Shown: positions 1-64,000 of the stretch, in pieces
How the letters are laid out: each line of letters begins with the position of its first letter
Numbering within the stretch: the stretch's first letter is position 1
Assembly (NCBI RefSeq): GCF_001886615.1
Contig: NZ_CP018139.1
Coordinates: 186,001-250,000, forward strand
Reading direction: 5' to 3'
Length of the DNA stretch: 64,000 nucleotides
Origin: Halomonas aestuarii
GTDB lineage: Bacteria > Pseudomonadota > Gammaproteobacteria > Pseudomonadales > Halomonadaceae
Program-made: the position numbers and the translations under genes
The notes under the pieces: model-generated
The model's database searches: none
What the model saw: only the letters and a program-made list of their open reading frames with translations
What the model was told of the DNA's origin: nothing

Positions 1-1559
1 ATACTCTTCACAAGCGCGAGACTTCCCCCATCGGAAAGAAGCGTTCTGATGAATAGCTGGTCAATCTTCAGTTTATCCACCGGCAGCGAGTGGAAATAGG
101 TCAGCGATGCATACCCCGTTCCGAAGTCATCGAGTGAAAACCTGATGCCGAGCTCCTTGCAGACCCGCAGTATCTCATTGGCCTGATCAAAGTCTCTGAT
201 CGATGAGACTTCCAGAACCTCGATCTCCAGATTTTCGCCGGAGATAGACGCGTCATCAAGGAATTGCTTCAGGAGTGACGGAAGCTCCCTGTTTTCGATG
301 GTGCTGGGCATAACGTTCAAGCTGAAAGGGCCCTGCAGTCCGTATGCACGAAAGCGCCTAACCTGAGCCAGGGCCTCTTTCATCACCCAGGTATCAAGCT
401 CCCATTCGAGTGACGTACCCCTGATGGCCGTAATCACCTCGACTGGGGGCGTCGGACCATCGGGTCTGAACCAGCGTAACAGGGCTTCTGCGCCAGATAG
501 CGAACCATCTCGCAGGCAAATTCTAGGTTGAAAGTGCAGGATAAACTCGTCGTTCTCGATCGCCTTTTCAATGTCGACGAGTAATTGATTCCGTGATCGG
601 TTCGACTGATGACGCTTGGCATCAAAATAGCAGATACGCGACTTTCCGGATTCCTTGGCTTCGTACATGGCATGGTCGGCATGGCGAAGCAACTCGTCGG
701 GTTCATCGCTGTCGTGTGGGTAGATCGTGACACCGATACTCGCGGTAATCGCGAAACTGCCGAATTCCGTTGAATAGGTCCCTTCGATCGACTGCTTGAC
801 CCGCTGAACGGCGTCCTGGATATCCTGCTCGTTTTCTCCGGTAAGAAGGCCCACGAACTCATCGCCGCCAAGCCGTGCGAATGTGTCCTCAGCCCGGACA
901 CTGTGTTCCAGATGCCGGGCGATGCCCACCAGCACCTCATCGCCGAGGCTATGTCCCTGACGGTCGTTGATCCGCTTGAAATTATCCAGATCTATGAACA
1001 ATACGCCAAGAAAAAAACCGTGGCGTCTTGCCAGGTTCAGGGCCGCAGATATTCGGTCTGAGAACAGTTTCCGGTTGGGAAGCCCTGTGAGCGCATCATG
1101 CAGTGCGAGATGCTCCAGGGCTTGCTGCGCATCCATGATCTCGGAGATGTCCTGTGCCGTTCCGATGGAGCGTTCAGGATTTCCTTCACTGTCATAGTAA
1201 GTGACGCCGCGTGCTTCAATCCACTTGGTGGCCGGGCCGGCCTTTATGCGGTAGCGAATGTTGTATTCAGTGCCGTCCTTGACGGAGGCCTTGTAGGCCG
1301 CATCGACAAACTCCCGATCATCGTCAAAAATGAGGCTGACGAAAATCTCATAGTTGGGATCCAGAGCGTTTGCTTCGAGCCCGTAAATGGCGAAGATTTC
1401 CTCTGACCAGTACAGCGTTCCATTCTGGTAGTTCAGCTCCCAGAAGCCAACGCCGGAGAGTCGCTGAGCCTCGCGCCTTCGGCGCTCGGAAATGGCCAGG
1501 GCATCTGACAGCTCTTGTATTCCCAGTCCAGTCGTGGGTTTGCCACGCAATTTTTTCAC
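1..1559 (-). CDS. PAS-GGDEF-EAL cyclic-di-GMP enzyme (C-terminus cut by window edge)
   Basis: Minus-strand gene open to the left edge, so its last residues and stop lie outside the window. The chosen start is a GTG at 1559. Domain order is a PAS-like sensor (about residues 30-140), a GGDEF domain with intact GGDEF (codons 855-869) preceded by an RAED inhibitory site, and an EAL domain with EALLRW (471-488), DDFGTGYAS and LKID. Both catalytic signatures look intact, so synthesis, hydrolysis or GTP-stimulated hydrolysis of c-di-GMP are all possible. The family architecture is that of a cytosolic sensor. No membrane segment is seen. The start is the least certain part because the ribosome-binding site is weak. 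Confidence 0.85.
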   Translation of the reverse strand, partial: MKKLRGKPTTGLGIQELSDALAISERRRREAQRLSGVGFWELNYQNGTLYWSEEIFAIYGLEANALDPNYEIFVSLIFDDDREFVDAAYKASVKDGTEYNIRYRIKAGPATKWIEARGVTYYDSEGNPERSIGTAQDISEIMDAQQALEHLALHDALTGLPNRKLFSDRISAALNLARRHGFFLGVLFIDLDNFKRINDRQGHSLGDEVLVGIARHLEHSVRAEDTFARLGGDEFVGLLTGENEQDIQDAVQRVKQSIEGTYSTEFGSFAITASIGVTIYPHDSDEPDELLRHADHAMYEAKESGKSRICYFDAKRHQSNRSRNQLLVDIEKAIENDEFILHFQPRICLRDGSLSGAEALLRWFRPDGPTPPVEVITAIRGTSLEWELDTWVMKEALAQVRRFRAYGLQGPFSLNVMPSTIENRELPSLLKQFLDDASISGENLEIEVLEVSSIRDFDQANEILRVCKELGIRFSLDDFGTGYASLTYFHSLPVDKLKIDQLFIRTLLSDGGSLALVKS

Positions 1560-2551
1560 GGATATAGGCCTAGTTCAGACAACCTGGAAAATCCACCGGC
1601 ACCCAACACATTCCACAATTCCTCTCTGCCTTCAGGAAAAACAGGCCCTTTCTGCCATGACACCAAGGCATTCAACCTGAATGACACAGGCTATCAGGGT
1701 GACGGGGAGAAGAATGCTGGCACTGACGCCCTCTCCGGGTCGGTAAGAATAAAGACTAGCAACGCTCAATTCGCCCTACAAGGAATGCAAACGCGACCTG
1801 GCCAGAAGGGCCACCATCCGAGCCCTGGGTGCATCACGCCTATCGCGGGGTAGATCAGTAAGGTACGGCCCATACGCTATCGGGCCTGCACACGCCATGC
1901 CAGAATGGAGGAGCCACATGTTCAAAACCCTTAGATATAGTCGTGAACTCCCGTATACATGCCATGATCGATTTGATTTCCATAACCATGGCTTCATTCG
2001 TCGTTCAGGCATGGAAAACGATTCGGCATTCCATTGTTACGTGCAATATTCCGGTCGGTTAATTCTGCTGATCACTCCATTGAACGTCACCAGACTCCAC
2101 GCCTCATGAGCCCTGTCTATCTCGGTCCTTATCGAGCATCTCAACCAGAACTCCATTTAATACTGCGATGCAAAAAAACAAGCTTCAACAGGTCTTTCAT
2201 ATGTATGGGGAAAAGGCTTTTCCGTGGTGCGCAGATCTTTGCGGTGTCGGCATTTCCAGGGCGACGGGCATGCTAACGCGCCTGACAGGAACAACGTCCA
2301 CGTCATCAGCCGTCGAGAGTGTTGAATCGTATGAGGTCGGTCGATAGCCTTCCGGCGCCGCCCCCATCAAGTCCTTCCCGCCATTGCTCCTGCTGGAGAT
2401 GATGGTGGTGACCATGAGTCCCAGGCCAAGCCCGCCCAGCAAACTGCCAACAGAGCCGAGAGAGGATTGCGGTAGAAAGAAGAAGCCGATGCCATCGGTC
2501 GTGACCGGTGATACCGCACGGCGCGTTCTACCCCGCCCCGTGGAGGCCGTA
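1560..2551. other. Long intergenic stretch without a convincing gene
   Basis: Nearly 1 kb between two c-di-GMP genes is less GC-rich than its flanks and lacks a family-recognisable reading frame. It contains one short frame with a good ribosome-binding site (1918-2109, listed separately). A minus-strand frame at 2197-2607 has a hydrophobic Gly/Leu stretch but runs into the downstream cyclase. The stretch is probably decayed sequence plus the promoters of the flanking genes. Confidence 0.5.
1918..2109 (+). CDS. Possible small ORF or decayed gene start (63 aa)
   Basis: An ATG at 1918 follows GGAGGAG (1907-1913), a strong ribosome-binding site. The product begins MFKTLRYSREL and then continues with a Cys/His-containing sequence I do not recognise. 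The first residues resemble the N-terminus of DUF1640-type coiled-coil proteins, but the expected coiled coil is absent, so this may be the stub of a decayed gene. There is no other support, and the frame could be accidental. Confidence 0.25.
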   Translation: MFKTLRYSRELPYTCHDRFDFHNHGFIRRSGMENDSAFHCYVQYSGRLILLITPLNVTRLHAS

Positions 2552-3454
2552 TCAGGCCGCCACGACCCGATTCTTGCCGGTCCGCTTCGCCTGGTAAAGT
2601 GCATCATCCGCCCGTTTCAGGGTGGCCTCGTAGGTGCGATCTTCCGGCACCGTGGTCGCGACCCCGATGCTGACGGTGGCGACGAGGTCGGCCGTGGAGA
2701 AGCGACTCAACTCGCGCCTGAAGCACTCGCGCAGCCGGTCGGCAAAGTGCACCGCGTTCTCCAGCCCGGTGTTCGGCAGGCAGATCACGAACTCGTCCCC
2801 CCCGAAGCGACAGGCGACATCCGTCTTCCTGAGCTCCGCGCGACAGATCGTGCCGATCGCCATGAGGATGTCGTCCCCGGCGTAGTGGCCGAGGGTGTCA
2901 TTGATCCGCTTCAGGTTGTCGATGTCGAACATCAGGATGGACGTCGGCACCGCGTAGCGGTCGAACATCTCATGATTAAGCGACAGGTCGCGCTCCAGTT
3001 TCCGGCGGTTGAAGAGCCCCGTAAGCTCGTCGGTGTCGCCGAACTCGCGCAGCTTGATCTCCAGGTCGTGCCGCTCCGAGATGTTGCTCGCCACCCAGAG
3101 CACCACGTCTTCCCCCTCCACCTGGAAATCGAGCGCCTGGATGCGCCCCTCGAACCAGATGGGCTCCTCGGGCCCCTCATCCTGGAGACCCTCGACGTCC
3201 CCGCCGCTCAGCTCGTATTCCCGGATCAGCAGCTGGCCGGTCTCCAGCGCCAGCTCGATCTGCTCCAGAAACCAGGCCGCCTTCTCGGGCTCCACCACGT
3301 CGGCGATATGGCAGCCGACCAGGCCACTGCCGTCATGGTAGTAACGGGCATCGCGACCGCCGAACACCGACACGTACTTGCCGGTCCTCGTGAGGATGAA
3401 GACAGGGTCCGGCAACGCCTGCAGGACAAGGGGCATCTGCTCAATGCTGATCAT
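2552..3454 (-). CDS. PAS-GGDEF diguanylate cyclase
   Basis: A 300-residue protein with an N-terminal PAS-like domain (about residues 8-130) that contains an acidic insert around residues 85-97, followed by a GGDEF domain (about 138-300). The catalytic GGDEF is at 218-222, and an RKTD product-inhibition site lies five residues before it. The metal-binding FDIDNLK motif is at about 176. It should make c-di-GMP from two GTP in the cytosol under control of the PAS input. There is no EAL domain and no membrane segment. It stands alone between long non-coding stretches. Confidence 0.9.
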   Translation of the reverse strand: MISIEQMPLVLQALPDPVFILTRTGKYVSVFGGRDARYYHDGSGLVGCHIADVVEPEKAAWFLEQIELALETGQLLIREYELSGGDVEGLQDEGPEEPIWFEGRIQALDFQVEGEDVVLWVASNISERHDLEIKLREFGDTDELTGLFNRRKLERDLSLNHEMFDRYAVPTSILMFDIDNLKRINDTLGHYAGDDILMAIGTICRAELRKTDVACRFGGDEFVICLPNTGLENAVHFADRLRECFRRELSRFSTADLVATVSIGVATTVPEDRTYEATLKRADDALYQAKRTGKNRVVAA

Positions 3455-3597
3455 AGAAGTGCTCGCTCTGATACATCTTTATGATCTTATTTCATGAGAC
3501 AGCTGTCACCTGCTCGCTTCAACGGGAAGGCGGAGGCGGCACCCTGCCCCGCCCACGCGCCCTGCAAGCCCCTCACATCAAGGCCCCTCACAGCAAA

Positions 3598-3627
3598 GCC
3601 CCCGAGCCGGTCGACCGGCTCGGGGGC
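3598..3627 (-). terminator. Perfect 30-nt palindrome, likely terminator of the OsmC-YcaO gene
   Basis: Thirty bases form a perfect inverted repeat beginning GCCCCCGAGCC, located 45 nt after the OsmC-YcaO stop on the minus strand. Only a short T run follows on that strand, so it may also act from the other side. The palindrome itself is certain; its role as a terminator is inferred. Confidence 0.7.
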
Positions 3628-3672
3628 GTCTTCGTGCCAACCCCCCAACGGCGGGCAACCGCAGTGACCAGC

Positions 3673-5874
3673 TTACCGCATGCCGGCCAGGGCCGCGCGA
3701 TGCGCGTGCAGCTTCTGGTAGCTCTCGATCAGGCGATGGTGCTTCTCGAGGCCTTCCAGCGCCATGCTGGTGGGGGTCAGGCCATGGAAGCGCACGGTGC
3801 CCTTCACCGAACCCACCACGGCGTCCATGGTCGCCTCGCCGAACATGCGCGTGAGGTTGTGGCGGTAGTCCGCCAGGGCCAGCTCGTCATCCAGGGTGAT
3901 CTCCAGCACCGCGTGCAGGGCCTGGTAGAAGAGCCCGCGCTCGACGGTGTTGTCGTTGAACTGCTGGAACATGTCTACCCGCTCCAGCGCCTCCTCGTGC
4001 TGGCCCAGCGCCAGGTTGATCAGCAGCTTGAGCTCGAGAATGGTGAGCTGGCCCCAGACGGTGTTCTCGTCGAACTCGATGCCGATCAGGGTGATGATGT
4101 CGATGTGGTCATCGAGCTGGCTCTCCTCCAGGCGCTCCAGCAGGTCGGCCAACTGGTCGTCGCTCAGGTCGTGGAGGTGAAGGATGTCCTCCCGGTAGTC
4201 GAGGGCCATGTTGGTGTTGTCCCAGACCAGGTCCTCCACCGGGTAGACCTCGGAGTAGCCCGGCACCAGGATCCGGCACACCGGCGCGCCGAGATCCTCG
4301 TGCACGGCCACGTACGCCTCCTTGCCCAGCTCCTCGAGGATCCCGAACAGCGTCGCCGCCTCTTCCTCCGTACTGCTGGAACCGCTGCCGGAGAAGTCCC
4401 ACTCGACGAAGTCGACGTCCGCCTTCGCACTGAAGAAGCGCCAGGAGACCAGCCCGGAGGAGTCGATGAAGTGCTCGACGAAGTTGTTGGGCTCGGTCAC
4501 GGCCAGCGAGCTGAAGGTCGGCGCCGGGAAGTCATTCAGGCCCTCGAAGCTGCGGCCCTGCATCAGCTCGGTGAGGCTTCGCTCCAGGGCCACCTCGAAG
4601 CTCGGGTGCGCCCCGAAGGAGGCGAAGACGCCGCCCGTCTTCGGGTTCATCAGGGCGACGCAGGCCACGGGGAATCGTCCGCCCAGGGAGGCGTCCTTGA
4701 CCAGGATCGGGAAGCCCTGCTCCTCCAACGCCTCGACGCCCTCAAGGATGTCGGGGTACTTCCTCAGCACCTCGTGGGGCACGTCCGGCAGGGCGAGCTC
4801 CTGCTCGATGATCTCGCGCTTCACGGTCCGCTCGAAGATCTCCGACAGGCACTGCACCTGCGCCTCGTGCAGGGTATTGCCGGCACTCATGCCGTTGCTG
4901 AGGAAGAGGTTCTCGATCAGGTTGGAGGGGAAGTACACCGTCTCGCCGTCCGACTGGCGCACGAAGGGCAGCGAGACAATGCCGCGCGCCACCTGGCCGG
5001 AGTTGGTGTCGATCAGGTGGGAGCCGCCGAGCTCGCCGTCCGGATCGTAGATGGCCCGACAGTGGTCGTCGAGGATGCCCTCCGGCAGCTCGTCGTTCGG
5101 CCCCGGCTGGAACCACTCCTCGTCGGGGTAGTGGACGAACTGGCTGCCCGCGATCTCTTCACCGAAGAACTGGTCGTTGTAGAAGAAGTTGCAGCTCAGC
5201 CGCTCGATGAACTCGCCCAGCGCCGAGCAGAGTGCGCTCTCCTTGGTGGCGCCCTTGCCGTTGGTGAAGCACATCGGCGAGGCGGCGTCGCGGATATGCA
5301 GCGACCAGACATGGGGCACGATGTTGCGCCAGGAGGCGATCTCGATCTTCATGCCCAGGTCAGCCAGGATCGAGGTCATGTTGGCGATGGTCTGCTCCAG
5401 CGGCAGGTCCTTGCCCTCGATCCAGGTGGCGCCCTCGCCCTGCGCCTTGCCCAGCAGCAGCGCCTGGGCGTCCTCGTCGATGTTCTCCACGGTCTCGATC
5501 TGGAACTCGGGGCCGGTCTGCACCACCTTCTTCACCGTGCAGCGGTCGATGGAGCGCAGGATGCCCTGGCGATCCTTGTCGGAGAGGTCCGCCGGCAGCT
5601 CCACCTGGATCTTGAAGATCTGGTTGTAGCGGTTCTCCGGGTCGACGATGTTGTTCTGCGACAGCCGGATGTTCTCGGTGGGGATGTCGCGCGCGTTGCA
5701 GTAGACCTTGACGAAGTACGCCGCGCACATGGCCGAGGAGGCCAGGAAGTAGTCGAACGGACCGGGTGCCGAGCCGTCGCCCTTGTAGCGGATCGGCTGG
5801 TCGGAGATGACCGTGAAGTCGTCGAACTTGGCCTCCAGCCGGAGGTTGTCGAGATAGTTGACCTTGATTTCCAT
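3673..5874 (-). CDS. OsmC domain / YcaO domain fusion protein
   Basis: About 733 residues from ATG 5874; a TTG two codons upstream is also possible. The N-terminal OsmC-like domain (about 1-140) keeps both characteristic cysteines, in SAMCAA (about 50) and DRCTVKK (about 112). The central YcaO domain (about 180-560) has the ATP/Mg-binding glutamates in LGEFIER (about 221) and EIFER. A helical TPR-like tail follows. YcaO enzymes activate amide backbones with ATP, and E. coli YcaO is linked to beta-methylthiolation of ribosomal protein S12. The fused form is a recognised family whose OsmC half may handle a thiol or peroxide. No precursor peptide or dehydrogenase lies nearby, so a RiPP role is unlikely. 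Confidence 0.92.
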   Translation of the reverse strand: MEIKVNYLDNLRLEAKFDDFTVISDQPIRYKGDGSAPGPFDYFLASSAMCAAYFVKVYCNARDIPTENIRLSQNNIVDPENRYNQIFKIQVELPADLSDKDRQGILRSIDRCTVKKVVQTGPEFQIETVENIDEDAQALLLGKAQGEGATWIEGKDLPLEQTIANMTSILADLGMKIEIASWRNIVPHVWSLHIRDAASPMCFTNGKGATKESALCSALGEFIERLSCNFFYNDQFFGEEIAGSQFVHYPDEEWFQPGPNDELPEGILDDHCRAIYDPDGELGGSHLIDTNSGQVARGIVSLPFVRQSDGETVYFPSNLIENLFLSNGMSAGNTLHEAQVQCLSEIFERTVKREIIEQELALPDVPHEVLRKYPDILEGVEALEEQGFPILVKDASLGGRFPVACVALMNPKTGGVFASFGAHPSFEVALERSLTELMQGRSFEGLNDFPAPTFSSLAVTEPNNFVEHFIDSSGLVSWRFFSAKADVDFVEWDFSGSGSSSTEEEAATLFGILEELGKEAYVAVHEDLGAPVCRILVPGYSEVYPVEDLVWDNTNMALDYREDILHLHDLSDDQLADLLERLEESQLDDHIDIITLIGIEFDENTVWGQLTILELKLLINLALGQHEEALERVDMFQQFNDNTVERGLFYQALHAVLEITLDDELALADYRHNLTRMFGEATMDAVVGSVKGTVRFHGLTPTSMALEGLEKHHRLIESYQKLHAHRAALAGMR

Positions 5875-6003
5875 GGACAAAGCACCGGATGTAGAGATGG
5901 GGCGGTCGTAGCGCGTAACCGGCCATTATCCAGCTTTTTCCGGGCTTCGTCTTGGTCGCTTTACCAAAAGACACCACCTCGACGCGGGCGGCGTCGGCCC
6001 TGC

Positions 6004-7206
6004 CTAGTGCCGCCGCTGGCTGCTCGCCTCGATCAGGTCGACGAGGATGCGCTCGACATTGCTACCACCGATGCCGATTCGCGCGCCCGGGGAAAGGGTC
6101 GACAGGGTCTGCAGCGCACGCGGATAGTCGCCGGCCACGTGGTCCCACAGTGCGGAAACCAGCGCCAGGGCGACGTCGCGATTGGCGCCCTCGGGGGTGG
6201 CCTCGATGGCGGCCTCGCAGCGCTTCAGCCCGTCCAGATCTCCCGCCGTGGCGTAGAGGGCCGCCACGTGCAAGGCGATGAAGGGGTGGCCGATCATGCC
6301 CCAGACGCGAGCGATATGTCCGGTCACGTCGTCGTCCAGCGGGCGCTGCCGGCCGCTCTGCAGGTAATCCCTGAGCAGGAAGCCGCCGCAGTCTGCCAGC
6401 GTCAGCACCGGGCCGCAGGTGGTGGTGGCCGGCGAACAGTACGACAGGTAGCGCTGCATGGCGGCTTCGCGGTCACCGGTCTGGAACTCGGCAAGCGCCA
6501 GGTGCCATTGCACGTGGCCGTACATCTGGCCATCCCGTGCGCCGGGCCCGTACACGCGAAGCCAGTCACCCAACTGCGTGGCCGACGTCTCGGCCGCGCC
6601 GTCGTCATGGAGCAGGTGCGCCAGGGCATGAATGGAGAATAGCGACTGGGGGCGGATCGCCAGGGCCCGCTCGATGAGATCGCGACCGCGCTCCCGCTGG
6701 CCCGCCTCGCTGGCGGCGAAGCCGAGCCGGGCCAGGAAGGCCCAGTCGTCGCCCAGCGCCTCCTCCACGGACTCGAAGATCGACAGCACGGCCTGCTGCT
6801 TGGTAGGGCCGCCGTAGAAGAACCGGTTGCCCGTCAGCAGCGAGACCACCAGCAGGTCGGCGGGTGTCGTCCGGAGATAGGCCTCTGCCCTGTCGAGGGT
6901 CGCGCCCGGCTGGTCGAGCAGCCCGATCACCATCCCGACATGCTGGCGCTCCCAGTCACTCGCCTTCAGGGCGGCGCGCTCGGCCCGTTCGCGATGGAGA
7001 TCGCTCCCCGGCTCGCCGGCATCCTTCGCCAGGTAGTAGCGGGCCGCGGCGGCCAGGGCGAACTCCTCGTCGAGCTCGATGGCCCTGTCCAGGGTCTCGG
7101 TGGCCCCGGACTCGGAGCCGAGTATCCGGTCCACCGCGTCCTGGTAGAGCTTGACCGCCTCGACGGAATCACTCGATACCGGGTGGCCTGTGCGCGCTTC
7201 GATCAT
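6004..7206 (-). CDS. TTC38-like tetratricopeptide repeat protein
   Basis: A 400-residue all-helical protein resembling the bacterial TTC38 family. TPR-like helical hairpins run throughout, and one typical segment reads HVQWHLALAEFQTGD near residue 230. No signal peptide or membrane span is visible, so it is probably cytosolic and used for protein contacts; the molecular role of the family is not established. The gene stands alone on the minus strand between the OsmC-YcaO gene and a hydrolase, with about 170 nt of non-coding DNA upstream. The ATG at 7206 is the natural start of the frame. Confidence 0.8.
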   Translation of the reverse strand: MIEARTGHPVSSDSVEAVKLYQDAVDRILGSESGATETLDRAIELDEEFALAAAARYYLAKDAGEPGSDLHRERAERAALKASDWERQHVGMVIGLLDQPGATLDRAEAYLRTTPADLLVVSLLTGNRFFYGGPTKQQAVLSIFESVEEALGDDWAFLARLGFAASEAGQRERGRDLIERALAIRPQSLFSIHALAHLLHDDGAAETSATQLGDWLRVYGPGARDGQMYGHVQWHLALAEFQTGDREAAMQRYLSYCSPATTTCGPVLTLADCGGFLLRDYLQSGRQRPLDDDVTGHIARVWGMIGHPFIALHVAALYATAGDLDGLKRCEAAIEATPEGANRDVALALVSALWDHVAGDYPRALQTLSTLSPGARIGIGGSNVERILVDLIEASSQRRH

Positions 7207-7375
7207 GGAACATCCTCATGGGGGCTTACGTTCCCGGCACGGCGGCCGGGTGGAGGTCGGGACGTCCCAGTCCCGCGAGCCGAACGACGTCCGGGGTCAG
7301 GCGCCCTCGGGGCCATGCACCGTGCAGGCGGGGAGAAGAGTCAAGGGGGCATTCTCGCGAACTCGCCCTTCAAGA

Positions 7376-8191
7376 TTAGGCGAGCGGCCCGGCCGGCGCC
7401 ACGGCACCCGCCAGAAACCCGATGATGGCCTGGTTGACCCGTGCCGGCTGCTCGAGCGCCGTGAGGTGCCCTGCCCCGGGGATGACCTCGAAGGTGGACC
7501 GGGGGAGCCGGTCATGCATCCGGCGGGAGAGCGCCACCGGCAGCGAGCGATCCTCCTCCCCCACGAGGACGAGCGCCGGCACGCGGATCTCATGCAGGCG
7601 GTCGAGCACCGAGTCGCGCCGTATCAGCGCATCCAGGCAGAGCAGCGCGGAGGGCACATGGTTCCGGGCAAACTGCGCCTTCCCTGCGTCGACCAGGGTG
7701 GGATGCCCACGCCGGGTGGTGGCACCGAACATCAGCTTCGCGATGGACGGCAGCAGCGGACGAAAGCCGAAGGCCCGGACAGCGGCCCCCATGGCGCGAT
7801 ACTTCAGCCGGTGCAACGGCGTTTCGGATCCGGCATCCGTGTCCATCAGGATCAGGCCGGCCACCCGCTCGGGGTGGCTGAGCGCGGCACGCAGCGCCAC
7901 CATGCCGCCGATCGACAGGCCGCACCAGACCGCCCGCTCGATGCCCAGCGCGTCGAGCACGGCGATGACGTCGTCGACCGCATCATAGAGAGAGAAGCGC
8001 GCCGCCAGGCGACCCGACCGGCCATGGCCGCGAAGGTCGGGATTGATGACGCGGTAATGCTCAGCCAGGACGGGAACCTGCTCGCGCCACATCTTTCCCG
8101 AGTAGAGGAAGCTGTGACCGAGGACGACCGGCAGCCCCGATCCGCTCTCCTCGAAGGCGATCCGGATGCCTTGATGGTCGACCAGTGTCAT
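7376..8191 (-). CDS. Alpha/beta hydrolase
   Basis: A 271-residue alpha/beta-hydrolase fold protein. The start at 8191 has GGAG seven bases upstream. The nucleophile elbow GLSIGGM, an oxyanion-region HSFLYSG near residue 25, and the histidine of GAGHLTALEQP near the C-terminus indicate an intact Ser-Asp-His triad. The family includes 3-oxoadipate enol-lactonase, pimeloyl-ACP esterase and many general esterases. No aromatic-degradation genes are adjacent, so the substrate cannot be assigned. It is probably cytosolic, as no signal peptide is seen. Confidence 0.88.
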   Translation of the reverse strand: MTLVDHQGIRIAFEESGSGLPVVLGHSFLYSGKMWREQVPVLAEHYRVINPDLRGHGRSGRLAARFSLYDAVDDVIAVLDALGIERAVWCGLSIGGMVALRAALSHPERVAGLILMDTDAGSETPLHRLKYRAMGAAVRAFGFRPLLPSIAKLMFGATTRRGHPTLVDAGKAQFARNHVPSALLCLDALIRRDSVLDRLHEIRVPALVLVGEEDRSLPVALSRRMHDRLPRSTFEVIPGAGHLTALEQPARVNQAIIGFLAGAVAPAGPLA

Positions 8192-8362
8192 GGATGTCTC
8201 CGGGGGACGAGAGTGCGTGCGGTATGCGGTATGCGGCATCAGTACCGGACCGGTCGTTGACGGCATCACCGGGAGGCAAGACGGCAGGCGCATCCTGTCT
8301 GACGTCTTGTCAGGCGGCCTGGATGTTTACATCCACTGGTCATGCCGATGTCCATCTTCCTC

Positions 8363-9031
8363 TCATTTTCGCCAACCGGCATAGATTCTTGCAGCGATAG
8401 CGCCTTTATCCTGACGCGTTGTTGCTTGGGAGGACATGGATTTCGCATCCGTCTCAGCGGCGGGACGCAGCTCGACTTTCGGCCTGTCCGTCAGGTTTAG
8501 TTGCTCGATGTTTCCCGACGTATACCACCCGTCCGCAGAGCGCGGAGACTCGTTGAAGTGAAGGTATCCCACTCCAGAGAAGTCGTCATCCTGCGCTTCA
8601 TGATCCCCCTTGTAGAAATATCTCAACTCCATCGTTGCCGCGTTGAAACTGACACCTATGCTCCACCAGCTGGCGAAAGGCTCTCCATCCGCGGTGTATG
8701 CATCACCGTTTATCACCACCTGCTGTTGCTCTTCGGAGTACTGGATCGTCACGAAGCTGACCGCATTGGTCCTGTCATGCCGAATGAATTGCCACCAATT
8801 CCCTTCGATGGTGGAAAAACCGGAAGGTGCGACTGTCTTTCCGAACCAGTCTGTGGCCTTGAAGAGCCCAATGACAGAGGCAACCAGTTCAATCACCAAT
8901 GCCGAGAAGAGGACTTTCAGGTATTCCGCATCGACCTCTATCAAGTGAGTGACACCCAGCAGGGTAACGGTCGCCGTCAACACGAAGATGACGATGACGG
9001 AGTAAAACAGGGTTTCGCGCGCATATTTCAT
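8363..9031 (-). CDS. Two-TM beta-rich membrane protein, possibly Cap15-like (orphan)
   Basis: A 222-residue protein. It has two N-terminal hydrophobic segments (about 8-28 and 38-60), then a beta-rich domain with a GNWW motif near 78 and alternating aromatic strands such as MELRYFY and GVGYLHF, then a polar Lys/Arg/Gln-rich tail. This layout resembles Cap15 (S-2TMbeta), the membrane effector of some CBASS anti-phage systems, in which a lipocalin-like barrel binds cyclic dinucleotides. No CD-NTase, Cap2 or Cap3 gene is adjacent, so the match rests on architecture alone. It could be an unrelated membrane-anchored barrel. The base composition is lower in GC than the neighbours, hinting at transfer. 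Confidence 0.7.
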   Translation of the reverse strand: MKYARETLFYSVIVIFVLTATVTLLGVTHLIEVDAEYLKVLFSALVIELVASVIGLFKATDWFGKTVAPSGFSTIEGNWWQFIRHDRTNAVSFVTIQYSEEQQQVVINGDAYTADGEPFASWWSIGVSFNAATMELRYFYKGDHEAQDDDFSGVGYLHFNESPRSADGWYTSGNIEQLNLTDRPKVELRPAAETDAKSMSSQATTRQDKGAIAARIYAGWRK

Positions 9032-9138
9032 ATTACGCCCTCTCCATCGACATCACTCGACACTGCCCCAAGGCGCTGTGTTGTAGTGGCAGGCCTGGGG
9101 TCAGGAACACGCCTTGGTCTGACATCTCGCACATGGGC

Positions 9139-9618
9139 TCAGGCAGACAAGCCACGTACAAGGATGTAGACCGCCATCGCGATGACCGGCAGCGAGCTGA
9201 GGGTCCAGCAGGTGGCACGGATGTCATGCAGCTGGGCCGTCGAATAGGCGATGAAGTGTGCCGCCCTGGCGATGACGTACCCCCACAGGAGCACCTGGGC
9301 CAGGATCACCGGCGGGCCCGTCAGGACGAACAGGAAGCCCGCCACGAGGAAGCCCGGAATGCTCTCCAGGTCATTCAGGTTCATGCGTCGAGATCGCTCG
9401 ACGTACTCATTGGGTTCCAGCTGGCCCGGGCCAGGCATCGGGTTCAGAGGACTCTTCTTCGCGTCCTCGGGACTGCGAAACCCCGCCCGCACCTCCATCA
9501 TGCGAAACACGGTCATCCACGGCTGCAGCATGAGCTTGAGCAGCATGATGGCAGCCGCGATCAGATAGGTGACGAACACCGGATTGTCCAGGCTCAACAG
9601 GGCCATGTCGGTTTCCAT
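9139..9618 (-). CDS. MAPEG family membrane protein
   Basis: A 159-residue protein with four predicted membrane helices and the MAPEG pattern. NPVF and a long first helix are followed by a cytosolic loop with ERSRRMNLNDLESIP (about residues 73-87), which contains the conserved Glu-Arg-Asn residues of the glutathione-binding region. Related bacterial proteins are microsomal glutathione S-transferase-like enzymes that conjugate or peroxidise hydrophobic substrates. The substrate here is unknown. It sits alone on the minus strand. Confidence 0.88.
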   Translation of the reverse strand: METDMALLSLDNPVFVTYLIAAAIMLLKLMLQPWMTVFRMMEVRAGFRSPEDAKKSPLNPMPGPGQLEPNEYVERSRRMNLNDLESIPGFLVAGFLFVLTGPPVILAQVLLWGYVIARAAHFIAYSTAQLHDIRATCWTLSSLPVIAMAVYILVRGLSA

Positions 9619-9693
9619 CGGCGGCCTCCCCCTTTACCTTGATGGTGATCAGGAACGGAATGGCATCGAGGCACGGAGCCTTGGCTCACGACA

Positions 9694-9984
9694 TCACTGG
9701 CCAGCCCCGTTGGCCAGGACGGCCATGCCATCGCAGTTGTCCAGCCGCAACCCGATGATGTCCTGGTACTCGGGCGAGTCGTACCACCCCCTGGCCGCTT
9801 CCTTGGAAGGAAACTTCAGCACCACCGTCACGTGCCTGGCATCGCCCTCCACGGCCTCACTGTCGAAATCCGCGGCCAGGATCTCCGCGCCATGGGCTTC
9901 CAGGATGGCCGGCACCGCAGCGAGGTAGGGATCGTAGGCGTCTCGATCATTGATGCGATAGTTGAAGACCAGATAAGCGGACAT
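9694..9984 (-). CDS. DUF1330 domain protein
   Basis: A 96-residue dimeric alpha/beta ferredoxin-like fold protein of the DUF1330 family. ATG 9984 is preceded by GAGGAGG about eight bases upstream, which favours it over an in-frame upstream ATG at 10107. The typical segments VVLKFPSKEAARGWYDSPEYQ and the start AYLVFNYRINDRDAY are present. The biochemical role of DUF1330 is not established. It lies between the MAPEG gene and the CPBP cluster, with about 125 nt upstream for its own promoter. Confidence 0.85.
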   Translation of the reverse strand: MSAYLVFNYRINDRDAYDPYLAAVPAILEAHGAEILAADFDSEAVEGDARHVTVVLKFPSKEAARGWYDSPEYQDIIGLRLDNCDGMAVLANGAGQ

Positions 9985-10110
9985 GTCGTGTCCCTCCTCA
10001 CGCCACGGAAGTGTGGCCACCTCCCTGGCCATAGTGGCACTCGTGCACGCAGATGACTGCCTGCACGTCACGATGGCGCCGATGCCATCACCCTGAGGGA
10101 GGTCCATGTC

Positions 10111-10932
10111 CTAGAGTCTAGTCCCATGCGGCGGCCCTGGCCGTCTGGCCGGCACCACCGTCGTGATGGCACCCCGGCGCGTGAACATCGCCTCCCGGTT
10201 GAGCCAAACGACGACGACCGCCACCGCGACGAACCCCCAGGTATCGTAGGGCTGGGCGTCGGGCCACAGGGGATTGATCAGTTGCAGGTGGAAGATGGCG
10301 GGCAGCAGGAGGCTACCGCGCGAGCCGTTGAACAGCGGTGTCACGATGACACTGAGCGCGACGGTGCCCACCAGGAACGGCAGCAGTGACCAGCCGCTCT
10401 GCGGTGTGCCGCTCAGCAGAAAGGCCGGCAGGTGCCAGGCCGCCCAGATGCCGCCCACGACGAGCGACGCCCAGATCGGCGCCATCGATCGTTGCAGCAG
10501 GGGCAGGGCCATGCCGCGCCATCCCAGCTCCTCGAGTGGCCCCTTGATGGCCATCAGCAGCAGCGCCACCAGATAGGCGGCCGGCGAATCGAACGGGAAT
10601 AGCGTCGGCCAGGCTCCCTCCTTGAACAGGGCCGAGAGGTAGAAGACCAACGGCACGACGATGACCAGGAACGCATACCAGGCGAGGGACGCCCGCCACT
10701 GCAGCAGCCGGGAGAGAAAGCGTCGAAGCCCGTCGACGCCGTGCCGACGGTGCACCACCGCCAGGGCGGCGATCGCCGGCGCATAGACCGCCAGGTAGAA
10801 CAGCGGGTGCGACCCCGTCAGGCGCCCGAACAGCCGGGTCATCGGCTCCGCGGCGAAAAGGTAGAGCCCGAGGATGCCCCAGGCGATCAGGAAGGTCAGG
10901 GCAACAAAGGGGATCAGGTCGCGTTGACGCAT
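10111..10932 (-). CDS. CPBP family intramembrane metalloprotease (copy 1)
   Basis: A 273-residue polytopic protein with about eight membrane helices. It has the CPBP (Rce1/Abi) signatures EELGWRG near residue 137 and the AAWHLPAF histidine motif near 165. These residues are the intramembrane metal or active site of the family, whose members cleave prenylated proteins or peptides, process bacteriocins or give immunity. It follows the second CPBP gene by about 40 nt on the same strand, suggesting one transcript. The substrate is unknown. Confidence 0.88.
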   Translation of the reverse strand: MRQRDLIPFVALTFLIAWGILGLYLFAAEPMTRLFGRLTGSHPLFYLAVYAPAIAALAVVHRRHGVDGLRRFLSRLLQWRASLAWYAFLVIVVPLVFYLSALFKEGAWPTLFPFDSPAAYLVALLLMAIKGPLEELGWRGMALPLLQRSMAPIWASLVVGGIWAAWHLPAFLLSGTPQSGWSLLPFLVGTVALSVIVTPLFNGSRGSLLLPAIFHLQLINPLWPDAQPYDTWGFVAVAVVVVWLNREAMFTRRGAITTVVPARRPGPPHGTRL

Positions 10933-10974
10933 GGCGGAGTGGCCTCAAGAGGGTGCCTGGCAAGGGCCGGCGGG

Positions 10975-11799
10975 TCAGCCGCCGCGTCGCCATAGCAGGA
11001 TCAGCAGGACGGCGAGCAGGACATTCCCCCAGAGCATGAAGGGATACATGTCCGGCGAAATGCGCAACCACTCGCCGGTCAGGTTCATCATGCCGTGAAA
11101 GATGAGCACCGCCAGAATGCTGCGCCCGGTGCGATGGTAGACGTGGACGATCAGCAGCGTGTGGCAGACGATCATGGGCAGCCACCACGAGAGTGCCGGA
11201 TCGAAGGTAGTGTTGTCGTAATATCCCGGAAACACGACGAACGGCGCGTGCCAGGCCGCCCAGACCACCCCGTTGATCAATCCCGCGGCCATCTGGCCGA
11301 GGCGCTGCTGGAGCACGTCCAGGTAGTAGCCACGAAGTCCCACCTCCTCGACCGCTGGAAAGACGAACGACAGGAGCAGGAGGAACAGCAGCAGGCTTGG
11401 GTTCTGCAGGAGTGAGCCGTTCACATCGAGGGGCGAGTCGGTGACGCCAAGCCACATCGCCAGGCCCGCCATGGCCAGGTCGAATACCAGCCAGAACGAG
11501 AGGATCAGCAGCCACCACGACCCGGGTATCCGCCGCCAGTCGATGAGGCGACACGCCAGGTCACGAAGCTGTGCCCTTCCCCCCGTAACCGCCGCCAGAC
11601 AGAGTCCAGCGATCAGCGGGCTGGCGCCACCGACCAGGAACCACAGGATATTGGGAAAGGCCCATACGGAGGAGTCGGACAGCAGCAAGGGCGTCCAGAA
11701 GAGGTAAGCCCACCCCAGATATAGCAGCGGAAAGGCGAGGACTGGGTGTGCCAGCACCCATTGACGCAAACCGGTGACGTCGTCGCGTGCATCAGCCAT
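10975..11799 (-). CDS. CPBP family intramembrane metalloprotease (copy 2)
   Basis: A 274-residue membrane protein with the same CPBP motifs, EEVGLRGYY near residue 147 and AAWHAPF near 181. It differs clearly in sequence from the copy downstream, so the pair is not a recent duplication. Its ATG overlaps the end of the DUF6544 gene by eight bases, which implies translational coupling. A cytosolic start is followed by eight hydrophobic segments. The coupling suggests the protease works with the DUF6544 protein; this is inference. Confidence 0.87.
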   Translation of the reverse strand: MADARDDVTGLRQWVLAHPVLAFPLLYLGWAYLFWTPLLLSDSSVWAFPNILWFLVGGASPLIAGLCLAAVTGGRAQLRDLACRLIDWRRIPGSWWLLILSFWLVFDLAMAGLAMWLGVTDSPLDVNGSLLQNPSLLLFLLLLSFVFPAVEEVGLRGYYLDVLQQRLGQMAAGLINGVVWAAWHAPFVVFPGYYDNTTFDPALSWWLPMIVCHTLLIVHVYHRTGRSILAVLIFHGMMNLTGEWLRISPDMYPFMLWGNVLLAVLLILLWRRGG

Positions 11800-12625
11800 G
11801 GGGAAAGTCGATATCCGTCACGTTCACCACGAAGAACGGAAAGTACCGATCCGTGCCGAAACCGTTGCCAGCTTCCACGTGGGTGGGCAAGCGGAACCCC
11901 GCGAAGGTCCGATACGCCGATAGGTGGCCACCGAACGGTTGCAGCCGATACGCCTTGTCCGGATTGGCATTGCTCCAGCGTTCGAAGCACACCTGGGTCG
12001 GCTGGCCATCCACCGCCACCCGAACATCGATGGCCTGCGACAGTGCCCCATGCCTCACGGTGAGACGGGCGCAATCCGTGTCCACCCATTCCCAGTCGAT
12101 CCCCGGGCCCGGCAGCACCGCGGCCGGGGTCCAGAATACGGCTTCGGCCACATAGCGCCCGAAGGCCGCTCGTGCGTGGTCCGGGTCACCCCCCAGGCGT
12201 GCCACCGGCAGCAGCCCCATCAGCCAGAAGCGGGTCCAGCGCTCGCTGTCCGAGCCGGACAGGTGCATCAGACCGCGTCTCGCGCGCATCTTCCAGACGA
12301 AACCGGCCGGCATGGCCAGGGTCTGTGTCGCCGACATCTCGAGGTAGCCCGGGGCCTCCTTCGTTCCCATCCCGAAGCGCCCCGTCATGGTGATGTGGGC
12401 CACCGTATGGAGCGGTGTGCCCGGCGCAATCGTGTAGAGAAAGTAACGCCTCGCGGGCTCCGGCAGGGCCTCGACCATCGCCGGATCGAACGCAGTGGGC
12501 GCGGCCGGCTGTTCGGCGGCAAGCCGGGTAATGGCCTCACGATCCGCCCGATGATCACTTACCCGCCAGGCAGAGAGTGCCATCACGGCCAGCGGGATCG
12601 ACAGGAGCAGCAGGTTCGTCAGCAT
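11792..12625 (-). CDS. DUF6544 family protein, membrane anchored
   Basis: A 277-residue protein with one N-terminal membrane segment (about residues 4-20) and a large domain of the DUF6544 type. ARRYFLYTIAPGTPL, the beta-strand-rich core and the FPFFVVNVTDIDF end are typical. The domain probably faces the periplasm. It is first in a three-gene set with two CPBP proteases and overlaps the next gene by eight bases. Its function is not known. A lipid- or cofactor-binding beta structure would fit its predicted strands, but nothing shows this directly. Confidence 0.8.
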   Translation of the reverse strand: MLTNLLLLSIPLAVMALSAWRVSDHRADREAITRLAAEQPAAPTAFDPAMVEALPEPARRYFLYTIAPGTPLHTVAHITMTGRFGMGTKEAPGYLEMSATQTLAMPAGFVWKMRARRGLMHLSGSDSERWTRFWLMGLLPVARLGGDPDHARAAFGRYVAEAVFWTPAAVLPGPGIDWEWVDTDCARLTVRHGALSQAIDVRVAVDGQPTQVCFERWSNANPDKAYRLQPFGGHLSAYRTFAGFRLPTHVEAGNGFGTDRYFPFFVVNVTDIDFPHG

Positions 12626-12757
12626 GCTTCAGGTGGCCCATTTCCCCAGAAGTGACCACGACGCCTCGCGGCGGGATCGCGTGGTGAGAACGTGACGTTC
12701 AGGGCAAGTCGCACAGGGTAGAGGCGTTATGAAGACCACCGGGAACACACCGCCCCC

Positions 12758-13756
12758 TCACGCCCGTTCGGCCTCGTCCTGTCCCTTTTCCTCGTACATC
12801 AGGGCATCCCCTTCCGCCAGCAGGGCCTCGATGGTCTCATGCCTCTCGGCGTGGAACGCCACGATGCCGTGGGTGAACTGGATCTCATAGCCCCGGTCGG
12901 CGTCTCGATTGTAGCGGCTCAGGGTCTCGCCGAGTCGCGCTATGTAGCATTCCGCGGTCTGAATCGTCGCATTCGGCAGCAGGGCGACGAATTCATCGCC
13001 GCCCAGCCGGGCGATGATGTCGGCTCGTCGGGATGAGCCGCCCAGAATCTCGGCGAAGGCCGCCAGGGCCAGGTCCCCCTCCTGGTGCCCGTGGGCGTCG
13101 TTGATGTCCTTGAACTTGCACAGGTCGATGAAGACCAGGGTGGCCGGCATCTCGTAGCGGGTGCAGAGGTCGAGGCTGTGCTGGGCCAGCCCCATGAAGC
13201 CCCGCCGGTTCGACAGGTTGGTCAACTCGTCCCGCGTGGCCAGCTTCACCATGGCCAGCTCGCGTTCGGCGATGGCCGCGAGGTCCTTCAGGGCCGCGAT
13301 ATCCTCCGCGGAAGGCTCCCGTGGCGTGTGGTCGATGATGCAGAAGGTGCCCAGGTTATGGTGCGCCATGTCGGTGATCGGGCATCCGGCATAGAAACGA
13401 ATGCGCGGCCCCCCCGCCACCAGCGGGTTGTCCGCGAAACGCTCATCCTCCAGCGTATCGCGGACGATGAAGACGTCGCTGCCGAGAATCGCATGGCCAC
13501 AGAAGGAGATGTCCCGGGGGGTCTCGGAAGCCTCCAGCCCAGCGTGGGACTTGAACCACTGCCGGTCGTGGTCGACCAGGCTGACCAGCGCGATGGGCAC
13601 CCCGAACAGGCGCCTGGCCAGGCGTGTCAGACGGTCGAACCGTTCCTCGGCCGGCGTATCGAGGATGTCGAAGGAGCGAAGTATCTCGATTCGGGACTCC
13701 TCATCCACGGGGTTGCAGGGCTTCTTCACACCGTTCTCCAGCGATGGCACCGCCAT
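12758..13756 (-). CDS. GAF-GGDEF diguanylate cyclase
   Basis: A 332-residue protein with a GAF domain (about 20-165; LVSLVDHDRQWFKSH, DISFCGHAI and YAGCPI are typical) and a GGDEF domain (about 170-330). The active GGDEF is preceded by an RRAD inhibitory site. It should make c-di-GMP in the cytosol in response to a ligand or redox signal at the GAF domain. Six bases separate it from the end of the frameshifted gene upstream, so the two were probably one operon. The C-terminus is acidic and has no further domain. Confidence 0.9.
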   Translation of the reverse strand: MAVPSLENGVKKPCNPVDEESRIEILRSFDILDTPAEERFDRLTRLARRLFGVPIALVSLVDHDRQWFKSHAGLEASETPRDISFCGHAILGSDVFIVRDTLEDERFADNPLVAGGPRIRFYAGCPITDMAHHNLGTFCIIDHTPREPSAEDIAALKDLAAIAERELAMVKLATRDELTNLSNRRGFMGLAQHSLDLCTRYEMPATLVFIDLCKFKDINDAHGHQEGDLALAAFAEILGGSSRRADIIARLGGDEFVALLPNATIQTAECYIARLGETLSRYNRDADRGYEIQFTHGIVAFHAERHETIEALLAEGDALMYEEKGQDEAERA

Positions 13757-13762
13757 CGAGCG

Positions 13763-14133
13763 TCATAGTTCGGAAAGGAAACGCATCAGGGAGACTGCGT
13801 CGGAAAAGTCGCCATCGAGCACGGCCTGCGGCCCATTCTCGCCGGTGCGCAGCAGCGCGGGGGGGGAACATGCCGAAGGCGATGGCCTGGCCTGGCTCCT
13901 TCAACAGGTCGATCTCGCATGGCCAGCCCTCGAGGCCGGCCTGCCGGGGCCGTGCCCATCAGCACTTCCGCCCCGAACTGGTAGACGTCCGTCAGCGACA
14001 GGCCCTGCGATGAGATGACCAGCTCGCGTACTGGTTGGAGTGGGCCGCTCCCCGGGACGGCATGAAAAATCTCATGAATCAGGTTAACGCAGTCCGTCCC
14101 CGTCAACGACGGTTTCCGCCAACGGTCGACCAC
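13763..14133 (-). pseudogene. Unrecognised gene with two +1 shifts in C runs, upstream of GAF-GGDEF
   Basis: Three reading frames join into one plausible protein of about 120 residues. From a GTG at 14133 the frame reads through TDVYQFGAEVLMG. A second frame carries GLEGWPCEIDLLKEPG and FGMFPP. A third ends DGDFSDAVSLMRFLSEL at the stop 13763-13765. The shifts fall at a run of four C and a run of eight C on the coding strand (8 G at 13859-13866 on the plus strand), each with one base too many. It may be a real pseudogene or two assembly errors. I do not recognise the family. Its position suggests it was a partner or sensor for the cyclase. Confidence 0.6.
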
Positions 14134-14164
14134 TTTTCAAGACCTGGCGAGGCATCGGCCATGA

Positions 14165-15034
14165 CTAGAGGTGCTGCGTTGCCTCGTCCAGCACCGTCTT
14201 GACCCGATTCGGCATGGCCTTGCGGCGGTGGCTGGCCAGGTAGAGCGTCTCGCTGACGGGGTGCGAAAGCGAGTGGACCCTGACCCGCCGTGGCTTGTCG
14301 AAGGCCTCGACCGCATGGGCCGGCAGCACCGTGAACCCCAGTCCGAGGCTGACGGGCTCGAGGATCAGGTTGACCTGGTTGGAGAACCCGGTCTTCTCGA
14401 GCTGGTGGACGTGCTCGAACTCGGCGTAGTTGGCGCCCAGCAGCAGGCCGGCATGGTGGGCGCCGTCGGGATGATCGATGAAGCCCAGCCGGCGAAGCGT
14501 CTCCCAGTCGGGCTCGGCCGCATCAATCGGCGTGACCAGCAGCAGCGGCTCCCGGGCCACCGGCCTGGCGCTGACCTCCTCCAGCGAGGAGGGCGTCGTC
14601 ATGAAGCCGATATCGACCTCGTCACCGGCGACGGCCCGCTCCACGTCGGCATTGGGGGCAAAGCGGTAGTCGATCACCAGCGCCGGGTGCCGCCGCTGAA
14701 GTGCCAGCAGGTGACGATAGAGCTTGAGCCCCACGCTGCCGGGCGACATGACCCGGACGACGCCCTCGTAGGCCGGATCCGCTCCCACCCGCTGCTCGAG
14801 GTTGTCCAGCGACTGCACGATCTGCCGCCCTTCCCGATACAGGCGCTCTCCGGCATCGGTGAGCGTGAACCGCTTGCCCTGCCGCACCAGCAGGTCGCGC
14901 CCCAATTGGTACTCGAGCTTGCTCACCTGCTGGCTGACACCGGACTGGGTCATGTGCAGCCGCTCGGCGGTGCGGGTGAAATGCCCCACCTCCACCAGGG
15001 TGCAGAAGCTGCGCAGCCAGACGGGATTTATCAT
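14165..15034 (-). CDS. LysR family transcriptional regulator
   Basis: A 289-residue LysR-type regulator with an N-terminal winged helix-turn-helix (about residues 3-62, [23 protein letters not shown]) and a periplasmic-binding-protein-like effector domain (about 90-289). It is transcribed divergently from a VOC protein gene, the usual arrangement when a LysR protein controls its neighbour. The 145 nt between them contain an AT-rich imperfect inverted repeat. The effector is unknown; the adjacent dioxygenase-like fold suggests a small organic acid or aromatic, which is inference. Confidence 0.92.
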
Positions 15035-15035
15035 T

Positions 15036-15080
15036 ACAGCCCATACTCATCAAAATGATAAATGATAATTTTAAGTGATT
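15036..15080. promoter_or_regulatory. AT-rich divergent control region between lysR and VOC genes
   Basis: This stretch is strikingly AT-rich compared with its flanks and contains the imperfect palindrome AAAATGATAAATGATAATTT around 15053-15074. LysR regulators bind AT-rich dyads of this size between divergent genes. The composition is seen; its role as operator and promoters for both genes is inferred. Confidence 0.5.
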
Positions 15081-15179
15081 ATCTAATGCCCGTACACTCC
15101 CTCCCTGTCGATGTCCCCTATCGACACTCCCCCATCGACATTCCCGACGCCATTACCCAGAAACACAGGAGGACAGGTC

Positions 15180-15680
15180 ATGAACAACGTCTACCCGAGG
15201 AACTTCTCCCACATCGGCATCTCGGTGCCGGATCTCGACAAGGCGGTCGAGTTCTACACCGAGGTGATGGGGTGGTACCTGATCATGGAACCGTCGGAGG
15301 TCGTCGAGGACGACAGCGCCATCGGCGAGATGTGCACCGACGTGTTCGGCAGCGGCTGGGGCAGCTTCCGGATCGCCCACCTGTCGACCGGCGACCGGAT
15401 CGGCGTCGAACTGTTCCAGTTCAACAACGCCGAGGACCCGGAGGACAACTTCGAGTACTGGAAGACCGGCGTATTCCACTTCAGCGTGCAGGACCCCGAC
15501 GTCGAGGGGCTGGCCGAGCGCATCGTCGCCGCCGGCGGCCGGAAGCGCATGGCGAAGCCACGCTACTACTACCCGGGCGAGAAGCCCTATCGCATGATCT
15601 ACATGGAGGACCCGTTCGGGAACATCCTCGAGATCTACAGCCACAGCTACGAGCTGACCTACAGCGAGGGTGCCTACTGA
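15180..15680 (+). CDS. VOC superfamily (glyoxalase/dioxygenase fold) protein
   Basis: A 166-residue vicinal-oxygen-chelate protein. ATG 15180 has AGGAGG about seven bases upstream. The repeated beta-alpha-beta-beta-beta units carry metal-ligand candidates: His in FSHIGISV (about residue 11), His or Glu in VFHFSV, and Glu in GNILEIYSHSYEL. Proteins of this type include glyoxalase I and extradiol dioxygenases. The family member closest by eye is a generic 'VOC family protein'. Its expression is probably under the divergent LysR protein. A terminator follows. Confidence 0.88.
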   Translation: MNNVYPRNFSHIGISVPDLDKAVEFYTEVMGWYLIMEPSEVVEDDSAIGEMCTDVFGSGWGSFRIAHLSTGDRIGVELFQFNNAEDPEDNFEYWKTGVFHFSVQDPDVEGLAERIVAAGGRKRMAKPRYYYPGEKPYRMIYMEDPFGNILEIYSHSYELTYSEGAY

Positions 15681-15712
15681 CGCCCCGCCACCCTGGGTCA
15701 TCCTGCGTCACG

Positions 15713-15752
15713 CGACAGGCCCCGAGCCGGATCACTGACCCGGGGCCTGTCG
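15713..15752. terminator. Bidirectional terminator hairpin
   Basis: Twelve-base arms CGACAGGCCCCG and CGGGGCCTGTCG (15713-15724 and 15741-15752) pair perfectly around a 16-base loop. The hairpin sits between the converging VOC gene and the bestrophin-like gene. It lacks a long T run on either side. Confidence 0.75.
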
Positions 15753-15777
15753 ACGCCATCGAATGCGGACGGGATCG

Positions 15778-16605
15778 TCAGCCGGTGGCGCCCACCATCC
15801 CCTCGTACAATCGCTCGAAGCGGAAAGGCTCGACATAGCCGGGGGCGCTGAAGGGGTTGGAAAAGGCGATGATGAAGTAGAGCACCAGCCCCGTGTAGAC
15901 ACCGAACAGCAGCAGCAGGGTCAGGTTCACCGGAGTGGGTGGGAAGGGAAAGTAGCCGATCGACATCACCACGATGCCGGCAATGGCCGCGAAGAAGAAC
16001 AGGTCGTTGGTGCCCACCAGCGCGGCCGTCTCCCGATTGATGCGAAGCTCGGAGAGCTCGCGGACCTGGCCCAGCATGATCTCCCTCAGGGAGTCCTGTC
16101 GACGCGTCTCGGGGACCAGGTCCAGGATGGCGTGATATACGTGCTGCCATTCCGCCCAGGCCTGCTCATCCAGTTGCCCTTGCCTCGCCAGGCCTGGCCA
16201 CTCCCGCTCCAGCACGATGGCGGTGTAGTCGACGAGATGCGTCTGCACCGAGGCGGTGGCCTCGTCGTCATAGCGCTGGAGGTCATAGTAGATATCCCCC
16301 ACGAGGGTGGCCTCACGAGTCATCGCATGTCTCGCCTCGCTGAAGTTCAGCAGTTCCTGGGCAAAGATCAGCGCCAGGATCAGGCTGTGCAGGGCACCGA
16401 TGCGAAACAGCACGGACCCGGCCAGATCCTTCGAGTGCTCGTCGGCCCTGGCCAGCATGACCCTGCGCGCCAGCAGATACGGCACCAGGGCCAGCGCGCT
16501 GGCGATGAGGACGATCACGACGATCAGCAGGGCGTTGGGCAGATGGGAAAGGTAGGTCATCGGTTCCGGTCCATTATCCGGCATGTCGACGGGCGTCGGC
16601 GCCAT
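15778..16605 (-). CDS. Bestrophin-like DUF4239 membrane protein
   Basis: About 275 residues; a start at the internal ATG 16560 (MTYLSHL) would give 260. There are two N-terminal hydrophobic segments, a long helical soluble middle (about 80-190), and two C-terminal membrane helices around 195-255. This is the DUF4239 layout, annotated as bestrophin-like. Such proteins are thought to be membrane channels or sensors, but bacterial function is not settled. The gene is single, with a terminator immediately after it. Confidence 0.82.
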   Translation of the reverse strand: MAPTPVDMPDNGPEPMTYLSHLPNALLIVVIVLIASALALVPYLLARRVMLARADEHSKDLAGSVLFRIGALHSLILALIFAQELLNFSEARHAMTREATLVGDIYYDLQRYDDEATASVQTHLVDYTAIVLEREWPGLARQGQLDEQAWAEWQHVYHAILDLVPETRRQDSLREIMLGQVRELSELRINRETAALVGTNDLFFFAAIAGIVVMSIGYFPFPPTPVNLTLLLLFGVYTGLVLYFIIAFSNPFSAPGYVEPFRFERLYEGMVGATG

Positions 16606-16911
16606 TGCGTCCGGCCATCGATGTCAGGCGCTTGCCCGGTCGCCGACCGGCATGGCACCACCCGCTGGCCATTGAACAGGGCGTGCCATCACCGTCGCGG
16701 GCGGTTCGATGCCCGACCCTGAATCAAGCGGCTTTGTGTCACCGTGGAGATTCTAGACCAGGCGCAGGCGGGTCGCCGGAAGTGCGCCCCAGGCCAGGAA
16801 GACAACGGCGACCACCCTTTAGACCTTGGTCGAACATCTGGTAGAATGCGGGCGCTCTGGTCGGCGTTGCGTCCCTCGCCGCCGAAAATTCTCCCAACTA
16901 GAGCATCCGCC
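16606..16911. other. Intergenic region upstream of the BCCT gene
   Basis: About 300 bases between divergent genes with no credible reading frame. TAGAAT near 16850 could be a minus-10 element for the transporter, but no good minus-35 is spaced with it. Osmotic induction would be expected for a compatible-solute transporter; no specific operator is recognised. Confidence 0.4.
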
Positions 16912-18504
16912 ATGTCCCAGAATGACCAGACCGCCGACTCACGGACGGGTCTACTGTCACGCTTCGGCGATCCTCTCGTCCTGCTGCTCACCGTGGGCTT
17001 CATCATCGCCTTCGTGGGGCTCTCCCTGTATGACATCCAGGGGGTCGCCGACGGCATCGCCAGCGGCTTTACCTGGACGGCCGCTACGCTCGGCACCTAT
17101 TTCCAGCTGCTGCTGCTGCTGACCTTCCTGGTCGGCATCGGGGTGGCGATCTCCCCCGCCGGCGAGGCCCGGGTCGGCAACCTCGATGCGCCACAGATCA
17201 GCACCTTCAAGTGGCTGTCGATGATCATGTGCACCCTGCTGGCCGGCGGCGGCGTCTTCTTCGCCGCGGGTGAGCCGATCTACCACTTCGTGGTCACCCC
17301 GCCGGCCTTCGACACCGAAGCCGGCACCGCCGAGGCGGTGGCCGGCGCCCTGGCCCAGTCGTTCATGCACTGGGGCTTCCTGGCCTGGGCCGTGCTCGGC
17401 ACGCTCACCGCCGTGGTGCTGGCGCACGCGCACTACGTGAAGGGTCAGCCGCTGCAGCCGCGCACCCTGCTCTACCCAGTCCTCGGCGAGCGGGTCATGA
17501 AGGGCTGGATCGGCAGCGTGGTCGATGCCTGCTGCGTGATCGCCGTGGTCGCCGGCACCGTCGGCCCCATCGGCTTCCTCGCCACCCAGGTCAGCTTCGG
17601 CCTCGGCGAGCTGTTCGGCATCGGCCAGGGCTACGGCACCCAGCTGGCCATCCTGGTCGTGCTCGGCGCCGTCTACGTCACCTCGGCGATGACCGGCATC
17701 CACAAGGGCATCCAGGTCCTCAGCCGCTTCAACGTCTTCCTGGCGCTCGCCATCGCGGCGGTGATCGCGGTCTTCGGCCCCACGCAGTTCCTGATCAACG
17801 CCTTCACCCAGGGCTTCGGCGAGTACCTCTCCTCGTTCTTCACCATGGCGACCATGACCTCCGAGACGGCGCCCGCCTGGTGGATGAAGTGGTGGACGGT
17901 GTTCTTCTTCGCCTGGTTCATCGGCTACGGTCCGCTGATGGCGATCTTCGTGGCGCGCATCTCGCGAGGCCGCTCCATCCGCCAGATGATCCTGGCCGTC
18001 GCCGTGATGGCGCCGATCGCCACTGCCCTGTGGTTCACCCTGCTCGGCGGCTCCGGCATCCACTATCAGCTGACCGGCGTCATCGACCTCACCGAGGCGC
18101 TCAACAACTTCCAGTTCGACGTGGCGACCCTCACCGTGGCGCAGGCGCTGCCCGGCGGCAGCCTCATGGCGATGGCCATACTGCTGCTGACAAGCATCTT
18201 CGTGGCCACCACCGGCGACTCCATGAGCTACGCCATCGCCGTGGTCTGCACCGGCCACGATGCACCGCATCGCCTGGTGCGCGCCTTCTGGGGTATCGCC
18301 ATGGCCCTGATGGCGGGCATCCTGCTCTACATGGGTGCGGGCCAGATCAGCGCCCTGCAGCAGTTCATCGTGATCACGGCCATCCCGGTCTCGCTCGTAC
18401 TGCTGCCCTCGCTGTGGACCGGGCCCCAGGCGGCCTATGCCATGGCGCGCGAGCAGGGCGTGGTGGCACCGCGGGGCCAGGCGGCAGCCGCCGCGCGTCA
18501 CTGA
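16912..18504 (+). CDS. BCCT family betaine/choline/carnitine transporter
   Basis: A 530-residue transporter from ATG 16912. Twelve hydrophobic helices are apparent. The BCCT signature lies around residues 320-360: WWMKWWTVFFFAWFIGYGP followed by RISRGRSIRQ, with the expected tryptophans in helix 8. BCCT proteins import quaternary amines such as glycine betaine, choline or carnitine, driven by sodium or protons, and are used for osmoprotection. No choline dehydrogenase or bet genes are adjacent, so the substrate is open. Both tails are short, so a long osmosensing C-terminal extension like that of BetP is absent. A strong terminator follows. Confidence 0.93.
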   Translation: MSQNDQTADSRTGLLSRFGDPLVLLLTVGFIIAFVGLSLYDIQGVADGIASGFTWTAATLGTYFQLLLLLTFLVGIGVAISPAGEARVGNLDAPQISTFKWLSMIMCTLLAGGGVFFAAGEPIYHFVVTPPAFDTEAGTAEAVAGALAQSFMHWGFLAWAVLGTLTAVVLAHAHYVKGQPLQPRTLLYPVLGERVMKGWIGSVVDACCVIAVVAGTVGPIGFLATQVSFGLGELFGIGQGYGTQLAILVVLGAVYVTSAMTGIHKGIQVLSRFNVFLALAIAAVIAVFGPTQFLINAFTQGFGEYLSSFFTMATMTSETAPAWWMKWWTVFFFAWFIGYGPLMAIFVARISRGRSIRQMILAVAVMAPIATALWFTLLGGSGIHYQLTGVIDLTEALNNFQFDVATLTVAQALPGGSLMAMAILLLTSIFVATTGDSMSYAIAVVCTGHDAPHRLVRAFWGIAMALMAGILLYMGAGQISALQQFIVITAIPVSLVLLPSLWTGPQAAYAMAREQGVVAPRGQAAAAARH

Positions 18505-18584
18505 TCCCCGGCGGGTTGGCGTCGCGACATGGCGCCGGCCATCGCATTGATGCTCGCGGCACCTGGCGCGACGCCATGATGCAC

Positions 18585-18622
18585 AAGGCCCCGAACCAGC
18601 CAGCTGGTTCGGGGCCTTTGTC
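18585..18622 (+). terminator. Rho-independent terminator after the BCCT gene
   Basis: The arms AAGGCCCCGAACCAG (18585-18599) and CTGGTTCGGGGCCTT (18604-18618) form a perfect 15-bp stem with a four-base loop. It lies 80 bases after the transporter stop and may also serve the converging tail-collar gene. Confidence 0.85.
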
Positions 18623-18671
18623 GTCGGCCTGATGCCCTCCCGAGAGAAGGTGTCAGGACAAGGGATACCGC

Positions 18672-18914
18672 CTAGCCCCGACTGGGATAGACGCCCTGCA
18701 GCGCGATGCAGTAATGCAGATTGTCATCCAGGTTCTTGGTCTTGAGATCGGGCAAGGCGAAGGTCGTTCGCCCGTCCCCGCCGTAGGTGTTGCCGATGAG
18801 GGAGTAGAGCGTCGTATTCTGCTCGATCTGCAGCATCTGGCCTTCGCAGAACGCCCAGCCGCGGGGCGCGAAATTGTACGGAAACAGCTGTATCTGACCG
18901 ATGAACGGTTCCAT
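18672..18914 (-). CDS. Short phage tail collar domain protein (microcystin-dependent protein type)
   Basis: An 80-residue protein with the tail-collar pattern: MEPFIGQIQLFPYNFAPRGW, then CEGQ, TYGGDGRTTFALPDL, and the end YCIALQGVYPSRG. The longer MdpB-type proteins are about 170 residues, but short forms that go straight from LPDL to the C-terminal motif are common, so this looks complete. A GGAAGG ribosome-binding site precedes ATG 18914. It is a lone gene without other phage genes. A surface or secreted fibre-like role is likely but unproven. Confidence 0.8.
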   Translation of the reverse strand: MEPFIGQIQLFPYNFAPRGWAFCEGQMLQIEQNTTLYSLIGNTYGGDGRTTFALPDLKTKNLDDNLHYCIALQGVYPSRG

Positions 18915-19189
18915 GAAGCCTTCCTCTTTTCCATGGCCACGCGATGTGCGTCGGCCTCCATGAATCGATGCCCTTGCGACTCTCCCCGGACTGCCGGAGG
19001 TCCCCAGAGGGCTGTCTTGCCAGCGGACGACGGGGAGCGCTGCGTCATGCCGTCCGCTCTGTGTCATAGCGAGAGGCAATAACCGCGGCCTTGATCGATA
19101 AGCCTAGATAGCGCCCCGGGATTTGCAACGCCCCCCGAGACCCGCGGCCTTCCGAGGCGAGGGAGGCCGGAACTCCCCCGAAGGGAGCG

Positions 19190-20842
19190 TCAGGGCGCCC
19201 GCAGCGCCCACTGCCCGCCGCGCTCCAGGGCCTGCCCCTCGGCCTTGAGCTTGAGCAGGTGGGCCAGTGCCGAGCGGGCCGCGATCCCCTGGCGCGCCTC
19301 CGGCACGTCGTCGTAGGCGTGGCGGGTCAGGGCCTCCAGGCTCGCCGGCCCATGGCGCTTCAGCGCCCGACAGACCTTGTGCTCCCGGGCCAGCCGGTGG
19401 GTGATCAGGAAGTCGATGGCGGCGTGGGCCTCGCCGATGAGGAAGCCGTGGCCCGGCGCGATGAAGTCGACGGGCCGCTCGAGCAGGGTATGCAGCGCGT
19501 CCAGGTAGGCGGCCATGTCGCCGTCCGGCGGGTTGATCACCACCGTGGAGCCCTGCATGACGTGGTCGCCCGAGAACAGCAGGCGCGCGGGTTCCAGCAG
19601 GTAGCAGAGGTGGTTGGAGGCATGCCCCGGCGTGTGCAGCACCGTCAGGGGGCCCGCGGGAGTCTCGAGGCGCTCGCCATGCCGGGGCCGGTGGTCCGGT
19701 GCGAAGCCGGCGTCCTGTCCCTCCCCCGCCGGCGCCGGGTGGCCGACCAGTCGGGCACCGGTGCGTGCGCTCAGCAGGGCCGCGCCCGGGGAGTGGTCGC
19801 GATGGGTATGGGTGACCAGAATCCGTGAGATTCGCCTCCCGGCGAGCGCCAGCAGACGCTCCTGGTGTTCGGGCAGCTCGGGACCGGGGTCGATCACCAC
19901 GTGGTCGTCGCCATCGCCGAGCAGGTAGCTGTTGGTCCCCGGCCCCGTCATCACGCCCGGGTTGGCCGCGGTGACCCGGGTGACGCCCGGCGCCAGCCTC
20001 ACCGCCCTGCCGGGCAAGATCTCGGCACTGGCCATCCCCTGCCGGCCGGGATCGAGACGGCTCACCTCCGCATAGGCCGGGGCATCCGGCTCGACCTGCC
20101 AGGCGGTTCCCCCCTTGCGAGCCGGCCAGGGACGGCTGGGCCTCGGGGTCGGCGGGTTGGCATGGGCATGGCGCATCAGCGCCTCGCCGGTGGGGAAGTC
20201 GGCGAGGATGCGCAGGGTGCGGAGGGTGGGATACCCCAGCGGCAAGCGGCCGGTCCGGTGATCCGCCAGGGCCCGGGCCGGCGTCAGCCAGGCATGGGCG
20301 ATGGTCTCGCTGCCGTCGTGCGCCGCCTGCTGGCCCGGCGGCGCCAGGGCGACAAAGAAGCGCGTGTCGAAGCGCCGCGGCGCCCCCCGGGGCGTGACCC
20401 AGTGACCGAGGTAGGCCAGCCGGTCCAGCGGCAGGCCAAGGCCATGCTGCTCGCACAGGGCGCGAAAGCTCGCCTGCCCGCGCCGCAGCGCCTCCCGACC
20501 GGCCGTGAGGATGGGGTGATCGCCCGCCGGCAGTTGCCCCTGGTCATCCACGGCCAGCAGCAGGCCCGCCTCCTCGAGGCACTCCCTCAGGGCCGCGATC
20601 ATGTAGTCGGCCCCGCCCTCATCGAGGCTCAGGGTCTGGCTGACGGCGGCGTCGCCGCGTCCCGAGGCACAGGCCCGCAGGTCCGGGTCCTGGGGGTCCA
20701 CGGCCCCGCCGGGGAAGACGAAATAGCCGGGCAGGAAGGCCGCCTGCCAGGTGCGCTGCAACAGCAGGACCTCCAGCCCCCGGTCGCCGTCGCGCACCAG
20801 GGCGAGGGTCGCGGCGGGACGGATCTCGGGGGCTGGGGTCAT
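19190..20842 (-). CDS. NUDIX hydrolase / MBL-fold metallo-hydrolase fusion
   Basis: A 550-residue protein; ATG 20842 has GGAG seven bases before it. The N-terminal half (about 1-220) is NUDIX-like with the Nudix-box core RECLEEAG at 86-93 and resembles NUDT19-type acyl-CoA pyrophosphatases. The C-terminal half (about 260-550) is a metallo-beta-lactamase fold with THTHRDH near 342-348 and further metal ligands in HTPGHASNH, GDHVMQG and PGHG. It ends in a winged-helix segment as in LACTB2-like proteins. A nucleotide or CoA-ester substrate followed by thioester or phosphodiester cleavage is plausible, but the pathway is unknown. The divergent neighbour is ridA. Confidence 0.9.
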   Translation of the reverse strand: MTPAPEIRPAATLALVRDGDRGLEVLLLQRTWQAAFLPGYFVFPGGAVDPQDPDLRACASGRGDAAVSQTLSLDEGGADYMIAALRECLEEAGLLLAVDDQGQLPAGDHPILTAGREALRRGQASFRALCEQHGLGLPLDRLAYLGHWVTPRGAPRRFDTRFFVALAPPGQQAAHDGSETIAHAWLTPARALADHRTGRLPLGYPTLRTLRILADFPTGEALMRHAHANPPTPRPSRPWPARKGGTAWQVEPDAPAYAEVSRLDPGRQGMASAEILPGRAVRLAPGVTRVTAANPGVMTGPGTNSYLLGDGDDHVVIDPGPELPEHQERLLALAGRRISRILVTHTHRDHSPGAALLSARTGARLVGHPAPAGEGQDAGFAPDHRPRHGERLETPAGPLTVLHTPGHASNHLCYLLEPARLLFSGDHVMQGSTVVINPPDGDMAAYLDALHTLLERPVDFIAPGHGFLIGEAHAAIDFLITHRLAREHKVCRALKRHGPASLEALTRHAYDDVPEARQGIAARSALAHLLKLKAEGQALERGGQWALRAP

Positions 20843-20977
20843 GGGCCGGCTCCGGGCAGTGAACGGGGCAGGACCCAGAGATACCATGCCGAGGGCCCGC
20901 CGCCCACCACCTGGCGGGGCGGGGCGCAGGCCACTGGCTAGACTCTGGACAGGCCATCACCGCAGACGGAGTCCCCC

Positions 20978-21412
20978 ATGCCGACCTACCACAACGTCGC
21001 CACCCTCCCCCTTCCGCTCTTCCCCGGCAGCCATCTGGTGATCGACGACGACTACATCTTCCTCTCGGGGCTGACCGTCGAGGATATCCAGGGCGGCGAG
21101 ACCGTGATCGGCGACATGCAGGCAGAGACCCGCCTGGTGATGCGCAGCCTCCAGCGCATGCTGGCCTCCGTCGGCTGCGACATGGCCGACGTGGTAAGGG
21201 TCGACGTGCACATCACCGACCTCGACCTGATCCGCGACATGGACGCCGCCTACGCCGAGTTCTTCGAGGCCCATCGCTACCCGGCGCGCACCTGCACCCA
21301 GTCGCCCCGCCTCTAGGGCGGCGCCCACGTGGAGATCACCGTGATGGCCCGCCGCCCCGCCGGCAGCAAGGAGAGCGACGCGCCACCGGAGGCGGATCGC
21401 TCCACCCCCTGA
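20978..21412 (+). pseudogene. ridA: RidA family deaminase gene with an in-frame amber codon
   Basis: The frame from ATG 20978 encodes a RidA-like protein up to CTQSPRL and then meets TAG at 21314-21316. The same frame continues with GGAHVEITVMARRPAG, the conserved C-terminal strand of the family, to TGA 21410-21412. The unbroken protein would be 144 residues. RidA hydrolyses reactive enamine/imine intermediates such as 2-aminoacrylate; the trimer needs the lost strand. The arginine expected to bind the carboxylate is in YPARTC. One base change explains the stop, so it may be a recent mutation, a sequencing error or, less likely, readthrough. Confidence 0.85.
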
Positions 21413-21516
21413 GGGGGAACGGCGCCGCACGGGAACCCCAGCCTGACCCCGACCATCGACGCCGGGGCCCTCCACGGGCGACCTCTTCACCGAAGCAGTG
21501 CATCGAAGCCCCCTTG

Positions 21517-21533
21517 AGCACCATATGTGTGCA
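21517..21533 (+). promoter_or_regulatory. Candidate NtrC binding site upstream of amt
   Basis: AGCACC-N5-TGTGCA matches the NtrC enhancer pattern TGCACC-N5-GGTGCA at 10 of 12 positions. It is centred about 120 bases before the predicted sigma-54 start point, the usual enhancer distance. A second half-site, TGCACC, lies at 21568-21573. Confidence 0.65.
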
Positions 21534-21619
21534 TACCCATGGCGGCCGTGCGCCCTCCTCGGCTATATGCACCATCGGGAAGCCTCCAACCCCCTGGCTT
21601 CCATCCGGATGCGCCAACA

Positions 21620-21634
21620 TGGAACATCTCTTGC
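21620..21634 (+). promoter_or_regulatory. Sigma-54 promoter of amt
   Basis: TGGAACATCTCTTGC fits the consensus TGGCACG-N4-TTGC with the invariant GG (21621-21622) and GC (21633-21634) correctly spaced. Transcription would begin near 21646, which excludes the longer upstream starts of the transporter frame. Confidence 0.75.
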
Positions 21635-21704
21635 ATCGCAGGGAGGTCCTACAAGTCCCAGAGGCCCCGAGGGGGCGACCAACGCATCCGGAGAGATCAC
21701 CGAC

Positions 21705-22913
21705 GTGGATATCACGAGTGCAGTCCAGACCCTGACCCAGAGCGCCAACACGCTCTTCATCCTGATTGGCGCCATCATGGTCCTCGCCATGCATGCCGGC
21801 TTCGCCTTCCTCGAGGTCGGCACGGTACGCCACAAGAACCAGGTCAATGCCCTGGTCAAGATCATGACCGACTTCGGCGTCTCCGCCATCGCCTACTTCT
21901 TCGTCGGCTACCTCGTCGCCTACGACACCCACTTCCTGCACAGCGCCAGCGAGCTGACCGCCGGCAATGGCTACGAGCTGGTCAAGTTCTTCTTCCTGAT
22001 GACCTTCGCCGCGGCGATCCCGGCCATCGTCTCGGGCGGCATCGCCGAGCGGGCCCGCTTCTACCCGATGCTGGTCGCCTCCGCGCTGATCGTCGGATTC
22101 GTCTATCCGTTCTTCGAGGGCATCGTCTGGAACGGCAACTTCGGCATCCAGGAGTGGCTGGCGCATCGTTTCGGTGCAGGCTTCCACGACTTCGCCGGCT
22201 CCGTGGTGGTGCATGCCGTGGGCGGCTGGGTGGCGCTGATGGCCCTGCTGCTGCTGGGCGCTCGCAACGGGCGCTATCGCAACGGTCGGGTCGTGGCCTT
22301 CGCCCCCTCCAACATCCCCTTCCTGGCCCTCGGCGCCTGGATCCTGACCATCGGCTGGTTCGGCTTCAACGTCATGTCGGCCCAGACCCTCGACGGCATC
22401 AGCGGCCTGGTCGCGGTGAACAGCCTGATGGCGATGGTCGGCGGCATCGTCATCTCGATGGTGCTCGGCAGGAAGGACCCGGGCTTCATCCACAACGGCC
22501 CCCTGGCCGGCCTGGTGGCGGTCTGTGCCGGCTCCGACCTGATGCACCCCGTCGGCGCCCTGGTCACCGGCGGCGTGGCCGCAGCCATCTTCGTCTACCT
22601 CTTCGAGTGGGCCCAGGATCGGATCGAGCGCCTGGATGACGTGCTCGGCGTCTGGCCGCTGCATGGCGTCTGCGGCGTCTGGGGCGGCATCGCCGCGGGT
22701 ATCTTCGGCCAGGCTGGGCTGGGCGGCCTCGGCGGCGTCAGCCTCGCCTCCCAGCTCATCGGCTCGCTGGCCGGGGTGCTGGTGGCCGTGGTCGGTGGCC
22801 TGCTGGTCTATGGCGCCATCGCCATGATCACCGGCCTGCGCCTGAGCGAGGAGGAGGAGTTCAACGGCGCCGACGTCAGCGTGCACCGCATCGGGGCCAA
22901 CGCCTGGGACTGA
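21705..22913 (+). CDS. amt: Ammonium transporter
   Basis: A 402-residue Amt/MEP/Rh-family channel from GTG 21705, nine bases after GGAGAG. The start is supported by the sigma-54 promoter just upstream. Eleven membrane helices are apparent. The substrate pathway motifs are present: FAFLEVGTVRHKN near 40, DFAGSVVVHAVGG with the first pore histidine, and PLHGVCGVWGG with the second. It conducts ammonium or ammonia across the inner membrane under nitrogen limitation. No glnK gene is adjacent, unlike the common glnK-amtB operon. The GTG start and upstream elements agree with NtrC/sigma-54 control. Confidence 0.93.
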   Translation: MDITSAVQTLTQSANTLFILIGAIMVLAMHAGFAFLEVGTVRHKNQVNALVKIMTDFGVSAIAYFFVGYLVAYDTHFLHSASELTAGNGYELVKFFFLMTFAAAIPAIVSGGIAERARFYPMLVASALIVGFVYPFFEGIVWNGNFGIQEWLAHRFGAGFHDFAGSVVVHAVGGWVALMALLLLGARNGRYRNGRVVAFAPSNIPFLALGAWILTIGWFGFNVMSAQTLDGISGLVAVNSLMAMVGGIVISMVLGRKDPGFIHNGPLAGLVAVCAGSDLMHPVGALVTGGVAAAIFVYLFEWAQDRIERLDDVLGVWPLHGVCGVWGGIAAGIFGQAGLGGLGGVSLASQLIGSLAGVLVAVVGGLLVYGAIAMITGLRLSEEEEFNGADVSVHRIGANAWD

Positions 22914-22996
22914 TCGAGCAACGGGCCGGGGGATGAATGTCGCCCCGGCCTTCCCTATGCTGGAGGCCTGTTCGATGACGGGAGACAACGACCACC

Positions 22997-23431
22997 ATGT
23001 GGGACCAGCGCGAGATCGTCCTGTCGCCCCGCTCGCGGGGCTTTCACCGGGTCACCGACGAGGTCGTCGCCGGCCTGCCGCGGCTCTTGGACTGCCGGGT
23101 GGGGCTCGTGCACCTGCAGCTGCTGCACACCTCGGCCTCGCTGACCCTCAACGAGAGCGCCGATCCGGACGTGCGCCACGACATGGACGCCTTCCTGCGT
23201 GACCTGGTGCCCGGCGACCTGCCCTACTTCCGCCATACCCTCGAGGGTGACGACGACATGCCGGCCCATGTGGCCGCCAGCCTGTTCGGGACCCAACTGA
23301 CCGTGGCCGTGAGAGGCGGACGCCTGGCCCTGGGGACCTGGCAGGGCATCTGGCTCGGCGAGCACCGCGACCATGGCGGCTCCCGCCGCCTGGTCGCCAC
23401 ATTGCAGGGAAGCCGGGACGGGCAGGAATAG
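22997..23431 (+). CDS. yjbQ: YjbQ family (UPF0047) protein
   Basis: A 144-residue protein with the YjbQ pattern: LHTSASLTLNE near 48, DMDAFLRDLVP, and the GTWQGIWLGEHRD end that carries conserved Glu and His residues. Some family members have weak thiamine-phosphate synthase activity and can rescue thiE mutants; the true substrate is uncertain. It is cytosolic. It starts 83 bases after amt, on the same strand, and may be co-transcribed. It converges closely with a lipoprotein gene. Confidence 0.88.
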   Translation: MWDQREIVLSPRSRGFHRVTDEVVAGLPRLLDCRVGLVHLQLLHTSASLTLNESADPDVRHDMDAFLRDLVPGDLPYFRHTLEGDDDMPAHVAASLFGTQLTVAVRGGRLALGTWQGIWLGEHRDHGGSRRLVATLQGSRDGQE

Positions 23432-23439
23432 GACAGCCC

Positions 23440-23787
23440 TCACCGCCGCTCGACGCTCTCCAGCGTCAGTCGTCGCCCCTCGCTGGGCGAGAAACGAAAG
23501 TGTCCCTGCACCCGGACGGCCTCGCCCAGGTAGGGCGCGATCCGCTCCTGGGGAAAGAGCTCGACCCGGTGCAGGTCCTCGTCCTCGATCCAGTAGTGCA
23601 GCGGGTCCTCGAAGCGGCGCACCACGCCCTGGGTCGCCACGCGGCTGTCGTCGTGCGCGGCGGGATTGTTGGCGAGCACTGGCAGGGGCACCTCGGCGAC
23701 GGCGTTCTCGTCGCTGCAGGCCCCCAGCAGGAGCCCGGCGAGCAGGATCGCCAGGCAGGTGGCGGCCGGTCTTGCGTGAGCTGTCAT
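23440..23787 (-). CDS. Small lipoprotein, possible OB-fold
   Basis: About 115 residues with a lipoprotein signal peptide ending in the lipobox LLGAC (about residues 20-24); the acyl-accepting Cys is followed by Ser, which suggests outer-membrane sorting. The mature part has alternating strands (DDSRVATQGVVRRF, AVRVQGHFRF) that look like a small OB-fold, as in periplasmic stress proteins. No function can be assigned. Only eight bases separate its stop from that of yjbQ, tail to tail. Confidence 0.7.
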   Translation of the reverse strand: MTAHARPAATCLAILLAGLLLGACSDENAVAEVPLPVLANNPAAHDDSRVATQGVVRRFEDPLHYWIEDEDLHRVELFPQERIAPYLGEAVRVQGHFRFSPSEGRRLTLESVERR

Positions 23788-23995
23788 CACGTCCCTCTCG
23801 AAGTACTGATTCGAAGTACTGATAGCCAGTGGCTGATCAAAGACCGATGTCCGCGCCAGTATCGCCGACGCCCCCCTGTCGCGTCATCGCAATGCGACGT
23901 CGCGGCCCTTTTCCCCCACCGGGCCCCGGGCTAGGGTAGACACCACCCCTGTGCCGATGTCGGGCATGGCCCGCCACCCACGCCGAGAGTCACCG

Positions 23996-25168
23996 ATGCC
24001 GCGATCCCGCCCCTTGCGTTTCCGCTCCCGTTGTCGCCACCTCTGCCGCTGGGCCGTCCTGGCCGGGCTCCTCCTGCCCCTCGCGTCTCCTGCCAGCCTG
24101 GCCGATGACTGCCCCCTTCCCGGCCAGTGGCAGACCCGCGGCGGCGAGCGCCTGTCCACCGCGGCGCTGATGCCTGAGCTCACCGACCATCGCGTGCTGC
24201 TGCTCGGCGAGCGCCACGACCGGATCGACCATCACCGCTGGCAGTTGCATACCCTGGCCGCCCTGCATGCCTATCGGCCGGACATGGTGATCGGCCTGGA
24301 GATGCTGCCCCGCGAGGCCCAGCCGGCGCTGGACGCCTGGGTGGCCGGCGAGTTCGACGAGCCCGGCTTCCTGGCGGCCAGCGACTGGCAGCGGGCCTGG
24401 GGCTTCGACCCCGCCCTCTACCTGCCGATCCTGCACTTCGCGCGGATGCAGCGGATCCCGCTCGTGGCCCTCAACGTCACGCCGGCGCTGCGCGGTCGGC
24501 TGGCCATGGAAGGCTGGGAGGCCGTCCCCGCGGAGGAGCGCTTCGGCATCACCCCGCCGGCCCCTGCCTCGCCGGCCTATCGCGACCGCCTCACGGCGAT
24601 CTACGACCAGCACGTCGACCGCGACGACGACACGGCGGGCCTCGAGCGCTTCATCGGCGCCCAGCTGGTCTGGGACCGCGCCATGGCTGCGGCGCTGGTG
24701 GAGGCCGCAGGGCGAGACACCCTGGTGGTGGGCCTGATGGGCGAGGGGCACCTGGCCAACGGCGAGGGGGTCCCCTACCAGCTCGACGACCTCGGCCTCG
24801 ACGACCACCGCACCCTGCTGCCCTGGACCCCGACGGGCGACTGCATGGCTCCTGCGGGGCGAGCCGACGCCCTCTACGTGCTGGGCGACGAGTCTGCGTT
24901 CCAGCCTTCCGCGCCCCTGCGCCTGGGGGTGCTGCTCGAGGCGCACCCGGACGGCGTGCGGGTGCGCCGCATCGAGCCGGGGAGCGTGGCCGAGCGGGCG
25001 GGCCTCGCCGAGGGCGATGTCATCGTCAGCGCCGCCGGGGTCGCCGTGGACACCCCCACCGACCTCACCACCCTCCTGCGTCGCCAGGCCCCGGGCACCC
25101 TGCTGCCGCTGGGGGTCCGGCGCGACGGCGTCACCGAGGAGCGGCTGGCCCGCTTCCCCCCGAGCTGA
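23996..25168 (+). CDS. ChaN-family haem-binding-like protein with C-terminal PDZ domain
   Basis: About 390 residues from ATG 23996. An N-terminal signal peptide ends near ASLADD. The ChaN/Tiki domain (about 50-290) has LLLGERHDRIDHH and GLEMLPREAQ near its start and VGLMGEGHLANGEG near its end; these conserved Glu and His residues are the haem- or metal-binding site of the family. A PDZ domain follows (about 310-390, RRIEPGSVAERAGLAEGDVI). ChaN proteins are usually lipoproteins linked to iron or haem uptake; this one lacks a lipobox and is probably periplasmic. The PDZ suggests peptide or protein binding. No haem-uptake genes are adjacent. Confidence 0.85.
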   Translation: MPRSRPLRFRSRCRHLCRWAVLAGLLLPLASPASLADDCPLPGQWQTRGGERLSTAALMPELTDHRVLLLGERHDRIDHHRWQLHTLAALHAYRPDMVIGLEMLPREAQPALDAWVAGEFDEPGFLAASDWQRAWGFDPALYLPILHFARMQRIPLVALNVTPALRGRLAMEGWEAVPAEERFGITPPAPASPAYRDRLTAIYDQHVDRDDDTAGLERFIGAQLVWDRAMAAALVEAAGRDTLVVGLMGEGHLANGEGVPYQLDDLGLDDHRTLLPWTPTGDCMAPAGRADALYVLGDESAFQPSAPLRLGVLLEAHPDGVRVRRIEPGSVAERAGLAEGDVIVSAAGVAVDTPTDLTTLLRRQAPGTLLPLGVRRDGVTEERLARFPPS

Positions 25169-25312
25169 GGGGCCTCGGGCCCGGCATGACGCGGCGCAGG
25201 GCGCGCCTCGCCGCCTCCGGGAACGACTATGCTGAAGGTATGGAGAGCAACATCACCGGAAGCTAGCCAACCATTGTCGTTCCCGGCCCAAGTGGCCGAA
25301 GGAGAAAGTGTC

Positions 25313-25783
25313 ATGAGCATGCCCATGACGATACGGGAGTACCTCCGAGCCTGTGACATCGACTTCGAGGAAGTGCCCCATCCACACGAAGTGACAACCA
25401 GCCGCATCGCCCAGCAAGCGCATGTCGCCGGCAACCAGATGGCCAAGGCCGTCATGCTGAAGGGCGACGCAGGTTACCGCCTGGCCGTGCTGCCCAGCAC
25501 CTGCGATGCCGATCTCGACCTGCTCTCGGCGCTTTTTCACGAGAAGGTCGAGCTTGCCTCGGAAGCGCAGATCGTCGAGCAGTTCCGCGACTGCGATCCC
25601 GGCGCCACCAGCCCGGTGGGCCAGGCCTATGGCCTGCAGGTCTACATCGACGACCTGCTACGCCATCAGCCCGACATCTACTTCGAGGCCGGTGACCACG
25701 AGACCCTGGTGCACATGAGCGGCAGCGAATTCGACCGCCTGATGACCACCAGTCCGCATGGCCGTTTCAGTCGGCACCACTGA
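25313..25783 (+). CDS. YbaK/EbsC-family aminoacyl-tRNA deacylase
   Basis: A 156-residue protein of the YbaK/ProX/INS superfamily, starting at ATG 25313 after AAGGAG. Typical features are PHPHEVTTSRIAQQAHV, the catalytic-region lysine in QMAKAVMLKG near 48, and SPVGQAYGLQVYID near 100. Members hydrolyse mischarged aminoacyl-tRNAs such as Cys-tRNA(Pro) or Ala-tRNA(Pro). This subgroup is often found free-standing and annotated as YbaK/EbsC. A strong terminator follows directly. Confidence 0.85.
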   Translation: MSMPMTIREYLRACDIDFEEVPHPHEVTTSRIAQQAHVAGNQMAKAVMLKGDAGYRLAVLPSTCDADLDLLSALFHEKVELASEAQIVEQFRDCDPGATSPVGQAYGLQVYIDDLLRHQPDIYFEAGDHETLVHMSGSEFDRLMTTSPHGRFSRHH

Positions 25784-25794
25784 CCGCCCGGTCC

Positions 25795-25828
25795 GGGCCG
25801 CGGCCACGCCCCCTGGCCGCGGCCCTTT
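25795..25828 (+). terminator. Rho-independent terminator after the YbaK-like gene
   Basis: GGGCCGCGGCCA (25795-25806) and TGGCCGCGGCCC (25814-25825) make a perfect 12-bp stem followed by TTT. It lies 12 bases beyond the stop codon. Confidence 0.85.
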
Positions 25829-25912
25829 CCTGCGACCCGCCCTGCCATCCTGCTCGCTGCAATGGTGGGGCATCGCCTTGCCCGGCACGCTCGCCCCGCC
25901 TGCACCGTGAGG

Positions 25913-27676
25913 ATGGATTCGATCTCGGCAACCGAGCGATACCGCCGAGGCCCGCTGGCCGTCGTCCGCTTCCTGGGGCTGGTGCTCCTGGGCGCCGTCA
26001 TCGGCGCCATCGCCTCCCTGTTCGCCGTGGGGTTCGTCGCCGCGGTGCTCGCGCTCAATGACCTCCTGCTGATCTCGCCGCGCAGCCGGATGATGTTCGA
26101 CCATCCCGGCCTGCTGGTGGCCATCACCATCGCGGTGCCGACGCTGGGCGGCCTGGTGGTCGGCCTCGTGCACCTCGCCATTCCCGAGCGGCGCCCCCAT
26201 GCCCCGGCCGACGTGATTGCCGCCGTGCAGACCCGCCGGGGGCGGCTGCCGGTCCGGGCCGGAAGCCTCTCGGCGCTCGGCGCGCTGGTCTCGCTGGGCG
26301 CCGGAGCCTCGGTAGGCCAGTACGGCCCCCTGGTGCACCTGGGGGCCACCCTGGGCTCGCTGGGCGCGCGGCTGCTGCGCCTGGGGCGCTCCGACGACAA
26401 CATCACCATCGCCTGCGGGGTGGCCGCCGCCATCGCCACCGCCTTCAATGCGCCCCTGGCGGGCATCGTCTTCGCCCACGAGGTGGTGCTGCGCCACTAT
26501 GCCCTGCGCGCCTTCGCCCCGGTGGCCGCGGCCGCCCTCGTCGGCCACGTGATCGCCACCAACGTGCTCGAGCGCGGTGCGCTCTTCCATGTCGCCGACA
26601 CCGCCGTGCCACACCCCTGGGAGTTCGTCGCCTTCCTCGCGATCGGCGGCCTCGGCGCCCTGGTCGCAGGGGCCTACATGGGCACCCTGCTCGGCGTCAC
26701 GCGACTGGCCATGCGCCTGACGCTCCCCCCGCCGCTGCGACCCGCCCTGGCCGGCTCCCTGCTCGGGATCGCCGCCCTGTGGGTGCCTGACATCCTCGGC
26801 ATGGGACAGGAGACCCTGCGCTTCGCCACCATCGCCGGGGCCTTCGGCAGCGGCGAGCTGCTGCTGGTCCTGGTGCTCAAGATCGCCGCCACGGGGCTGT
26901 GCCTGGGCATGGGCTTCGGCGGCGGGGTGTTCAGCCCGGCGCTGGTCATCGGCACGCTGTTCGGGGCCCTGTGCGGGAGCCTCGTCGGCCAGTTCAGCGG
27001 GGCGCCCCAGGAGACCTTCGTCTTCTACGCCGTCTGCGGCATGGTGGCCGTCACCGCCCCGGTGATCGGCGCCCCCCTGACGAGCCTGCTGATCGTCTTC
27101 GAACTGACCGGCAGCTACGCGCTGACCACCGCCGCGCTGGCCAGCGTGACCCTGGCGAGCCCCATCGCCGCCCAGCTCTTCGGTCACTCGCTGTTCGATA
27201 TCCAGCTCGAGAGTCGCGGCCTGGATCTCTCCGCGGGGCGCGGGCGTGCCGTGCTGCGCTCGACCCCGGTGGTGGAGCTCCTGACCGAGGAGTGCGTGAC
27301 CCTGCGCCCGGAGACCCCGGTGGCGGCGGCGGTCACGGCCCTCTGCCAGGCCCGGCACGGCGAGGGCTACCTGGTCGACGAGCAGGGGCGCTACCTGGGC
27401 TGCGTGGGCCTGGCCGACCTGGAAGCCGCTCGGGAGGCCACCGCGGGCGACCTCCGGGTGGGTGGCGTCGTCCGCCTGGCGCGCTCGGTCCTGGCGCCGG
27501 ACACCTCGCTGTGGGACGCCATGGAGGTGCTCCAGGACGTTACCGGCGAGGCCCTGCCGGTGGTCGATGCCGAGGCCGATGACGCCTTCCTCGGGGTGGT
27601 CTTCGAGTCGAGCATCGCCCGGGCCTACCTGGCACACAGCGACGAGCTGCGAAGGGAGGAACATGGCACGGGATGA
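25913..27676 (+). CDS. ClC-family chloride channel/transporter with CBS domains
   Basis: About 587 residues from ATG 25913; an in-frame ATG at 25862 is also possible. The ClC membrane domain covers about residues 15-425, and two CBS motifs follow (about 455-575). Family motifs seen are GAGASVGQYGP (131-139) in place of GREGP, FNAPLAGIVFAHE, and GFGGGVFSPAL. The external gating glutamate is replaced by Tyr137 and its arginine neighbour by Gln136, so coupled Cl-/H+ exchange would not be expected and channel-like conduction is more likely. The last 14 bases overlap the start of a solute-binding protein gene. Confidence 0.9.
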   Translation: MDSISATERYRRGPLAVVRFLGLVLLGAVIGAIASLFAVGFVAAVLALNDLLLISPRSRMMFDHPGLLVAITIAVPTLGGLVVGLVHLAIPERRPHAPADVIAAVQTRRGRLPVRAGSLSALGALVSLGAGASVGQYGPLVHLGATLGSLGARLLRLGRSDDNITIACGVAAAIATAFNAPLAGIVFAHEVVLRHYALRAFAPVAAAALVGHVIATNVLERGALFHVADTAVPHPWEFVAFLAIGGLGALVAGAYMGTLLGVTRLAMRLTLPPPLRPALAGSLLGIAALWVPDILGMGQETLRFATIAGAFGSGELLLVLVLKIAATGLCLGMGFGGGVFSPALVIGTLFGALCGSLVGQFSGAPQETFVFYAVCGMVAVTAPVIGAPLTSLLIVFELTGSYALTTAALASVTLASPIAAQLFGHSLFDIQLESRGLDLSAGRGRAVLRSTPVVELLTEECVTLRPETPVAAAVTALCQARHGEGYLVDEQGRYLGCVGLADLEAAREATAGDLRVGGVVRLARSVLAPDTSLWDAMEVLQDVTGEALPVVDAEADDAFLGVVFESSIARAYLAHSDELRREEHGTG

Positions 27677-28805
27677 ACGAGAATTAGGGCAAGGGCCAGG
27701 CCGGTGGCCGGCGCACCTGCTGTGGCTGGTGCTGCTCGCGGCCCCGTCCGGCGAGGCCGGATATGCAGGAGACGCTCCGCTCACCGTGCTGAGCTGGGGC
27801 GGGGCCTACGAGCGCGCCCAGCAGGCAGCCCTGTTCGCGCCCTACACCGCCGCCACCGGCCGCCCCGTGGCGGTGGAGCAGTACGACGGCGGGCTCGATG
27901 AGCTGCGTCGCGCCGTGGCCGACGGCGAGGTGCCCTGGGACCTCATCGACATGACCCGCAGCGAGGCCATGGCCGCCTGCGAGCAGGGCCTGCTCGAGCC
28001 CCTCTCGTCCTCGCTGCTGGCTCCGGCCCCGGACGGCACCCCGGCCGAGGAGGACTTCCTGCCGGACGCCTTCGGCCGCTGCGCCATCACCCACAGTGTC
28101 TTCGCCACCGTGGTCGCCTACCGCACCGACGCCTTCCCGGGACGGCGACCCACCGTGATCGGCGACCTGTTCGACCAGCGGCGCTTCCCCGGGCCGCGCG
28201 CACTGCAGGACACCCCGGCGGTCAACCTGGAGTGGGCGCTGCTCTCCTATCGCGTGCCCCTGGAGGAGCTCTATCGGCTGCTCAGTACCCGACGCGGCCT
28301 GGACCTGGCCCTGGAGCGCCTGGACGAGCTCGAGGAGATCCAATGGTGGGAGGCCGGCGATACCCCGCCGCGCCTGCTGGCCGAGGGCAAGGTCGTGATG
28401 GCCTCGGGGTACAACGGCCGCTTCTTCGATGCCATGGTCAACCGGGGCGCCCCCATCGCGATCCTCTGGGACGGCCAGGTCCAGGAGCACGAGACCTGGG
28501 TGATTCCCCGCGGCAGCCCCCACCCCGAGGCGGCGCGGGAATTCCTGCGCTTCGCCACCACCACCGAGCGCCTGGCCGACCTGGCGCGGCACATCCCCTA
28601 CGGCCCGGCCCGTCGCTCGGCGGCCGTGCGGGTCACCACCCACGCCGAGACCGGCGTGGACATGCGCCTGCACATCCCGACCCACCCGCTGAATGCCGAA
28701 CGGGCCTTGGTCAAGGACGAGACCTGGTATGCCCGCACCCTGGCACGCATCCAGGCGCTCTTCCGCGACTGGCGGAAATCGAGGGAATCGCGGGAACCGG
28801 AGTGA
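27663..28805 (+). CDS. PotD-type extracellular solute-binding protein (orphan)
   Basis: A 380-residue ABC-type substrate-binding protein with a signal peptide (about residues 18-43). ATG 27663 follows GGAGG within the end of the ClC gene, so translation is coupled. The fold markers are LTVLSWGGAYERAQQ at the mature start, PWDLIDMTRSE, VMASGYNGRFFDA and ETWVIPRGSPHPEAAREF. It resembles spermidine/putrescine and iron-type binding proteins (SBP_bac families). No permease or ATPase gene is next to it. It may serve a remote ABC transporter or sense a ligand for the ClC protein; the latter is speculation. Confidence 0.87.
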   Translation: MARDERELGQGPGRWPAHLLWLVLLAAPSGEAGYAGDAPLTVLSWGGAYERAQQAALFAPYTAATGRPVAVEQYDGGLDELRRAVADGEVPWDLIDMTRSEAMAACEQGLLEPLSSSLLAPAPDGTPAEEDFLPDAFGRCAITHSVFATVVAYRTDAFPGRRPTVIGDLFDQRRFPGPRALQDTPAVNLEWALLSYRVPLEELYRLLSTRRGLDLALERLDELEEIQWWEAGDTPPRLLAEGKVVMASGYNGRFFDAMVNRGAPIAILWDGQVQEHETWVIPRGSPHPEAAREFLRFATTTERLADLARHIPYGPARRSAAVRVTTHAETGVDMRLHIPTHPLNAERALVKDETWYARTLARIQALFRDWRKSRESREPE

Positions 28806-28877
28806 CGGCACGCGGGCAGGAGAAGGCAAGCAGGAAGCAGAGACGGCAAGGAAGGACGAGTGGCGCCGGGACGGCGG

Positions 28878-29519
28878 TCAGTGCACCACCAGGGCGTCCA
28901 CCAGCATGATCTCGCAGGCTCCCTGGCCGGTATCGGTGCGACGGGTGCTGGTTCGCCACGTCCAGCGATCGCCCTCGATATCCACCAGGTGACCTCGCAG
29001 CGTCACCCTGTCCCCGGCCTCGAGACGCTTGAGGGATGCCATCGTCGCGGCATCGCCGGCCAGCATGTGAATGTTGCTGCTGTTCAACGCGATCGTCCGG
29101 GGCGGGATGGGGGGCGGGGCGTCGGTGCGCCAGTAGTACCAGCGATTTCGCTGCGAGATCTCGAGCGCCTCGATCACAGGTTCCTCGGCCATCGGCCCCC
29201 AGCCCAGCGCCAGGTCCAGTGGGGAGAGACGCGCGTCACGGCCCAGACGATACGACCGGCTCGACAGCACCCTGGCCGTGAGCTCGAAGGTGGCCCGGGG
29301 CACCACCCGGACGTCGAGGCCCTCGACGGGCAGCCGGCGCGGCGCCGCCACGAGGTCGCCCTGGCGAGGCGGTTCGGCGATGGAGAGGAGGGGCGCCCCC
29401 TCGGGGAGCGGGTGATGCTCGGCGATGGCGGTGGCCACCACCTCGGCGGGCGGCGCGATCACGAAGTGGAAGAGCCCCCAGCCCACCAGGCCCAGCAGGG
29501 CGATGCGTTTCCAGGGCAT
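28878..29519 (-). CDS. Membrane-anchored protein of unknown function
   Basis: A 213-residue protein with one N-terminal hydrophobic segment (about residues 5-24) that acts as anchor or uncleaved signal. The rest is probably periplasmic and beta-rich, ending with a strand pair around RVTLRGHLVDIEGDRWTW. NSSNIHMLAG near residue 143 is a distinctive motif. Similar conserved hypothetical proteins occur in Halomonas and Pseudomonas, but I know no function. It is followed upstream, 40 bases away, by the methyltransferase gene on the same strand. Confidence 0.75.
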   Translation of the reverse strand: MPWKRIALLGLVGWGLFHFVIAPPAEVVATAIAEHHPLPEGAPLLSIAEPPRQGDLVAAPRRLPVEGLDVRVVPRATFELTARVLSSRSYRLGRDARLSPLDLALGWGPMAEEPVIEALEISQRNRWYYWRTDAPPPIPPRTIALNSSNIHMLAGDAATMASLKRLEAGDRVTLRGHLVDIEGDRWTWRTSTRRTDTGQGACEIMLVDALVVH

Positions 29520-29559
29520 GTGCCACCTCGCCTCTCTATCGGGCCTCGATGCGAGCCCG

Positions 29560-30795
29560 TCAGTCCAGCGGGCGGGACGGCGGGGAGGCCCGCAGCAGCA
29601 AGTTGCGCGGGGTCAGCTCGCGCTCGCAGAAGGTGCCGAGTTCCACCGAGAACCCCGCCTCCTCGAGCCGCAGGGTCCGGTCCAGCACCAGCCACACCTC
29701 CAGCGGGCGGCGGAACAGGTGGCGCACCAGCTCCAGGCGCGTCACCTCGGCCCGGCGCCGATGCCCGGCCGCCTCGAAGGCCGGCCAGTCGAGGCCGGCC
29801 GGCAGGACCAGCCCCTTCCGCTCGGCCGCCCACCGGCAGAATGCCTCGAAGCTGCCGGGCAGTCGACCATAGGCCAGGCTCGGCACCGGCAGGTAGGCGT
29901 CGACGCCCCGCACCTCGCGCTGCAGCAGGTCGAATCCCAGTCGCCAGCCACCGGCCTGCTCACGCTGGCGGCGAACATGGCGCGGGGCCGTCACGGTCTC
30001 CTGCACCGCCATGGCCAGATCCTCTCGGGTGAGCGAAAGCCCCGAGGCCGCCAACCGCTCGCGGCCCTGTCGCGACAGGGGCCGGTAGTGGGCCTCGGCG
30101 GTACGCTGATAGCAGCATGGCGCCAGGGTCATGGCATTGCCGTGCTCGGTGGAAAGCTCGATCAACCGCCCGTGGAGGTCGCCGCAGGCATGCAGCGCCG
30201 CCACCCGAGTATCGGAAGAGAGCCACCGCCCGGCCCCGGGCGCCAGCACGTCCTGCTCGGCCATGCGCACCGAGGCCCCCTGGCGCTCGGCCAGCCGCTG
30301 CCCCTCCCGGCACAGCGCCGGCTGCCACTCCAGGGCCGTCACCTCGGCATCAAGTCGACGCGAGAGCGCCCGGGCCATGTGCCCCTTGCCCGCGCACCAC
30401 TCCACCAGTCGTTCGCCGGGCGAGGCCCCCACCCGGGGCAGGAAGGCCTCGATCTGCGACCACTTGCGCCCGCCCACATGGGCGGCCCAGGACGACGGCA
30501 GCTCGACGACGTCGCCGGCAAGCTCCGGCAGCTCCACCAGGCGGGCGAGTTCGGCCACCGGCAGCCACTCGTCCAGCGGCGACTCGCGGAAGGGAGCGTC
30601 CTGCAGGCGCGTCGTGGCCGCGTCGGAAAGCTTGAGCAGCGCCGCTTCCAGCCCAGGCCACGCCTCGCCCCAGGGCGGGCGGCGATGCTGGAACGGCAGC
30701 GGACGCCACAGGTCCTGCCTTTCGGCCAGCAGCTCGGTCAGCCGCGCGAAGCGGTCCTGGTGGGAGAGGTCCTGATGGGAGAGGGACTGGGACAT
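29560..30795 (-). CDS. SAM-dependent methyltransferase
   Basis: A 411-residue protein from ATG 30795. The Rossmann methyltransferase core (about 120-270) has LVEWCAGKGHMARAL as motif I, then VTALEWQPALCREG, and VAALHACGDLHGRLIEL, with MTLAPCCYQR after it. This combination matches the Methyltransf_32 group, whose relatives include TRMT13, METTL25 and GSTCD. The long C-terminal helical part is typical. The target may be RNA or a small molecule; nothing here decides it. It is transcribed divergently from the SDR gene. Confidence 0.87.
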   Translation of the reverse strand: MSQSLSHQDLSHQDRFARLTELLAERQDLWRPLPFQHRRPPWGEAWPGLEAALLKLSDAATTRLQDAPFRESPLDEWLPVAELARLVELPELAGDVVELPSSWAAHVGGRKWSQIEAFLPRVGASPGERLVEWCAGKGHMARALSRRLDAEVTALEWQPALCREGQRLAERQGASVRMAEQDVLAPGAGRWLSSDTRVAALHACGDLHGRLIELSTEHGNAMTLAPCCYQRTAEAHYRPLSRQGRERLAASGLSLTREDLAMAVQETVTAPRHVRRQREQAGGWRLGFDLLQREVRGVDAYLPVPSLAYGRLPGSFEAFCRWAAERKGLVLPAGLDWPAFEAAGHRRRAEVTRLELVRHLFRRPLEVWLVLDRTLRLEEAGFSVELGTFCERELTPRNLLLRASPPSRPLD

Positions 30796-30927
30796 AAGTG
30801 GTCGGTCTCTGGCGAAGGCCGCATTGTAGGAGCTTCGCGACCGACTTGCATGGCCGGGCGCCAGGCGACAGAGTGCGGGGTTGCGCCGCGCCGGCGCGCC
30901 CGACCTTGACTGCCAGGAGCCAGACCG

Positions 30928-31794
30928 ATGCCCGTCTCCCCCGATGCCTCCTTCCGCAGCGTGCTGGTCACCGGCGCCTCCAGCGGCATCGGCCAGGCCG
31001 CCGCCCTCGCCCTGGCCAAACGTGGCTGGCGCGTGTTCGCCACCGCGCGTCGCGAGGAGGACCTGGCGCGGCTGCGTGACGAGGGCCTCACGGCCGTCCC
31101 CCTGGACCTGGACGACAGCGACTCGATCGCCGCCTGCCTCGAGGCGGTCCTGGAGGCGACCGACGGGCGACTCGATGCGCTGTTCAACAACGCCGCCTAT
31201 GGCCAGCCCGGGGCGGTGGAGGACCTGTCCCGGGAGGTGCTGCGCGCCCAGCTGGAGACCAACCTGCTCGGCACCCACGAGCTCACCTGCCGGGTACTGA
31301 CGGCGATGCGCCGCCAGGGCGCCGGGCGCATCGTGCAGAACAGCTCGGTGCTGGGCCTGGCCGCCATGCCCTACCGGGGCGCCTACGTCTGCTCCAAGTT
31401 CGCCCTGGAGGGGCTGACCGATACCCTGCGCCAGGAACTGCACGGCAGCGGCATCCGCGTCAGCCTGATCGAGCCGGGGCCCATCACCAGCCGCTTCCGC
31501 GAGAATGCCTACCGCGCCTTCAAGGCCCACATCGACACCGCCCACAGCGCCCATGCCGACACCTACCGCGCCGTGGAGGCCCGGCTCGCCGGACACGATG
31601 ATGGAGGGCCCTTCACCCTCGGACCCGACGCCGTGGTCGACAAGCTGGTGCATGCCCTGGAAAGCCCGCGCCCCCGGGCGCGCTACTACGTGACCGTGCC
31701 GACCCACCTGTTCGGCACCCTGAAGCGCCTGCTCGGCACCCGGATGCTGGACCGCGTACTACTGCGTGCAACCCGCGGCGAGCGTCAGCCCTGA
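30928..31794 (+). CDS. SDR family oxidoreductase
   Basis: A 288-residue short-chain dehydrogenase of the classical type. TGASSGIG (about 15-22) binds NAD(P), with arginines after the second strand (ATARREED) favouring NADP. NNAAYG near 88, the catalytic SS, and YVCSK near 152 complete the active site. The C-terminal extension after residue 190 is characteristic of the subgroup annotated as SDR family oxidoreductase acting on steroids, retinoids or acyl chains. The substrate is unknown. Confidence 0.9.
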   Translation: MPVSPDASFRSVLVTGASSGIGQAAALALAKRGWRVFATARREEDLARLRDEGLTAVPLDLDDSDSIAACLEAVLEATDGRLDALFNNAAYGQPGAVEDLSREVLRAQLETNLLGTHELTCRVLTAMRRQGAGRIVQNSSVLGLAAMPYRGAYVCSKFALEGLTDTLRQELHGSGIRVSLIEPGPITSRFRENAYRAFKAHIDTAHSAHADTYRAVEARLAGHDDGGPFTLGPDAVVDKLVHALESPRPRARYYVTVPTHLFGTLKRLLGTRMLDRVLLRATRGERQP

Positions 31795-31809
31795 GGGCCG
31801 GAAAGACCG

Positions 31810-32775
31810 TCAGATGGTGTTTCGCAGGCCCAGTTCATAGGGATGCGGGTCGAGATAGGTCTGCTCGCGGATGTACTCCGACCCGTAGCGCTTCACGTAG
31901 TGCTTGAGCAGGCGGATCGGCACCACCAGGTGCACGTGGCCCAGGCGGTAGTCCTCGATGGCCGCCAGCAGGTCCTGGCGGGTCTCGCCGTCCACGGCCT
32001 GCTTGAGGTAGCCCAGCACGTGCATCAGGGCATTGGTGTGGGTCTTGCGGGTGGCCGGCCGGCCGAGCGCCGCCATGAAGCGCTGCAGGTAGTGGGTCAT
32101 GGCCTCCTGCAACGGCAGCCTGCTGGACTCGGCCAGGTAGCGCCCCAGCTCGCGATAGGATTCCACGTGGTGGGCCATCAGCAGGTACTTCTGGCGGCTG
32201 TGGAACTGCAGCAGGGCATGGTAGCTGGGGGCGGCCTCCACCCGGCGCTTCCAGTCGTCGAAGGCATAGACCCGGGTGATGAAGTTCTCGCGCAGCACGG
32301 CATCGTTCATCCGGGCCTCCTCCTCCAGCGGCAGTTCCGGGAAGTGGCGGCGCAGGGCGCGCACGAACGCCCCCGAGTCGGCGTGGCTGGGCATGCCGTT
32401 GGGATGGTAGACCTTGACCCGCTCGAGCCCGCAGCTCGGCGACCCTTTCATCAGGATGAAGCCACGCAGGTGACGGTGGTCGGCGACGAAGGCCTCGCTG
32501 ACCTCGTCCAGGCGGTCGGTGACATCGAGGCTCGGATCCCTGGTGCCCACCACCCGGGGCTCCTCGCCCAGCAACCCCACCAGGCGGATGGGGTCCCGGG
32601 GGACGCCGAGCCCGGCCTCGAGCTCCGGGCAGAAGGGTTCGAAGGCGAAACGGTCCTGCAGGACCTCCAGGCAGTAGCGGGAGCGCTTGTGACCGCCGTT
32701 GTAGCGCACCTGCTCGCCCATCAGGCAGGCACTGATGCCGACCGGGATCCCTTCCCTGGTTGCCGACTGTTCCAT
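31810..32775 (-). CDS. DUF523-DUF1722 (YbgA-like) protein
   Basis: About 321 residues. ATG 32775 is preferred because AGGAGA lies nine bases upstream, while the ATG at 32784 abuts the same element. An N-terminal DUF523 domain (about 10-155; VGISACLMGEQVRYNGG, FCPELEAGLG, MKGSPSCG) carries conserved cysteines. A C-terminal DUF1722 domain (about 185-320; FHSRQKYLLMAHH) follows. The fused form occurs near photolyase and stress genes in many proteobacteria. A metal or Fe-S role for DUF523 has been suggested by its cysteines. No photolyase is adjacent here. Confidence 0.88.
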   Translation of the reverse strand: MEQSATREGIPVGISACLMGEQVRYNGGHKRSRYCLEVLQDRFAFEPFCPELEAGLGVPRDPIRLVGLLGEEPRVVGTRDPSLDVTDRLDEVSEAFVADHRHLRGFILMKGSPSCGLERVKVYHPNGMPSHADSGAFVRALRRHFPELPLEEEARMNDAVLRENFITRVYAFDDWKRRVEAAPSYHALLQFHSRQKYLLMAHHVESYRELGRYLAESSRLPLQEAMTHYLQRFMAALGRPATRKTHTNALMHVLGYLKQAVDGETRQDLLAAIEDYRLGHVHLVVPIRLLKHYVKRYGSEYIREQTYLDPHPYELGLRNTI

Positions 32776-32914
32776 AGTTGCCATTCTCCTCTTGCCGCTC
32801 TTGTCTGGGCTCGCGCTGCGTCCACGCCCCGACATGGCCTGCGGGGCAGCGCCATTTTGGCACAGCCAAGCCGCGCTGCCAGTCCCGACTCCCCTGCCGA
32901 GTGATCACCGCCGG

Positions 32915-33385
32915 CTAGCGCTCCAGGCCCAGGCGCCGATGCCACTCGGCGAGGCTCTCCTCGGGGTAGCCGGCGAAGCAGCGGTCGTTGTCCCGTGCCT
33001 CGACCTCGACCCAGGAGGCCTTGCTGTCCAGCAGCAGGTGGACCCGCTCGGGCGGGATCGGCAGGTCGCTGTCGATCGCCGAGGCGAAGGGATGGACCAG
33101 CTCGGGCCAGCCCGGGTCGAAGACCCACAGCGCGCTGCCACAGCGACCGCAGAAGTGGCGCTCGCCCTCGCTCTGCTGGCCGTCGATCACCGCATGGTAG
33201 ACCCGCGTGTGCTCGCCTCCCTCGACCTCGAGGGTGTCGGCAAGTGCGCCCAGGTTGATGGCATAGCCGCCACCGCCGGCGGTCTTGCGACAGATCGAGC
33301 AGTAGCAGCGCTGGTAGGGATAGGGGTGGGGGGATTCGACGCGAAATCGCACGGCGCCGCAGTGACAGGAACCTTCCAGCCGCAT
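32915..33385 (-). CDS. GFA family zinc protein
   Basis: A 156-residue protein of the GFA/CENP-V fold. Zinc ligands are in GSCHCGAVRF (about 6-15), RCYCSICRK (about 26-34) and FCGRCGS (about 97-103). The family is named after glutathione-dependent formaldehyde-activating enzyme, although many members have no proven activity. It is a single cytosolic domain without added segments. It lies about 140 bases from the DUF523 gene on the same strand. Confidence 0.88.
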   Translation of the reverse strand: MRLEGSCHCGAVRFRVESPHPYPYQRCYCSICRKTAGGGGYAINLGALADTLEVEGGEHTRVYHAVIDGQQSEGERHFCGRCGSALWVFDPGWPELVHPFASAIDSDLPIPPERVHLLLDSKASWVEVEARDNDRCFAGYPEESLAEWHRRLGLER

Positions 33386-33544
33386 GGGATCACTCCTCCA
33401 GGTCGAGGGCGAGGTTGATACACGTCAATCGTGCCATCCCATGGACGGCTATGCTGGATGACAGTTCCCGACCCGGCCCAATCGGGCGGGTCGAGTCCAC
33501 CATGACCGCACCACGAGCCAGCCTGGCTCGAGAGGAGATGACCC

Positions 33545-34372
33545 ATGAATTTTCGCCTTCCGACGCTCGCCCTGGGCCTGGCCCTTGCCCTGGGATCCAG
33601 CGGCAGTGCCCTCGCCCATGGAATGATGGGCCATGACCAGGATGATCGGGGGCCGGGCTACGGCCAGACGGGACCCGGCATGATGGGGTACGGTCAAGGG
33701 CAGACGGGCCCCGGCGCGATGATGGGGCCGGGCTATGCCCCGATGGGCCCCGGCATGATGGGATACGGGCCGGGCTATGGCCACATGGGACCCGGCATGA
33801 TGGGATACGGGCCGGGCTATGGCCACATGGGACCCGGCATGATGGGATACGGGCCGGGCTATGGCCACATGGGACCCGGCATGATGGGATACGGGCCGGG
33901 CTATGGCCACATGGGACCCGGCATGATGGGACACGGGCCGGGCTATGGCCGCATGGGACCCGGCATGATGGGACACGGGCCGGGCTACGGCCACATGGGC
34001 CCCGGCATGATGATGGGGCCAGGCTACGGCCAGATGGGCCCCGGCATGATGATGGGGCCGGGCTACGGCCCGATGGGGCCCGGCATGATGGGATACGGGC
34101 CGGGCGGCATCGCGCCGCTGCTCGATGAGGGGCAACGTGAGAAGATGCATGAGCTGATGGAGGCGCATCGGCCTGACCAGCTCGAGCGCATGAACCAGAT
34201 GCGGGAACTGCAGGAGGAAATGATCGGCCTGATGCAGCAGGAGCGACCGGATCCCGACGAGCTGTCATCCCTGCACGAGCGCATGGCGGAACTGCATGGC
34301 CAGATGATGCTCGAACGGCTACGGCTGCATAATGCCCTGCAGGACCTTCTCACCGACGAACAGCGCCAGTAA
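33545..34372 (+). CDS. Met/Gly/Tyr repeat protein with Spy/CpxP-like C-terminal domain
   Basis: A 275-residue exported protein. It has a signal peptide ending GSALA (about residues 1-24), then HGMMGHD, then about ten copies of a 14-residue repeat built on GPGYGHMGPGMMGY (about 36-185). The C-terminal helical domain (about 190-275) carries LLDEGQREKMHELMEAHRP and LTDEQRQ, in the style of the LTxxQ motif of Spy/CpxP. The repeat adds many methionines and histidines, a composition typical of periplasmic Cu(I) carriers. ATG 33545 follows GAGGAG. The DUF411 protein downstream supports a copper-related role. The repeats probably vary in number between strains. Confidence 0.85.
   Translation: MNFRLPTLALGLALALGSSGSALAHGMMGHDQDDRGPGYGQTGPGMMGYGQGQTGPGAMMGPGYAPMGPGMMGYGPGYGHMGPGMMGYGPGYGHMGPGMMGYGPGYGHMGPGMMGYGPGYGHMGPGMMGHGPGYGRMGPGMMGHGPGYGHMGPGMMMGPGYGQMGPGMMMGPGYGPMGPGMMGYGPGGIAPLLDEGQREKMHELMEAHRPDQLERMNQMRELQEEMIGLMQQERPDPDELSSLHERMAELHGQMMLERLRLHNALQDLLTDEQRQ
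33650..34108 (+). repeat. In-frame 42-bp tandem repeats inside the Met-rich gene
   Basis: About ten units of 42 bases (14 codons) start with GGGCCGGGCTATGGCCACAT or variants. Four central units are almost identical at the DNA level, which indicates recent slippage or unequal recombination, while the outer units have diverged. All unit lengths keep the frame. Confidence 0.9.
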
Positions 34373-34455
34373 CTCCACTCAGGCGGGGTTGTACGCTGAC
34401 GACCACCAACAGGATCAGGCCCATGGGTGACATGGGCCGGTTACGGAGACCATTC

Positions 34456-34896
34456 ATGAATCGTGCGACCACCTCCCTGCTGCTCTCCGGGGCTCTGCTG
34501 TTGGGCGCTGCCTCCGCCCAGGCCGCCCTCCCGGAGGAAGCGACCCTCTACAAGAATCCCCAGTGCGGCTGCTGCGACGGCTACGCCAGGCACCTCGAAG
34601 CGATGGGGATCGAGGTCACCGTCGTCGATGACGTCGAACTGGGCAAGGTCAAGGAGGCCTCAGGGGTGCCCTACGGCCTCGGCGCCTGCCATACGGTCGT
34701 GCTGGGGGAGTACGTGATCGAGGGACACGTGCCGCTTGCGGCGATCGAGGCCCTGTTCGAGCAACGCCCCGATATCGACGGCATCGGCCTCGCCGGCATG
34801 CCCATCGGCACGCCCGGCATGCCCGGCCCCCAGAGCGAGCCCTATGAGGTCTACCAGTTCGATGACCATCGGGACTCTCCTTTCATGACGCTCTGA
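34456..34896 (+). CDS. DUF411 periplasmic metal-binding protein
   Basis: A 146-residue protein with a signal peptide (about 1-23, ending SAQA). The DUF411 core follows: LYKNPQCGCCDGYARHLE near 30-47 with a CGCC metal-binding motif, SGVPYGLGACHTVVLGEYVIEGHVP near 75, and a tail rich in Met and Gly. DUF411 proteins bind copper and are often linked to copper-resistance genes. ATG 34456 has GGAG eight bases upstream. It begins 83 bases after the Met-rich repeat gene, so both are probably one transcript. The stop codon lies within a short tandem repeat. Confidence 0.9.
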   Translation: MNRATTSLLLSGALLLGAASAQAALPEEATLYKNPQCGCCDGYARHLEAMGIEVTVVDDVELGKVKEASGVPYGLGACHTVVLGEYVIEGHVPLAAIEALFEQRPDIDGIGLAGMPIGTPGMPGPQSEPYEVYQFDDHRDSPFMTL

Positions 34897-34944
34897 GCCT
34901 CTGAAACTCTGAGCCTCTGAAACTCTGAGCCTCTGAAACTCTGA
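34891..34944 (+). repeat. 16-bp tandem repeat spanning the DUF411 stop codon
   Basis: CTCTGAGCCTCTGAAA occurs three times in succession from 34891, followed by a partial fourth copy. The first unit contains the TGA stop of the DUF411 gene. Each unit also repeats CTCTGA, so further stops follow in several frames. Confidence 0.9.
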
Positions 34945-34971
34945 ACCACAGAAACTGACGCCCTTTACCTC

Positions 34972-35000
34972 AGCGCTCCCGGCCCCGAGCCGGGAGTGCT
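34972..35000 (+). terminator. Terminator of the copper-module transcript
   Basis: AGCGCTCCCGGC and GCCGGGAGTGCT form a 12-bp stem with one G-T pair around the loop CCCGA. It ends the DUF411 gene region, about 75 bases after its stop. Confidence 0.75.
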
Positions 35001-35131
35001 CATTTGTGGGCCCCACCATGCGGGTGTTGGCTGCCGATGACGCCCATCAGGGGGAAGATCATGACCGCACGCTGGTGGCGATGGGGGCTTGTTGGTATCG
35101 TCGGCGCGGCATTCATTCCCCTGGAGTCACC

Positions 35132-35479
35132 ATGTCACAGAAGATCTACTGCATCGCGAGCTTCAAGCCCAAGCCCGGCAAGGAGGCCGCCGTCTTCCAG
35201 GCGCTCCAGGCCCTGGAGCCGAATGCCCATCGCGAGGACGCCTGCCTGCGCTATACCGTCACCCGCCAGATCGACAACCCCTTCGCCCAGGGCGAGAGCT
35301 ACCCCATCGTCTTCCACGAGGTCTGGACCAACCGCTTGGCCTTCGAGGCGCACTGCCAGCGCCGGGAGATCCGTGACTTCTTCGCCCGCCAGGTCGAGGC
35401 CCCGGACGGCGACATCGAGGATGCCAACGTCTGCGTCTATACCGACGAACCGGCCGACTTCGACGCCCCGAGACTCTGA
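35132..35479 (+). CDS. ABM-domain (putative quinol monooxygenase) protein
   Basis: A 115-residue protein with the antibiotic-biosynthesis-monooxygenase dimeric fold: KIYCIASFKPKPGKEAAVF at the start, ACLRYTVTRQ, and FHEVWTNRLAFEAHCQ in the middle. ATG 35132 follows GGAG by six bases, which favours it over the longer frame from 35006. Relatives such as YgiN act on quinols or serve as small-molecule carriers. The substrate is unknown. Confidence 0.82.
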   Translation: MSQKIYCIASFKPKPGKEAAVFQALQALEPNAHREDACLRYTVTRQIDNPFAQGESYPIVFHEVWTNRLAFEAHCQRREIRDFFARQVEAPDGDIEDANVCVYTDEPADFDAPRL

Positions 35480-35524
35480 CCCCAGGAACGAGCGGGCACC
35501 CGGCCGGTGCCCCGCAACGCGATT

Positions 35525-35660
35525 CGCCGCCGGCCGCCTCGACCATGGCCTTGCGCCGACGCAGCGAGTCGATGGCGGTATCGGGGATCAGCAACGGCCG
35601 CGAGGCATCGGGATAGCGCTGGCGAAAGCGGCGGAACTCCGCCACTATTCGGCAGGCTCC
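35525..35660 (-). pseudogene. Decayed partial copy of the racemase-like gene at 37.2-38.0 kb
   Basis: On the minus strand this segment encodes FRRFRQRYPDASRPLLIPDTA and LRRRKAMVEAAGGE, nearly identical to the region near residues 180-215 of the intact gene at 37245-37973. The matching DNA runs about 120 bases and then stops abruptly on both sides. It lacks a start, a stop and the catalytic N-terminal half. It is a remnant of a tandem or dispersed duplication. Confidence 0.85.
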
Positions 35661-35814
35661 TGGCAACCTGGATGGGGGATGATGCCTCTCGGCACCTCCG
35701 CGGCGCCTCCGGGTCCGGCTTATGGGCCGGACGGCGCAGCCGGCGACCCTGGCCTGGCGCTTGCCCGTTCCTTCCTTTCCCGGGTCCTTCCCGGCCGCGG
35801 ATCGTGCTACCGGA

Positions 35815-37122
35815 CTAACCGTCCAGGCGTACTCGGCGAAGGCTGTATTCTCCCCCATAGTTCACCAGTACGAAGCCGCGGAATCCCTGGCGAAGGTGCA
35901 GATCACGTGCCTGGATGACGCGCCGGCCATCCACCCGCACTTCCATCCCGCCGTCCACGTTGCGACTCCAGTTCAGGGTATGGAAACGGCCGTCCTCGAG
36001 ATCGAGGGTGCCCTCGCTGCTGGCGATCACCTCGCCCCCTTCGGAGGTCAGCCGCACCAGGCTTAGCCCCGGGCGTGCCCCAGGGTTGTAGACCAGCCGA
36101 TATCCCCCGCCTGGCTGGCTGCCCTGAAACACCCCCAACTCCAGGCTGCCGGGTCGCTGGTAGGACGCCAGTTCCATCTCCAGTGCAAAGTCATTGCCGA
36201 CCGGCGCCTCGACGAAGATCCGGGCGGGCTCTGCAAATTCGACCTCCGGTACCGGTGTCGTCTCGGTGGCACGCGGGGGCAATCCACCCGCCTGCTCGAG
36301 GATCAGTTGCAGGACCGCAAGACCGAGCTCCTCCTCCCGCCGCCGCGGCTGTTCCGTCGGCGTTTCGGACCCGACCGCACGTGGCTTCTGCACGATACTG
36401 CGCAACCCGCGGTCATCGACATCGAAGCGACCACTGAGCACGGTCCATGCTGGATCACGTCGGAAGTCGCCATCGCGGAAGCTGTCCTCGAGCACGGCAC
36501 GCATCGCCTGCTCGGCGGAGGACGAGGGCGCAGGCGACGAGCTCTCATTCCGCAAGCGCTCAAGCAGCGTCGTCGTCACCAGGCCATCCTGTGGAAGCCC
36601 CACGGTGCCCTGGTAGTCGCGGATCGCATTACGGGTACGACTGCCGATCAGCCCATCGGCAGGACCGGCATCATAGCCCAGCTGGTTGAGTTCCCGCTGA
36701 ATACCGGCGACTCGCTCGCGGTCCGACAGCATCTCGACGGAGGTCGATGCCTCGGGAGATACAACCGAACCCGGCTGCCAGGCACGGGCCGCCTGCTGAG
36801 CATCGGCGATCTGCTGACGCGTCATCCTGGTGGCCACCGCATCGCGGGCAGCGGCAGCATGTCGGTGACCTCGGGATGCAGCAATGTTGTACCACTTGTG
36901 CGCCGCCACGAAATCCTGCGGCGTTCCATTGCCGGCCTCGTAAAGGCGCCCCAGCATGTACTGGGCATCCGCATCGCCGGCGACGGCAAGGCTGGAGAAG
37001 CCCCGCAGTGCCTGGCGGTACTCCTGCTCCTCGAAGCTATGCATGGCATCGTTGTAGTCGGCACTCGCCAGCGCGACATTACCGAGAAGCAGAAGGATGA
37101 ACAGCAATCTCTTATTGATCAT
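35815..37122 (-). CDS. SEL1-repeat / peptidoglycan-binding-like exported protein
   Basis: A 435-residue protein with a signal peptide (about 1-21). SEL1-type repeats follow (about 35-95; AQYMLGRLYEAGNGTPQDFVAAHKWY). Next comes a peptidoglycan-binding-like domain (about 140-190; IQRELNQLGYDAGPADGLIG, then RTRNAIRDYQ). A Pro/Ser/Arg linker leads to a C-terminal beta-sandwich (about 290-435) like a concanavalin/laminin-G fold that ends FRGFVLVNYGG. It is probably periplasmic and attached to the cell wall. The gene lies between the decayed and intact copies of the racemase-like gene. Its exact role is unknown. Confidence 0.82.
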   Translation of the reverse strand: MINKRLLFILLLLGNVALASADYNDAMHSFEEQEYRQALRGFSSLAVAGDADAQYMLGRLYEAGNGTPQDFVAAHKWYNIAASRGHRHAAAARDAVATRMTRQQIADAQQAARAWQPGSVVSPEASTSVEMLSDRERVAGIQRELNQLGYDAGPADGLIGSRTRNAIRDYQGTVGLPQDGLVTTTLLERLRNESSSPAPSSSAEQAMRAVLEDSFRDGDFRRDPAWTVLSGRFDVDDRGLRSIVQKPRAVGSETPTEQPRRREEELGLAVLQLILEQAGGLPPRATETTPVPEVEFAEPARIFVEAPVGNDFALEMELASYQRPGSLELGVFQGSQPGGGYRLVYNPGARPGLSLVRLTSEGGEVIASSEGTLDLEDGRFHTLNWSRNVDGGMEVRVDGRRVIQARDLHLRQGFRGFVLVNYGGEYSLRRVRLDG

Positions 37123-37244
37123 GGGCTCACTCCAGAGTGGGGGAGCATCTTCGACGCTCGGCTGAAGAGGACCACCGCCGGGCTATGCAGGAAATATAGT
37201 GCACCTGGTCAGGAAACATCGATGACAGGCTGAGCGACGCGACC

Positions 37245-37973
37245 TCAAGGCTCCGCGAGAAGCCCCAGCAAGGACGCAGGCCGTTGCGGCCACGTCAGCC
37301 GCTTCAGCCCGGCCCAGAGGGTCACCTGGTTGGCGGTCAGCACCTCGCCGCCTGCCGCCTCGACCATGGCCTCGCGCCGACGCAGCGAGTCGATGGCGGT
37401 ATCGGGGACCAGCAGCGGCCGCGAGAGATCGGGATAGCGCTGGCGAAAACGGCGAACCTCCCCGAGGATGTCGGCACGGTGGGAGTCCTCGGCATAGGGG
37501 CAGTCCAGCGCCTTGTCGTGGATGACGCCGACGCCGCCCTCGCGCAGGAAGCTCACGAGCCTCAGGGTGACATCGTCCGGATAGGGACTCAGCAGGTCGA
37601 CCCGGTCGAGTCCCAGGCTTTCGAGCGCCTCCAGGAAGGCCAGGGCAGTGCTGGTCACCGGCACGCCCAGTCGCGCCTCCAGGCCGGCACGCTGCTCTCG
37701 GGCCCAGTCGAGCCCGCCGATGAAGCTGGCGCTGGTGCAGGCCCATACCACGGCCTCGGCGCCCTCCTCCTCCACCAGCCGCCTGCCCATCGGCACCAGC
37801 CGCTCCACGTCACCCAGCGCCAGCAACGCCGCAGGGGCATGGTGGCCGTCACTCGGCACCTTGCCCACTTCCAGACGCGGCAACCCGGGCACCTCCTCGC
37901 CGAGGCTGTACCACTCGTAGTCATCCGGTCCATCGTCGGGCAGCAGGATGCCCAGGCAGGGTTCTTGCGACAT
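37245..37973 (-). CDS. Asp/Glu racemase or maleate isomerase superfamily protein with one catalytic cysteine
   Basis: A 242-residue protein from ATG 37973 (GGAGG seven bases upstream). The first catalytic cysteine of the superfamily is in VVWACTSASFIGG near residue 80. The second half has LLVPDTAIDSL where maleate isomerases and arylmalonate decarboxylases carry the second cysteine, so an Asp-Thr replaces it. LTANQVTLW near 220 is the usual end of the family. Arylmalonate-decarboxylase-like chemistry needs only one cysteine, so a decarboxylase, lyase or non-isomerase role is possible. The substrate is unknown. A truncated copy lies at 35.5 kb. Confidence 0.85.
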   Translation of the reverse strand: MSQEPCLGILLPDDGPDDYEWYSLGEEVPGLPRLEVGKVPSDGHHAPAALLALGDVERLVPMGRRLVEEEGAEAVVWACTSASFIGGLDWAREQRAGLEARLGVPVTSTALAFLEALESLGLDRVDLLSPYPDDVTLRLVSFLREGGVGVIHDKALDCPYAEDSHRADILGEVRRFRQRYPDLSRPLLVPDTAIDSLRRREAMVEAAGGEVLTANQVTLWAGLKRLTWPQRPASLLGLLAEP

Positions 37974-38087
37974 GCGATGACCTCCCGGTCTGGCTGAAGA
38001 CGTGGCACAACGGGTCAGGACCTGACCCAAGGCTAGCGCAGCTCCCCGGGCCGCTGGCAATTCCCCTTAAGGCTCAGGCGGTCAGGC

Positions 38088-38369
38088 TCACAGGAACTCG
38101 CGGGTGGCCTCCAGCACCCGGCCGTCCACCGTGCGCTGCAGTTTGTCCTCGATCTCGCTGCACAGGGATTCCACGGCTCGCGAGCTGGCGCCCACCACCA
38201 CGAAGGTCCACTCGCTGGCATCGTGGCGGTCAAGGTCGCCGCTCTCGCAGACGGCAATCGACGGATGGCGTCCGAAGCGCTCGTGAAGGCCGCCCATGCG
38301 CTGTCGCTTCTCCTTGAGCGAACGGCAGCCCGGCAGGGAGATCGTCATGGTGAGGATGGCGATGTGCAT
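38088..38369 (-). CDS. DUF503 family protein
   Basis: A 93-residue protein of the DUF503 family (related to YlxP). It starts MHIAILTMTISLPGCRSLKE and contains the ferredoxin-like alternating pattern. ATG 38369 has AGGAG seven bases upstream. YlxP-type proteins are often encoded next to infB and rbfA in Gram-positives; no such genes are here. The function is unknown. It is a single gene converging toward the racemase-like gene. Confidence 0.85.
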   Translation of the reverse strand: MHIAILTMTISLPGCRSLKEKRQRMGGLHERFGRHPSIAVCESGDLDRHDASEWTFVVVGASSRAVESLCSEIEDKLQRTVDGRVLEATREFL

Positions 38370-38538
38370 GCCCGTCTCCTGTCGGCGATATCGATCACGC
38401 CCACTATCGGCGCCTGGCGGCGAAGGCTGCAAGCCCGGGACGCCCTCGCAGCCGGGGGTGATGGCATGGCATCGCGCCGCCCGCGCAAGGTAAGCTCATG
38501 GCCGACACTCGACCAATTCCCCGAGGAGGCAAGGGCCC

Positions 38539-38928
38539 ATGCACACTCCCCCCCTCGCCGTGCGCCGCACGCCGCTGGTCGCCGTCTACGGCACCTTGAA
38601 GCGTGGCCTGCGCAACCACCACTGGCTGGAGGACGCCGCCTTCCTGGGCGAGGACTGCCTGACCAGCGCCACGCTCTATGACCTGGGGCCCTATCCCGCC
38701 GCCAGGCCCGAGCCTTCGCTGGGCATCGAGGTGGAGGTGTTCCAGGTGGATGCCCGCCTGCTGGCCGGCCTCGACCGGCTGGAGGACTACCGGGTCCGCA
38801 CGCCGCGGGAGGGCGACTACGACCGCCTCATCCATGCGACCCGCTTCGGCCCCGCCTGGCTCTACCTCTACAACCGGCGAGTGGCCGGTTTCCCGGTGAT
38901 CCGCGAGGGGGCCTGGCTGCCCCGCTAG
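38539..38928 (+). CDS. Gamma-glutamylcyclotransferase-fold protein
   Basis: A 129-residue protein of the GGCT-like (AIG2/BtrG) fold. The signature VYGTLKRGLRNHHWL (about 15-29) is the substrate-binding loop, and the catalytic acid is in LDRLEDYRV near 80. Such proteins cyclise gamma-glutamyl amines to release 5-oxoproline, although bacterial members such as YtfP have uncertain substrates. It has its own ribosome-binding site (GAGGAGG) upstream. It is probably cytosolic. Confidence 0.87.
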   Translation: MHTPPLAVRRTPLVAVYGTLKRGLRNHHWLEDAAFLGEDCLTSATLYDLGPYPAARPEPSLGIEVEVFQVDARLLAGLDRLEDYRVRTPREGDYDRLIHATRFGPAWLYLYNRRVAGFPVIREGAWLPR

Positions 38929-38996
38929 GGCCGCGCCTGTGATATAACACGCGCTCATCGAGGAAGCCCGTTCGGGATATCACCAAGGAGACGGTC

Positions 38997-39320
38997 ATGG
39001 TCCGCTTCATTCTCTATCTCACCCTGCTGGCCGGTCTGGCCTTTGGCGGGGTCTACTTCTACTACGACGTCAGCATCAAGCGCGCCGTGAAGGACCACCT
39101 CGACGGCCTCGGCCTCACCGCGGTGGAGGTGAAGCGGGTCGATTTCGACCCCATGGCGCCGCTGGTCACCGATACCCACGTCACCGCCGAGGTCACCTAC
39201 GGCGGCGCCGAGGCGAGCCTCGACATCCGCGTGATCGGCCATCCGGCCTTCTCCGAGGAGTATCGCCTCGAGCTCGACAGCCTGCAGGCCTTCCGGCTCA
39301 GCATCGGGACGGGTGGCTGA
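38997..39320 (+). CDS. Small single-TM protein of unknown function
   Basis: A 107-residue protein with one N-terminal membrane helix (about 3-25) and a predicted periplasmic beta-rich domain (about 35-105) that contains LTAVEVKRVDFDP and TDTHVTAEVTYGG. An AAGGAGA ribosome-binding site precedes ATG 38997. It resembles conserved small proteins of unknown function found in Halomonas. It lies 68 bases after the GGCT-like gene on the same strand. Confidence 0.72.
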   Translation: MVRFILYLTLLAGLAFGGVYFYYDVSIKRAVKDHLDGLGLTAVEVKRVDFDPMAPLVTDTHVTAEVTYGGAEASLDIRVIGHPAFSEEYRLELDSLQAFRLSIGTGG

Positions 39321-39587
39321 ACCCGGGCCGGCAGGCGGCCCCTGCTCGGCCTCGGTGCAACGGCCATCGACAGCTATCGTCCAAGTGAAGCGGTCCCGAC
39401 ATTCCGGACGGTCGTGCAGGGATGCAGTATTCTGATCGTATCCACCGTCGGGCTTCCGTCTGCCGCGTGCCGGTGGCCAATACCCATCGGCATGTCGGCG
39501 TACACCTGATTGTCCGGGCGCGACAGAACGACGCCGTTGACCGGAAAGCATGCGCCATACGCATCGCGACAATGACGGGACGCCACC

Positions 39588-40979
39588 TTGAACGCCACCG
39601 ACGTTGCCACCCGGATGTCTGCTGCGAGCACTGCGGCCTTGCTGATCGCGTCAGCGCAGGCGCCGCTGGGTTCGACGCTGATTGCCGTGGCACTCCCGTC
39701 AATCGGCATCGGGATCGGTGCGGATCTCGTCCTGATCACGGGTCTGCTGGTCACCAGTTATCTGGTGGTCAATGTGGTCTGCCAGGGACCTGCGGGAAAG
39801 ATAAGCGATCTCGTCGGGCATTCGCGCATCCTGTGGACGGGGATGGGTCTTTACGTCATCGGCGCGGGCTCAGGGCTCCTGGCACAGGATGTCGGCCTGT
39901 TGTTCGTGTCGCGCTGCGCCATGGCGGCAGCCGGTGCACTGGTGGTTCCCGCCACACTCGCCCTGATGCGCCTGCATGTGCCCAGGCAGCGGCGTGGCCG
40001 TATCTTTGGCCTGTTTGGGGCGACCATGGGCATTGCCGCAGCAGGTGGGCCCGCCCTGGGGGGTGAGATCGTGAGCCTGTTTGGCTGGCGCGCTGTTTTC
40101 ATTGCCAATTTGCCATTCCTGGCTCTCTCGGCCCTCCTGCTGCACCTGTATCCCTTGCCTGCAGGCCACCCCCAGGCACGGCGTTCCCTGAGGGAACTGG
40201 CCCAGTCGCTGGATGGTTTTGGCATCGGCCTGCTGGCGCTGTCACTGGCGTTCCTGATCGTGGCGAGCAAGCTCGATGGCCCGGGTTTTTTCGCCATGGT
40301 TCTGGCGGGGGCCGTCGCCGGGGTGGCCTTTGTCACCTGGGAGGCAAAGGCCGCGGCCCCCGTCTTCGATCCGCATCTGTTTTCTCGGCCGGCCTTTGCC
40401 GCGGGAACGATGATGATCGCCTTGCAGAACTTTGCGATGTACGGATTGCTGTACCAGTTGCCGCAATTCTTTTCCGTGTTCCGCGGGGCCGAGCCACGCG
40501 ACATCGGCTACATGCTTTTCGTCATGATGATCGGCATGGTGGTTGCCGCACCGGCAGGTGGACACCTGACCGACCGGATCAGCGCACGGAGTGCGGCGCT
40601 CTTGGGGTGTGCGCTGCTGCTGACGGGCATGGTACAGCTCTGGCACCTGGGGTCGTTCGAGTCCCCGAAGGACGCGATGCTGGCCCTGCTGATCTTCGGG
40701 CTGGGCCTTGGCCTGTGCAACGCACCTGCACAGGCATCCTTGATGAGCGCAGTGGAATCGGGACAGGCGGGAATGGCCGCCGGGGTCAGTTCCACGATGC
40801 GCTACCTCGGCGGAATCCTTAGCATTCTGGTGCTCGGCGCGGTCCTGGGAGCCGACACGATCGTCAGCGTAACGCGCCATGAGGTCATGATCTGGCTGTT
40901 TACCATCGCCATCGTGCTGTCCGCCCTCATGAGCCAGAGACTGCTGGGCGCGGGGAATGCGGCAGCGGAATCCCCCTGA
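39588..40979 (+). CDS. MFS transporter, EmrB/QacA type
   Basis: A 463-residue major-facilitator transporter with 14 hydrophobic segments. The start is probably TTG 39588; ATG 39615 would remove nine residues. DHA2-family features are ALPSIGIGIGADLVLI near 35, GKISDLVGHSRIL in the loop after helix 2, and GPALGGEIVSLFGWRAVFIAN in helices 5 and 6. Members export drugs or small organic compounds with proton exchange. It begins a segment with lower GC and is followed, about 160 bases later on the same strand, by the two phosphotransferase genes, which suggests a joint modify-and-export or uptake function. Confidence 0.88.
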   Translation: MNATDVATRMSAASTAALLIASAQAPLGSTLIAVALPSIGIGIGADLVLITGLLVTSYLVVNVVCQGPAGKISDLVGHSRILWTGMGLYVIGAGSGLLAQDVGLLFVSRCAMAAAGALVVPATLALMRLHVPRQRRGRIFGLFGATMGIAAAGGPALGGEIVSLFGWRAVFIANLPFLALSALLLHLYPLPAGHPQARRSLRELAQSLDGFGIGLLALSLAFLIVASKLDGPGFFAMVLAGAVAGVAFVTWEAKAAAPVFDPHLFSRPAFAAGTMMIALQNFAMYGLLYQLPQFFSVFRGAEPRDIGYMLFVMMIGMVVAAPAGGHLTDRISARSAALLGCALLLTGMVQLWHLGSFESPKDAMLALLIFGLGLGLCNAPAQASLMSAVESGQAGMAAGVSSTMRYLGGILSILVLGAVLGADTIVSVTRHEVMIWLFTIAIVLSALMSQRLLGAGNAAAESP

Positions 40980-41137
40980 CATCGCTACCCTTCGGCTACC
41001 TTACGCCGGCGCCTCTGGCAGTGACCGACATGCGTGGCTGACCTGACCCTTCGAGAGAGCAGATAAAGCAGCCATGTCGGTGATGTGAAGTCTGCTAGCA
41101 TCAATCTAGTGCCCGACACTCCCCTCGATCTGCATTC

Positions 41138-42802
41138 ATGGCAGGACATCACAACATGAACAGTCCAACTTCCTCCGCCCCGGCCGCGTTTGAAGCACCC
41201 GGACCGGGATCGTGGTCCATTGACGCGGCGCATTTCCCGCGCCCGGTGTCGCATTTTCAGGCCGAGATCCATCCACCAGGCATAACCAGCGGGTTTCTGG
41301 ACTGCGCGCGCCGCTATGGGTTGCTGATCGATACCCTGGACTTTCGCTTCGTGAACGGTTTCGCCTATTCGTCCCCCGTACCCGCGGCCGAGGCGGAAAT
41401 TCCGGCGCGTTTCAGGGCCGCCGAGGATGTGTTCCGTAACAAGATCTGGAGGGAGGACCTCGCGCGCTGGGACCGCGACGTGAAACCCGCGTCCGTCAAG
41501 GCGCATCAGGCGTTGCTGGCCGTAGATCCCGCCACATTGTCCGACGACGAACTGATGACCTATGTCGAGCGTTGCCGCGACAACCTGCAACGCATGATTC
41601 ATCAACATCACAGCTTCAATCTGGCGGCGATTCTTCCGGTGGGTGATTTCATGGCCCATGTCGGCGCATGGACAAGCCTGCCGATGGGCGAGTTTCTCGC
41701 ACTGACGCGTGGATCTGCTCCGGAATCCGCCGGATCCTTTCCGGAGATGGATCGACTGGCCGAGGAAATACGAAACAACCCGGATGCACGCGAACTCCTG
41801 GAATCCGGGCAGGCGAGTGCAGATATCCTCGAACTGCTCTGTAATGAGCTGAATTCGCTGGGTGAAGCGACGAGAGACTATCTTGGCGTGGTCGGCGACC
41901 GACTGCTCAACAGCCTTGATACCGGCGAGCCCAGGGCCATCGAGGTGCCCGACGCGCTCATCGCCCGGATCAGGATGGCCGTCGAGCAGCATGAGCATCA
42001 GGACGTGGCCGTGACCGAAGCGGACGTGTCCAGGCTGCGAGAGAAGATTCCCTCCGAACACCGCGCCCAGTTCGATGAGTTGCTCGACGAGGTGCGTCTG
42101 ATGTCGCGGCTTCGTGACGAGCGTGGCTTCTACAGCGACGTCTGGGCGGGGGGTGTCATGCGCCGCGCACTGCTTGCCGCCGGCGCGAGGCTTGCCGCGG
42201 AGAGCCGGATCGAAGCGGCGGCACATCTCGTCGAGGCAAGCTATGAGGAAATCCAGGCCCTTCTCAGCCGAACGGGTGGCCCTGGCGCGGTGGAACTCGC
42301 GGAACGCGCCAGGTATCGCAAGGAGCAGCGTGCCGAGAATGCGCCTGCGGAACTTGGCGATCCCGCCTCTCCGCCACCCCCCATGGACGGCCTGCCACCA
42401 CAGGTGATACGTGTGATGACCGCCCTGGGGACGGCCATTCAATCCCTCGGGGCGGGGCCTCAAGACAATCGCGACAGTGCCGTCGTCAAGGGAATCGGGG
42501 CCAGCCCCGGCACCTACAGCGGAATCGCGCGTGTCATCGACAGTATTGAAGACCTCAGTCGCCTCGAACAGGGGGATGTGCTGATCACGGCGGCGACCAC
42601 AGACTCCTTCAACATCGTCCTTCCCCTGCTGGGGGCCATCGTCACGAATGCCGGCGGCCTGCTGTCCCATGCCGCCATCGTGGGACGCGAATATGGCATC
42701 CCCTCCGTCGTGGGAACCCGCAACGCCACCGCTCAGATCGCGGACGGAACGCCTGTGACGGTGGACGGAACGACAGGCGAAGTCCGGATCGACGCCCCAT
42801 GA
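41138..42802 (+). CDS. PEP-utilising (His-domain) subunit of a split phosphotransferase
   Basis: A 554-residue protein; ATG 41156 is an alternative start. It begins with a helical region (about 20-390) resembling the substrate-binding part of rifampin phosphotransferase (WSIDAAHFPRPVSHF near 27). It ends with the phosphohistidine swivelling domain (about 450-554) with GLLSHAAIVGREYGIP; His511 is the expected phosphate carrier. The ATP-grasp half is missing here and is encoded by the next gene, whose ATG overlaps this stop (ATGA). Rifampin phosphotransferase is one chain in the order ATP-grasp, substrate domain, His domain; phenylphosphate synthase has two chains split this way. The substrate is unknown. 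Confidence 0.85.
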   Translation: MAGHHNMNSPTSSAPAAFEAPGPGSWSIDAAHFPRPVSHFQAEIHPPGITSGFLDCARRYGLLIDTLDFRFVNGFAYSSPVPAAEAEIPARFRAAEDVFRNKIWREDLARWDRDVKPASVKAHQALLAVDPATLSDDELMTYVERCRDNLQRMIHQHHSFNLAAILPVGDFMAHVGAWTSLPMGEFLALTRGSAPESAGSFPEMDRLAEEIRNNPDARELLESGQASADILELLCNELNSLGEATRDYLGVVGDRLLNSLDTGEPRAIEVPDALIARIRMAVEQHEHQDVAVTEADVSRLREKIPSEHRAQFDELLDEVRLMSRLRDERGFYSDVWAGGVMRRALLAAGARLAAESRIEAAAHLVEASYEEIQALLSRTGGPGAVELAERARYRKEQRAENAPAELGDPASPPPPMDGLPPQVIRVMTALGTAIQSLGAGPQDNRDSAVVKGIGASPGTYSGIARVIDSIEDLSRLEQGDVLITAATTDSFNIVLPLLGAIVTNAGGLLSHAAIVGREYGIPSVVGTRNATAQIADGTPVTVDGTTGEVRIDAP

Positions 42803-43620
42803 CACCGATTCCATTGTCGTCGGCCCGCAATGAGCAGGCCTACGGCGGAAAGGCCACGCAACTCGGTGCGGCGATCCGCGCCGGGCTGCCTGTGCCCGAA
42901 GGTTGCGCGCTCGATACCGCGTTCGTCGATGCGATCGCATCGGGTGACCCCGGCGCACGGGAGGAACTTGCTGGAATATGTGCGCAGATGCCCGGTCCGG
43001 TGGCCGTCAGATCCTCAGCCATCGGCGAGGACTCGGGTGGTGCGAGTTTCGCCGGACAGCATGCTACCGTTCTCAACGTCATGGGTTTCGAGGCTGTGTC
43101 GGACGCGGTTCTGGTCGTCCGGAAATCGGCATGGACGGAGTCTGCCCGGGCGTATCGCGACCGTATCGGGGTGGACACGGACATACGCATGGGCGTGGTC
43201 ATTCAGCGACTTGTCGCCGCGGAGGTGGCCGGCGTGCTGTTCACCTGCAACCCCGTGACCGGACAAGACGAGCTTGTCGTCGAGGCCGTGTGGGGGCTGG
43301 GTGAAGCGGTTGTGCAGGGTCTTGTCATCCCCGATAGCTATCGCATGGATCGTGCCGGGTGCCTCATTGAATGCCGCGCAGGCTTCAAGGACATCCGTAT
43401 TCAGCGTATGCCCGGAGGCCTGACCCGCAAGGAGGCTGTCGCGGAGCATCTTGTCGAGCATCCCTGCCTGGATGCGGAAAAACTGGCTGCGCTGCACGTT
43501 CTTGTGTCGCGGTGCGAGAGCGTGTTCGGTACTGGACCACATGACATCGAATGGGCGTTCGAGCGCGAGATTCCTTACCTGCTGCAATTACGCCCGGTGA
43601 CGAAATACTCGACGGCCTGA
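42799..43620 (+). CDS. PEP/pyruvate-binding ATP-grasp subunit of the split phosphotransferase
   Basis: A 273-residue stand-alone ATP-grasp domain like the N-terminus of PEP synthase and PPDK. The nucleotide-binding motifs are YGGKATQLG (about 15), VAVRSSAIGED (about 69), VIQRLVAAEVAGVLFT (about 134) and LLQLRPVT at the end. It should form a pyrophosphoryl or phosphoryl enzyme from ATP and pass phosphate to the His domain of the partner. ATGA overlap with the upstream gene indicates equal expression. No CBS-domain third subunit, as in phenylphosphate synthase, is adjacent. Confidence 0.87.
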   Translation: MTPIPLSSARNEQAYGGKATQLGAAIRAGLPVPEGCALDTAFVDAIASGDPGAREELAGICAQMPGPVAVRSSAIGEDSGGASFAGQHATVLNVMGFEAVSDAVLVVRKSAWTESARAYRDRIGVDTDIRMGVVIQRLVAAEVAGVLFTCNPVTGQDELVVEAVWGLGEAVVQGLVIPDSYRMDRAGCLIECRAGFKDIRIQRMPGGLTRKEAVAEHLVEHPCLDAEKLAALHVLVSRCESVFGTGPHDIEWAFEREIPYLLQLRPVTKYSTA

Positions 43621-43693
43621 ACCGCCATCCAGGCGGAGCGGCAAGCACAAAGAATGGACGGGGCAAGATTCTCCGTCGCCACGTCACCCTCAC

Positions 43694-45013
43694 TCAGGAC
43701 GAAGGCAGACAGCCGGTGGGGCCAGCGCCAGCGGCCAGCACGCGCAGGCGAACCTCGAGATCATGGCGCCGGTAGTCGGTATCGAAGGCCATCACCTCGA
43801 CGACGGTATCATCGCGCCGGCCGACCAGTATCGGCGCCGAGTGGTAAACGAAACGCTCGCCATCCACCGTCATCTGCAGGCGTGGCAGGCCCTCCTCGTC
43901 GTACTCCAGCCGCAGCGAATCGAAGCGCCATGTCAGCGGAGTGTCGTCGGCACAGCTCGCCAGATCCAGCGCAACGCCCGGTGTCAGCTCGAAGCGCTGC
44001 CGCTCCAGTACCCTGCCCTCCGCATCGGTCACCACCAGCCGGTAGGCACGTGGCCCCGCATAGGGCGCGCCCTCCCCGGGCAGGGTCGCCAGCAGCGCGG
44101 CGCGGACGGGCTCAACCGGAAACAGCGGCGGCTGATACGGCAGCGTGTTGCCAGGGCCGGGACGATAGACGAAGCGCAACGAGAGCAGCCGTTCACTGCT
44201 GACATCGAGGCCCGGCACGCTGCCGGACATCGACAGCACCTCTCGCGGCTCCCAGGCCAGCTTGGCGTAGCGCCCCTGGGGGGTACGCAGGAAGAGCGTG
44301 CCGGGAGTGTCGTCAAGCGTCAGCCTCGCCGCCGAGAGTGGCGCGGGCGAGGCATCCAGGTAGCGAAGCAGGTAGCCCCGGCTGGGGGTGGCGATGCCCT
44401 GGGCCTCGGCCGGCACGAAGTGAAGCCCTCCCCCTTCGGCGACCACCAGGGTGACCTCGAAGGGCTCACGCCGTAATTCGAGGGGGTAGAGATCGACTCG
44501 CGCGAGGTCATGATTCGGGCCATGGTCAATGAACGACCAGCCGAAGGGCTCGCCCGCCTCGTCCCAGCCCAGATAGGCGGTGCCGCCGGGCAGATGCGCA
44601 TCACGGATGGCCACCGTTTGCAGGAACAGGTCTGCCCCCGGTGCCGCATGGCCCATGTCCAGGGTCTGATAGCCCACCGCCTCGGCCTTGAGCCGGCCAC
44701 CGCCCGTGCCCACCAGCCACACCGGCCCCGGCAAGGGCACCCGAAAGCGGCCCTCGTCGTCGGTGGTCGACGTGGCCACATAACTTTTATCCCAGATCAA
44801 CTGGCCATCATGGTCGCTTCGCCCCCAGCCATAGCGGCGCAATGTCACAGTGGCACCAGCCACCGGCGCATCGCTGCCATACTCGACAAGCTGGCCCGAT
44901 ACCGGTGCCGGCGACAGCCACCACGGCGCCAGCCATGTCAGCATCAGGAAGGCGGCCAGGCCCATGGCAAGGGCCACGGCAAGGCGGCGAAACGCTCGGG
45001 AACGGCCGCTCAT
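43694..45013 (-). CDS. Membrane-anchored protein with carboxypeptidase-regulatory-like domain
   Basis: A 439-residue protein with one N-terminal membrane helix (about 10-30) and a periplasmic part. The first domain (about 38-130) looks like a carboxypeptidase-regulatory or CNA-B Ig fold (GQLVEYGSDAPVAGATVTLR, then DDEGRFRVPLPG). The remaining 300 residues are beta-rich and unrecognised. Its ATG overlaps the end of the upstream gene by four bases, so the two proteins are translationally coupled and probably act together. A pilus, adhesin or cell-envelope role is possible but not shown. Confidence 0.7.
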   Translation of the reverse strand: MSGRSRAFRRLAVALAMGLAAFLMLTWLAPWWLSPAPVSGQLVEYGSDAPVAGATVTLRRYGWGRSDHDGQLIWDKSYVATSTTDDEGRFRVPLPGPVWLVGTGGGRLKAEAVGYQTLDMGHAAPGADLFLQTVAIRDAHLPGGTAYLGWDEAGEPFGWSFIDHGPNHDLARVDLYPLELRREPFEVTLVVAEGGGLHFVPAEAQGIATPSRGYLLRYLDASPAPLSAARLTLDDTPGTLFLRTPQGRYAKLAWEPREVLSMSGSVPGLDVSSERLLSLRFVYRPGPGNTLPYQPPLFPVEPVRAALLATLPGEGAPYAGPRAYRLVVTDAEGRVLERQRFELTPGVALDLASCADDTPLTWRFDSLRLEYDEEGLPRLQMTVDGERFVYHSAPILVGRRDDTVVEVMAFDTDYRRHDLEVRLRVLAAGAGPTGCLPSS

Positions 45014-45402
45014 GGCGCGTCAGGCCTCGGCCACCCGCCGAGGAACCGGGCGGCGTCGAAGGCGATGCGCCGATGTCTCGATACCAGCACGATGTTCCTC
45101 GGGCCCAGTCGCGTGTGAAGGTCCGCCTCCAGCAGCGTCTCGCCGCGGAAGGTGACGGCCAACCTTTCGCCCAGGTGGGAAGAGAGCAGGCCTTGGAAGG
45201 CCCCAAAACATTGGGGTGTTTCGGGCATATCGAAACGCAGGTGCATCAGGTCATTCTCGGCGAGGGCATGGCCTACCCGTTGGGCACAGACCGGGGTCAA
45301 CACGAAGCGCTCGGCGCCCATGGTGAAGACCACGCCCTCATCATCGGCGTGAACCAGGGGCACCGCCAGCGCCAGCACAGCAAACAGCGACAGATGGAAC
45401 AT
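45010..45402 (-). CDS. Small exported protein, SecD-P1-like domain
   Basis: About 130 residues from ATG 45402 (GAGG upstream); an in-frame start at 45435 is less likely. A signal peptide (about 1-19) ends PLVHA. The mature part has FQGLLSSHLGERLAVTFRGETLLEA, which recalls the head region of the SecDF P1 domain, where similar strands bind substrate. It is first in a coupled pair with the regulatory-domain protein (four-base overlap). Its function is unknown, and the SecD resemblance is short. Confidence 0.62.
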   Translation of the reverse strand: MFHLSLFAVLALAVPLVHADDEGVVFTMGAERFVLTPVCAQRVGHALAENDLMHLRFDMPETPQCFGAFQGLLSSHLGERLAVTFRGETLLEADLHTRLGPRNIVLVSRHRRIAFDAARFLGGWPRPDAP

Positions 45403-45435
45403 CACTCCCTCGCGTCTCAAGAATGCATGCAGCAT

Positions 45436-45625
45436 AGCAACATGGCGCTGCCATCAAGACCATGGAGAACCATGGCTCAAGATTACCCTGCCATTTGCTG
45501 TACTATATTTTGTAAACATCATCATTCTTCAACAACGTCTTTGGTAAAATAGCGGCTTTTTAAGCGTAGCGCGGAAATGGTGGCGGTTTACCCAAACCCG
45601 GAAATGTTAATCTTTCAATCGCCTT
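45436..45625. other. AT-rich intergenic boundary of the cassette cluster
   Basis: About 190 bases noticeably richer in A/T than the chromosome to the left. No attC site with the R-box complement expected for the esterase cassette (GTTGGGC) is present. The cluster border is therefore unclear on this side. Confidence 0.5.
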
Positions 45626-46255
45626 TCATGGAAGAGCCCCGCTATTCTCCAGCAAGTCATTAATTGACTCCGCCATCTCTTGATATCCCGCTTCATTAAA
45701 GTGAATCTGGTCAGATTTCAGGGATGGATCACGGAGCAAATCAACAATCAGAGATCCGTCATACACCAAATCGAAATCCTCGGCGAGCTCCTCATAAAAT
45801 GGCGCAGAACTGGAAAACAAGCTCTTCTTAGGAACACCGATCAGCACTACCGGGATACCTCGACTTTGCGACATCTCGATCATCACCCTCAGATTCTGCT
45901 TGATTACAGAATGACTTATATTTCGAAGAATATCATTACCGCCTTCAATCAGAATCACCAAATCCGGGGAAGAACGCTCAAGCTCAACTGGCAATCGTTC
46001 CAGACCTCTATCGGTTTTTTCACCGGAAACACCGGCATTGATCACGTTCAACCCCGTGAGATCGGCGAGCACTGCAGGATAACTTCTTGATCTTGTCGTA
46101 CCAACCCCGTCAGTCAGGCTATCGCCGAAGGCCAGAATCGTCCCACCCTTTGCGATAGGGTCAAGTTTTGGTTCGTTACAACCGTTAAATAAAATTGTGA
46201 AAACAAGAACTGAGAGGATCTTAATATTTTTATTTAAACGATACATTATACTCAC
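45626..46255 (-). CDS. SGNH-hydrolase lipoprotein (arylesterase/lysophospholipase type), cassette gene
   Basis: About 209 residues with a lipoprotein signal peptide ending FNGC (about residues 22-26). The SGNH blocks are complete: GDSLTDGVG (block I), the glycine in SGEKT (II), GGNDILR (III) and DQIHFNE (V with Asp and His). It resembles TesA-type arylesterases but is anchored as a lipoprotein, so it acts in the periplasm or outer membrane. The gene is distinctly AT-rich. It starts just after an attC site, consistent with an integron cassette. Alternative ATG codons within four residues are possible. Confidence 0.85.
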   Translation of the reverse strand: MSIMYRLNKNIKILSVLVFTILFNGCNEPKLDPIAKGGTILAFGDSLTDGVGTTRSRSYPAVLADLTGLNVINAGVSGEKTDRGLERLPVELERSSPDLVILIEGGNDILRNISHSVIKQNLRVMIEMSQSRGIPVVLIGVPKKSLFSSSAPFYEELAEDFDLVYDGSLIVDLLRDPSLKSDQIHFNEAGYQEMAESINDLLENSGALP

Positions 46256-46265
46256 TCTTGGTTAC

Positions 46266-46321
46266 GCCCAACGCCGCGCTCTGCGGAAAATTTGTCCGAC
46301 AGCCGCGGCTTGTTATGTGGC
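46266..46321 (-). repeat. attC recombination site (end of the FAD-oxidoreductase cassette)
   Basis: The outer boxes are GCCCAAC (46266-46272) and GTTATGTGGC (46312-46321). On the minus strand this reads GCCACATAAC ... GTTGGGC, with a perfect GTTRRRY core site. The inner part pairs imperfectly (GCCGCG with CCGCGGC, CGGA with TCCG). Its GCCACATAAC box is the exact complement of the first ten bases of the same cassette at 48137-48146, as expected for a real gene cassette. Confidence 0.8.
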
Positions 46322-46465
46322 ATTACTGCTTTGTTCATAACTTACCGATCGTCATTAGCTCCACCGGATCGGTTGGAAACACAGCCGCCCGCCCGAGATA
46401 GATGCTGTCTCTGAGTACTTAGGCGGGATCTCGTGCCGAGCGGCAAGATGGGATTAACATGCCTT

Positions 46466-48019
46466 CTATCTCAGTTTCTGGAAGACACGCGGATCGATCG
46501 CCGCAGCGCCTAACATGCCACCCGTAAGCGCCCCAGCGATTCCAGGGCTCATAACGTCCTGCCCTGACAGGAACAAACCGGGAACAGGCGTGCGGGCATT
46601 GAGTGCATCCGATAACAACCGGCGCGGGCTTGTTTCGACGCCATAGAACCCCCCCTTCTCGTGACCGGTGAATGAGGCGGTTGCGAGTGGAGTGCCAAGC
46701 TCACGGTAGACGACAAGTGGCGCCAAATCTGGGAATTTCTCTTCGAAGCACGCCAACATCCTGGATTCGATACTCTGCTTAAATACTGCCCACTCTTCGG
46801 GACGCTGCTCAGCACCTCCATTTGCAAATTCGGCTACTGACGACCAATCGGCCCACACCAGCATATCGCCAGTGTGCCTGTTCGAGGGGCCGGGTTCGTG
46901 CGTGGCATCCTTGAGGGATCCAAACGAGACGAACATCATCGGAATTGGCTCGTTGCCCGGCGCTGCAAAGATGGCGTCATTGGTGTCCCAGCTGTCGTAA
47001 AACCAGTGGTTTGAACGCGTCGCTCCGTGTTTGGCGATGTCTCCCTCGAAGCCAAGAAAAAGATCGAAGTGGCAGATCGACGGCTTGAATGTAGCTATCT
47101 CACGAGCCCAGTCCTGCTCACGAATTTTCTCCGGTAGCAGGTGCTTCACGGTTTCACCGGCACCGATCGCGGATACGATGAACGGCGCGTTGAATTCTTC
47201 ACCGGATTTGGTGCGCACACCCACGGCTTTGTCATCTTCAAGCAATATTTCACTAACCGACATTCCGGTTCGGGCACTGCCTCCCGCTGCTTCGATCACC
47301 GGAACAAGACCCTTCGCGATGGCAGCAGCGCCGCCCACGGGATAGCCGGCGCCTTCAAGGTAGTGGCCCATGACGGTGGCATGAAAGGCAAAGCTCGCTT
47401 CTTTCGGATTGCCGCCATAGGTGCCCCACTGCGCCGACAACACGGAGGCAAGCTTCGGGTTGCTGATGAGCTCTGCAATCACCTCGGCGGTCGTGCGACT
47501 GCACCAGCGCTGGATCTTCCTTTTATTCCACCAGTGATGAGCGGAACGGAACGGCTCAGGTATCGCTCGCTCGGCACCCACCATGTGCCCGGCTTCCTCC
47601 GCCGACAGCAATGCCTGGAAGTAGGCATCTATTTCGGCAACATTATCGGGAAAATGGTCTTTAAGCTCCATCTTGTAGGCTTCAGCCGGGCGCCCAACGG
47701 ATATCTCGAAGCCATCCGGGAAGTGAAGCGTGTCATAGACGGTACCAACCGAGCGAAACTCGATTGTTCCGCCGCTGAGCCAGTCCAAGATCCGGCCCGC
47801 AGGTTGGTCATGGCCGAATGTACCGCAATAATGAAGGCCGACATCCCAGGTGAAGCCGTTTCGTGAGAAGGAATGTGTAAGCCCACCAAATGCCTGCGCT
47901 TGCTCAAGCAGCAGGACTTTGTGATCTAGCCGGGAAAGCGCAGCGGCCGTCGTCATTCCACCCATGCCGGACCCGATAACAATGACGTCGAACTCGTTTG
48001 CTGACTGTTTGGCTGTCAT
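46466..48019 (-). CDS. Phytoene-desaturase-like FAD-dependent oxidoreductase, cassette gene
   Basis: A 517-residue flavoprotein of the CrtI/CrtISO/retinol-saturase superfamily. The FAD dinucleotide fold is at the N-terminus (VIVIGSGMGGMTTAAAL, about residues 11-27), and GLTHSFSRNGFTWDVGLHYCG (about 45-64) is the usual second FAD region. The C-terminal FAD motif is GLFLSGQDVMSPGIAGAL near 490. Members saturate or isomerise polyene lipids; the substrate here is unknown. No other carotenoid genes are adjacent. It is the body of an integron cassette bounded by matching attC elements. Confidence 0.87.
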   Translation of the reverse strand: MTAKQSANEFDVIVIGSGMGGMTTAAALSRLDHKVLLLEQAQAFGGLTHSFSRNGFTWDVGLHYCGTFGHDQPAGRILDWLSGGTIEFRSVGTVYDTLHFPDGFEISVGRPAEAYKMELKDHFPDNVAEIDAYFQALLSAEEAGHMVGAERAIPEPFRSAHHWWNKRKIQRWCSRTTAEVIAELISNPKLASVLSAQWGTYGGNPKEASFAFHATVMGHYLEGAGYPVGGAAAIAKGLVPVIEAAGGSARTGMSVSEILLEDDKAVGVRTKSGEEFNAPFIVSAIGAGETVKHLLPEKIREQDWAREIATFKPSICHFDLFLGFEGDIAKHGATRSNHWFYDSWDTNDAIFAAPGNEPIPMMFVSFGSLKDATHEPGPSNRHTGDMLVWADWSSVAEFANGGAEQRPEEWAVFKQSIESRMLACFEEKFPDLAPLVVYRELGTPLATASFTGHEKGGFYGVETSPRRLLSDALNARTPVPGLFLSGQDVMSPGIAGALTGGMLGAAAIDPRVFQKLR

Positions 48020-48136
48020 TCGGCTGCGCTCCTCTTATTCTTGATATATATCAAAAATACCTGGAACCGATCGCTTTGGGCCAAAAAAAGACATTTTCAC
48101 TTCATCTCCGAACCCAAAGCGCGCACATGCCACCTA

Positions 48137-48193
48137 GCCACATAACGCTCTCCGTCACCGGTGTCAAAGCCGCAGCGAAGCGGAGGTTTTAGC
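48137..48193 (-). repeat. attC recombination site (end of the cupin cassette, start of the FAD cassette)
   Basis: The outer boxes are GCCACATAAC (48137-48146) and GTTTTAGC (48186-48193). The inner arms CTCCG and CGGAG pair. At 57 bases it has the usual size. The R box on the cupin side is less conserved than the other, so this site may be partly decayed. Confidence 0.65.
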
Positions 48194-48221
48194 ATCCGGT
48201 GCATGGCCTGGTCATGTGTGT

Positions 48222-48551
48222 TTAGTCGACAACGAATAGCTTGGCGCCTCGCTCAGTCGATGAACGGTGAAGCTCTGCATTATCTGCGACCTGATAGCTC
48301 ATACCGCGACTGAGTACGAAACGCCGACCGTCTTCCAGTTCAGTATGAAGCTCGCCTTCTAGACAGAGAAGTATGTGTCCCTTGGCACACCAATGATCGG
48401 CCAAATAGCCTGGGCTGTACTCAACCATTCGCACTCGGATATCGCCGAATTTTCGGGTTTTCCAGTAAGCCACACCCTGTTCCCCGGAGTGCTCGGTCTT
48501 CTCAACTTCAGACCAATCAGTAACCCCAAAAGGCAAATCCGTGATGTTCAA
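48222..48551 (-). CDS. DHCW-motif cupin protein, cassette gene
   Basis: A 109-residue single-domain cupin. The start is TTG 48551, with AAGGAG about ten bases upstream. The metal-site region ADHWCAKGHILLCLEGEL (about 51-68) has the histidine and glutamate of the cupin motif and resembles the DHCW-motif cupin family, here with Trp-Cys order changed. The second motif is near YQVADNAELHRSS. The family is small and functionally unassigned. It lies between two attC-like sites, consistent with a cassette. Confidence 0.8.
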   Translation of the reverse strand: MNITDLPFGVTDWSEVEKTEHSGEQGVAYWKTRKFGDIRVRMVEYSPGYLADHWCAKGHILLCLEGELHTELEDGRRFVLSRGMSYQVADNAELHRSSTERGAKLFVVD

Positions 48552-48567
48552 GACTGCTACTCCTTAA

Positions 48568-48629
48568 GCACATAACAGGTATTAGACTGCGTGCTCGATA
48601 TTTCACTTGAACGCGCATGCGCGTTGAAC
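48568..48629 (-). repeat. Possible third attC site containing a 16-bp perfect palindrome
   Basis: GCACATAAC (48568-48576) and GTTGAAC (48623-48629) have the RYYYAAC/GTTRRRY form and correct spacing. The internal arms pair poorly. AACGCGCATGCGCGTT (48610-48625) is a perfect palindrome inside the right arm. It stands directly upstream of the cupin gene, where a preceding cassette would end. Confidence 0.45.
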
Positions 48630-49083
48630 AATATTATGCTGCGCATCAGCCTTCCACATAACCTACTGAAATACCCAAACATTAAGCATAATCCAGCAGG
48701 ATAATACCCATAATCGTGCATGCTGCATAACACGGCTGAACGAGCATGCGGCATTTGTCGTGAAGTCCGCTTGGTATCGATCCCCACCATATGCTCGGCA
48801 AACCAGCCAACCACCATCGCCTTGCCTAGGTCGAGGGGCGTCGCGAGGAGGTCTGTTCAGTGTAGTCCGGCGGTGGCGCAGCCGGCCTCTTTCCACAGCA
48901 CATCGTCGATGTTCTTGAAGGTCTGCTCGAACATGGGGGGCGCGGATCCTTGCGATGAGAAATCGTGGGAATAATGCTACGCCGCGGTGCCCCGGGGCGC
49001 CGATCGCCGATCGCCGATGGAGGAGAGCATTGCGCTGCCAGCAGCGCTCCCACGAAGACCTGCTGGGTGCCAGAAGTGGGGAT
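48630..49083. other. Junk-like stretch between cassette cluster and YbjQ gene
   Basis: About 450 bases without a functional gene. Several ATAAC/GTTATG-like sequences (for example near 48653) may be remains of more attC sites. The only recognisable coding remnant is the hsdM start at 48848-48934. Confidence 0.5.
48848..48934 (-). pseudogene. hsdM: Remnant of the start of a type I restriction methylase gene (hsdM)
   Basis: From ATG 48934 on the minus strand the frame encodes MFEQTFKNIDDVLWKEAGC, the characteristic N-terminus of HsdM. It then loses frame by one base, and DYTEQTS continues in another frame before the homology ends. Normally more than 450 residues would follow, with hsdS and hsdR. 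Only about 85 bases survive, so a type I restriction-modification system was once here or was recombined through. Confidence 0.75.
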
Positions 49084-49425
49084 TCAGGCCTTGGCGACCT
49101 TCACCGCCGTGCCGGTCGCGACCAGGAACAGCATCGACTTGCCGCCGCCGGAGATCTCGCTGTAGTCGAGGTCGATGCCGATGACGGCATTGGCCCCCAT
49201 GTCACTCGCCTCCCGACGCAGCTCATCCAGGCAGGCCACCCTGGCGTCGCGCAGGGCATCCTGGGACGACTTGTTGCGCCCGCCGAAGAAGTCGCGAAAG
49301 CCGGCGAACATGTCCTTGAGGATGTTCATGCCAAACACGCACTCGGCCGAGACGATATCGATATGCTCGGTCACGCGGTAACCCTCGAGGTGGGACGAGG
49401 TGGTCAGGATGACTCGGTCGGACAT
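49084..49425 (-). CDS. ybjQ: YbjQ family (UPF0145) protein
   Basis: A 113-residue protein with the YbjQ pattern: [21 protein letters not shown] at the start, then [22 protein letters not shown] and [17 protein letters not shown] 49425 follows GGAGAG and is preferred over the ATG at 49443. The family forms pentameric rings and is annotated as heavy-metal-binding, though function is not established. It is probably cytosolic. Confidence 0.88.
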
Positions 49426-49790
49426 GGCACTCTCTCCGTTCATGGGTGGTACTTCAGGTCATGGGTAGTGCTTCAGGATGACGGTTCACTGCTGCACTGC
49501 TCTGCGTACTGGCAACGGTCCTGTCCCGACGGCCGGGTCCAGGCCGCCGCCCTGCGGCCGGTGTGGCGCCTGACCGTCAGCATGTCACCAAAGGTAACCA
49601 GGGACCAGTTCGCAAGGCCGGGCTGACGGCCCCCCCGGAAGGGTCGCCGGGTGCCGGGGAGAACGTCGATGGGAAGAAGGCGATGGAGAGATGGGCCCTT
49701 GCGTGCTCACACGGGACACCCATGAGGGGGGGCGTGATATGCTCGCCGCATCATCAACCGGCATCCCCGCCGATCGTCGAGGAGAGCAAC
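49426..49790. other. Intergenic region between YbjQ and parvulin genes
   Basis: About 365 bases, no convincing gene. It contains an imperfect 19-bp direct repeat, TCATGGGTGGTACTTCAGG at 49440-49458 and TCATGGGTAGTGCTTCAGG at 49459-49477, just upstream of ybjQ. The rest is probably the divergent promoters. Confidence 0.5.
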
Positions 49791-50069
49791 ATGGCTCAGG
49801 CAAGCGCACGTCATATCCTGGTGGACAGCGAAGCGAAATGTAACGAACTCAAGGCCGAGATCGAGGGCGGTCGCGACTTCGCCGAGGTCGCTCGCGAGCA
49901 CTCCACCTGCCCGTCCGGTCGCCAGGGCGGCGAGCTCGGCACCTTCGGCCCGGGGCAGATGGTGCCGGAATTCGACAAGGTGGTGTTCTCCGCCGAGGTG
50001 GGCACGGTCCAGGGCCCGGTGAAGACCCAGTTCGGCTACCACCTGCTGGAGGTCACCAGCCGCAGCTGA
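49791..50069 (+). CDS. ppiC: Parvulin-type peptidyl-prolyl cis-trans isomerase
   Basis: A 92-residue single-domain parvulin, the size of E. coli PpiC (Par10). ATG 49791 has GAGGAG upstream. Active-site motifs are SARHILVDSEAKCNEL near 5, FAEVAREHSTCPSGRQGGELG and MVPEFDKVVF, and the closing FGYHLLEV. It catalyses proline isomerisation in the cytosol. The terminator directly after it indicates a separate transcript. Confidence 0.92.
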   Translation: MAQASARHILVDSEAKCNELKAEIEGGRDFAEVAREHSTCPSGRQGGELGTFGPGQMVPEFDKVVFSAEVGTVQGPVKTQFGYHLLEVTSRS

Positions 50070-50089
50070 GGACATCCCCGCCGTCAGGA

Positions 50090-50119
50090 GCCGCGCATGG
50101 ACCTCATGGGCGGCTTTTT
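50090..50119 (+). terminator. Rho-independent terminator after the parvulin gene
   Basis: GCCGCGCATG (50090-50099) and CATGGGCGGC (50105-50114) form a ten-base stem with one mismatch and a five-base loop, followed by TTTTT. Confidence 0.85.
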
Positions 50120-50194
50120 CTTGTACAATACCTGTATGACGTGGAGGATGACGGCAGGAAACCGCCATCGACAACGACCCCGGAGGAGCCCCCG

Positions 50195-50393
50195 ATGAAC
50201 GACGAGACCTTCAACCACAGCGTCCGCAAGCTGCTGAAGAACGTCGGCGTGAACACCCAGCAGGAGATCGAGAAGGCCGTGCAGCAGGCACTGGCCGATG
50301 GTCGCCTGCAGGGCGACGAGACGCTCCCGGCACGCGTGAAGGTCGAGGTGGCGGGCCTGGCACTGGACCTCGAGTTCACGGGAGACATCACCC

Positions 50394-50401
<8 letters not shown>
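50195..50401 (+). CDS. DUF6494 family protein
   Basis: A 68-residue protein starting at ATG 50195 after GGAGGAG. It contains [24 protein letters not shown], typical of the DUF6494 family. Its last eight bases overlap the TTG start of the ABC ATPase gene, so the two are translationally coupled and it may assist the exporter. The function of the family is not known. Confidence 0.83.
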
Positions 50402-51332
<931 letters not shown>

Positions 51333-51334
51333 AC

Positions 51335-52105
51335 ATGAAGAGCTTGAACCTGCAGTCCGTCAAGACCCTCTATCTCGCCGAGATGGCCCGCAGCCTGCGC
51401 ACCATGCTGCAGAGCATCGTCTCGCCGGTGATCTCCACCTCGCTCTACTTCGTGGTGTTCGGTGCAGCCATCGGCACGCGGATCAGCGAGGTGAACGGGG
51501 TGAGCTACGGCGCCTTCATCGTGCCGGGCCTGATCATGCTGATGCTGCTGACCCAGAGCGTCTCCAACGCCTCCTTCGGCATCTTCTTTCCGCGCTTCTC
51601 GGGCTCGATCTACGAGATCCTCTCGGCGCCGATGTCCTACGTCGAGGTGATGGTGGGCTATGTGGGGGCGGCGGCGACCAAATCGCTGATCCTCGGCGCC
51701 ATCGTGCTGGTCACGGCGCGGCTGTTCGTGCCCTACTCCATCGATCATCCGCTGATGATGGGAGTATTCCTGGTGCTCACGGCGGTGACCTTCAGCCTGC
51801 TCGGCTTCATCATCGGCATCTGGGCCGACGGCTTCGAGAAGCTGCAGCTGGTCCCGTTGCTGGTGATCACTCCCCTGACCTTCCTCGGCGGCACCTTCTA
51901 CTCCATCGACATGCTGCCGCGCTTCTGGCAGTTGGTGACCCTGGCCAACCCGGTAGTCTACCTGGTGAGCGGCTTCCGCTGGAGCTTCTATGGCATCAGC
52001 GACGTGAGCCCGCTGGTCAGCCTGGGGATGATCCTGCTGTTCCTGGCGGCGGCGCTCGCCGTGGTGGGGTGGATCTTCAAGAGCGGCTATCGGCTCAAGC
52101 CCTGA
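51335..52105 (+). CDS. ABC-2 type exporter, permease subunit (YadH-like)
   Basis: A 256-residue permease with six hydrophobic segments, the same length as E. coli YadH. The ABC-2 signature [21 protein letters not shown] near 175 is clear. It begins three bases after the ATPase gene. The two form a simple two-component exporter in the inner membrane. Its stop codon is directly adjacent to that of the convergent carbamate kinase gene, with no bases between. Confidence 0.92.
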
Positions 52106-53014
52106 TCATGCCCGGATCAAGGTGCCGGCCAGGCCCTCGAGGATCCGGCCGGCATCCTGCAGCGCGCCGATGCCGGCGATGCCGCCCCGGGCCGTCACGA
52201 ACTCGCAGGCAGCCGCCACCTTGGGGCCCATGGAGCCCGGCTCGAACGTCATGACGGAAAGCTCCCCGGGGGTCACCCGATGCAGGGGTCGAGGGTCGGG
52301 CCCGCCCCAGCCGTCGAACACGGCCTCCACGTCGGTCAGCAGCAGCAGGGCATCGGCATCCAGCCGGGCCGCCAGCAGCCCCGCGGCATAGTCCTTGTCG
52401 ATCACCGCCTCGACCCCTTCCAGGCGCCCGCCGGCGCCCCGCACGGTGGGAATGCCGCCGCCCCCGGCGCAGATCACCACCACCCCCGCCTCGACCAGCC
52501 GGCTGATGATGTCGATGGGCAGGATGCGCCGCGGCAGGGGCGAGGCAACGACACGCCGCCATCGCCCGGGCGACGCCTCGACGAAGGCCCAGCCCTTCTC
52601 GACCTTCCATCGGCGCGTGGTCTCGAGGTCGTAGTCGGGCCCGATGGGCTTGGTCGGAAAGAGGAAGGCGGGGTCATCGGCATCCACCTCGACCCGGGTC
52701 AGCAGGCTGGCGCAGCTGGCCCCGGCCGGCATCTCGTTCATCAGCTCCGCCTCGATCAGGTAGCCGATCATGCCCTCGGTCTGGGCATCCATCACGTCCA
52801 GCGGATAGGCCTCCACCTGCGGGTAGGCCATGGCCTGGAGCGCGAGCAGCCCCACCTGGGGGCCATTGCCGTGGGTCACCACGACCTGGTGCCTCCCCGC
52901 CAGCTCGGCCAGGCCCACCGCGGCCTGCCGCACGTTATGGCGCTGGTTGTCTATGGTCATGGGCTCGCCACGCCGCAACAGGGCGCTGCCGCCCAGGGCT
53001 ACCACGATGCGCAT
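52106..53014 (-). CDS. arcC: Carbamate kinase
   Basis: A 302-residue protein starting at ATG 53014 (GGAGG nine bases upstream). Carbamate-kinase motifs are RIVVALGGSALLRRGE at the start, VVTHGNGPQVGLLALQ near 42, GWAFVEAS, and CAGGGGIPTV near 205. It catalyses ATP plus carbamate from carbamoyl phosphate and ADP, or the reverse. The usual partners arcA and arcB (arginine deiminase pathway) are not in the window. A role in allantoin or agmatine breakdown is an alternative. Confidence 0.92.
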   Translation of the reverse strand: MRIVVALGGSALLRRGEPMTIDNQRHNVRQAAVGLAELAGRHQVVVTHGNGPQVGLLALQAMAYPQVEAYPLDVMDAQTEGMIGYLIEAELMNEMPAGASCASLLTRVEVDADDPAFLFPTKPIGPDYDLETTRRWKVEKGWAFVEASPGRWRRVVASPLPRRILPIDIISRLVEAGVVVICAGGGGIPTVRGAGGRLEGVEAVIDKDYAAGLLAARLDADALLLLTDVEAVFDGWGGPDPRPLHRVTPGELSVMTFEPGSMGPKVAAACEFVTARGGIAGIGALQDAGRILEGLAGTLIRA

Positions 53015-53232
53015 GCGGGTTCGCCTCCGGCGTCGATGTCGGGCTGCACGGTCATGTCGGGTCTTGCCCCGGCGCGCAGGCGCGGCAGCGAGCACTCCCC
53101 CACTTCATCAGCATAGCCCGGAAGCAAGGCCCGGAGACGTTGGGAGAGACGGCCCCATGACACGGGCCGGCTATCGAGCGGCGCCCCCGGCGGGTATCAT
53201 CCCCACCCTCGCCCCACCACCGCGGAGCTCCC

Positions 53233-54240
53233 ATGCCGATCCTGCACAGCATCATCCATCGCATCGACACGGCCTCCGGCGAGACGCCGGCGCTGACGCC
53301 CGCCGCCGAGGAGCTCGCCTCCTCGCCGGCAGTGGACGACCTGCTGGCCGGCGTGAATGACGCCTTCAACGCCAAGCCCAAGGCCTGGGGCCACTTCGTC
53401 GACGCCACGCCCGAGGGCGAGGTGAGCTCGCCGTTTCCCACCGAACTCGCCGACTACCTCGATGGGGGCCGCGACTTCGCCACCTTCAGCCGCGATGTGG
53501 CAAAGCGCCTCGCCGACCTGATCGCGGACCACCTGACGCTCTCCGGCGACCTGTTGATGGTCGACCAGCGCGTCGGCGACGCCCGCTACCTGAGCCTGGC
53601 ACTGCTGCATCACCGCAGCGGGTTCGGCGTCGACGACAGCCTCGCCGTCGTGCCGGTCCGCCAGCTCAACCTGACCCAGATGAGCCTGGCCGCGCGCCTC
53701 GACATCCACCAGTGGCGCGGCGACTCGCCCTCGAAGCAGTACCTCTCCTGGACCCGGGATCGCGGCGGAAAGAAGCTCGCCGAGGGCTTCGCCGCCCTGC
53801 TCGGCGCCGCGGAGGGCGTGGACGCCACGGGCGAGACCCGCACCCTGCTCAAGGCCTTCAGCGACTATGTGGAACAGGAGGATCTGCCCGAGGAGGCCAG
53901 CCGCGAGAAGACCGACGCGCTGATCGACTACGCCAGCGACCAGGCCCGTCGCGGCGAGCCGATCACCCTGGAGGAACTCTCGGAGGTGCTCGACGAGCAG
54001 CAGCCGAAGGCCTTCTACGACCATATCCGCCACGCCGACTACGGCCTCTCCCCGGAGATCCCGCCGGACCGGCGGACCCTCAACCAGTTCCGACGCTTCA
54101 CCGGCCGCTCGGGCGGGGTGTCGATCAGCTTCGATTCCCACCTGCTCGGATCCAGCGTGGAATACGACGAGGACCAGGACCGGCTGATCATCAAGCAGGT
54201 GCCCAGGCAGCTGCGGGAGCAGCTCAAGCGGCAGGACTGA
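53233..54240 (+). CDS. yejK: Nucleoid-associated protein NdpA/YejK
   Basis: A 335-residue protein, the same length as E. coli YejK. Family signatures are ILHSIIHRIDT near the start, LLMVDQRVGDARYLSLALLHH near 95, and IRHADYGLSPEIPPDRRTLNQF near 260. It binds to the nucleoid and is usually a single gene. An ATG at 53233 has GGAG nearby. The protein has no membrane segments. Confidence 0.93.
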   Translation: MPILHSIIHRIDTASGETPALTPAAEELASSPAVDDLLAGVNDAFNAKPKAWGHFVDATPEGEVSSPFPTELADYLDGGRDFATFSRDVAKRLADLIADHLTLSGDLLMVDQRVGDARYLSLALLHHRSGFGVDDSLAVVPVRQLNLTQMSLAARLDIHQWRGDSPSKQYLSWTRDRGGKKLAEGFAALLGAAEGVDATGETRTLLKAFSDYVEQEDLPEEASREKTDALIDYASDQARRGEPITLEELSEVLDEQQPKAFYDHIRHADYGLSPEIPPDRRTLNQFRRFTGRSGGVSISFDSHLLGSSVEYDEDQDRLIIKQVPRQLREQLKRQD

Positions 54241-54306
54241 CCCCCCGGTGCGCGAGCGCCGCAGGGCGGGTATGCTGAGCCTGGATCCACCGCCGGGAGA
54301 GACGCC

Positions 54307-54891
54307 ATGAGCCGCATCCTGATCCTCCAGGGCCATCCGGACCGCGAGGTGCCACACCTGCTCCACGCCCTGGCCGACCACTATCGCCAGGGGGCCGAGG
54401 GACGAGGGCACGAGGTGCGCACCGTGACGATCGCCGACCTGGCGTTCCCCCTGCTGAACAGCCAGCGGGCCTGGACCGAGGAGCCCATGCCGGCCGCGCT
54501 CGAGCCTGCACGGGACGCCATTGCCTGGTGCGAGCACCTGGTGCTGTTCTTCCCGCTGTGGCTGGGCGACATGCCGGCCCTGGTGAAGGGCTTCCTCGAG
54601 CAGGTGATGCGTCCCCACTTCGCCTTCGAGTACGTGGAGGGCAACCCTCTGGGTCGCAAGGGACTGAAGGGCCGTTCGGCAAGGGTGGTGGTGACCATGG
54701 GCATGCCTGCGGCGATCTACCGGCATGTCTATCGCGCCCACAGCGTCAGGTCGCTGGAACGCAATATCCTGGGCTTCGTCGGCTTCGCGCCGGTGCGCGA
54801 GACGCTGGTCGGCTCGGTGGAGAACCTCGACGAGGCCGGCCACCACAAGTGGTTCACCCGCCTGCAAAAGATGGGCGCCAAGGCGGAATGA
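54307..54891 (+). CDS. Flavodoxin-fold NAD(P)H oxidoreductase
   Basis: A 194-residue flavodoxin-like fold protein. RILILQGHPDRE at the N-terminus is the FMN phosphate loop, and HLVLFFPLWLGDMPALVKGFLEQVMRP near 80-106 is the typical second FMN site of the NQO1/KefF family. It is probably a quinone or azo-type reductase. ATG 54307 follows GGAGAG. It ends just before a palindromic region. Confidence 0.88.
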   Translation: MSRILILQGHPDREVPHLLHALADHYRQGAEGRGHEVRTVTIADLAFPLLNSQRAWTEEPMPAALEPARDAIAWCEHLVLFFPLWLGDMPALVKGFLEQVMRPHFAFEYVEGNPLGRKGLKGRSARVVVTMGMPAAIYRHVYRAHSVRSLERNILGFVGFAPVRETLVGSVENLDEAGHHKWFTRLQKMGAKAE

Positions 54892-54928
54892 CCGCGCTCC
54901 CCGGCGAGCGGGGTCTCATACTTCCTCT

Positions 54929-54944
54929 GTAAGCGATCGCTTAC
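54929..54944. promoter_or_regulatory. 16-bp perfect palindrome upstream of the membrane cyclase
   Basis: GTAAGCGATCGCTTAC is a perfect inverted repeat, 190 bases before the cyclase start and 38 bases after the oxidoreductase stop. No T run follows, which makes a terminator less likely than an operator. Binding protein unknown. Confidence 0.35.
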
Positions 54945-55133
54945 GCGCTACTTGAGACGATTACTACACTTTCACGAAGTGGCTGGCGAATATCCGGATT
55001 CGTCGCCATGCTTGCCAGGTAGCGCGACCGTGTGATTATCCTCCACGGTTCGACCACAGGAAGCAGCTCCTATCGAACGACGCCCGACGACCGGTGGCAG
55101 CATGACGGTCGCCGGTCCTCAAGGACGTCGCGA

Positions 55134-56447
55134 ATGGCCACCAACTCAGGGGATGGCGAAGACTTCGATTGGCGTGGCGAATTCAGGGACCCCGCCAGGG
55201 AGGCCCAGTTTCGCCGCACCATGCGGGCCCACGACGCCTGCCAGCTGCGTCACGCCCTGACGATCGGCGCCGGCCTCTTCCTCGCTTTCAGCCTGACGGA
55301 CTACTACCTGCTGGGCGCGGGATTCGACTTCCATGTGCTGCTCGGCATGCGGGTCATCGTGGCCCTCGGCCTCCTGCTGCTGGCCCTGGCGGCATGGCGC
55401 CGCCCTGCCCTGGCCCAGGCGCCGCTGCCGGTCAACCTGGCCTGCCTGCTGGCGATCAGCGGCCTGCTGCTCACCATCCCGCTGCGCCCGGATGGCCTGA
55501 TGATGAACCTCGCCTCGCTGGTGGCAACCAGCATGGCCCTCTACCTCTTCATCCCCAACCGGACCCCCTGGATGCTGGCCAGCAACGCCTACCTGAGCGG
55601 GGGCCTCATCGCCTCGGTGCTGCTCTGGTCGCCGCTGCCCGGCGGCGAGCTGGCGAACACCCTGCTGCTGCTGGGCTTCGTCAACCTGCTGTGCTGGATG
55701 ACCGTGACCCGGCTCCACCGGCTGCAGCGTGCGCAGTTCGCCAGCCTGGTCGATGAGCGCTCCGCCAACCGCCGGCTGGCGGCGGAGATCGAGGAGCACA
55801 ACCAGTTGGAGACGCGCCTGCGCCACATGGCGAGGACCGATGAGCTGACCGGGATCACCAACCGACGGCGTTTCTTCGAACTGGCCGAACAGGAACGGCG
55901 TCGGGCGCATCGTGACGGCACGCCCCTGTCGCTGTGCATGGTGGATATCGATCACTTCAAGGACATCAACGACCTGCATGGCCATGCCATCGGGGACCTG
56001 GCCCTGACGGTGGTCGCCGCCCGCTGCCAGTCGGTGCTGCGCGAGAGCGACATCATCGGCCGCTATGGCGGCGAGGAGTTCGTCATTGCCCTGCCCCTGG
56101 CCAACCTGGTCACCGCCCGCGAGATCGCCGAACGGATGCGCGATGCGGTCTGCCGACAGCCCCTGGAGTTCAACGGCGTGACCCTGGCGCTGTCGGTCAC
56201 GGTGGGCATCAGCCGGGTCGAAGACAGCGAGACCAGCCTCGACCCCGGACTGCTGCGCGCCGACCAGGCCCTCTACACCGGTAAGGCGAAAGGGCGCAAC
56301 TGCGTGATGGTGAGGCCGCCGGGCCTCGGCCCCACCCGGCTGGGCAGTACTCCGTCTGCCGTCATGCCAAGTGGGGCTGGAGCCACTGCCGCAGCTGCGG
56401 CCCCTGCAATAGACCCGGCTGGCGGGCAACTTCCCCGCCGTTTCTGA
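55134..56447 (+). CDS. Membrane-bound GGDEF diguanylate cyclase
   Basis: About 437 residues from ATG 55134. Six hydrophobic segments (about 40-210) form a membrane sensor, then a coiled-coil linker (ANRRLAAEIEEHNQLETRLR) leads to the GGDEF domain (about 245-405). The catalytic motif is GGEEF and the RESD inhibitory site is intact. The last 40 residues (from about 400) are Ala/Pro-rich and lie antisense to the end of trxC; homologues usually end near KGRNCV, so the tail may be read-through from loss of an earlier stop. It makes c-di-GMP in response to an unknown envelope signal. Confidence 0.88.
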   Translation: MATNSGDGEDFDWRGEFRDPAREAQFRRTMRAHDACQLRHALTIGAGLFLAFSLTDYYLLGAGFDFHVLLGMRVIVALGLLLLALAAWRRPALAQAPLPVNLACLLAISGLLLTIPLRPDGLMMNLASLVATSMALYLFIPNRTPWMLASNAYLSGGLIASVLLWSPLPGGELANTLLLLGFVNLLCWMTVTRLHRLQRAQFASLVDERSANRRLAAEIEEHNQLETRLRHMARTDELTGITNRRRFFELAEQERRRAHRDGTPLSLCMVDIDHFKDINDLHGHAIGDLALTVVAARCQSVLRESDIIGRYGGEEFVIALPLANLVTAREIAERMRDAVCRQPLEFNGVTLALSVTVGISRVEDSETSLDPGLLRADQALYTGKAKGRNCVMVRPPGLGPTRLGSTPSAVMPSGAGATAAAAAPAIDPAGGQLPRRF

Positions 56448-56799
56448 AGACGATCAGGGTGGGGATGCTGCGGATGCCGAAACGCGCCGCCAGCGCCTGT
56501 TCCTGCTCGGTATTCAGGTTGGCGAAACGCAGCCGCGGCTCGAGTTCACGAGCGGCCTCGGCGAAGATCGGCGCCATCATCTTGCAGGGCCCGCACCAGC
56601 TGGCCCAGAAATCCACCACCACCGGCAGGTCGCTGCGTTCGACCAGGGCGGAGAAGTTGGACGCGGTCAATGCCACCGGCTCGCCGGTAAAGAGCGCCTT
56701 CCGGCACTTTCCGCACTTCGGCCCCTGGTCGAGTCGTGACCGGTCGACACGGTTGATGGCGTTGCAGTGGGGGCAGCCCAGCTTCAGGGACTCGGTCAT
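56362..56799 (-). CDS. trxC: Thioredoxin 2
   Basis: A 145-residue TrxC-type thioredoxin. The N-terminal zinc ribbon uses Cys9, Cys12, Cys29 and Cys32 (CPHC and CGKC). The thioredoxin fold has FWASWCGPCKMMAP as active site near 65-78 and the cis-proline region SIPTLIVF. The start is ATG 56799; a longer frame upstream is an artefact. TrxC is a zinc-linked disulphide reductase in oxidative stress. Its 3' end overlaps the convergent cyclase gene by 86 bases. Confidence 0.94.
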   Translation of the reverse strand: MTESLKLGCPHCNAINRVDRSRLDQGPKCGKCRKALFTGEPVALTASNFSALVERSDLPVVVDFWASWCGPCKMMAPIFAEAARELEPRLRFANLNTEQEQALAARFGIRSIPTLIVFRNGGEVARQPGLLQGPQLRQWLQPHLA

Positions 56800-56958
56800 G
56801 GCGCGCTCCAGGTTGGATGGATTTCCTGCACTATGGCTGGAGCCCGCGGCAGGCATCAAGCGGCATGGCGTCACAGGCGTTGCCAGCGCGCCATGCAGGG
56901 CGTCCCGGAGGCTGGTATCGTCGCGGCAATGCCTGCCGGCGACCGCCATGAGACCGCC

Positions 56959-58749
56959 ATGTCCGACCGTCCCGATCCCCGCGTGCTGCTGCGACTGCTG
57001 TCACTGCTCTCTCCCTACCGCGGGCGCCTGGCGCTGGCCGCCCTGGCACTGCTCGCCGCCGCGGCCAGCGTGCTGCTGCTCGGCCAGGGGCTGCGCCTGG
57101 TGATCGACCAGGGCTTCCTGGCCCGCGATGCCCGGCAGCTCAACCAGGCCCTGATGGGCATGGTGGCCGTGGTGGCGGTGCTGGCGATGGCCTCGGCACT
57201 GCGCTACTACCTGGTCACCTGGATCGGCGAGCGCCTGGCCGCCGACCTGCGTCGCCGGGTCTTCGACCACCTGCTCGACCTGGAGCCCGGCTTCTTCGAG
57301 AGCAGCACCGGGGAAGGCGGCGGGGCCGGGGAGATCGCCTCCCGACTCACGGCCGACACCAGCGTGCTCCAGAGCCTGTTCGGCTCCTCGGTCTCGCTGG
57401 CGGTGCGCAACCTGCTGATGCTGGTCGGCGCCGTGGTGCTGATGCTGGTGACCCAGCCGTGGCTCTCGGCCATCGTGCTGCTGGGCATCCCCGCCACGGT
57501 GCTGCCGATCCTCTGGTTCGGTCGCCGGGTGCGGCGCCTCTCCCGCTTCAGCCAGGATCGCGTGGCCGAGTTGGGGCGCTATGCCGGCGAGGCATTGGCC
57601 GGCATCCGCACCGTCCAGGCCTTCAACCACGAGGCGCATGATCGCCGGGCCTATGGCGCACGGGTCGAGGAGGCCTTCGCCACCGCCGTGGCACGCACCC
57701 GCCAGCGCGCCTGGCTGACTGGCATCGCCATGCTGGCGGTCTTCGCCGCCGTGGGCGTGATGCTCTGGCAGGGGGGCCAGGCCGTGCTGGCCGGCCGCAT
57801 GAGCGCCGGCGAGCTCTCGGCCTTCGTCTTCTATGCGGTGCTGGCCGCCGGGGCCGTAGCGACCCTGGCCGAGGTGGCCGGGGAGGTGCAGCGGGCCGCC
57901 GGGGCCGCCGAGCGCCTGCTGGAGCTGCTTCGGACGCGACCGACGATCCGCGCCCCGGCCCGTCCCCGGCCCCTTCCCGTGCCGCTGCGCGGGGCGATCC
58001 AGTTCGAGGGGGTGAGCTTCACCTACCCCGGGCGGGACACGCCGGCGCTGGAGGCGTTCGACCTGCGGATCTCGCCAGGCGAACGGGTCGCCCTGGTGGG
58101 CCCGTCCGGGGCGGGCAAGAGCACCCTGCTGTCGCTGCTGCTGCGCTTCCACGACCCCGACCGGGGCACCCTGCGCCTGGACGGCGTCGACCTGCGCGAC
58201 CTCGACCCGCACGAGCTGCGCGCGGGCCTCGGCCTGGTGGCGCAGGAGCCGGTGCTGTTCAGCGGCACCGTGGCCGACAACCTGCGGTTCGCCGCGCCCG
58301 AGGCCGACATCGAGGCGATGCGCCGGGCGGCGCGGGATGCCAACGCCCTGGGCTTCATCGAGGCGCTGCCCCGCGGCCTGGATACGCCGCTCGGCCCCGG
58401 CGGCGTGCAGCTCTCCGGCGGACAGCGCCAGCGCCTGGCCATCGCCCGCGCCCTGCTCAGGGATCCGCGGGTGCTGCTGCTCGACGAGGCCACCAGCGCC
58501 CTGGACGCCGAGAGCGAGCGCCTCGTCCAGCAGGCGCTGGACCGGCTGATGGCCGAGCGCACGAGCCTGGTGATCGCCCATCGCCTGGCCACCGTGGTCG
58601 CCGCCGACCGTCTGCTGGTGATGGACGCAGGCCGCCTGGTTGCCAGCGGGAGTCACCAGGCGCTGCTCGAGACGAGCCCGCTCTATCGCCACCTCGCCGA
58701 GCTGCAGTTCGGCCGGCATGCCCTTCCCGTGGCGGCCGACGGCGACTGA
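56959..58749 (+). CDS. MsbA-type ABC exporter (fused permease-ATPase)
   Basis: About 596 residues from ATG 56959; ATG 56929 is an alternative. The six-helix transmembrane domain covers about 15-320. The ATPase follows, with Walker A VGPSGAGKSTL near 375, signature LSGGQRQRLAIARALL near 483, Walker B VLLLDEATSALD near 505, and an H-loop in VIAHRL near 540. This is the lipid A/multidrug exporter group; half transporters form homodimers. Adjacent genes (trxC, polB) give no clue to substrate. Confidence 0.92.
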   Translation: MSDRPDPRVLLRLLSLLSPYRGRLALAALALLAAAASVLLLGQGLRLVIDQGFLARDARQLNQALMGMVAVVAVLAMASALRYYLVTWIGERLAADLRRRVFDHLLDLEPGFFESSTGEGGGAGEIASRLTADTSVLQSLFGSSVSLAVRNLLMLVGAVVLMLVTQPWLSAIVLLGIPATVLPILWFGRRVRRLSRFSQDRVAELGRYAGEALAGIRTVQAFNHEAHDRRAYGARVEEAFATAVARTRQRAWLTGIAMLAVFAAVGVMLWQGGQAVLAGRMSAGELSAFVFYAVLAAGAVATLAEVAGEVQRAAGAAERLLELLRTRPTIRAPARPRPLPVPLRGAIQFEGVSFTYPGRDTPALEAFDLRISPGERVALVGPSGAGKSTLLSLLLRFHDPDRGTLRLDGVDLRDLDPHELRAGLGLVAQEPVLFSGTVADNLRFAAPEADIEAMRRAARDANALGFIEALPRGLDTPLGPGGVQLSGGQRQRLAIARALLRDPRVLLLDEATSALDAESERLVQQALDRLMAERTSLVIAHRLATVVAADRLLVMDAGRLVASGSHQALLETSPLYRHLAELQFGRHALPVAADGD

Positions 58750-58783
58750 GGCCGGACGATCGGGCGACCCGGCCGGGGGGGGC

Positions 58784-61159
58784 TCAGAACAGCCCGAGCT
58801 GGCGGTCGATCAGGGCCGTGAAGTCGTCACCCACGAAGGGCAGGATGGCGTCGGCCACCGGCTGGAGCTGGCGGGTCAGGTAGTGGTCGGCGTCGATCGC
58901 CGACGCGTTCGCCTCCAGGGGCTCGGGCCCGGCCACCGTCATCACGTAGCGGATCCAGCCCCCCTGCTGGTACTGGCGCGGCCGTGCCAGCCGGTCGTTG
59001 GCCTCGTCGGCGAGCCGGGCGGCGCGCACATGGGGCGGCACGTTGCGACGGTAGTCGTCGAGGCGACGACGCAGCCGCTTGCGGTAGACCAGCCGGTCGT
59101 CGAACTCCCCCTCGCGGGTGCGGCGCAGGAACTCCCCGACGTAGTCGCGCACGTACTCTCGCCAGGGCTCGCCTTCGAAGACGCGCCGGTAGAGCTCCTG
59201 CTGGAAGGTCTTGGCCAAGGGCGTCCAGTCGCTGCGCACCGTCTCCAGGCCCTTGAAGACCATCCGCTCCTCCCCCGACGCCTCGCGCACCAGCCCCGCA
59301 TAGCGTTTCTTGCTGCCCGCCTCGGCGCCGCGGATGGTGGGCATCAGGAAACGCCGGTAGTGGGTCTCGAACTGCAGCTCCAGGGCGCTCTCCAGGCCGT
59401 ACTCGGCGGCGAGGTGCTCGCGCCACCAGGCATTGACGCGTGCCACCAGGCGCCGACCGATCGCCGCGGCCTGCGCCTCGGGATGCTCGCGACCCAGCCA
59501 CACGAAGGTCGAGTCGGTATCGCCGTAGATGACGGTATACCCCTCCTCCTCGATCAGCTCGCGGGTGCGGTGCATGATGGCGTGGCCGCGCATGGTGATG
59601 GAGGAGGCCAGGCGCGCGTCGAAGAAGCGACAGCCCTTCGAGCCCAGCACCCCGTAGAAGCTGTTCATGATGATCTTCAGGGCCTGGGAGAGCGGTGCGT
59701 TGCCAGCCTGCTTGGCGGTCTCCCGCCCCTCCCAGACCTGGGCCACGATGGCCGGCAAGGCGTGACGGGTGCGTGAGAACCGCGCACCGCGAAAGCCCGG
59801 CACCGAGGCCTCGTCCGAGGGGTCGGCGAGCCCTTCCACCAGCCCCGCGGGGTCGATCAGGAAGCTGCGGATGATCGAGGGATAGAGGCTCTTGAAGTCC
59901 AGCACCAGGACCGAGGCGTAGAGGCCGGGCCGGGAGTCCATGACGAACCCGCCGGGACTCTCGGCGGGCTGCCCCTCGCCGAGGCCGGGCGCCACGAAGC
60001 CCAGCCGGTGCAACCGCGGCAGGTAGAGGTGGGTGAATGCCGCCACCGAGCCGCCGCTGCGATCGGCCGGAAGCCCCGTGACGCTGGCCCGCTCCAGCAG
60101 GAAGTCGAAGAGCTCGGTCGCCTCGAAGATACGCGTCACCAGCTCGCAGTCCTTGAGGTTGTAGCGCGCCAGGGCGGGCTTGTCCTCGGCGAACATGCGC
60201 AGGATGTCGTCCAGGCGCTGGTAGGGGTTGTCGATGGCCTTGCCCTCGCCGAGCAGCGCCTGGGCCACGCTCTCCAGGCTGAAGGAGGGAAAGTGCCAGG
60301 TGGCCGAGCGCAGCGCCTCGATCCCGTCGATGATCAGCCGACCCGCCGCCGAGGCGAAGTAGTGGTTGGCCTGGCGGCCATGGGCCCGCCACTCCATCTC
60401 GCTGCCGTCGCGCCCCAGCGTCAGGGGCACGCCGAGCCGAAGGGCATGCTCGTGGAGGATGCGCAGGTCGAACTGCACCAGGTTCCAGCCGATGATGGCA
60501 TCCGGGTCGTGCTGCGCGATCCACTGGTTCAGCCGCTCGATCATGGCCGCGCGGCTATCGCAGTAGTCGAGCCGGAAGTCGAGCGCCTCGTCGTTGCCGT
60601 TGGGCGGGCCCAGCATGAACACCTGACGGGCCCCGCAGCCCTCGAGCGCGATGGAGGTGAGCTCTCCTCGGGCCGTGGTCTCGATATCCAGCGACACCGG
60701 CCTGAGCGTCGGTCGAACGTCCGGGGCGGGCCTGAGGCGGGCCGCCGTCAGACCGCCCTCGCCGTCCGGCGTCCCGGTGGCCTCCACTGGCGCGGTGATG
60801 AAGCGCTCCATCAGGTAGCGATCCGGCGGGCGGATATCGTCCTCGAAGACCGCCACGCCGGCCTCCTTCAGCCGCCGCACCACGCGCCCGAGCCGGCGAT
60901 GCTGCCGGCCATAGAGGCCCAGCACCGGGCGATGGTGAAAGTCGCGCAACGACAGCGGCCGCAGGTCGATCCCGGGCTCGCCGGCGAGTACGGCCTCTGC
61001 CCGCTCGCGCTGCGCCTCCGGCAGGAAGGCCACCGACGGCTGCGGCGGCAGACTCACCTTGAGGGGCCCCTGCTCGGTGGCCAGCCAGAACGTGATCTCG
61101 TTGCCCCGGGGCGACTCCCGCCAGTGCCGGGTCAGGATGAATCCCTGCCGTGAAACCAC
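58784..61159 (-). CDS. polB: DNA polymerase II (family B)
   Basis: A 791-residue family B polymerase, the size of E. coli Pol II. The 3'-5' exonuclease domain has SLDIET (DIE at 158-160) and [15 protein letters not shown] near 214. The polymerase motifs are [13 protein letters not shown] (motif A), [13 protein letters not shown] (motif B) and [12 protein letters not shown] (motif C near 545). Both activities should be intact. It takes part in replication restart and lesion bypass. In many bacteria polB is under LexA control; no SOS box was recognised here. Confidence 0.95.
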
Positions 61160-61248
61160 CGCCGCTCCTCGTGTCCCTTTGTCAGGACGTGATCATACCG
61201 CCGGTGGTGGCGTCTCACACCTCGCCAGACACCTCGACAGGCGGCCAT

Positions 61249-61272
61249 AAAAAAGGCCCCCCGAAGGGGACC
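61249..61272 (-). terminator. Rho-independent terminator with six T on the minus strand
   Basis: On the minus strand GGTCCCC and GGGGGCC pair around a TTCG tetraloop and are followed by six T. It terminates transcription coming from the cupin side, 300 bases beyond the cupin stop, so a separate small transcript is a likely source. Confidence 0.8.
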
Positions 61273-61470
61273 AGTTGGAGCACGCCAGCTCACTCGGTGT
61301 ATCGCCGGCCGCAGGGGTGACCTACCGCTCGGCGATGCGTCATCGGGTTCGGTCGTCGGCCGGTGGGCATCGCCCTCCTGTCGCGGGAACTCGTCGACGT
61401 TCTGTCCATCACCCTACGAAATCCGTGCCACCCGACGAAATATCGTTATCAGTCAGAAGGTTGAATAAGA
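61249..61470 (-). ncRNA. Possible small RNA ending at the terminator upstream of polB
   Basis: The terminator at 61249 has no gene close in front of it. An AT-rich segment around 61435-61470 (with GATAAC and ATATTT on the minus strand) could be a promoter. The transcript would be about 170-190 nt and GC-rich with several possible hairpins. It could instead be a long 3' end of the cupin mRNA. No known family is recognised. Confidence 0.3.
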
Positions 61471-61576
61471 TCACCCGCCCGCCCGCCGGCACCAGGGAGC
61501 CGCCCGCCCTGCTGCAGTGCACCAAACGAGGACGTGACCGCCCTCGTCGGCGCCATCGCGGCGCATTCGCTCGCCC

Positions 61577-61897
61577 TCAGGCCCGGTAGTGCACGGCCAG
61601 CCAGAGGGTCGTCTGCTCGGGGGCGGTCCAGGCCACCCGATGCCGGCAATGGGCAGGAATCGTGAGGTGGTCGCCGGGCCCCAGCGCCACCTCGTCACCG
61701 GAGTCGAAGGCGATCACCGCCTCCCCCTGGAGCACCACCACCCACTCGTGCTGCGGCTGGTCATACCAGCCGGATGCCGGGGAGGAGTGTCCCCGCGAGA
61801 CGATGCGCTCGATCGTGACGTCTTCCGAACGGGCCAGCGCATCGAAGTGCTCCTCGTCGAGGTCCTCGGGCATCGCGGCGTACAGATTGCGGATCAT
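61577..61897 (-). CDS. Cupin domain protein
   Basis: A 106-residue single cupin. ATG 61897 has GGAGG nine bases upstream. Cupin motif 1 is QPQHEWVVVLQGEAVI near 47 and motif 2 is GPGDHLTIPAHCRHRVAWT near 73, providing the usual histidine metal ligands. It may be a small-molecule-binding or enzyme protein. It is transcribed divergently from the 3-hydroxyisobutyrate-dehydrogenase-like gene with about 105 bases between. Confidence 0.87.
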   Translation of the reverse strand: MIRNLYAAMPEDLDEEHFDALARSEDVTIERIVSRGHSSPASGWYDQPQHEWVVVLQGEAVIAFDSGDEVALGPGDHLTIPAHCRHRVAWTAPEQTTLWLAVHYRA

Positions 61898-62002
61898 GGG
61901 AACGGCCTCCTCGATGGACGATGATCGCTTGCCACTCGCCCCTGTATAACAGCAAGCTACGTCGAGGCTCGATGCCCTGCGCCCCTTTCTGGAGATTTCT
62001 TC

Positions 62003-62899
62003 ATGACTCAACCTCGACTCGGCTTCATCGGGATCGGCCTGATGGGCGAGCCCATGACCCGTCGCCTGCTGGAGGCCGGCTTCGACGTCAGCGTCTGGAA
62101 CCGCTCGCCCGACAAGACCGCCGGCGTGGCCGAAGCCGGCGCCCGGGTGGCAGGCTCCATCGAGGCGCTGATGACGGAAGTGGACATCGTACTGCTCTGC
62201 CTGGCCAACACCGCCGTGGTCGAGGACGTGGTGTTCGGTGAGGGCGGCGTGGCCCAGCACGGCCGCGCCGGCCAGCGCCTGGTGGACCTCTCGAGCTGCG
62301 ACCCCGCGGCCACGCGCGACTTCGCCGACTGGCTCGGCAGCGAGTGCGGGATGCTCTGGGTGGATGCCCCGGTCTCGGGGGGTGTGGCCGGTGCCGAGGC
62401 GGGCAGTCTGGCGATCATGTGTGGCGGCGAGGCCGAGGCGGTGGAGGCGATCCGCCCCGTGCTGGCGCCGCTGTCCGCCCGGGTGACCCACATGGGCCCG
62501 GTGGGCAGCGGCCAGGTCACCAAGGTGTGCAACCAGATGATCGTCGGCTGCCAGGCGGCGGTGATCGCCGAGATGGTGGCCCTGGCCGAGGCCAGTGGCG
62601 TGGAGGCCGGCCGGCTCACCGAGGCCCTGGCCGGCGGTTTCGCCGACTCGACACCGTTTCGCATCCTCGCCCCGCGCATGGCGGCGAGCGACTTCGACGA
62701 CCCGCCCTGGCACCTGCGCACCCTGCTGAAGGATCTGGACCTGGCGGTGGCCCAGAGCCAGCGCATCGGCAGCGCCACGCCGATGAGCGGCCTGGCGGCA
62801 CAGCTGATGCGCGCCCAGGCCCGCCGCGGACACGCCGAGCATGACCCGGCGATCCTGGTCGAGGCCTACCGTCCCGTCGGCAAGGAGGGGGCGACATGA
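62003..62899 (+). CDS. 3-hydroxyisobutyrate dehydrogenase / tartronate semialdehyde reductase-like enzyme
   Basis: A 298-residue beta-hydroxyacid dehydrogenase. The NAD(P)-binding motif [12 protein letters not shown] is at residues 7-18, the substrate loop [19 protein letters not shown] near 118, and the catalytic lysine in [12 protein letters not shown] near 170. NAD(P)-dependent oxidation or reduction of a 3-hydroxy acid is the reaction type. It overlaps the following SDR gene by four bases (ATGA). The substrate, for example tartronate semialdehyde, hydroxyisobutyrate or a sulfo-analogue, cannot be fixed. Confidence 0.9.
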
Positions 62900-63660
62900 G
62901 CCACAACAGGGTGATCTATCTCACCGGCGGCGCCCAGGGCATCGGGCTCGGCATCGCGGCGCACCTGCTGGCCCGGGGCGACAGCGTCGCCCTGACCGAC
63001 GTCGACGCCCAGGCGGTGGCCGAGTGCCAGGAACGGCTCGGCCATGAGGAGCGGCTGCTGGCCATGGTCTCGGACGTTCGCGACGAGGCCGGTGTCGCCG
63101 ACAGCCTGGAGCGCACCCTCTCCCGCTTCGGGCGCCTCGACGGGCTCATCCACAACGCCGGCCTGTCCGATCCCTTCGCCGGTCCGCTGGAGTCCCTGGA
63201 GCTGGCCACCTGGCAAGCCTACCTCGATACCAACCTGACCGGCGCCTTCCTGTGCGCCAGGCAGGCCGCCCCCCACCTGAGGCGCACGGGGGGCGCCATC
63301 GTCAACATCGCCTCCACCCGGGCCCTCCAGTCGGAGCCCGACAGCGAGGCCTACGCCGCCAGCAAGGGGGGCATCGTGGCGCTGACCCATGCCCTGGCGA
63401 TCAGCCTGGGGCCGGAGATCCGCGTCAACGCCATCAGTCCCGGCTGGATCGAGGTGGGCGACTGGCAGAAACGCGCGCACCAGACGCCGGTGGAGCATCG
63501 CGACATCGACCGCGACCAGCATCCCGTGGGGCGCGTCGGCCGCCCGGAGGATGTCGCCGCCATGGCCGCCTTCCTGCTCTCCGACGAGGCGGGCTTCGTC
63601 ACCGGACAGAACCTCGTGGTGGACGGCGGCATGACGCGCCGGATGCTCTACGCCGAGTGA
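62896..63660 (+). CDS. SDR family oxidoreductase
   Basis: A 254-residue classical short-chain dehydrogenase. It has [13 protein letters not shown] (about 8-20), an Asp after the second strand (LTDVDAQA) that points to NAD, NAG near 90, [20 protein letters not shown] with the catalytic Ser-Tyr-Lys, and [14 protein letters not shown] at the end. It starts within the end of the dehydrogenase gene, so the two are coupled and probably act in one pathway on a sugar acid or hydroxy acid. Confidence 0.9.
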
Positions 63661-63752
63661 GACGGCGTCGTTTTCGCCGGCGGTTTGTTCCCGGTCATGC
63701 CCTTCCGTACACTTGTTTGATTCCCGACGACCACGACCCCGAGGCGCGATCC

Positions 63753-64000
63753 ATGGCGTTTGATTCCACTTCCACCTACGTGGCCACCGAGGCCCTCAAG
63801 CAGGCGGTGAACGCCGCCGTGACCCTGGAGCGACCGCTGCTGATCAAGGGCGAGCCGGGCACCGGCAAGACCCTGCTGGCCGAGGAGCTGGCCGCCTCCC
63901 TGGGCACCCGGCTGATCACCTGGCACATCAAGTCCTCCACCAAGGCGGCCCAGGGGCTCTACGAGTACGACGCGGTCAGCCGGCTGCGCGACTCCCAGCT
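63753..64000 (+). CDS. MoxR family AAA ATPase (C-terminus beyond window)
   Basis: The first 82 codons of a MoxR-type ATPase. The Walker A motif GEPGTGKT lies near residue 32, and HIKSSTKAAQGLYEYDAVSRL is the usual following region. MoxR proteins are chaperone-like ATPases often encoded with a von Willebrand factor A protein, which would lie just beyond the right edge. The gene is 92 bases after the SDR gene on the same strand and is open at the window end. Confidence 0.88.
   Translation, partial: MAFDSTSTYVATEALKQAVNAAVTLERPLLIKGEPGTGKTLLAEELAASLGTRLITWHIKSSTKAAQGLYEYDAVSRLRDSQ

What the first reader, a model, noticed from the sequence alone, without database searches (positions are those of the whole stretch)
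39588..43620. Split and permuted rifampin-phosphotransferase-like pair behind an MFS exporter
Seen: two overlapping genes encode a substrate/His-domain protein (554 aa, phosphocarrier His511) and a separate ATP-grasp protein (273 aa). Known: rifampin phosphotransferase is a single chain ordered ATP-grasp, substrate domain, His domain; phenylphosphate synthase of Thauera is split into two such chains. Here the gene order is permuted and the summed length is close to the single-chain enzyme. With an MFS gene upstream and lower GC, this may be a mobile resistance or catabolic unit acting on an unknown hydroxyl compound. The substrate and the role of the transporter are inference.
Basis: partly seen in the sequence, partly recalled or inferred. 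Interest (0 to 1): 0.72.

Follow-up and report, generated by a model that had tools for sequence, protein, structure and literature searches.

The report
Two-part small-molecule kinase with exporter
Three neighbouring genes encode a two-protein enzyme that probably uses ATP to put a phosphate on some hydroxyl compound, plus a membrane exporter; the split enzyme type is already known, but this compact, exporter-linked branch that moves between bacteria has no known target.

Summary
The two genes are real. HIS (41138 or 41156 to 42802) carries the substrate domain and the swivelling phospho-histidine domain (His511). ATPG (42799-43620) is a complete ATP-grasp chain with the ATP-contact residues kept. 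The pair is conserved: they adjoin in 17 of 17 family loci that could be examined. The split is not new. Two-component small-molecule dikinases (PpsAB, CreHI, HpeHI) are published, and PpsAB and HpeHI have this gene order. HIS aligns over its whole length with those proteins but shares only 22-23% identity with them. It forms a separate clade (100/100 support) with a compact ATP-grasp chain (about 40-45 residues shorter) and its own swivel motif. It fails the tests for rifampin phosphotransferase. The MFS exporter is a genuine third member: 8 of 9 proteobacterial loci carry it, before or after the pair. The unit is an insertion: two same-genus genomes show the empty site, and four Marinobacter genomes hold it at unrelated places. 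Best reading: a mobile phosphorylate-and-export protection unit for an unidentified hydroxylated, perhaps aromatic, compound. A catabolic role remains possible. In relatives the ATP-grasp chain is followed by, or once fused to, a cyclic-nucleotide-binding domain.

The parts
39588..40979 (+). MFS transporter, DHA2 / EmrB-QacA-like exporter family (463 aa), third member of the unit
   Evidence: PF07690 E 1.2e-44; best NCBIfam match TIGR00711, below its cut-off; beside HIS-ATPG in 8 of 9 proteobacterial loci
41156..42802 (+). HIS: substrate-binding domain plus C-terminal swivel phospho-histidine domain (548 aa; alternative start at 41138 gives 554 aa)
42668..42670 (+). codon of the phosphocarrier histidine, His511 (554-aa numbering)
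   Evidence: invariant in 73 aligned relatives; aligned with RPH His825
42113..42118 (+). codons of Arg326-Asp327, equivalent to the catalytic Arg666-Glu667 of RPH
   Evidence: alignments; both invariant in 73 relatives
42799..43620 (+). ATPG: compact ATP-grasp subunit (273 aa)
42799..42802 (+). ATGA overlap of the HIS stop and the ATPG start
   Evidence: read directly; the same 4-base overlap with ATG or GTG in 15 of 16 same-strand loci
39321..43714 (+). acquired stretch shared with Halomonas denitrificans (L001) and absent from the same site in L061 and L062; ends approximate
   Evidence: blastn of window 34000-52000 against loci

Best explanation
HIS and ATPG are the two subunits of a small-molecule dikinase. 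ATPG binds ATP. His511 of the HIS swivel domain takes the beta-phosphate and AMP and Pi leave. The swivel domain then moves some 40-50 A to the substrate domain of HIS, and the phosphate passes to a hydroxyl of a small, probably aromatic or polyketide-like compound held near Arg326-Asp327. The exporter encoded beside it pumps out the compound or its phosphate. Together they are a mobile phosphorylate-and-export unit that protects the cell. Shown by computation: domains, fold, kept catalytic residues, conserved pairing, conserved exporter, insertion. Inferred from RPH, PpsAB and HpeHI: the reaction. Inferred from context only: the protective role and the direction of transport. Unknown: the substrate.
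For: Domains and models. Residues whose loss abolishes RPH activity are kept: K22, R117 and T136 as K18, R71 and T90, His825 as His511, Arg666 as Arg326, with Asp327 for Glu667 (RPH mutants from PMC4844700, passages). Whole-length profile match to two-component dikinases. Pair adjoining in 17 of 17 loci. Exporter in 8 of 9 proteobacterial loci and in two arrangements; 20 contig lengths shared by the exporter and HIS lists against 0.49 expected. Unit travels without other shared genes: empty sites and unrelated flanks. A TetR-type gene stands just before the pair in a Streptomyces plasmid.
Against: The characterised two-component relatives (HpeHI, CreHI, PpsAB) start catabolic routes. L086 has an FAA-hydrolase gene and an ADP-forming acyl-CoA-synthetase-like gene beside HIS-ATPG-MFS, L030 has an FAA-hydrolase-like gene next to HIS and L003 an enoyl-CoA-hydratase gene about 1.4 kb upstream of HIS. 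The direction of transport is untested, and the TIGR00711 exporter cut-off is not reached (149 of 230.2 bits). None of the 10 Streptomyces and G456-phylum loci has the exporter; L085, a gammaproteobacterium, lacks it too. No substrate is known.
Confidence: 0.5

Rival explanations
1. Catabolic or scavenging unit: the MFS protein imports a phenolic or other hydroxylated compound, and the two-component kinase traps it as a phosphate at the start of a degradation route encoded elsewhere, as HpeHI, CreHI and PpsAB do.
For: All three characterised two-component relatives work this way (PMC12167813, Discussion). HIS shares their N-terminal motifs and matches them over its whole length. FAA-hydrolase genes near the unit in L086 and L030, an acyl-CoA-synthetase-like gene in L086, and a PdxA-like gene near a distant homologue in L087.
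Against: No catabolic gene is shared between loci; the flanks of the four Marinobacter loci differ. At L001 the inserted stretch holds just the three genes. HIS lies outside the phenolic clade (22-23% identity; separate clades). The MFS falls nearest to drug-exporter families.
Confidence: 0.25
2. Modification and secretion: the kinase phosphorylates a compound made by the cell (a signal, siderophore or antibiotic precursor) and the exporter releases it.
For: Kinase plus exporter is compatible with tailoring and release. An O-methyltransferase gene lies just before the pair in L029.
Against: No biosynthetic genes are shared between loci. A self-contained three-gene unit in unrelated sites does not suit a precursor made by host-specific genes.
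Confidence: 0.12
3. A split rifampin phosphotransferase that inactivates rifamycins.
Against: 23% identity to the RPH chains compared against the >42% of the rifampin-active clade A (PMC4844700, passages). NF041857 scores 95.6 (HIS) and 163.4 (ATPG) bits against a cut-off of 999. The profile match to two RPH chains starts only at residue 122 of 548, so the N-terminal part of the pocket is unlike.
Confidence: 0.03

Closest known systems
HpeHI, CreHI and PpsAB two-component small-molecule dikinases
   Same: Two separate chains (substrate plus swivel His; ATP-grasp), adjacent genes, whole-length profile match of HIS, shared N-terminal motifs, same gene order as PpsAB and HpeHI
   Different: 22-23% identity against 44-46% among the three; ATP-grasp chain 40-45 residues shorter; F-N instead of P-x-W in the swivel domain; Arg-Asp instead of Val-Glu at the catalytic pair; exporter instead of catabolic partners
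Rifampin phosphotransferase (RPH)
   Same: All three domains are reproduced by the two chains; catalytic His, Arg and ATP contacts kept
   Different: Two chains in the order substrate-His, then ATP-grasp; 23% identity; not above NF041857; N-terminal pocket region unlike
PEP synthase and pyruvate phosphate dikinase
   Same: ATP-grasp and swivel domains
   Different: No PEP/pyruvate barrel PF02896 in either chain
PRK08296-type families of NCBIfam (hypothetical proteins)
   Same: Best NCBIfam matches of HIS (up to 128 bits)
   Different: Far below their cut-offs (578-730 bits); four of the five match mainly the C-terminal half, NF006149 matches residues 91-550
mph(A)-mrx-mphR macrolide resistance operon
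   Same: An antibiotic kinase gene next to an MFS gene and, in one relative here, a TetR-type gene
   Different: Unrelated kinase fold; no macrolide link tested

Membership tests
Two-component small-molecule dikinases (PpsAB/CreHI/HpeHI type) | Separate ATP-grasp subunit with kept ATP contacts | tested here: met
   PF01326; K18, R71, T90, E251 kept
Two-component small-molecule dikinases (PpsAB/CreHI/HpeHI type) | Partner chain of substrate domain plus C-terminal swivel domain with GGxxxH | tested here: met
   PF00391, GGLLSH; whole-length profile match; fold
Two-component small-molecule dikinases (PpsAB/CreHI/HpeHI type) | The two genes adjoin across genomes | tested here: met
   17 of 17 loci examined; divergent in one, L078
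Two-component small-molecule dikinases (PpsAB/CreHI/HpeHI type) | ATP to AMP plus Pi with phosphorylation of a small molecule | not testable with these tools
   needs purified proteins
Phenolic-kinase clade within them (PpsA, CreH, HpeH) | Membership of the clade whose members share about 45% identity | tested here: not met
   22-23% identity; separate clades with 100/100 support each
Phenolic-kinase clade within them (PpsA, CreH, HpeH) | Catabolic partner genes beside the kinase | tested here: not met
   none beside it in the window or in L001; L086 and L030 have possible ones
Phenylphosphate synthase (PpsABC) | Third CBS-domain subunit and phenylphosphate carboxylase genes | tested here: not met
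   present in L032, not among the window neighbours scanned
Rifampin phosphotransferase | Single chain above the NF041857 cut-off | tested here: not met
   two chains; 95.6 and 163.4 bits against 999
Rifampin phosphotransferase | RIF-binding plus swivel fold | tested here: met
Rifampin phosphotransferase | Catalytic Arg666-Glu667 and His825 | tested here: inconclusive
   Arg and His kept, Glu replaced by Asp
Rifampin phosphotransferase | Phosphorylates rifampin | not testable with these tools
   needs an assay
PEP synthase / PPDK | PEP/pyruvate-binding barrel (PF02896) | tested here: not met
   no match up to E 1 in HIS or ATPG
DHA2 drug exporters | TIGR00711 above curated cut-off | tested here: not met
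   149 bits against 230.2; still the best NCBIfam match, over residues 15-414

The most novel reading that the evidence does not exclude
This is a third, unnamed branch of small-molecule dikinases with a compact ATP-grasp subunit that is coupled, depending on lineage, either to a dedicated exporter (phosphorylate and export) or to a cyclic-nucleotide sensor. In the order around G869 the pair is followed by a cNMP-binding protein in 5 of 5 loci with room, with a nucleotide-cyclase/AAA protein nearby; in a gammaproteobacterium (L085) the cNMP domain is fused to the ATP-grasp chain itself, so that chemical protection would be gated by a second messenger. The exporter form moves as a three-gene unit, possibly through a circular intermediate.
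Probability: 0.2. Interest if true: 0.62.

Novelty: new variant of a known kind. Interest (0 to 1): 0.42.

Why it matters
The authors who characterised HpeHI call these kinases a relatively unexplored group. A mobile branch with a conserved exporter partner and no shared degradation genes is a concrete candidate for an uncharacterised chemical-protection mechanism in marine and soil bacteria. The cNMP-linked relatives make control of such a kinase by a second messenger directly testable.

Tried and rejected
Rejected: (a) the split or the gene order as novel. (b) RPH proper. (c) PEP synthase: no PF02896; the genome's only other match to HIS, at C1:35295-35588, lies in an 837-aa open frame and is presumably an ordinary PEP synthase, not checked further. 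(d) An anti-phage system: no PADLOC match at E 0.01 for the three proteins. (e) A multi-copy attachment element at the Marinobacter flank: the 171-base flank piece of L003 was found in 2 of 7 genomes searched, only at the unit's own flanks. (f) Repeats at the window ends: no direct repeat of 14 nt or more within 38900-39600 or within 43500-43800; the two ends were not compared with each other. (g) Rfam: no match at gathering score in L001, L003, L030, L031.

Weak points: the HIS tree has long branches (L010, L034), so its join of the window clade with RPH (92/94) is not to be trusted. In the ATPG tree the window group is again one clade (100/100), but the phenolic chains are not, and RPH falls among them. 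The contig-length coincidence test is indirect, since the contigs are not identified and only the 120 best rows of each list were used. The simple motif patterns miss some rows: the His pattern matches 114 of 120 HIS relatives, RDERG 119, the ATPG patterns 115-118 of 120; misses were not inspected. HpeH has no solved structure, so its absence from the fold lists says nothing. A paper search for PF27448, the second Pfam domain precomputed for most HIS relatives, found none, and I could not learn what it is. A paper search for a cNMP-linked dikinase listed only PMC12167813, which has no occurrence of 'cyclic nucleotide-binding'; earlier paper searches are (search listings only).
Full report
WHAT IS THERE. 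Three plus-strand genes: an MFS transporter of DHA2 type (39588-40979), HIS (41138 or, more likely, 41156 to 42802) and ATPG (42799-43620), the last two overlapping by ATGA. HIS has the PEP-utiliser mobile (swivel phospho-histidine) domain at its C-terminus and ATPG the PPDK_N ATP-grasp domain; there is no PEP/pyruvate barrel. Aligned with rifampin phosphotransferase of Listeria (RPH), ATPG keeps K22, R117, T136 and E297 as K18, R71, T90 and E251; all four are invariant or nearly invariant in 59 relatives. In RPH the first three are needed for the drug to be phosphorylated, while E297 is not (PMC4844700, passages). So the first refutation condition, lost ATP-binding residues, is not met. HIS keeps RPH Arg666 as Arg326 and has Asp327 for Glu667; substitution of either to Ala abolishes transfer to the drug in RPH.

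THE SPLIT IS KNOWN. PMC12167813 (abstract, Results on structure and on mutation, Discussion read; [quoted passage not shown] On plasmid records I found a phenylphosphate synthase operon in the order PpsA, PpsB, CBS protein, carboxylase (L032), Cre-like clusters in the order ATP-grasp then His-protein (L035, L041) and an Hpe-like cluster in the order His-protein then ATP-grasp (L036). Calling these PpsAB, Cre-like and Hpe-like is mine, from gene content. hpeH and hpeI are the first two genes of their cluster (PMC9618137, passages). The window's order is therefore an ordinary one for two-component enzymes.

WHERE IT FALLS. A profile of 73 HIS relatives aligns with five PpsA/CreH/HpeH-type chains over 517 columns (E 3.4e-43). 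With RPH it aligns over 391 columns from residue 122 on (E 2.6e-26), though that RPH profile has only two sequences. Motifs in the N-terminal part (W..D..H and [VI]xG[FY].Y) resemble those of the phenolic kinases and are not seen in RPH. Yet identity is 22-23% to the PpsA-, CreH- and HpeH-type chains, which share 44-46% among themselves, and 23% to RPH. In the HIS tree the window group (13 rows) and the phenolic group (5 rows) are each one clade with 100/100 support; how they join RPH is unsure because of long branches. Two features mark the window group. First, a compact ATP-grasp chain: the 7 chains aligned lack about 40-45 N-lobe residues that the RPH, PpsB-, CreI- and HpeI-type and Thermomicrobium chains have, and 117 of 120 listed ATPG relatives are 265-290 aa long. 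Second, F-N in the swivel domain, where RPH and the phenolic kinases have P-x-W: the pattern T-[TS]-[EDST]-[SA]-F-N is in 120 of 120 listed HIS relatives, the window's own among them. The more distant L078, L085 and L086 keep F-N with some change before it, and L029 has Y-N. The 120 are the best of 1,691 relatives found. I file it as a new variant of the two-component dikinases, outside the characterised phenolic clade.

CO-OCCURRENCE. I examined 17 loci of the family where DNA beside HIS is held: the window, L001-L004, L030, L009, L026-L029, L076-L078, L080, L085, L086. ATPG adjoins HIS in 17 of 17. In 16 it follows on the same strand; 15 of these have the 4-base overlap with an ATG or GTG start, while in L086 the overlap codon is ATA and the start is unclear. 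In L078 the two genes are divergent. Left out because the contig ends in or just after HIS: L005/L019, L079, and the more distant L087 and L088 (30-31% identity). Independently, the HIS and ATPG lists share 26 contig lengths of at least 4,000 bases against 0.38 expected from shifted lists. The second refutation condition is not met.

THE EXPORTER BELONGS TO THE UNIT. The same MFS family stands beside the pair in 8 of 9 proteobacterial loci: before HIS in the window, L001 and L005; after ATPG in L002, L003, L004, L030 and, at 35% identity, L086. L085 lacks it. L087, not counted, has an MFS-like gene that the window MFS does not match at E 1e-6. None of the 10 Streptomyces and G456-phylum loci tested has it in the held stretch at E 1e-6. 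The MFS and HIS lists share 20 contig lengths against 0.49 expected, among them contigs labelled Alsobacter, Maribius and Aestuariicoccus.

IT IS AN INSERTION. In L061 and L062 (same genus) the genes left of the unit run straight on to a parvulin-like peptidyl-prolyl-isomerase gene (named by eye), with 54 and 161 bases between the matched stretches. L060 has about 3.6 kb there, mostly unlike the window. L001 (Halomonas denitrificans) has just the three genes at that site. The window has the three genes plus about 6 kb more (43715-49712). Four Marinobacter loci (three named records and one genome drawn from the same genus) share only a 4.0-4.2 kb block around the unit, plus one 131-base match between the left flank of L003 and the right flank of L030. 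The order in Marinobacter is a circular permutation of that in Halomonas: in L003 the match to window 41134-43620 is followed without a gap by the match to 39567-40935. That suggests, without proving, a circular intermediate; among the unit's genes none is a recombinase. The family is rare. Counting the window's own genome or the centre, it is in 1 of 58 relatives, 2 of 398 of the phylum, 4 of 369 of the class (one, G1498, by two partial distant copies), 1 of 295, 4 of 251, 4 of 120 and 7 of 50 in the other groups drawn; the draws overlap.

HOW IT MOST LIKELY WORKS. By homology ATPG presents ATP, His511 takes the beta-phosphate, AMP and Pi are released, and the swivel domain delivers the phosphate to a hydroxyl in the HIS pocket. 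For the biological role I favour protection by phosphorylation and export (0.5): two kinase genes and an exporter travel alone into unrelated sites, a TetR-type gene precedes the pair in Streptomyces, and I saw no catabolic gene shared between loci. Against this stand the catabolic roles of the characterised two-component relatives, the FAA-hydrolase genes near the unit in L086 and L030, the acyl-CoA-synthetase-like gene in L086 and the enoyl-CoA-hydratase gene in L003. A catabolic role keeps 0.25.

A LEAD IN THE RELATIVES. In the order around G869 a protein of about 1,200 aa (in L027: cyclase, AAA and zinc-ribbon domains) lies near HIS-ATPG in 7 of 7 loci (L026-L028, L076, L077, L079, L080), and a cNMP-binding protein follows ATPG in the 5 of these 7 that have room for it (domain shown by Pfam for L026). 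In L085, a gammaproteobacterium, ATPG is one 416-aa chain with PF01326 and PF00027; its tail is 63% identical over 131 residues to the separate cNMP protein of L076. A second messenger may thus control the kinase in that branch, much as a CBS protein accompanies PpsAB. The window has no such domain.

VERDICT. Observation confirmed, with a corrected start. Interpretation partly supported: right enzyme type and mobility, wrong on the novelty of the split and of the order. New variant of a known kind, interest 0.42.

Noticed in passing
L085 8894-10144 (genome G1457): ATP-grasp subunit fused to a cyclic-nucleotide-binding domain (PF01326 plus PF00027 in 416 aa), next to a HIS homologue.
   Followed up: partly
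L026-L028, L076, L077, L079, L080: HIS-ATPG near a 1,200-aa cyclase/AAA protein in 7 of 7 loci, and followed by a cNMP-binding protein in the 5 with room.
   Followed up: partly
window 39567-43620 against L003 7997-11852: MFS-HIS-ATPG in Halomonas and HIS-ATPG-MFS in Marinobacter are circular permutations with a gapless joint, which hints at a circular intermediate.
   Followed up: partly
window 43715-49712: About 6 kb of lower-GC DNA (58.4%) with a GDSL-lipase, a CrtI-like oxidoreductase and a cupin-like gene, at a site where L001 has only the three-gene unit.
   Followed up: partly
L087 2878-3861: A PdxA-like dehydrogenase gene and an enoyl-CoA-hydratase-like gene (the latter named by eye) lie near a distant HIS homologue, which would fit a catabolic route through phosphorylated hydroxy compounds.
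   Followed up: no
L088 2429-2905: A CBS-domain protein near a distant HIS homologue, recalling the CBS subunit of phenylphosphate synthase.
   Followed up: no
window 33545-34896: A Met/Gly-repeat secreted-looking protein (275 aa) followed by a small protein with a Cys-Gly-Cys-Cys motif; by eye a metal-handling pair.
   Followed up: no
L078 699-3293: HIS and ATPG are divergent here, the only one of 17 loci where they do not lie on the same strand.
   Followed up: no
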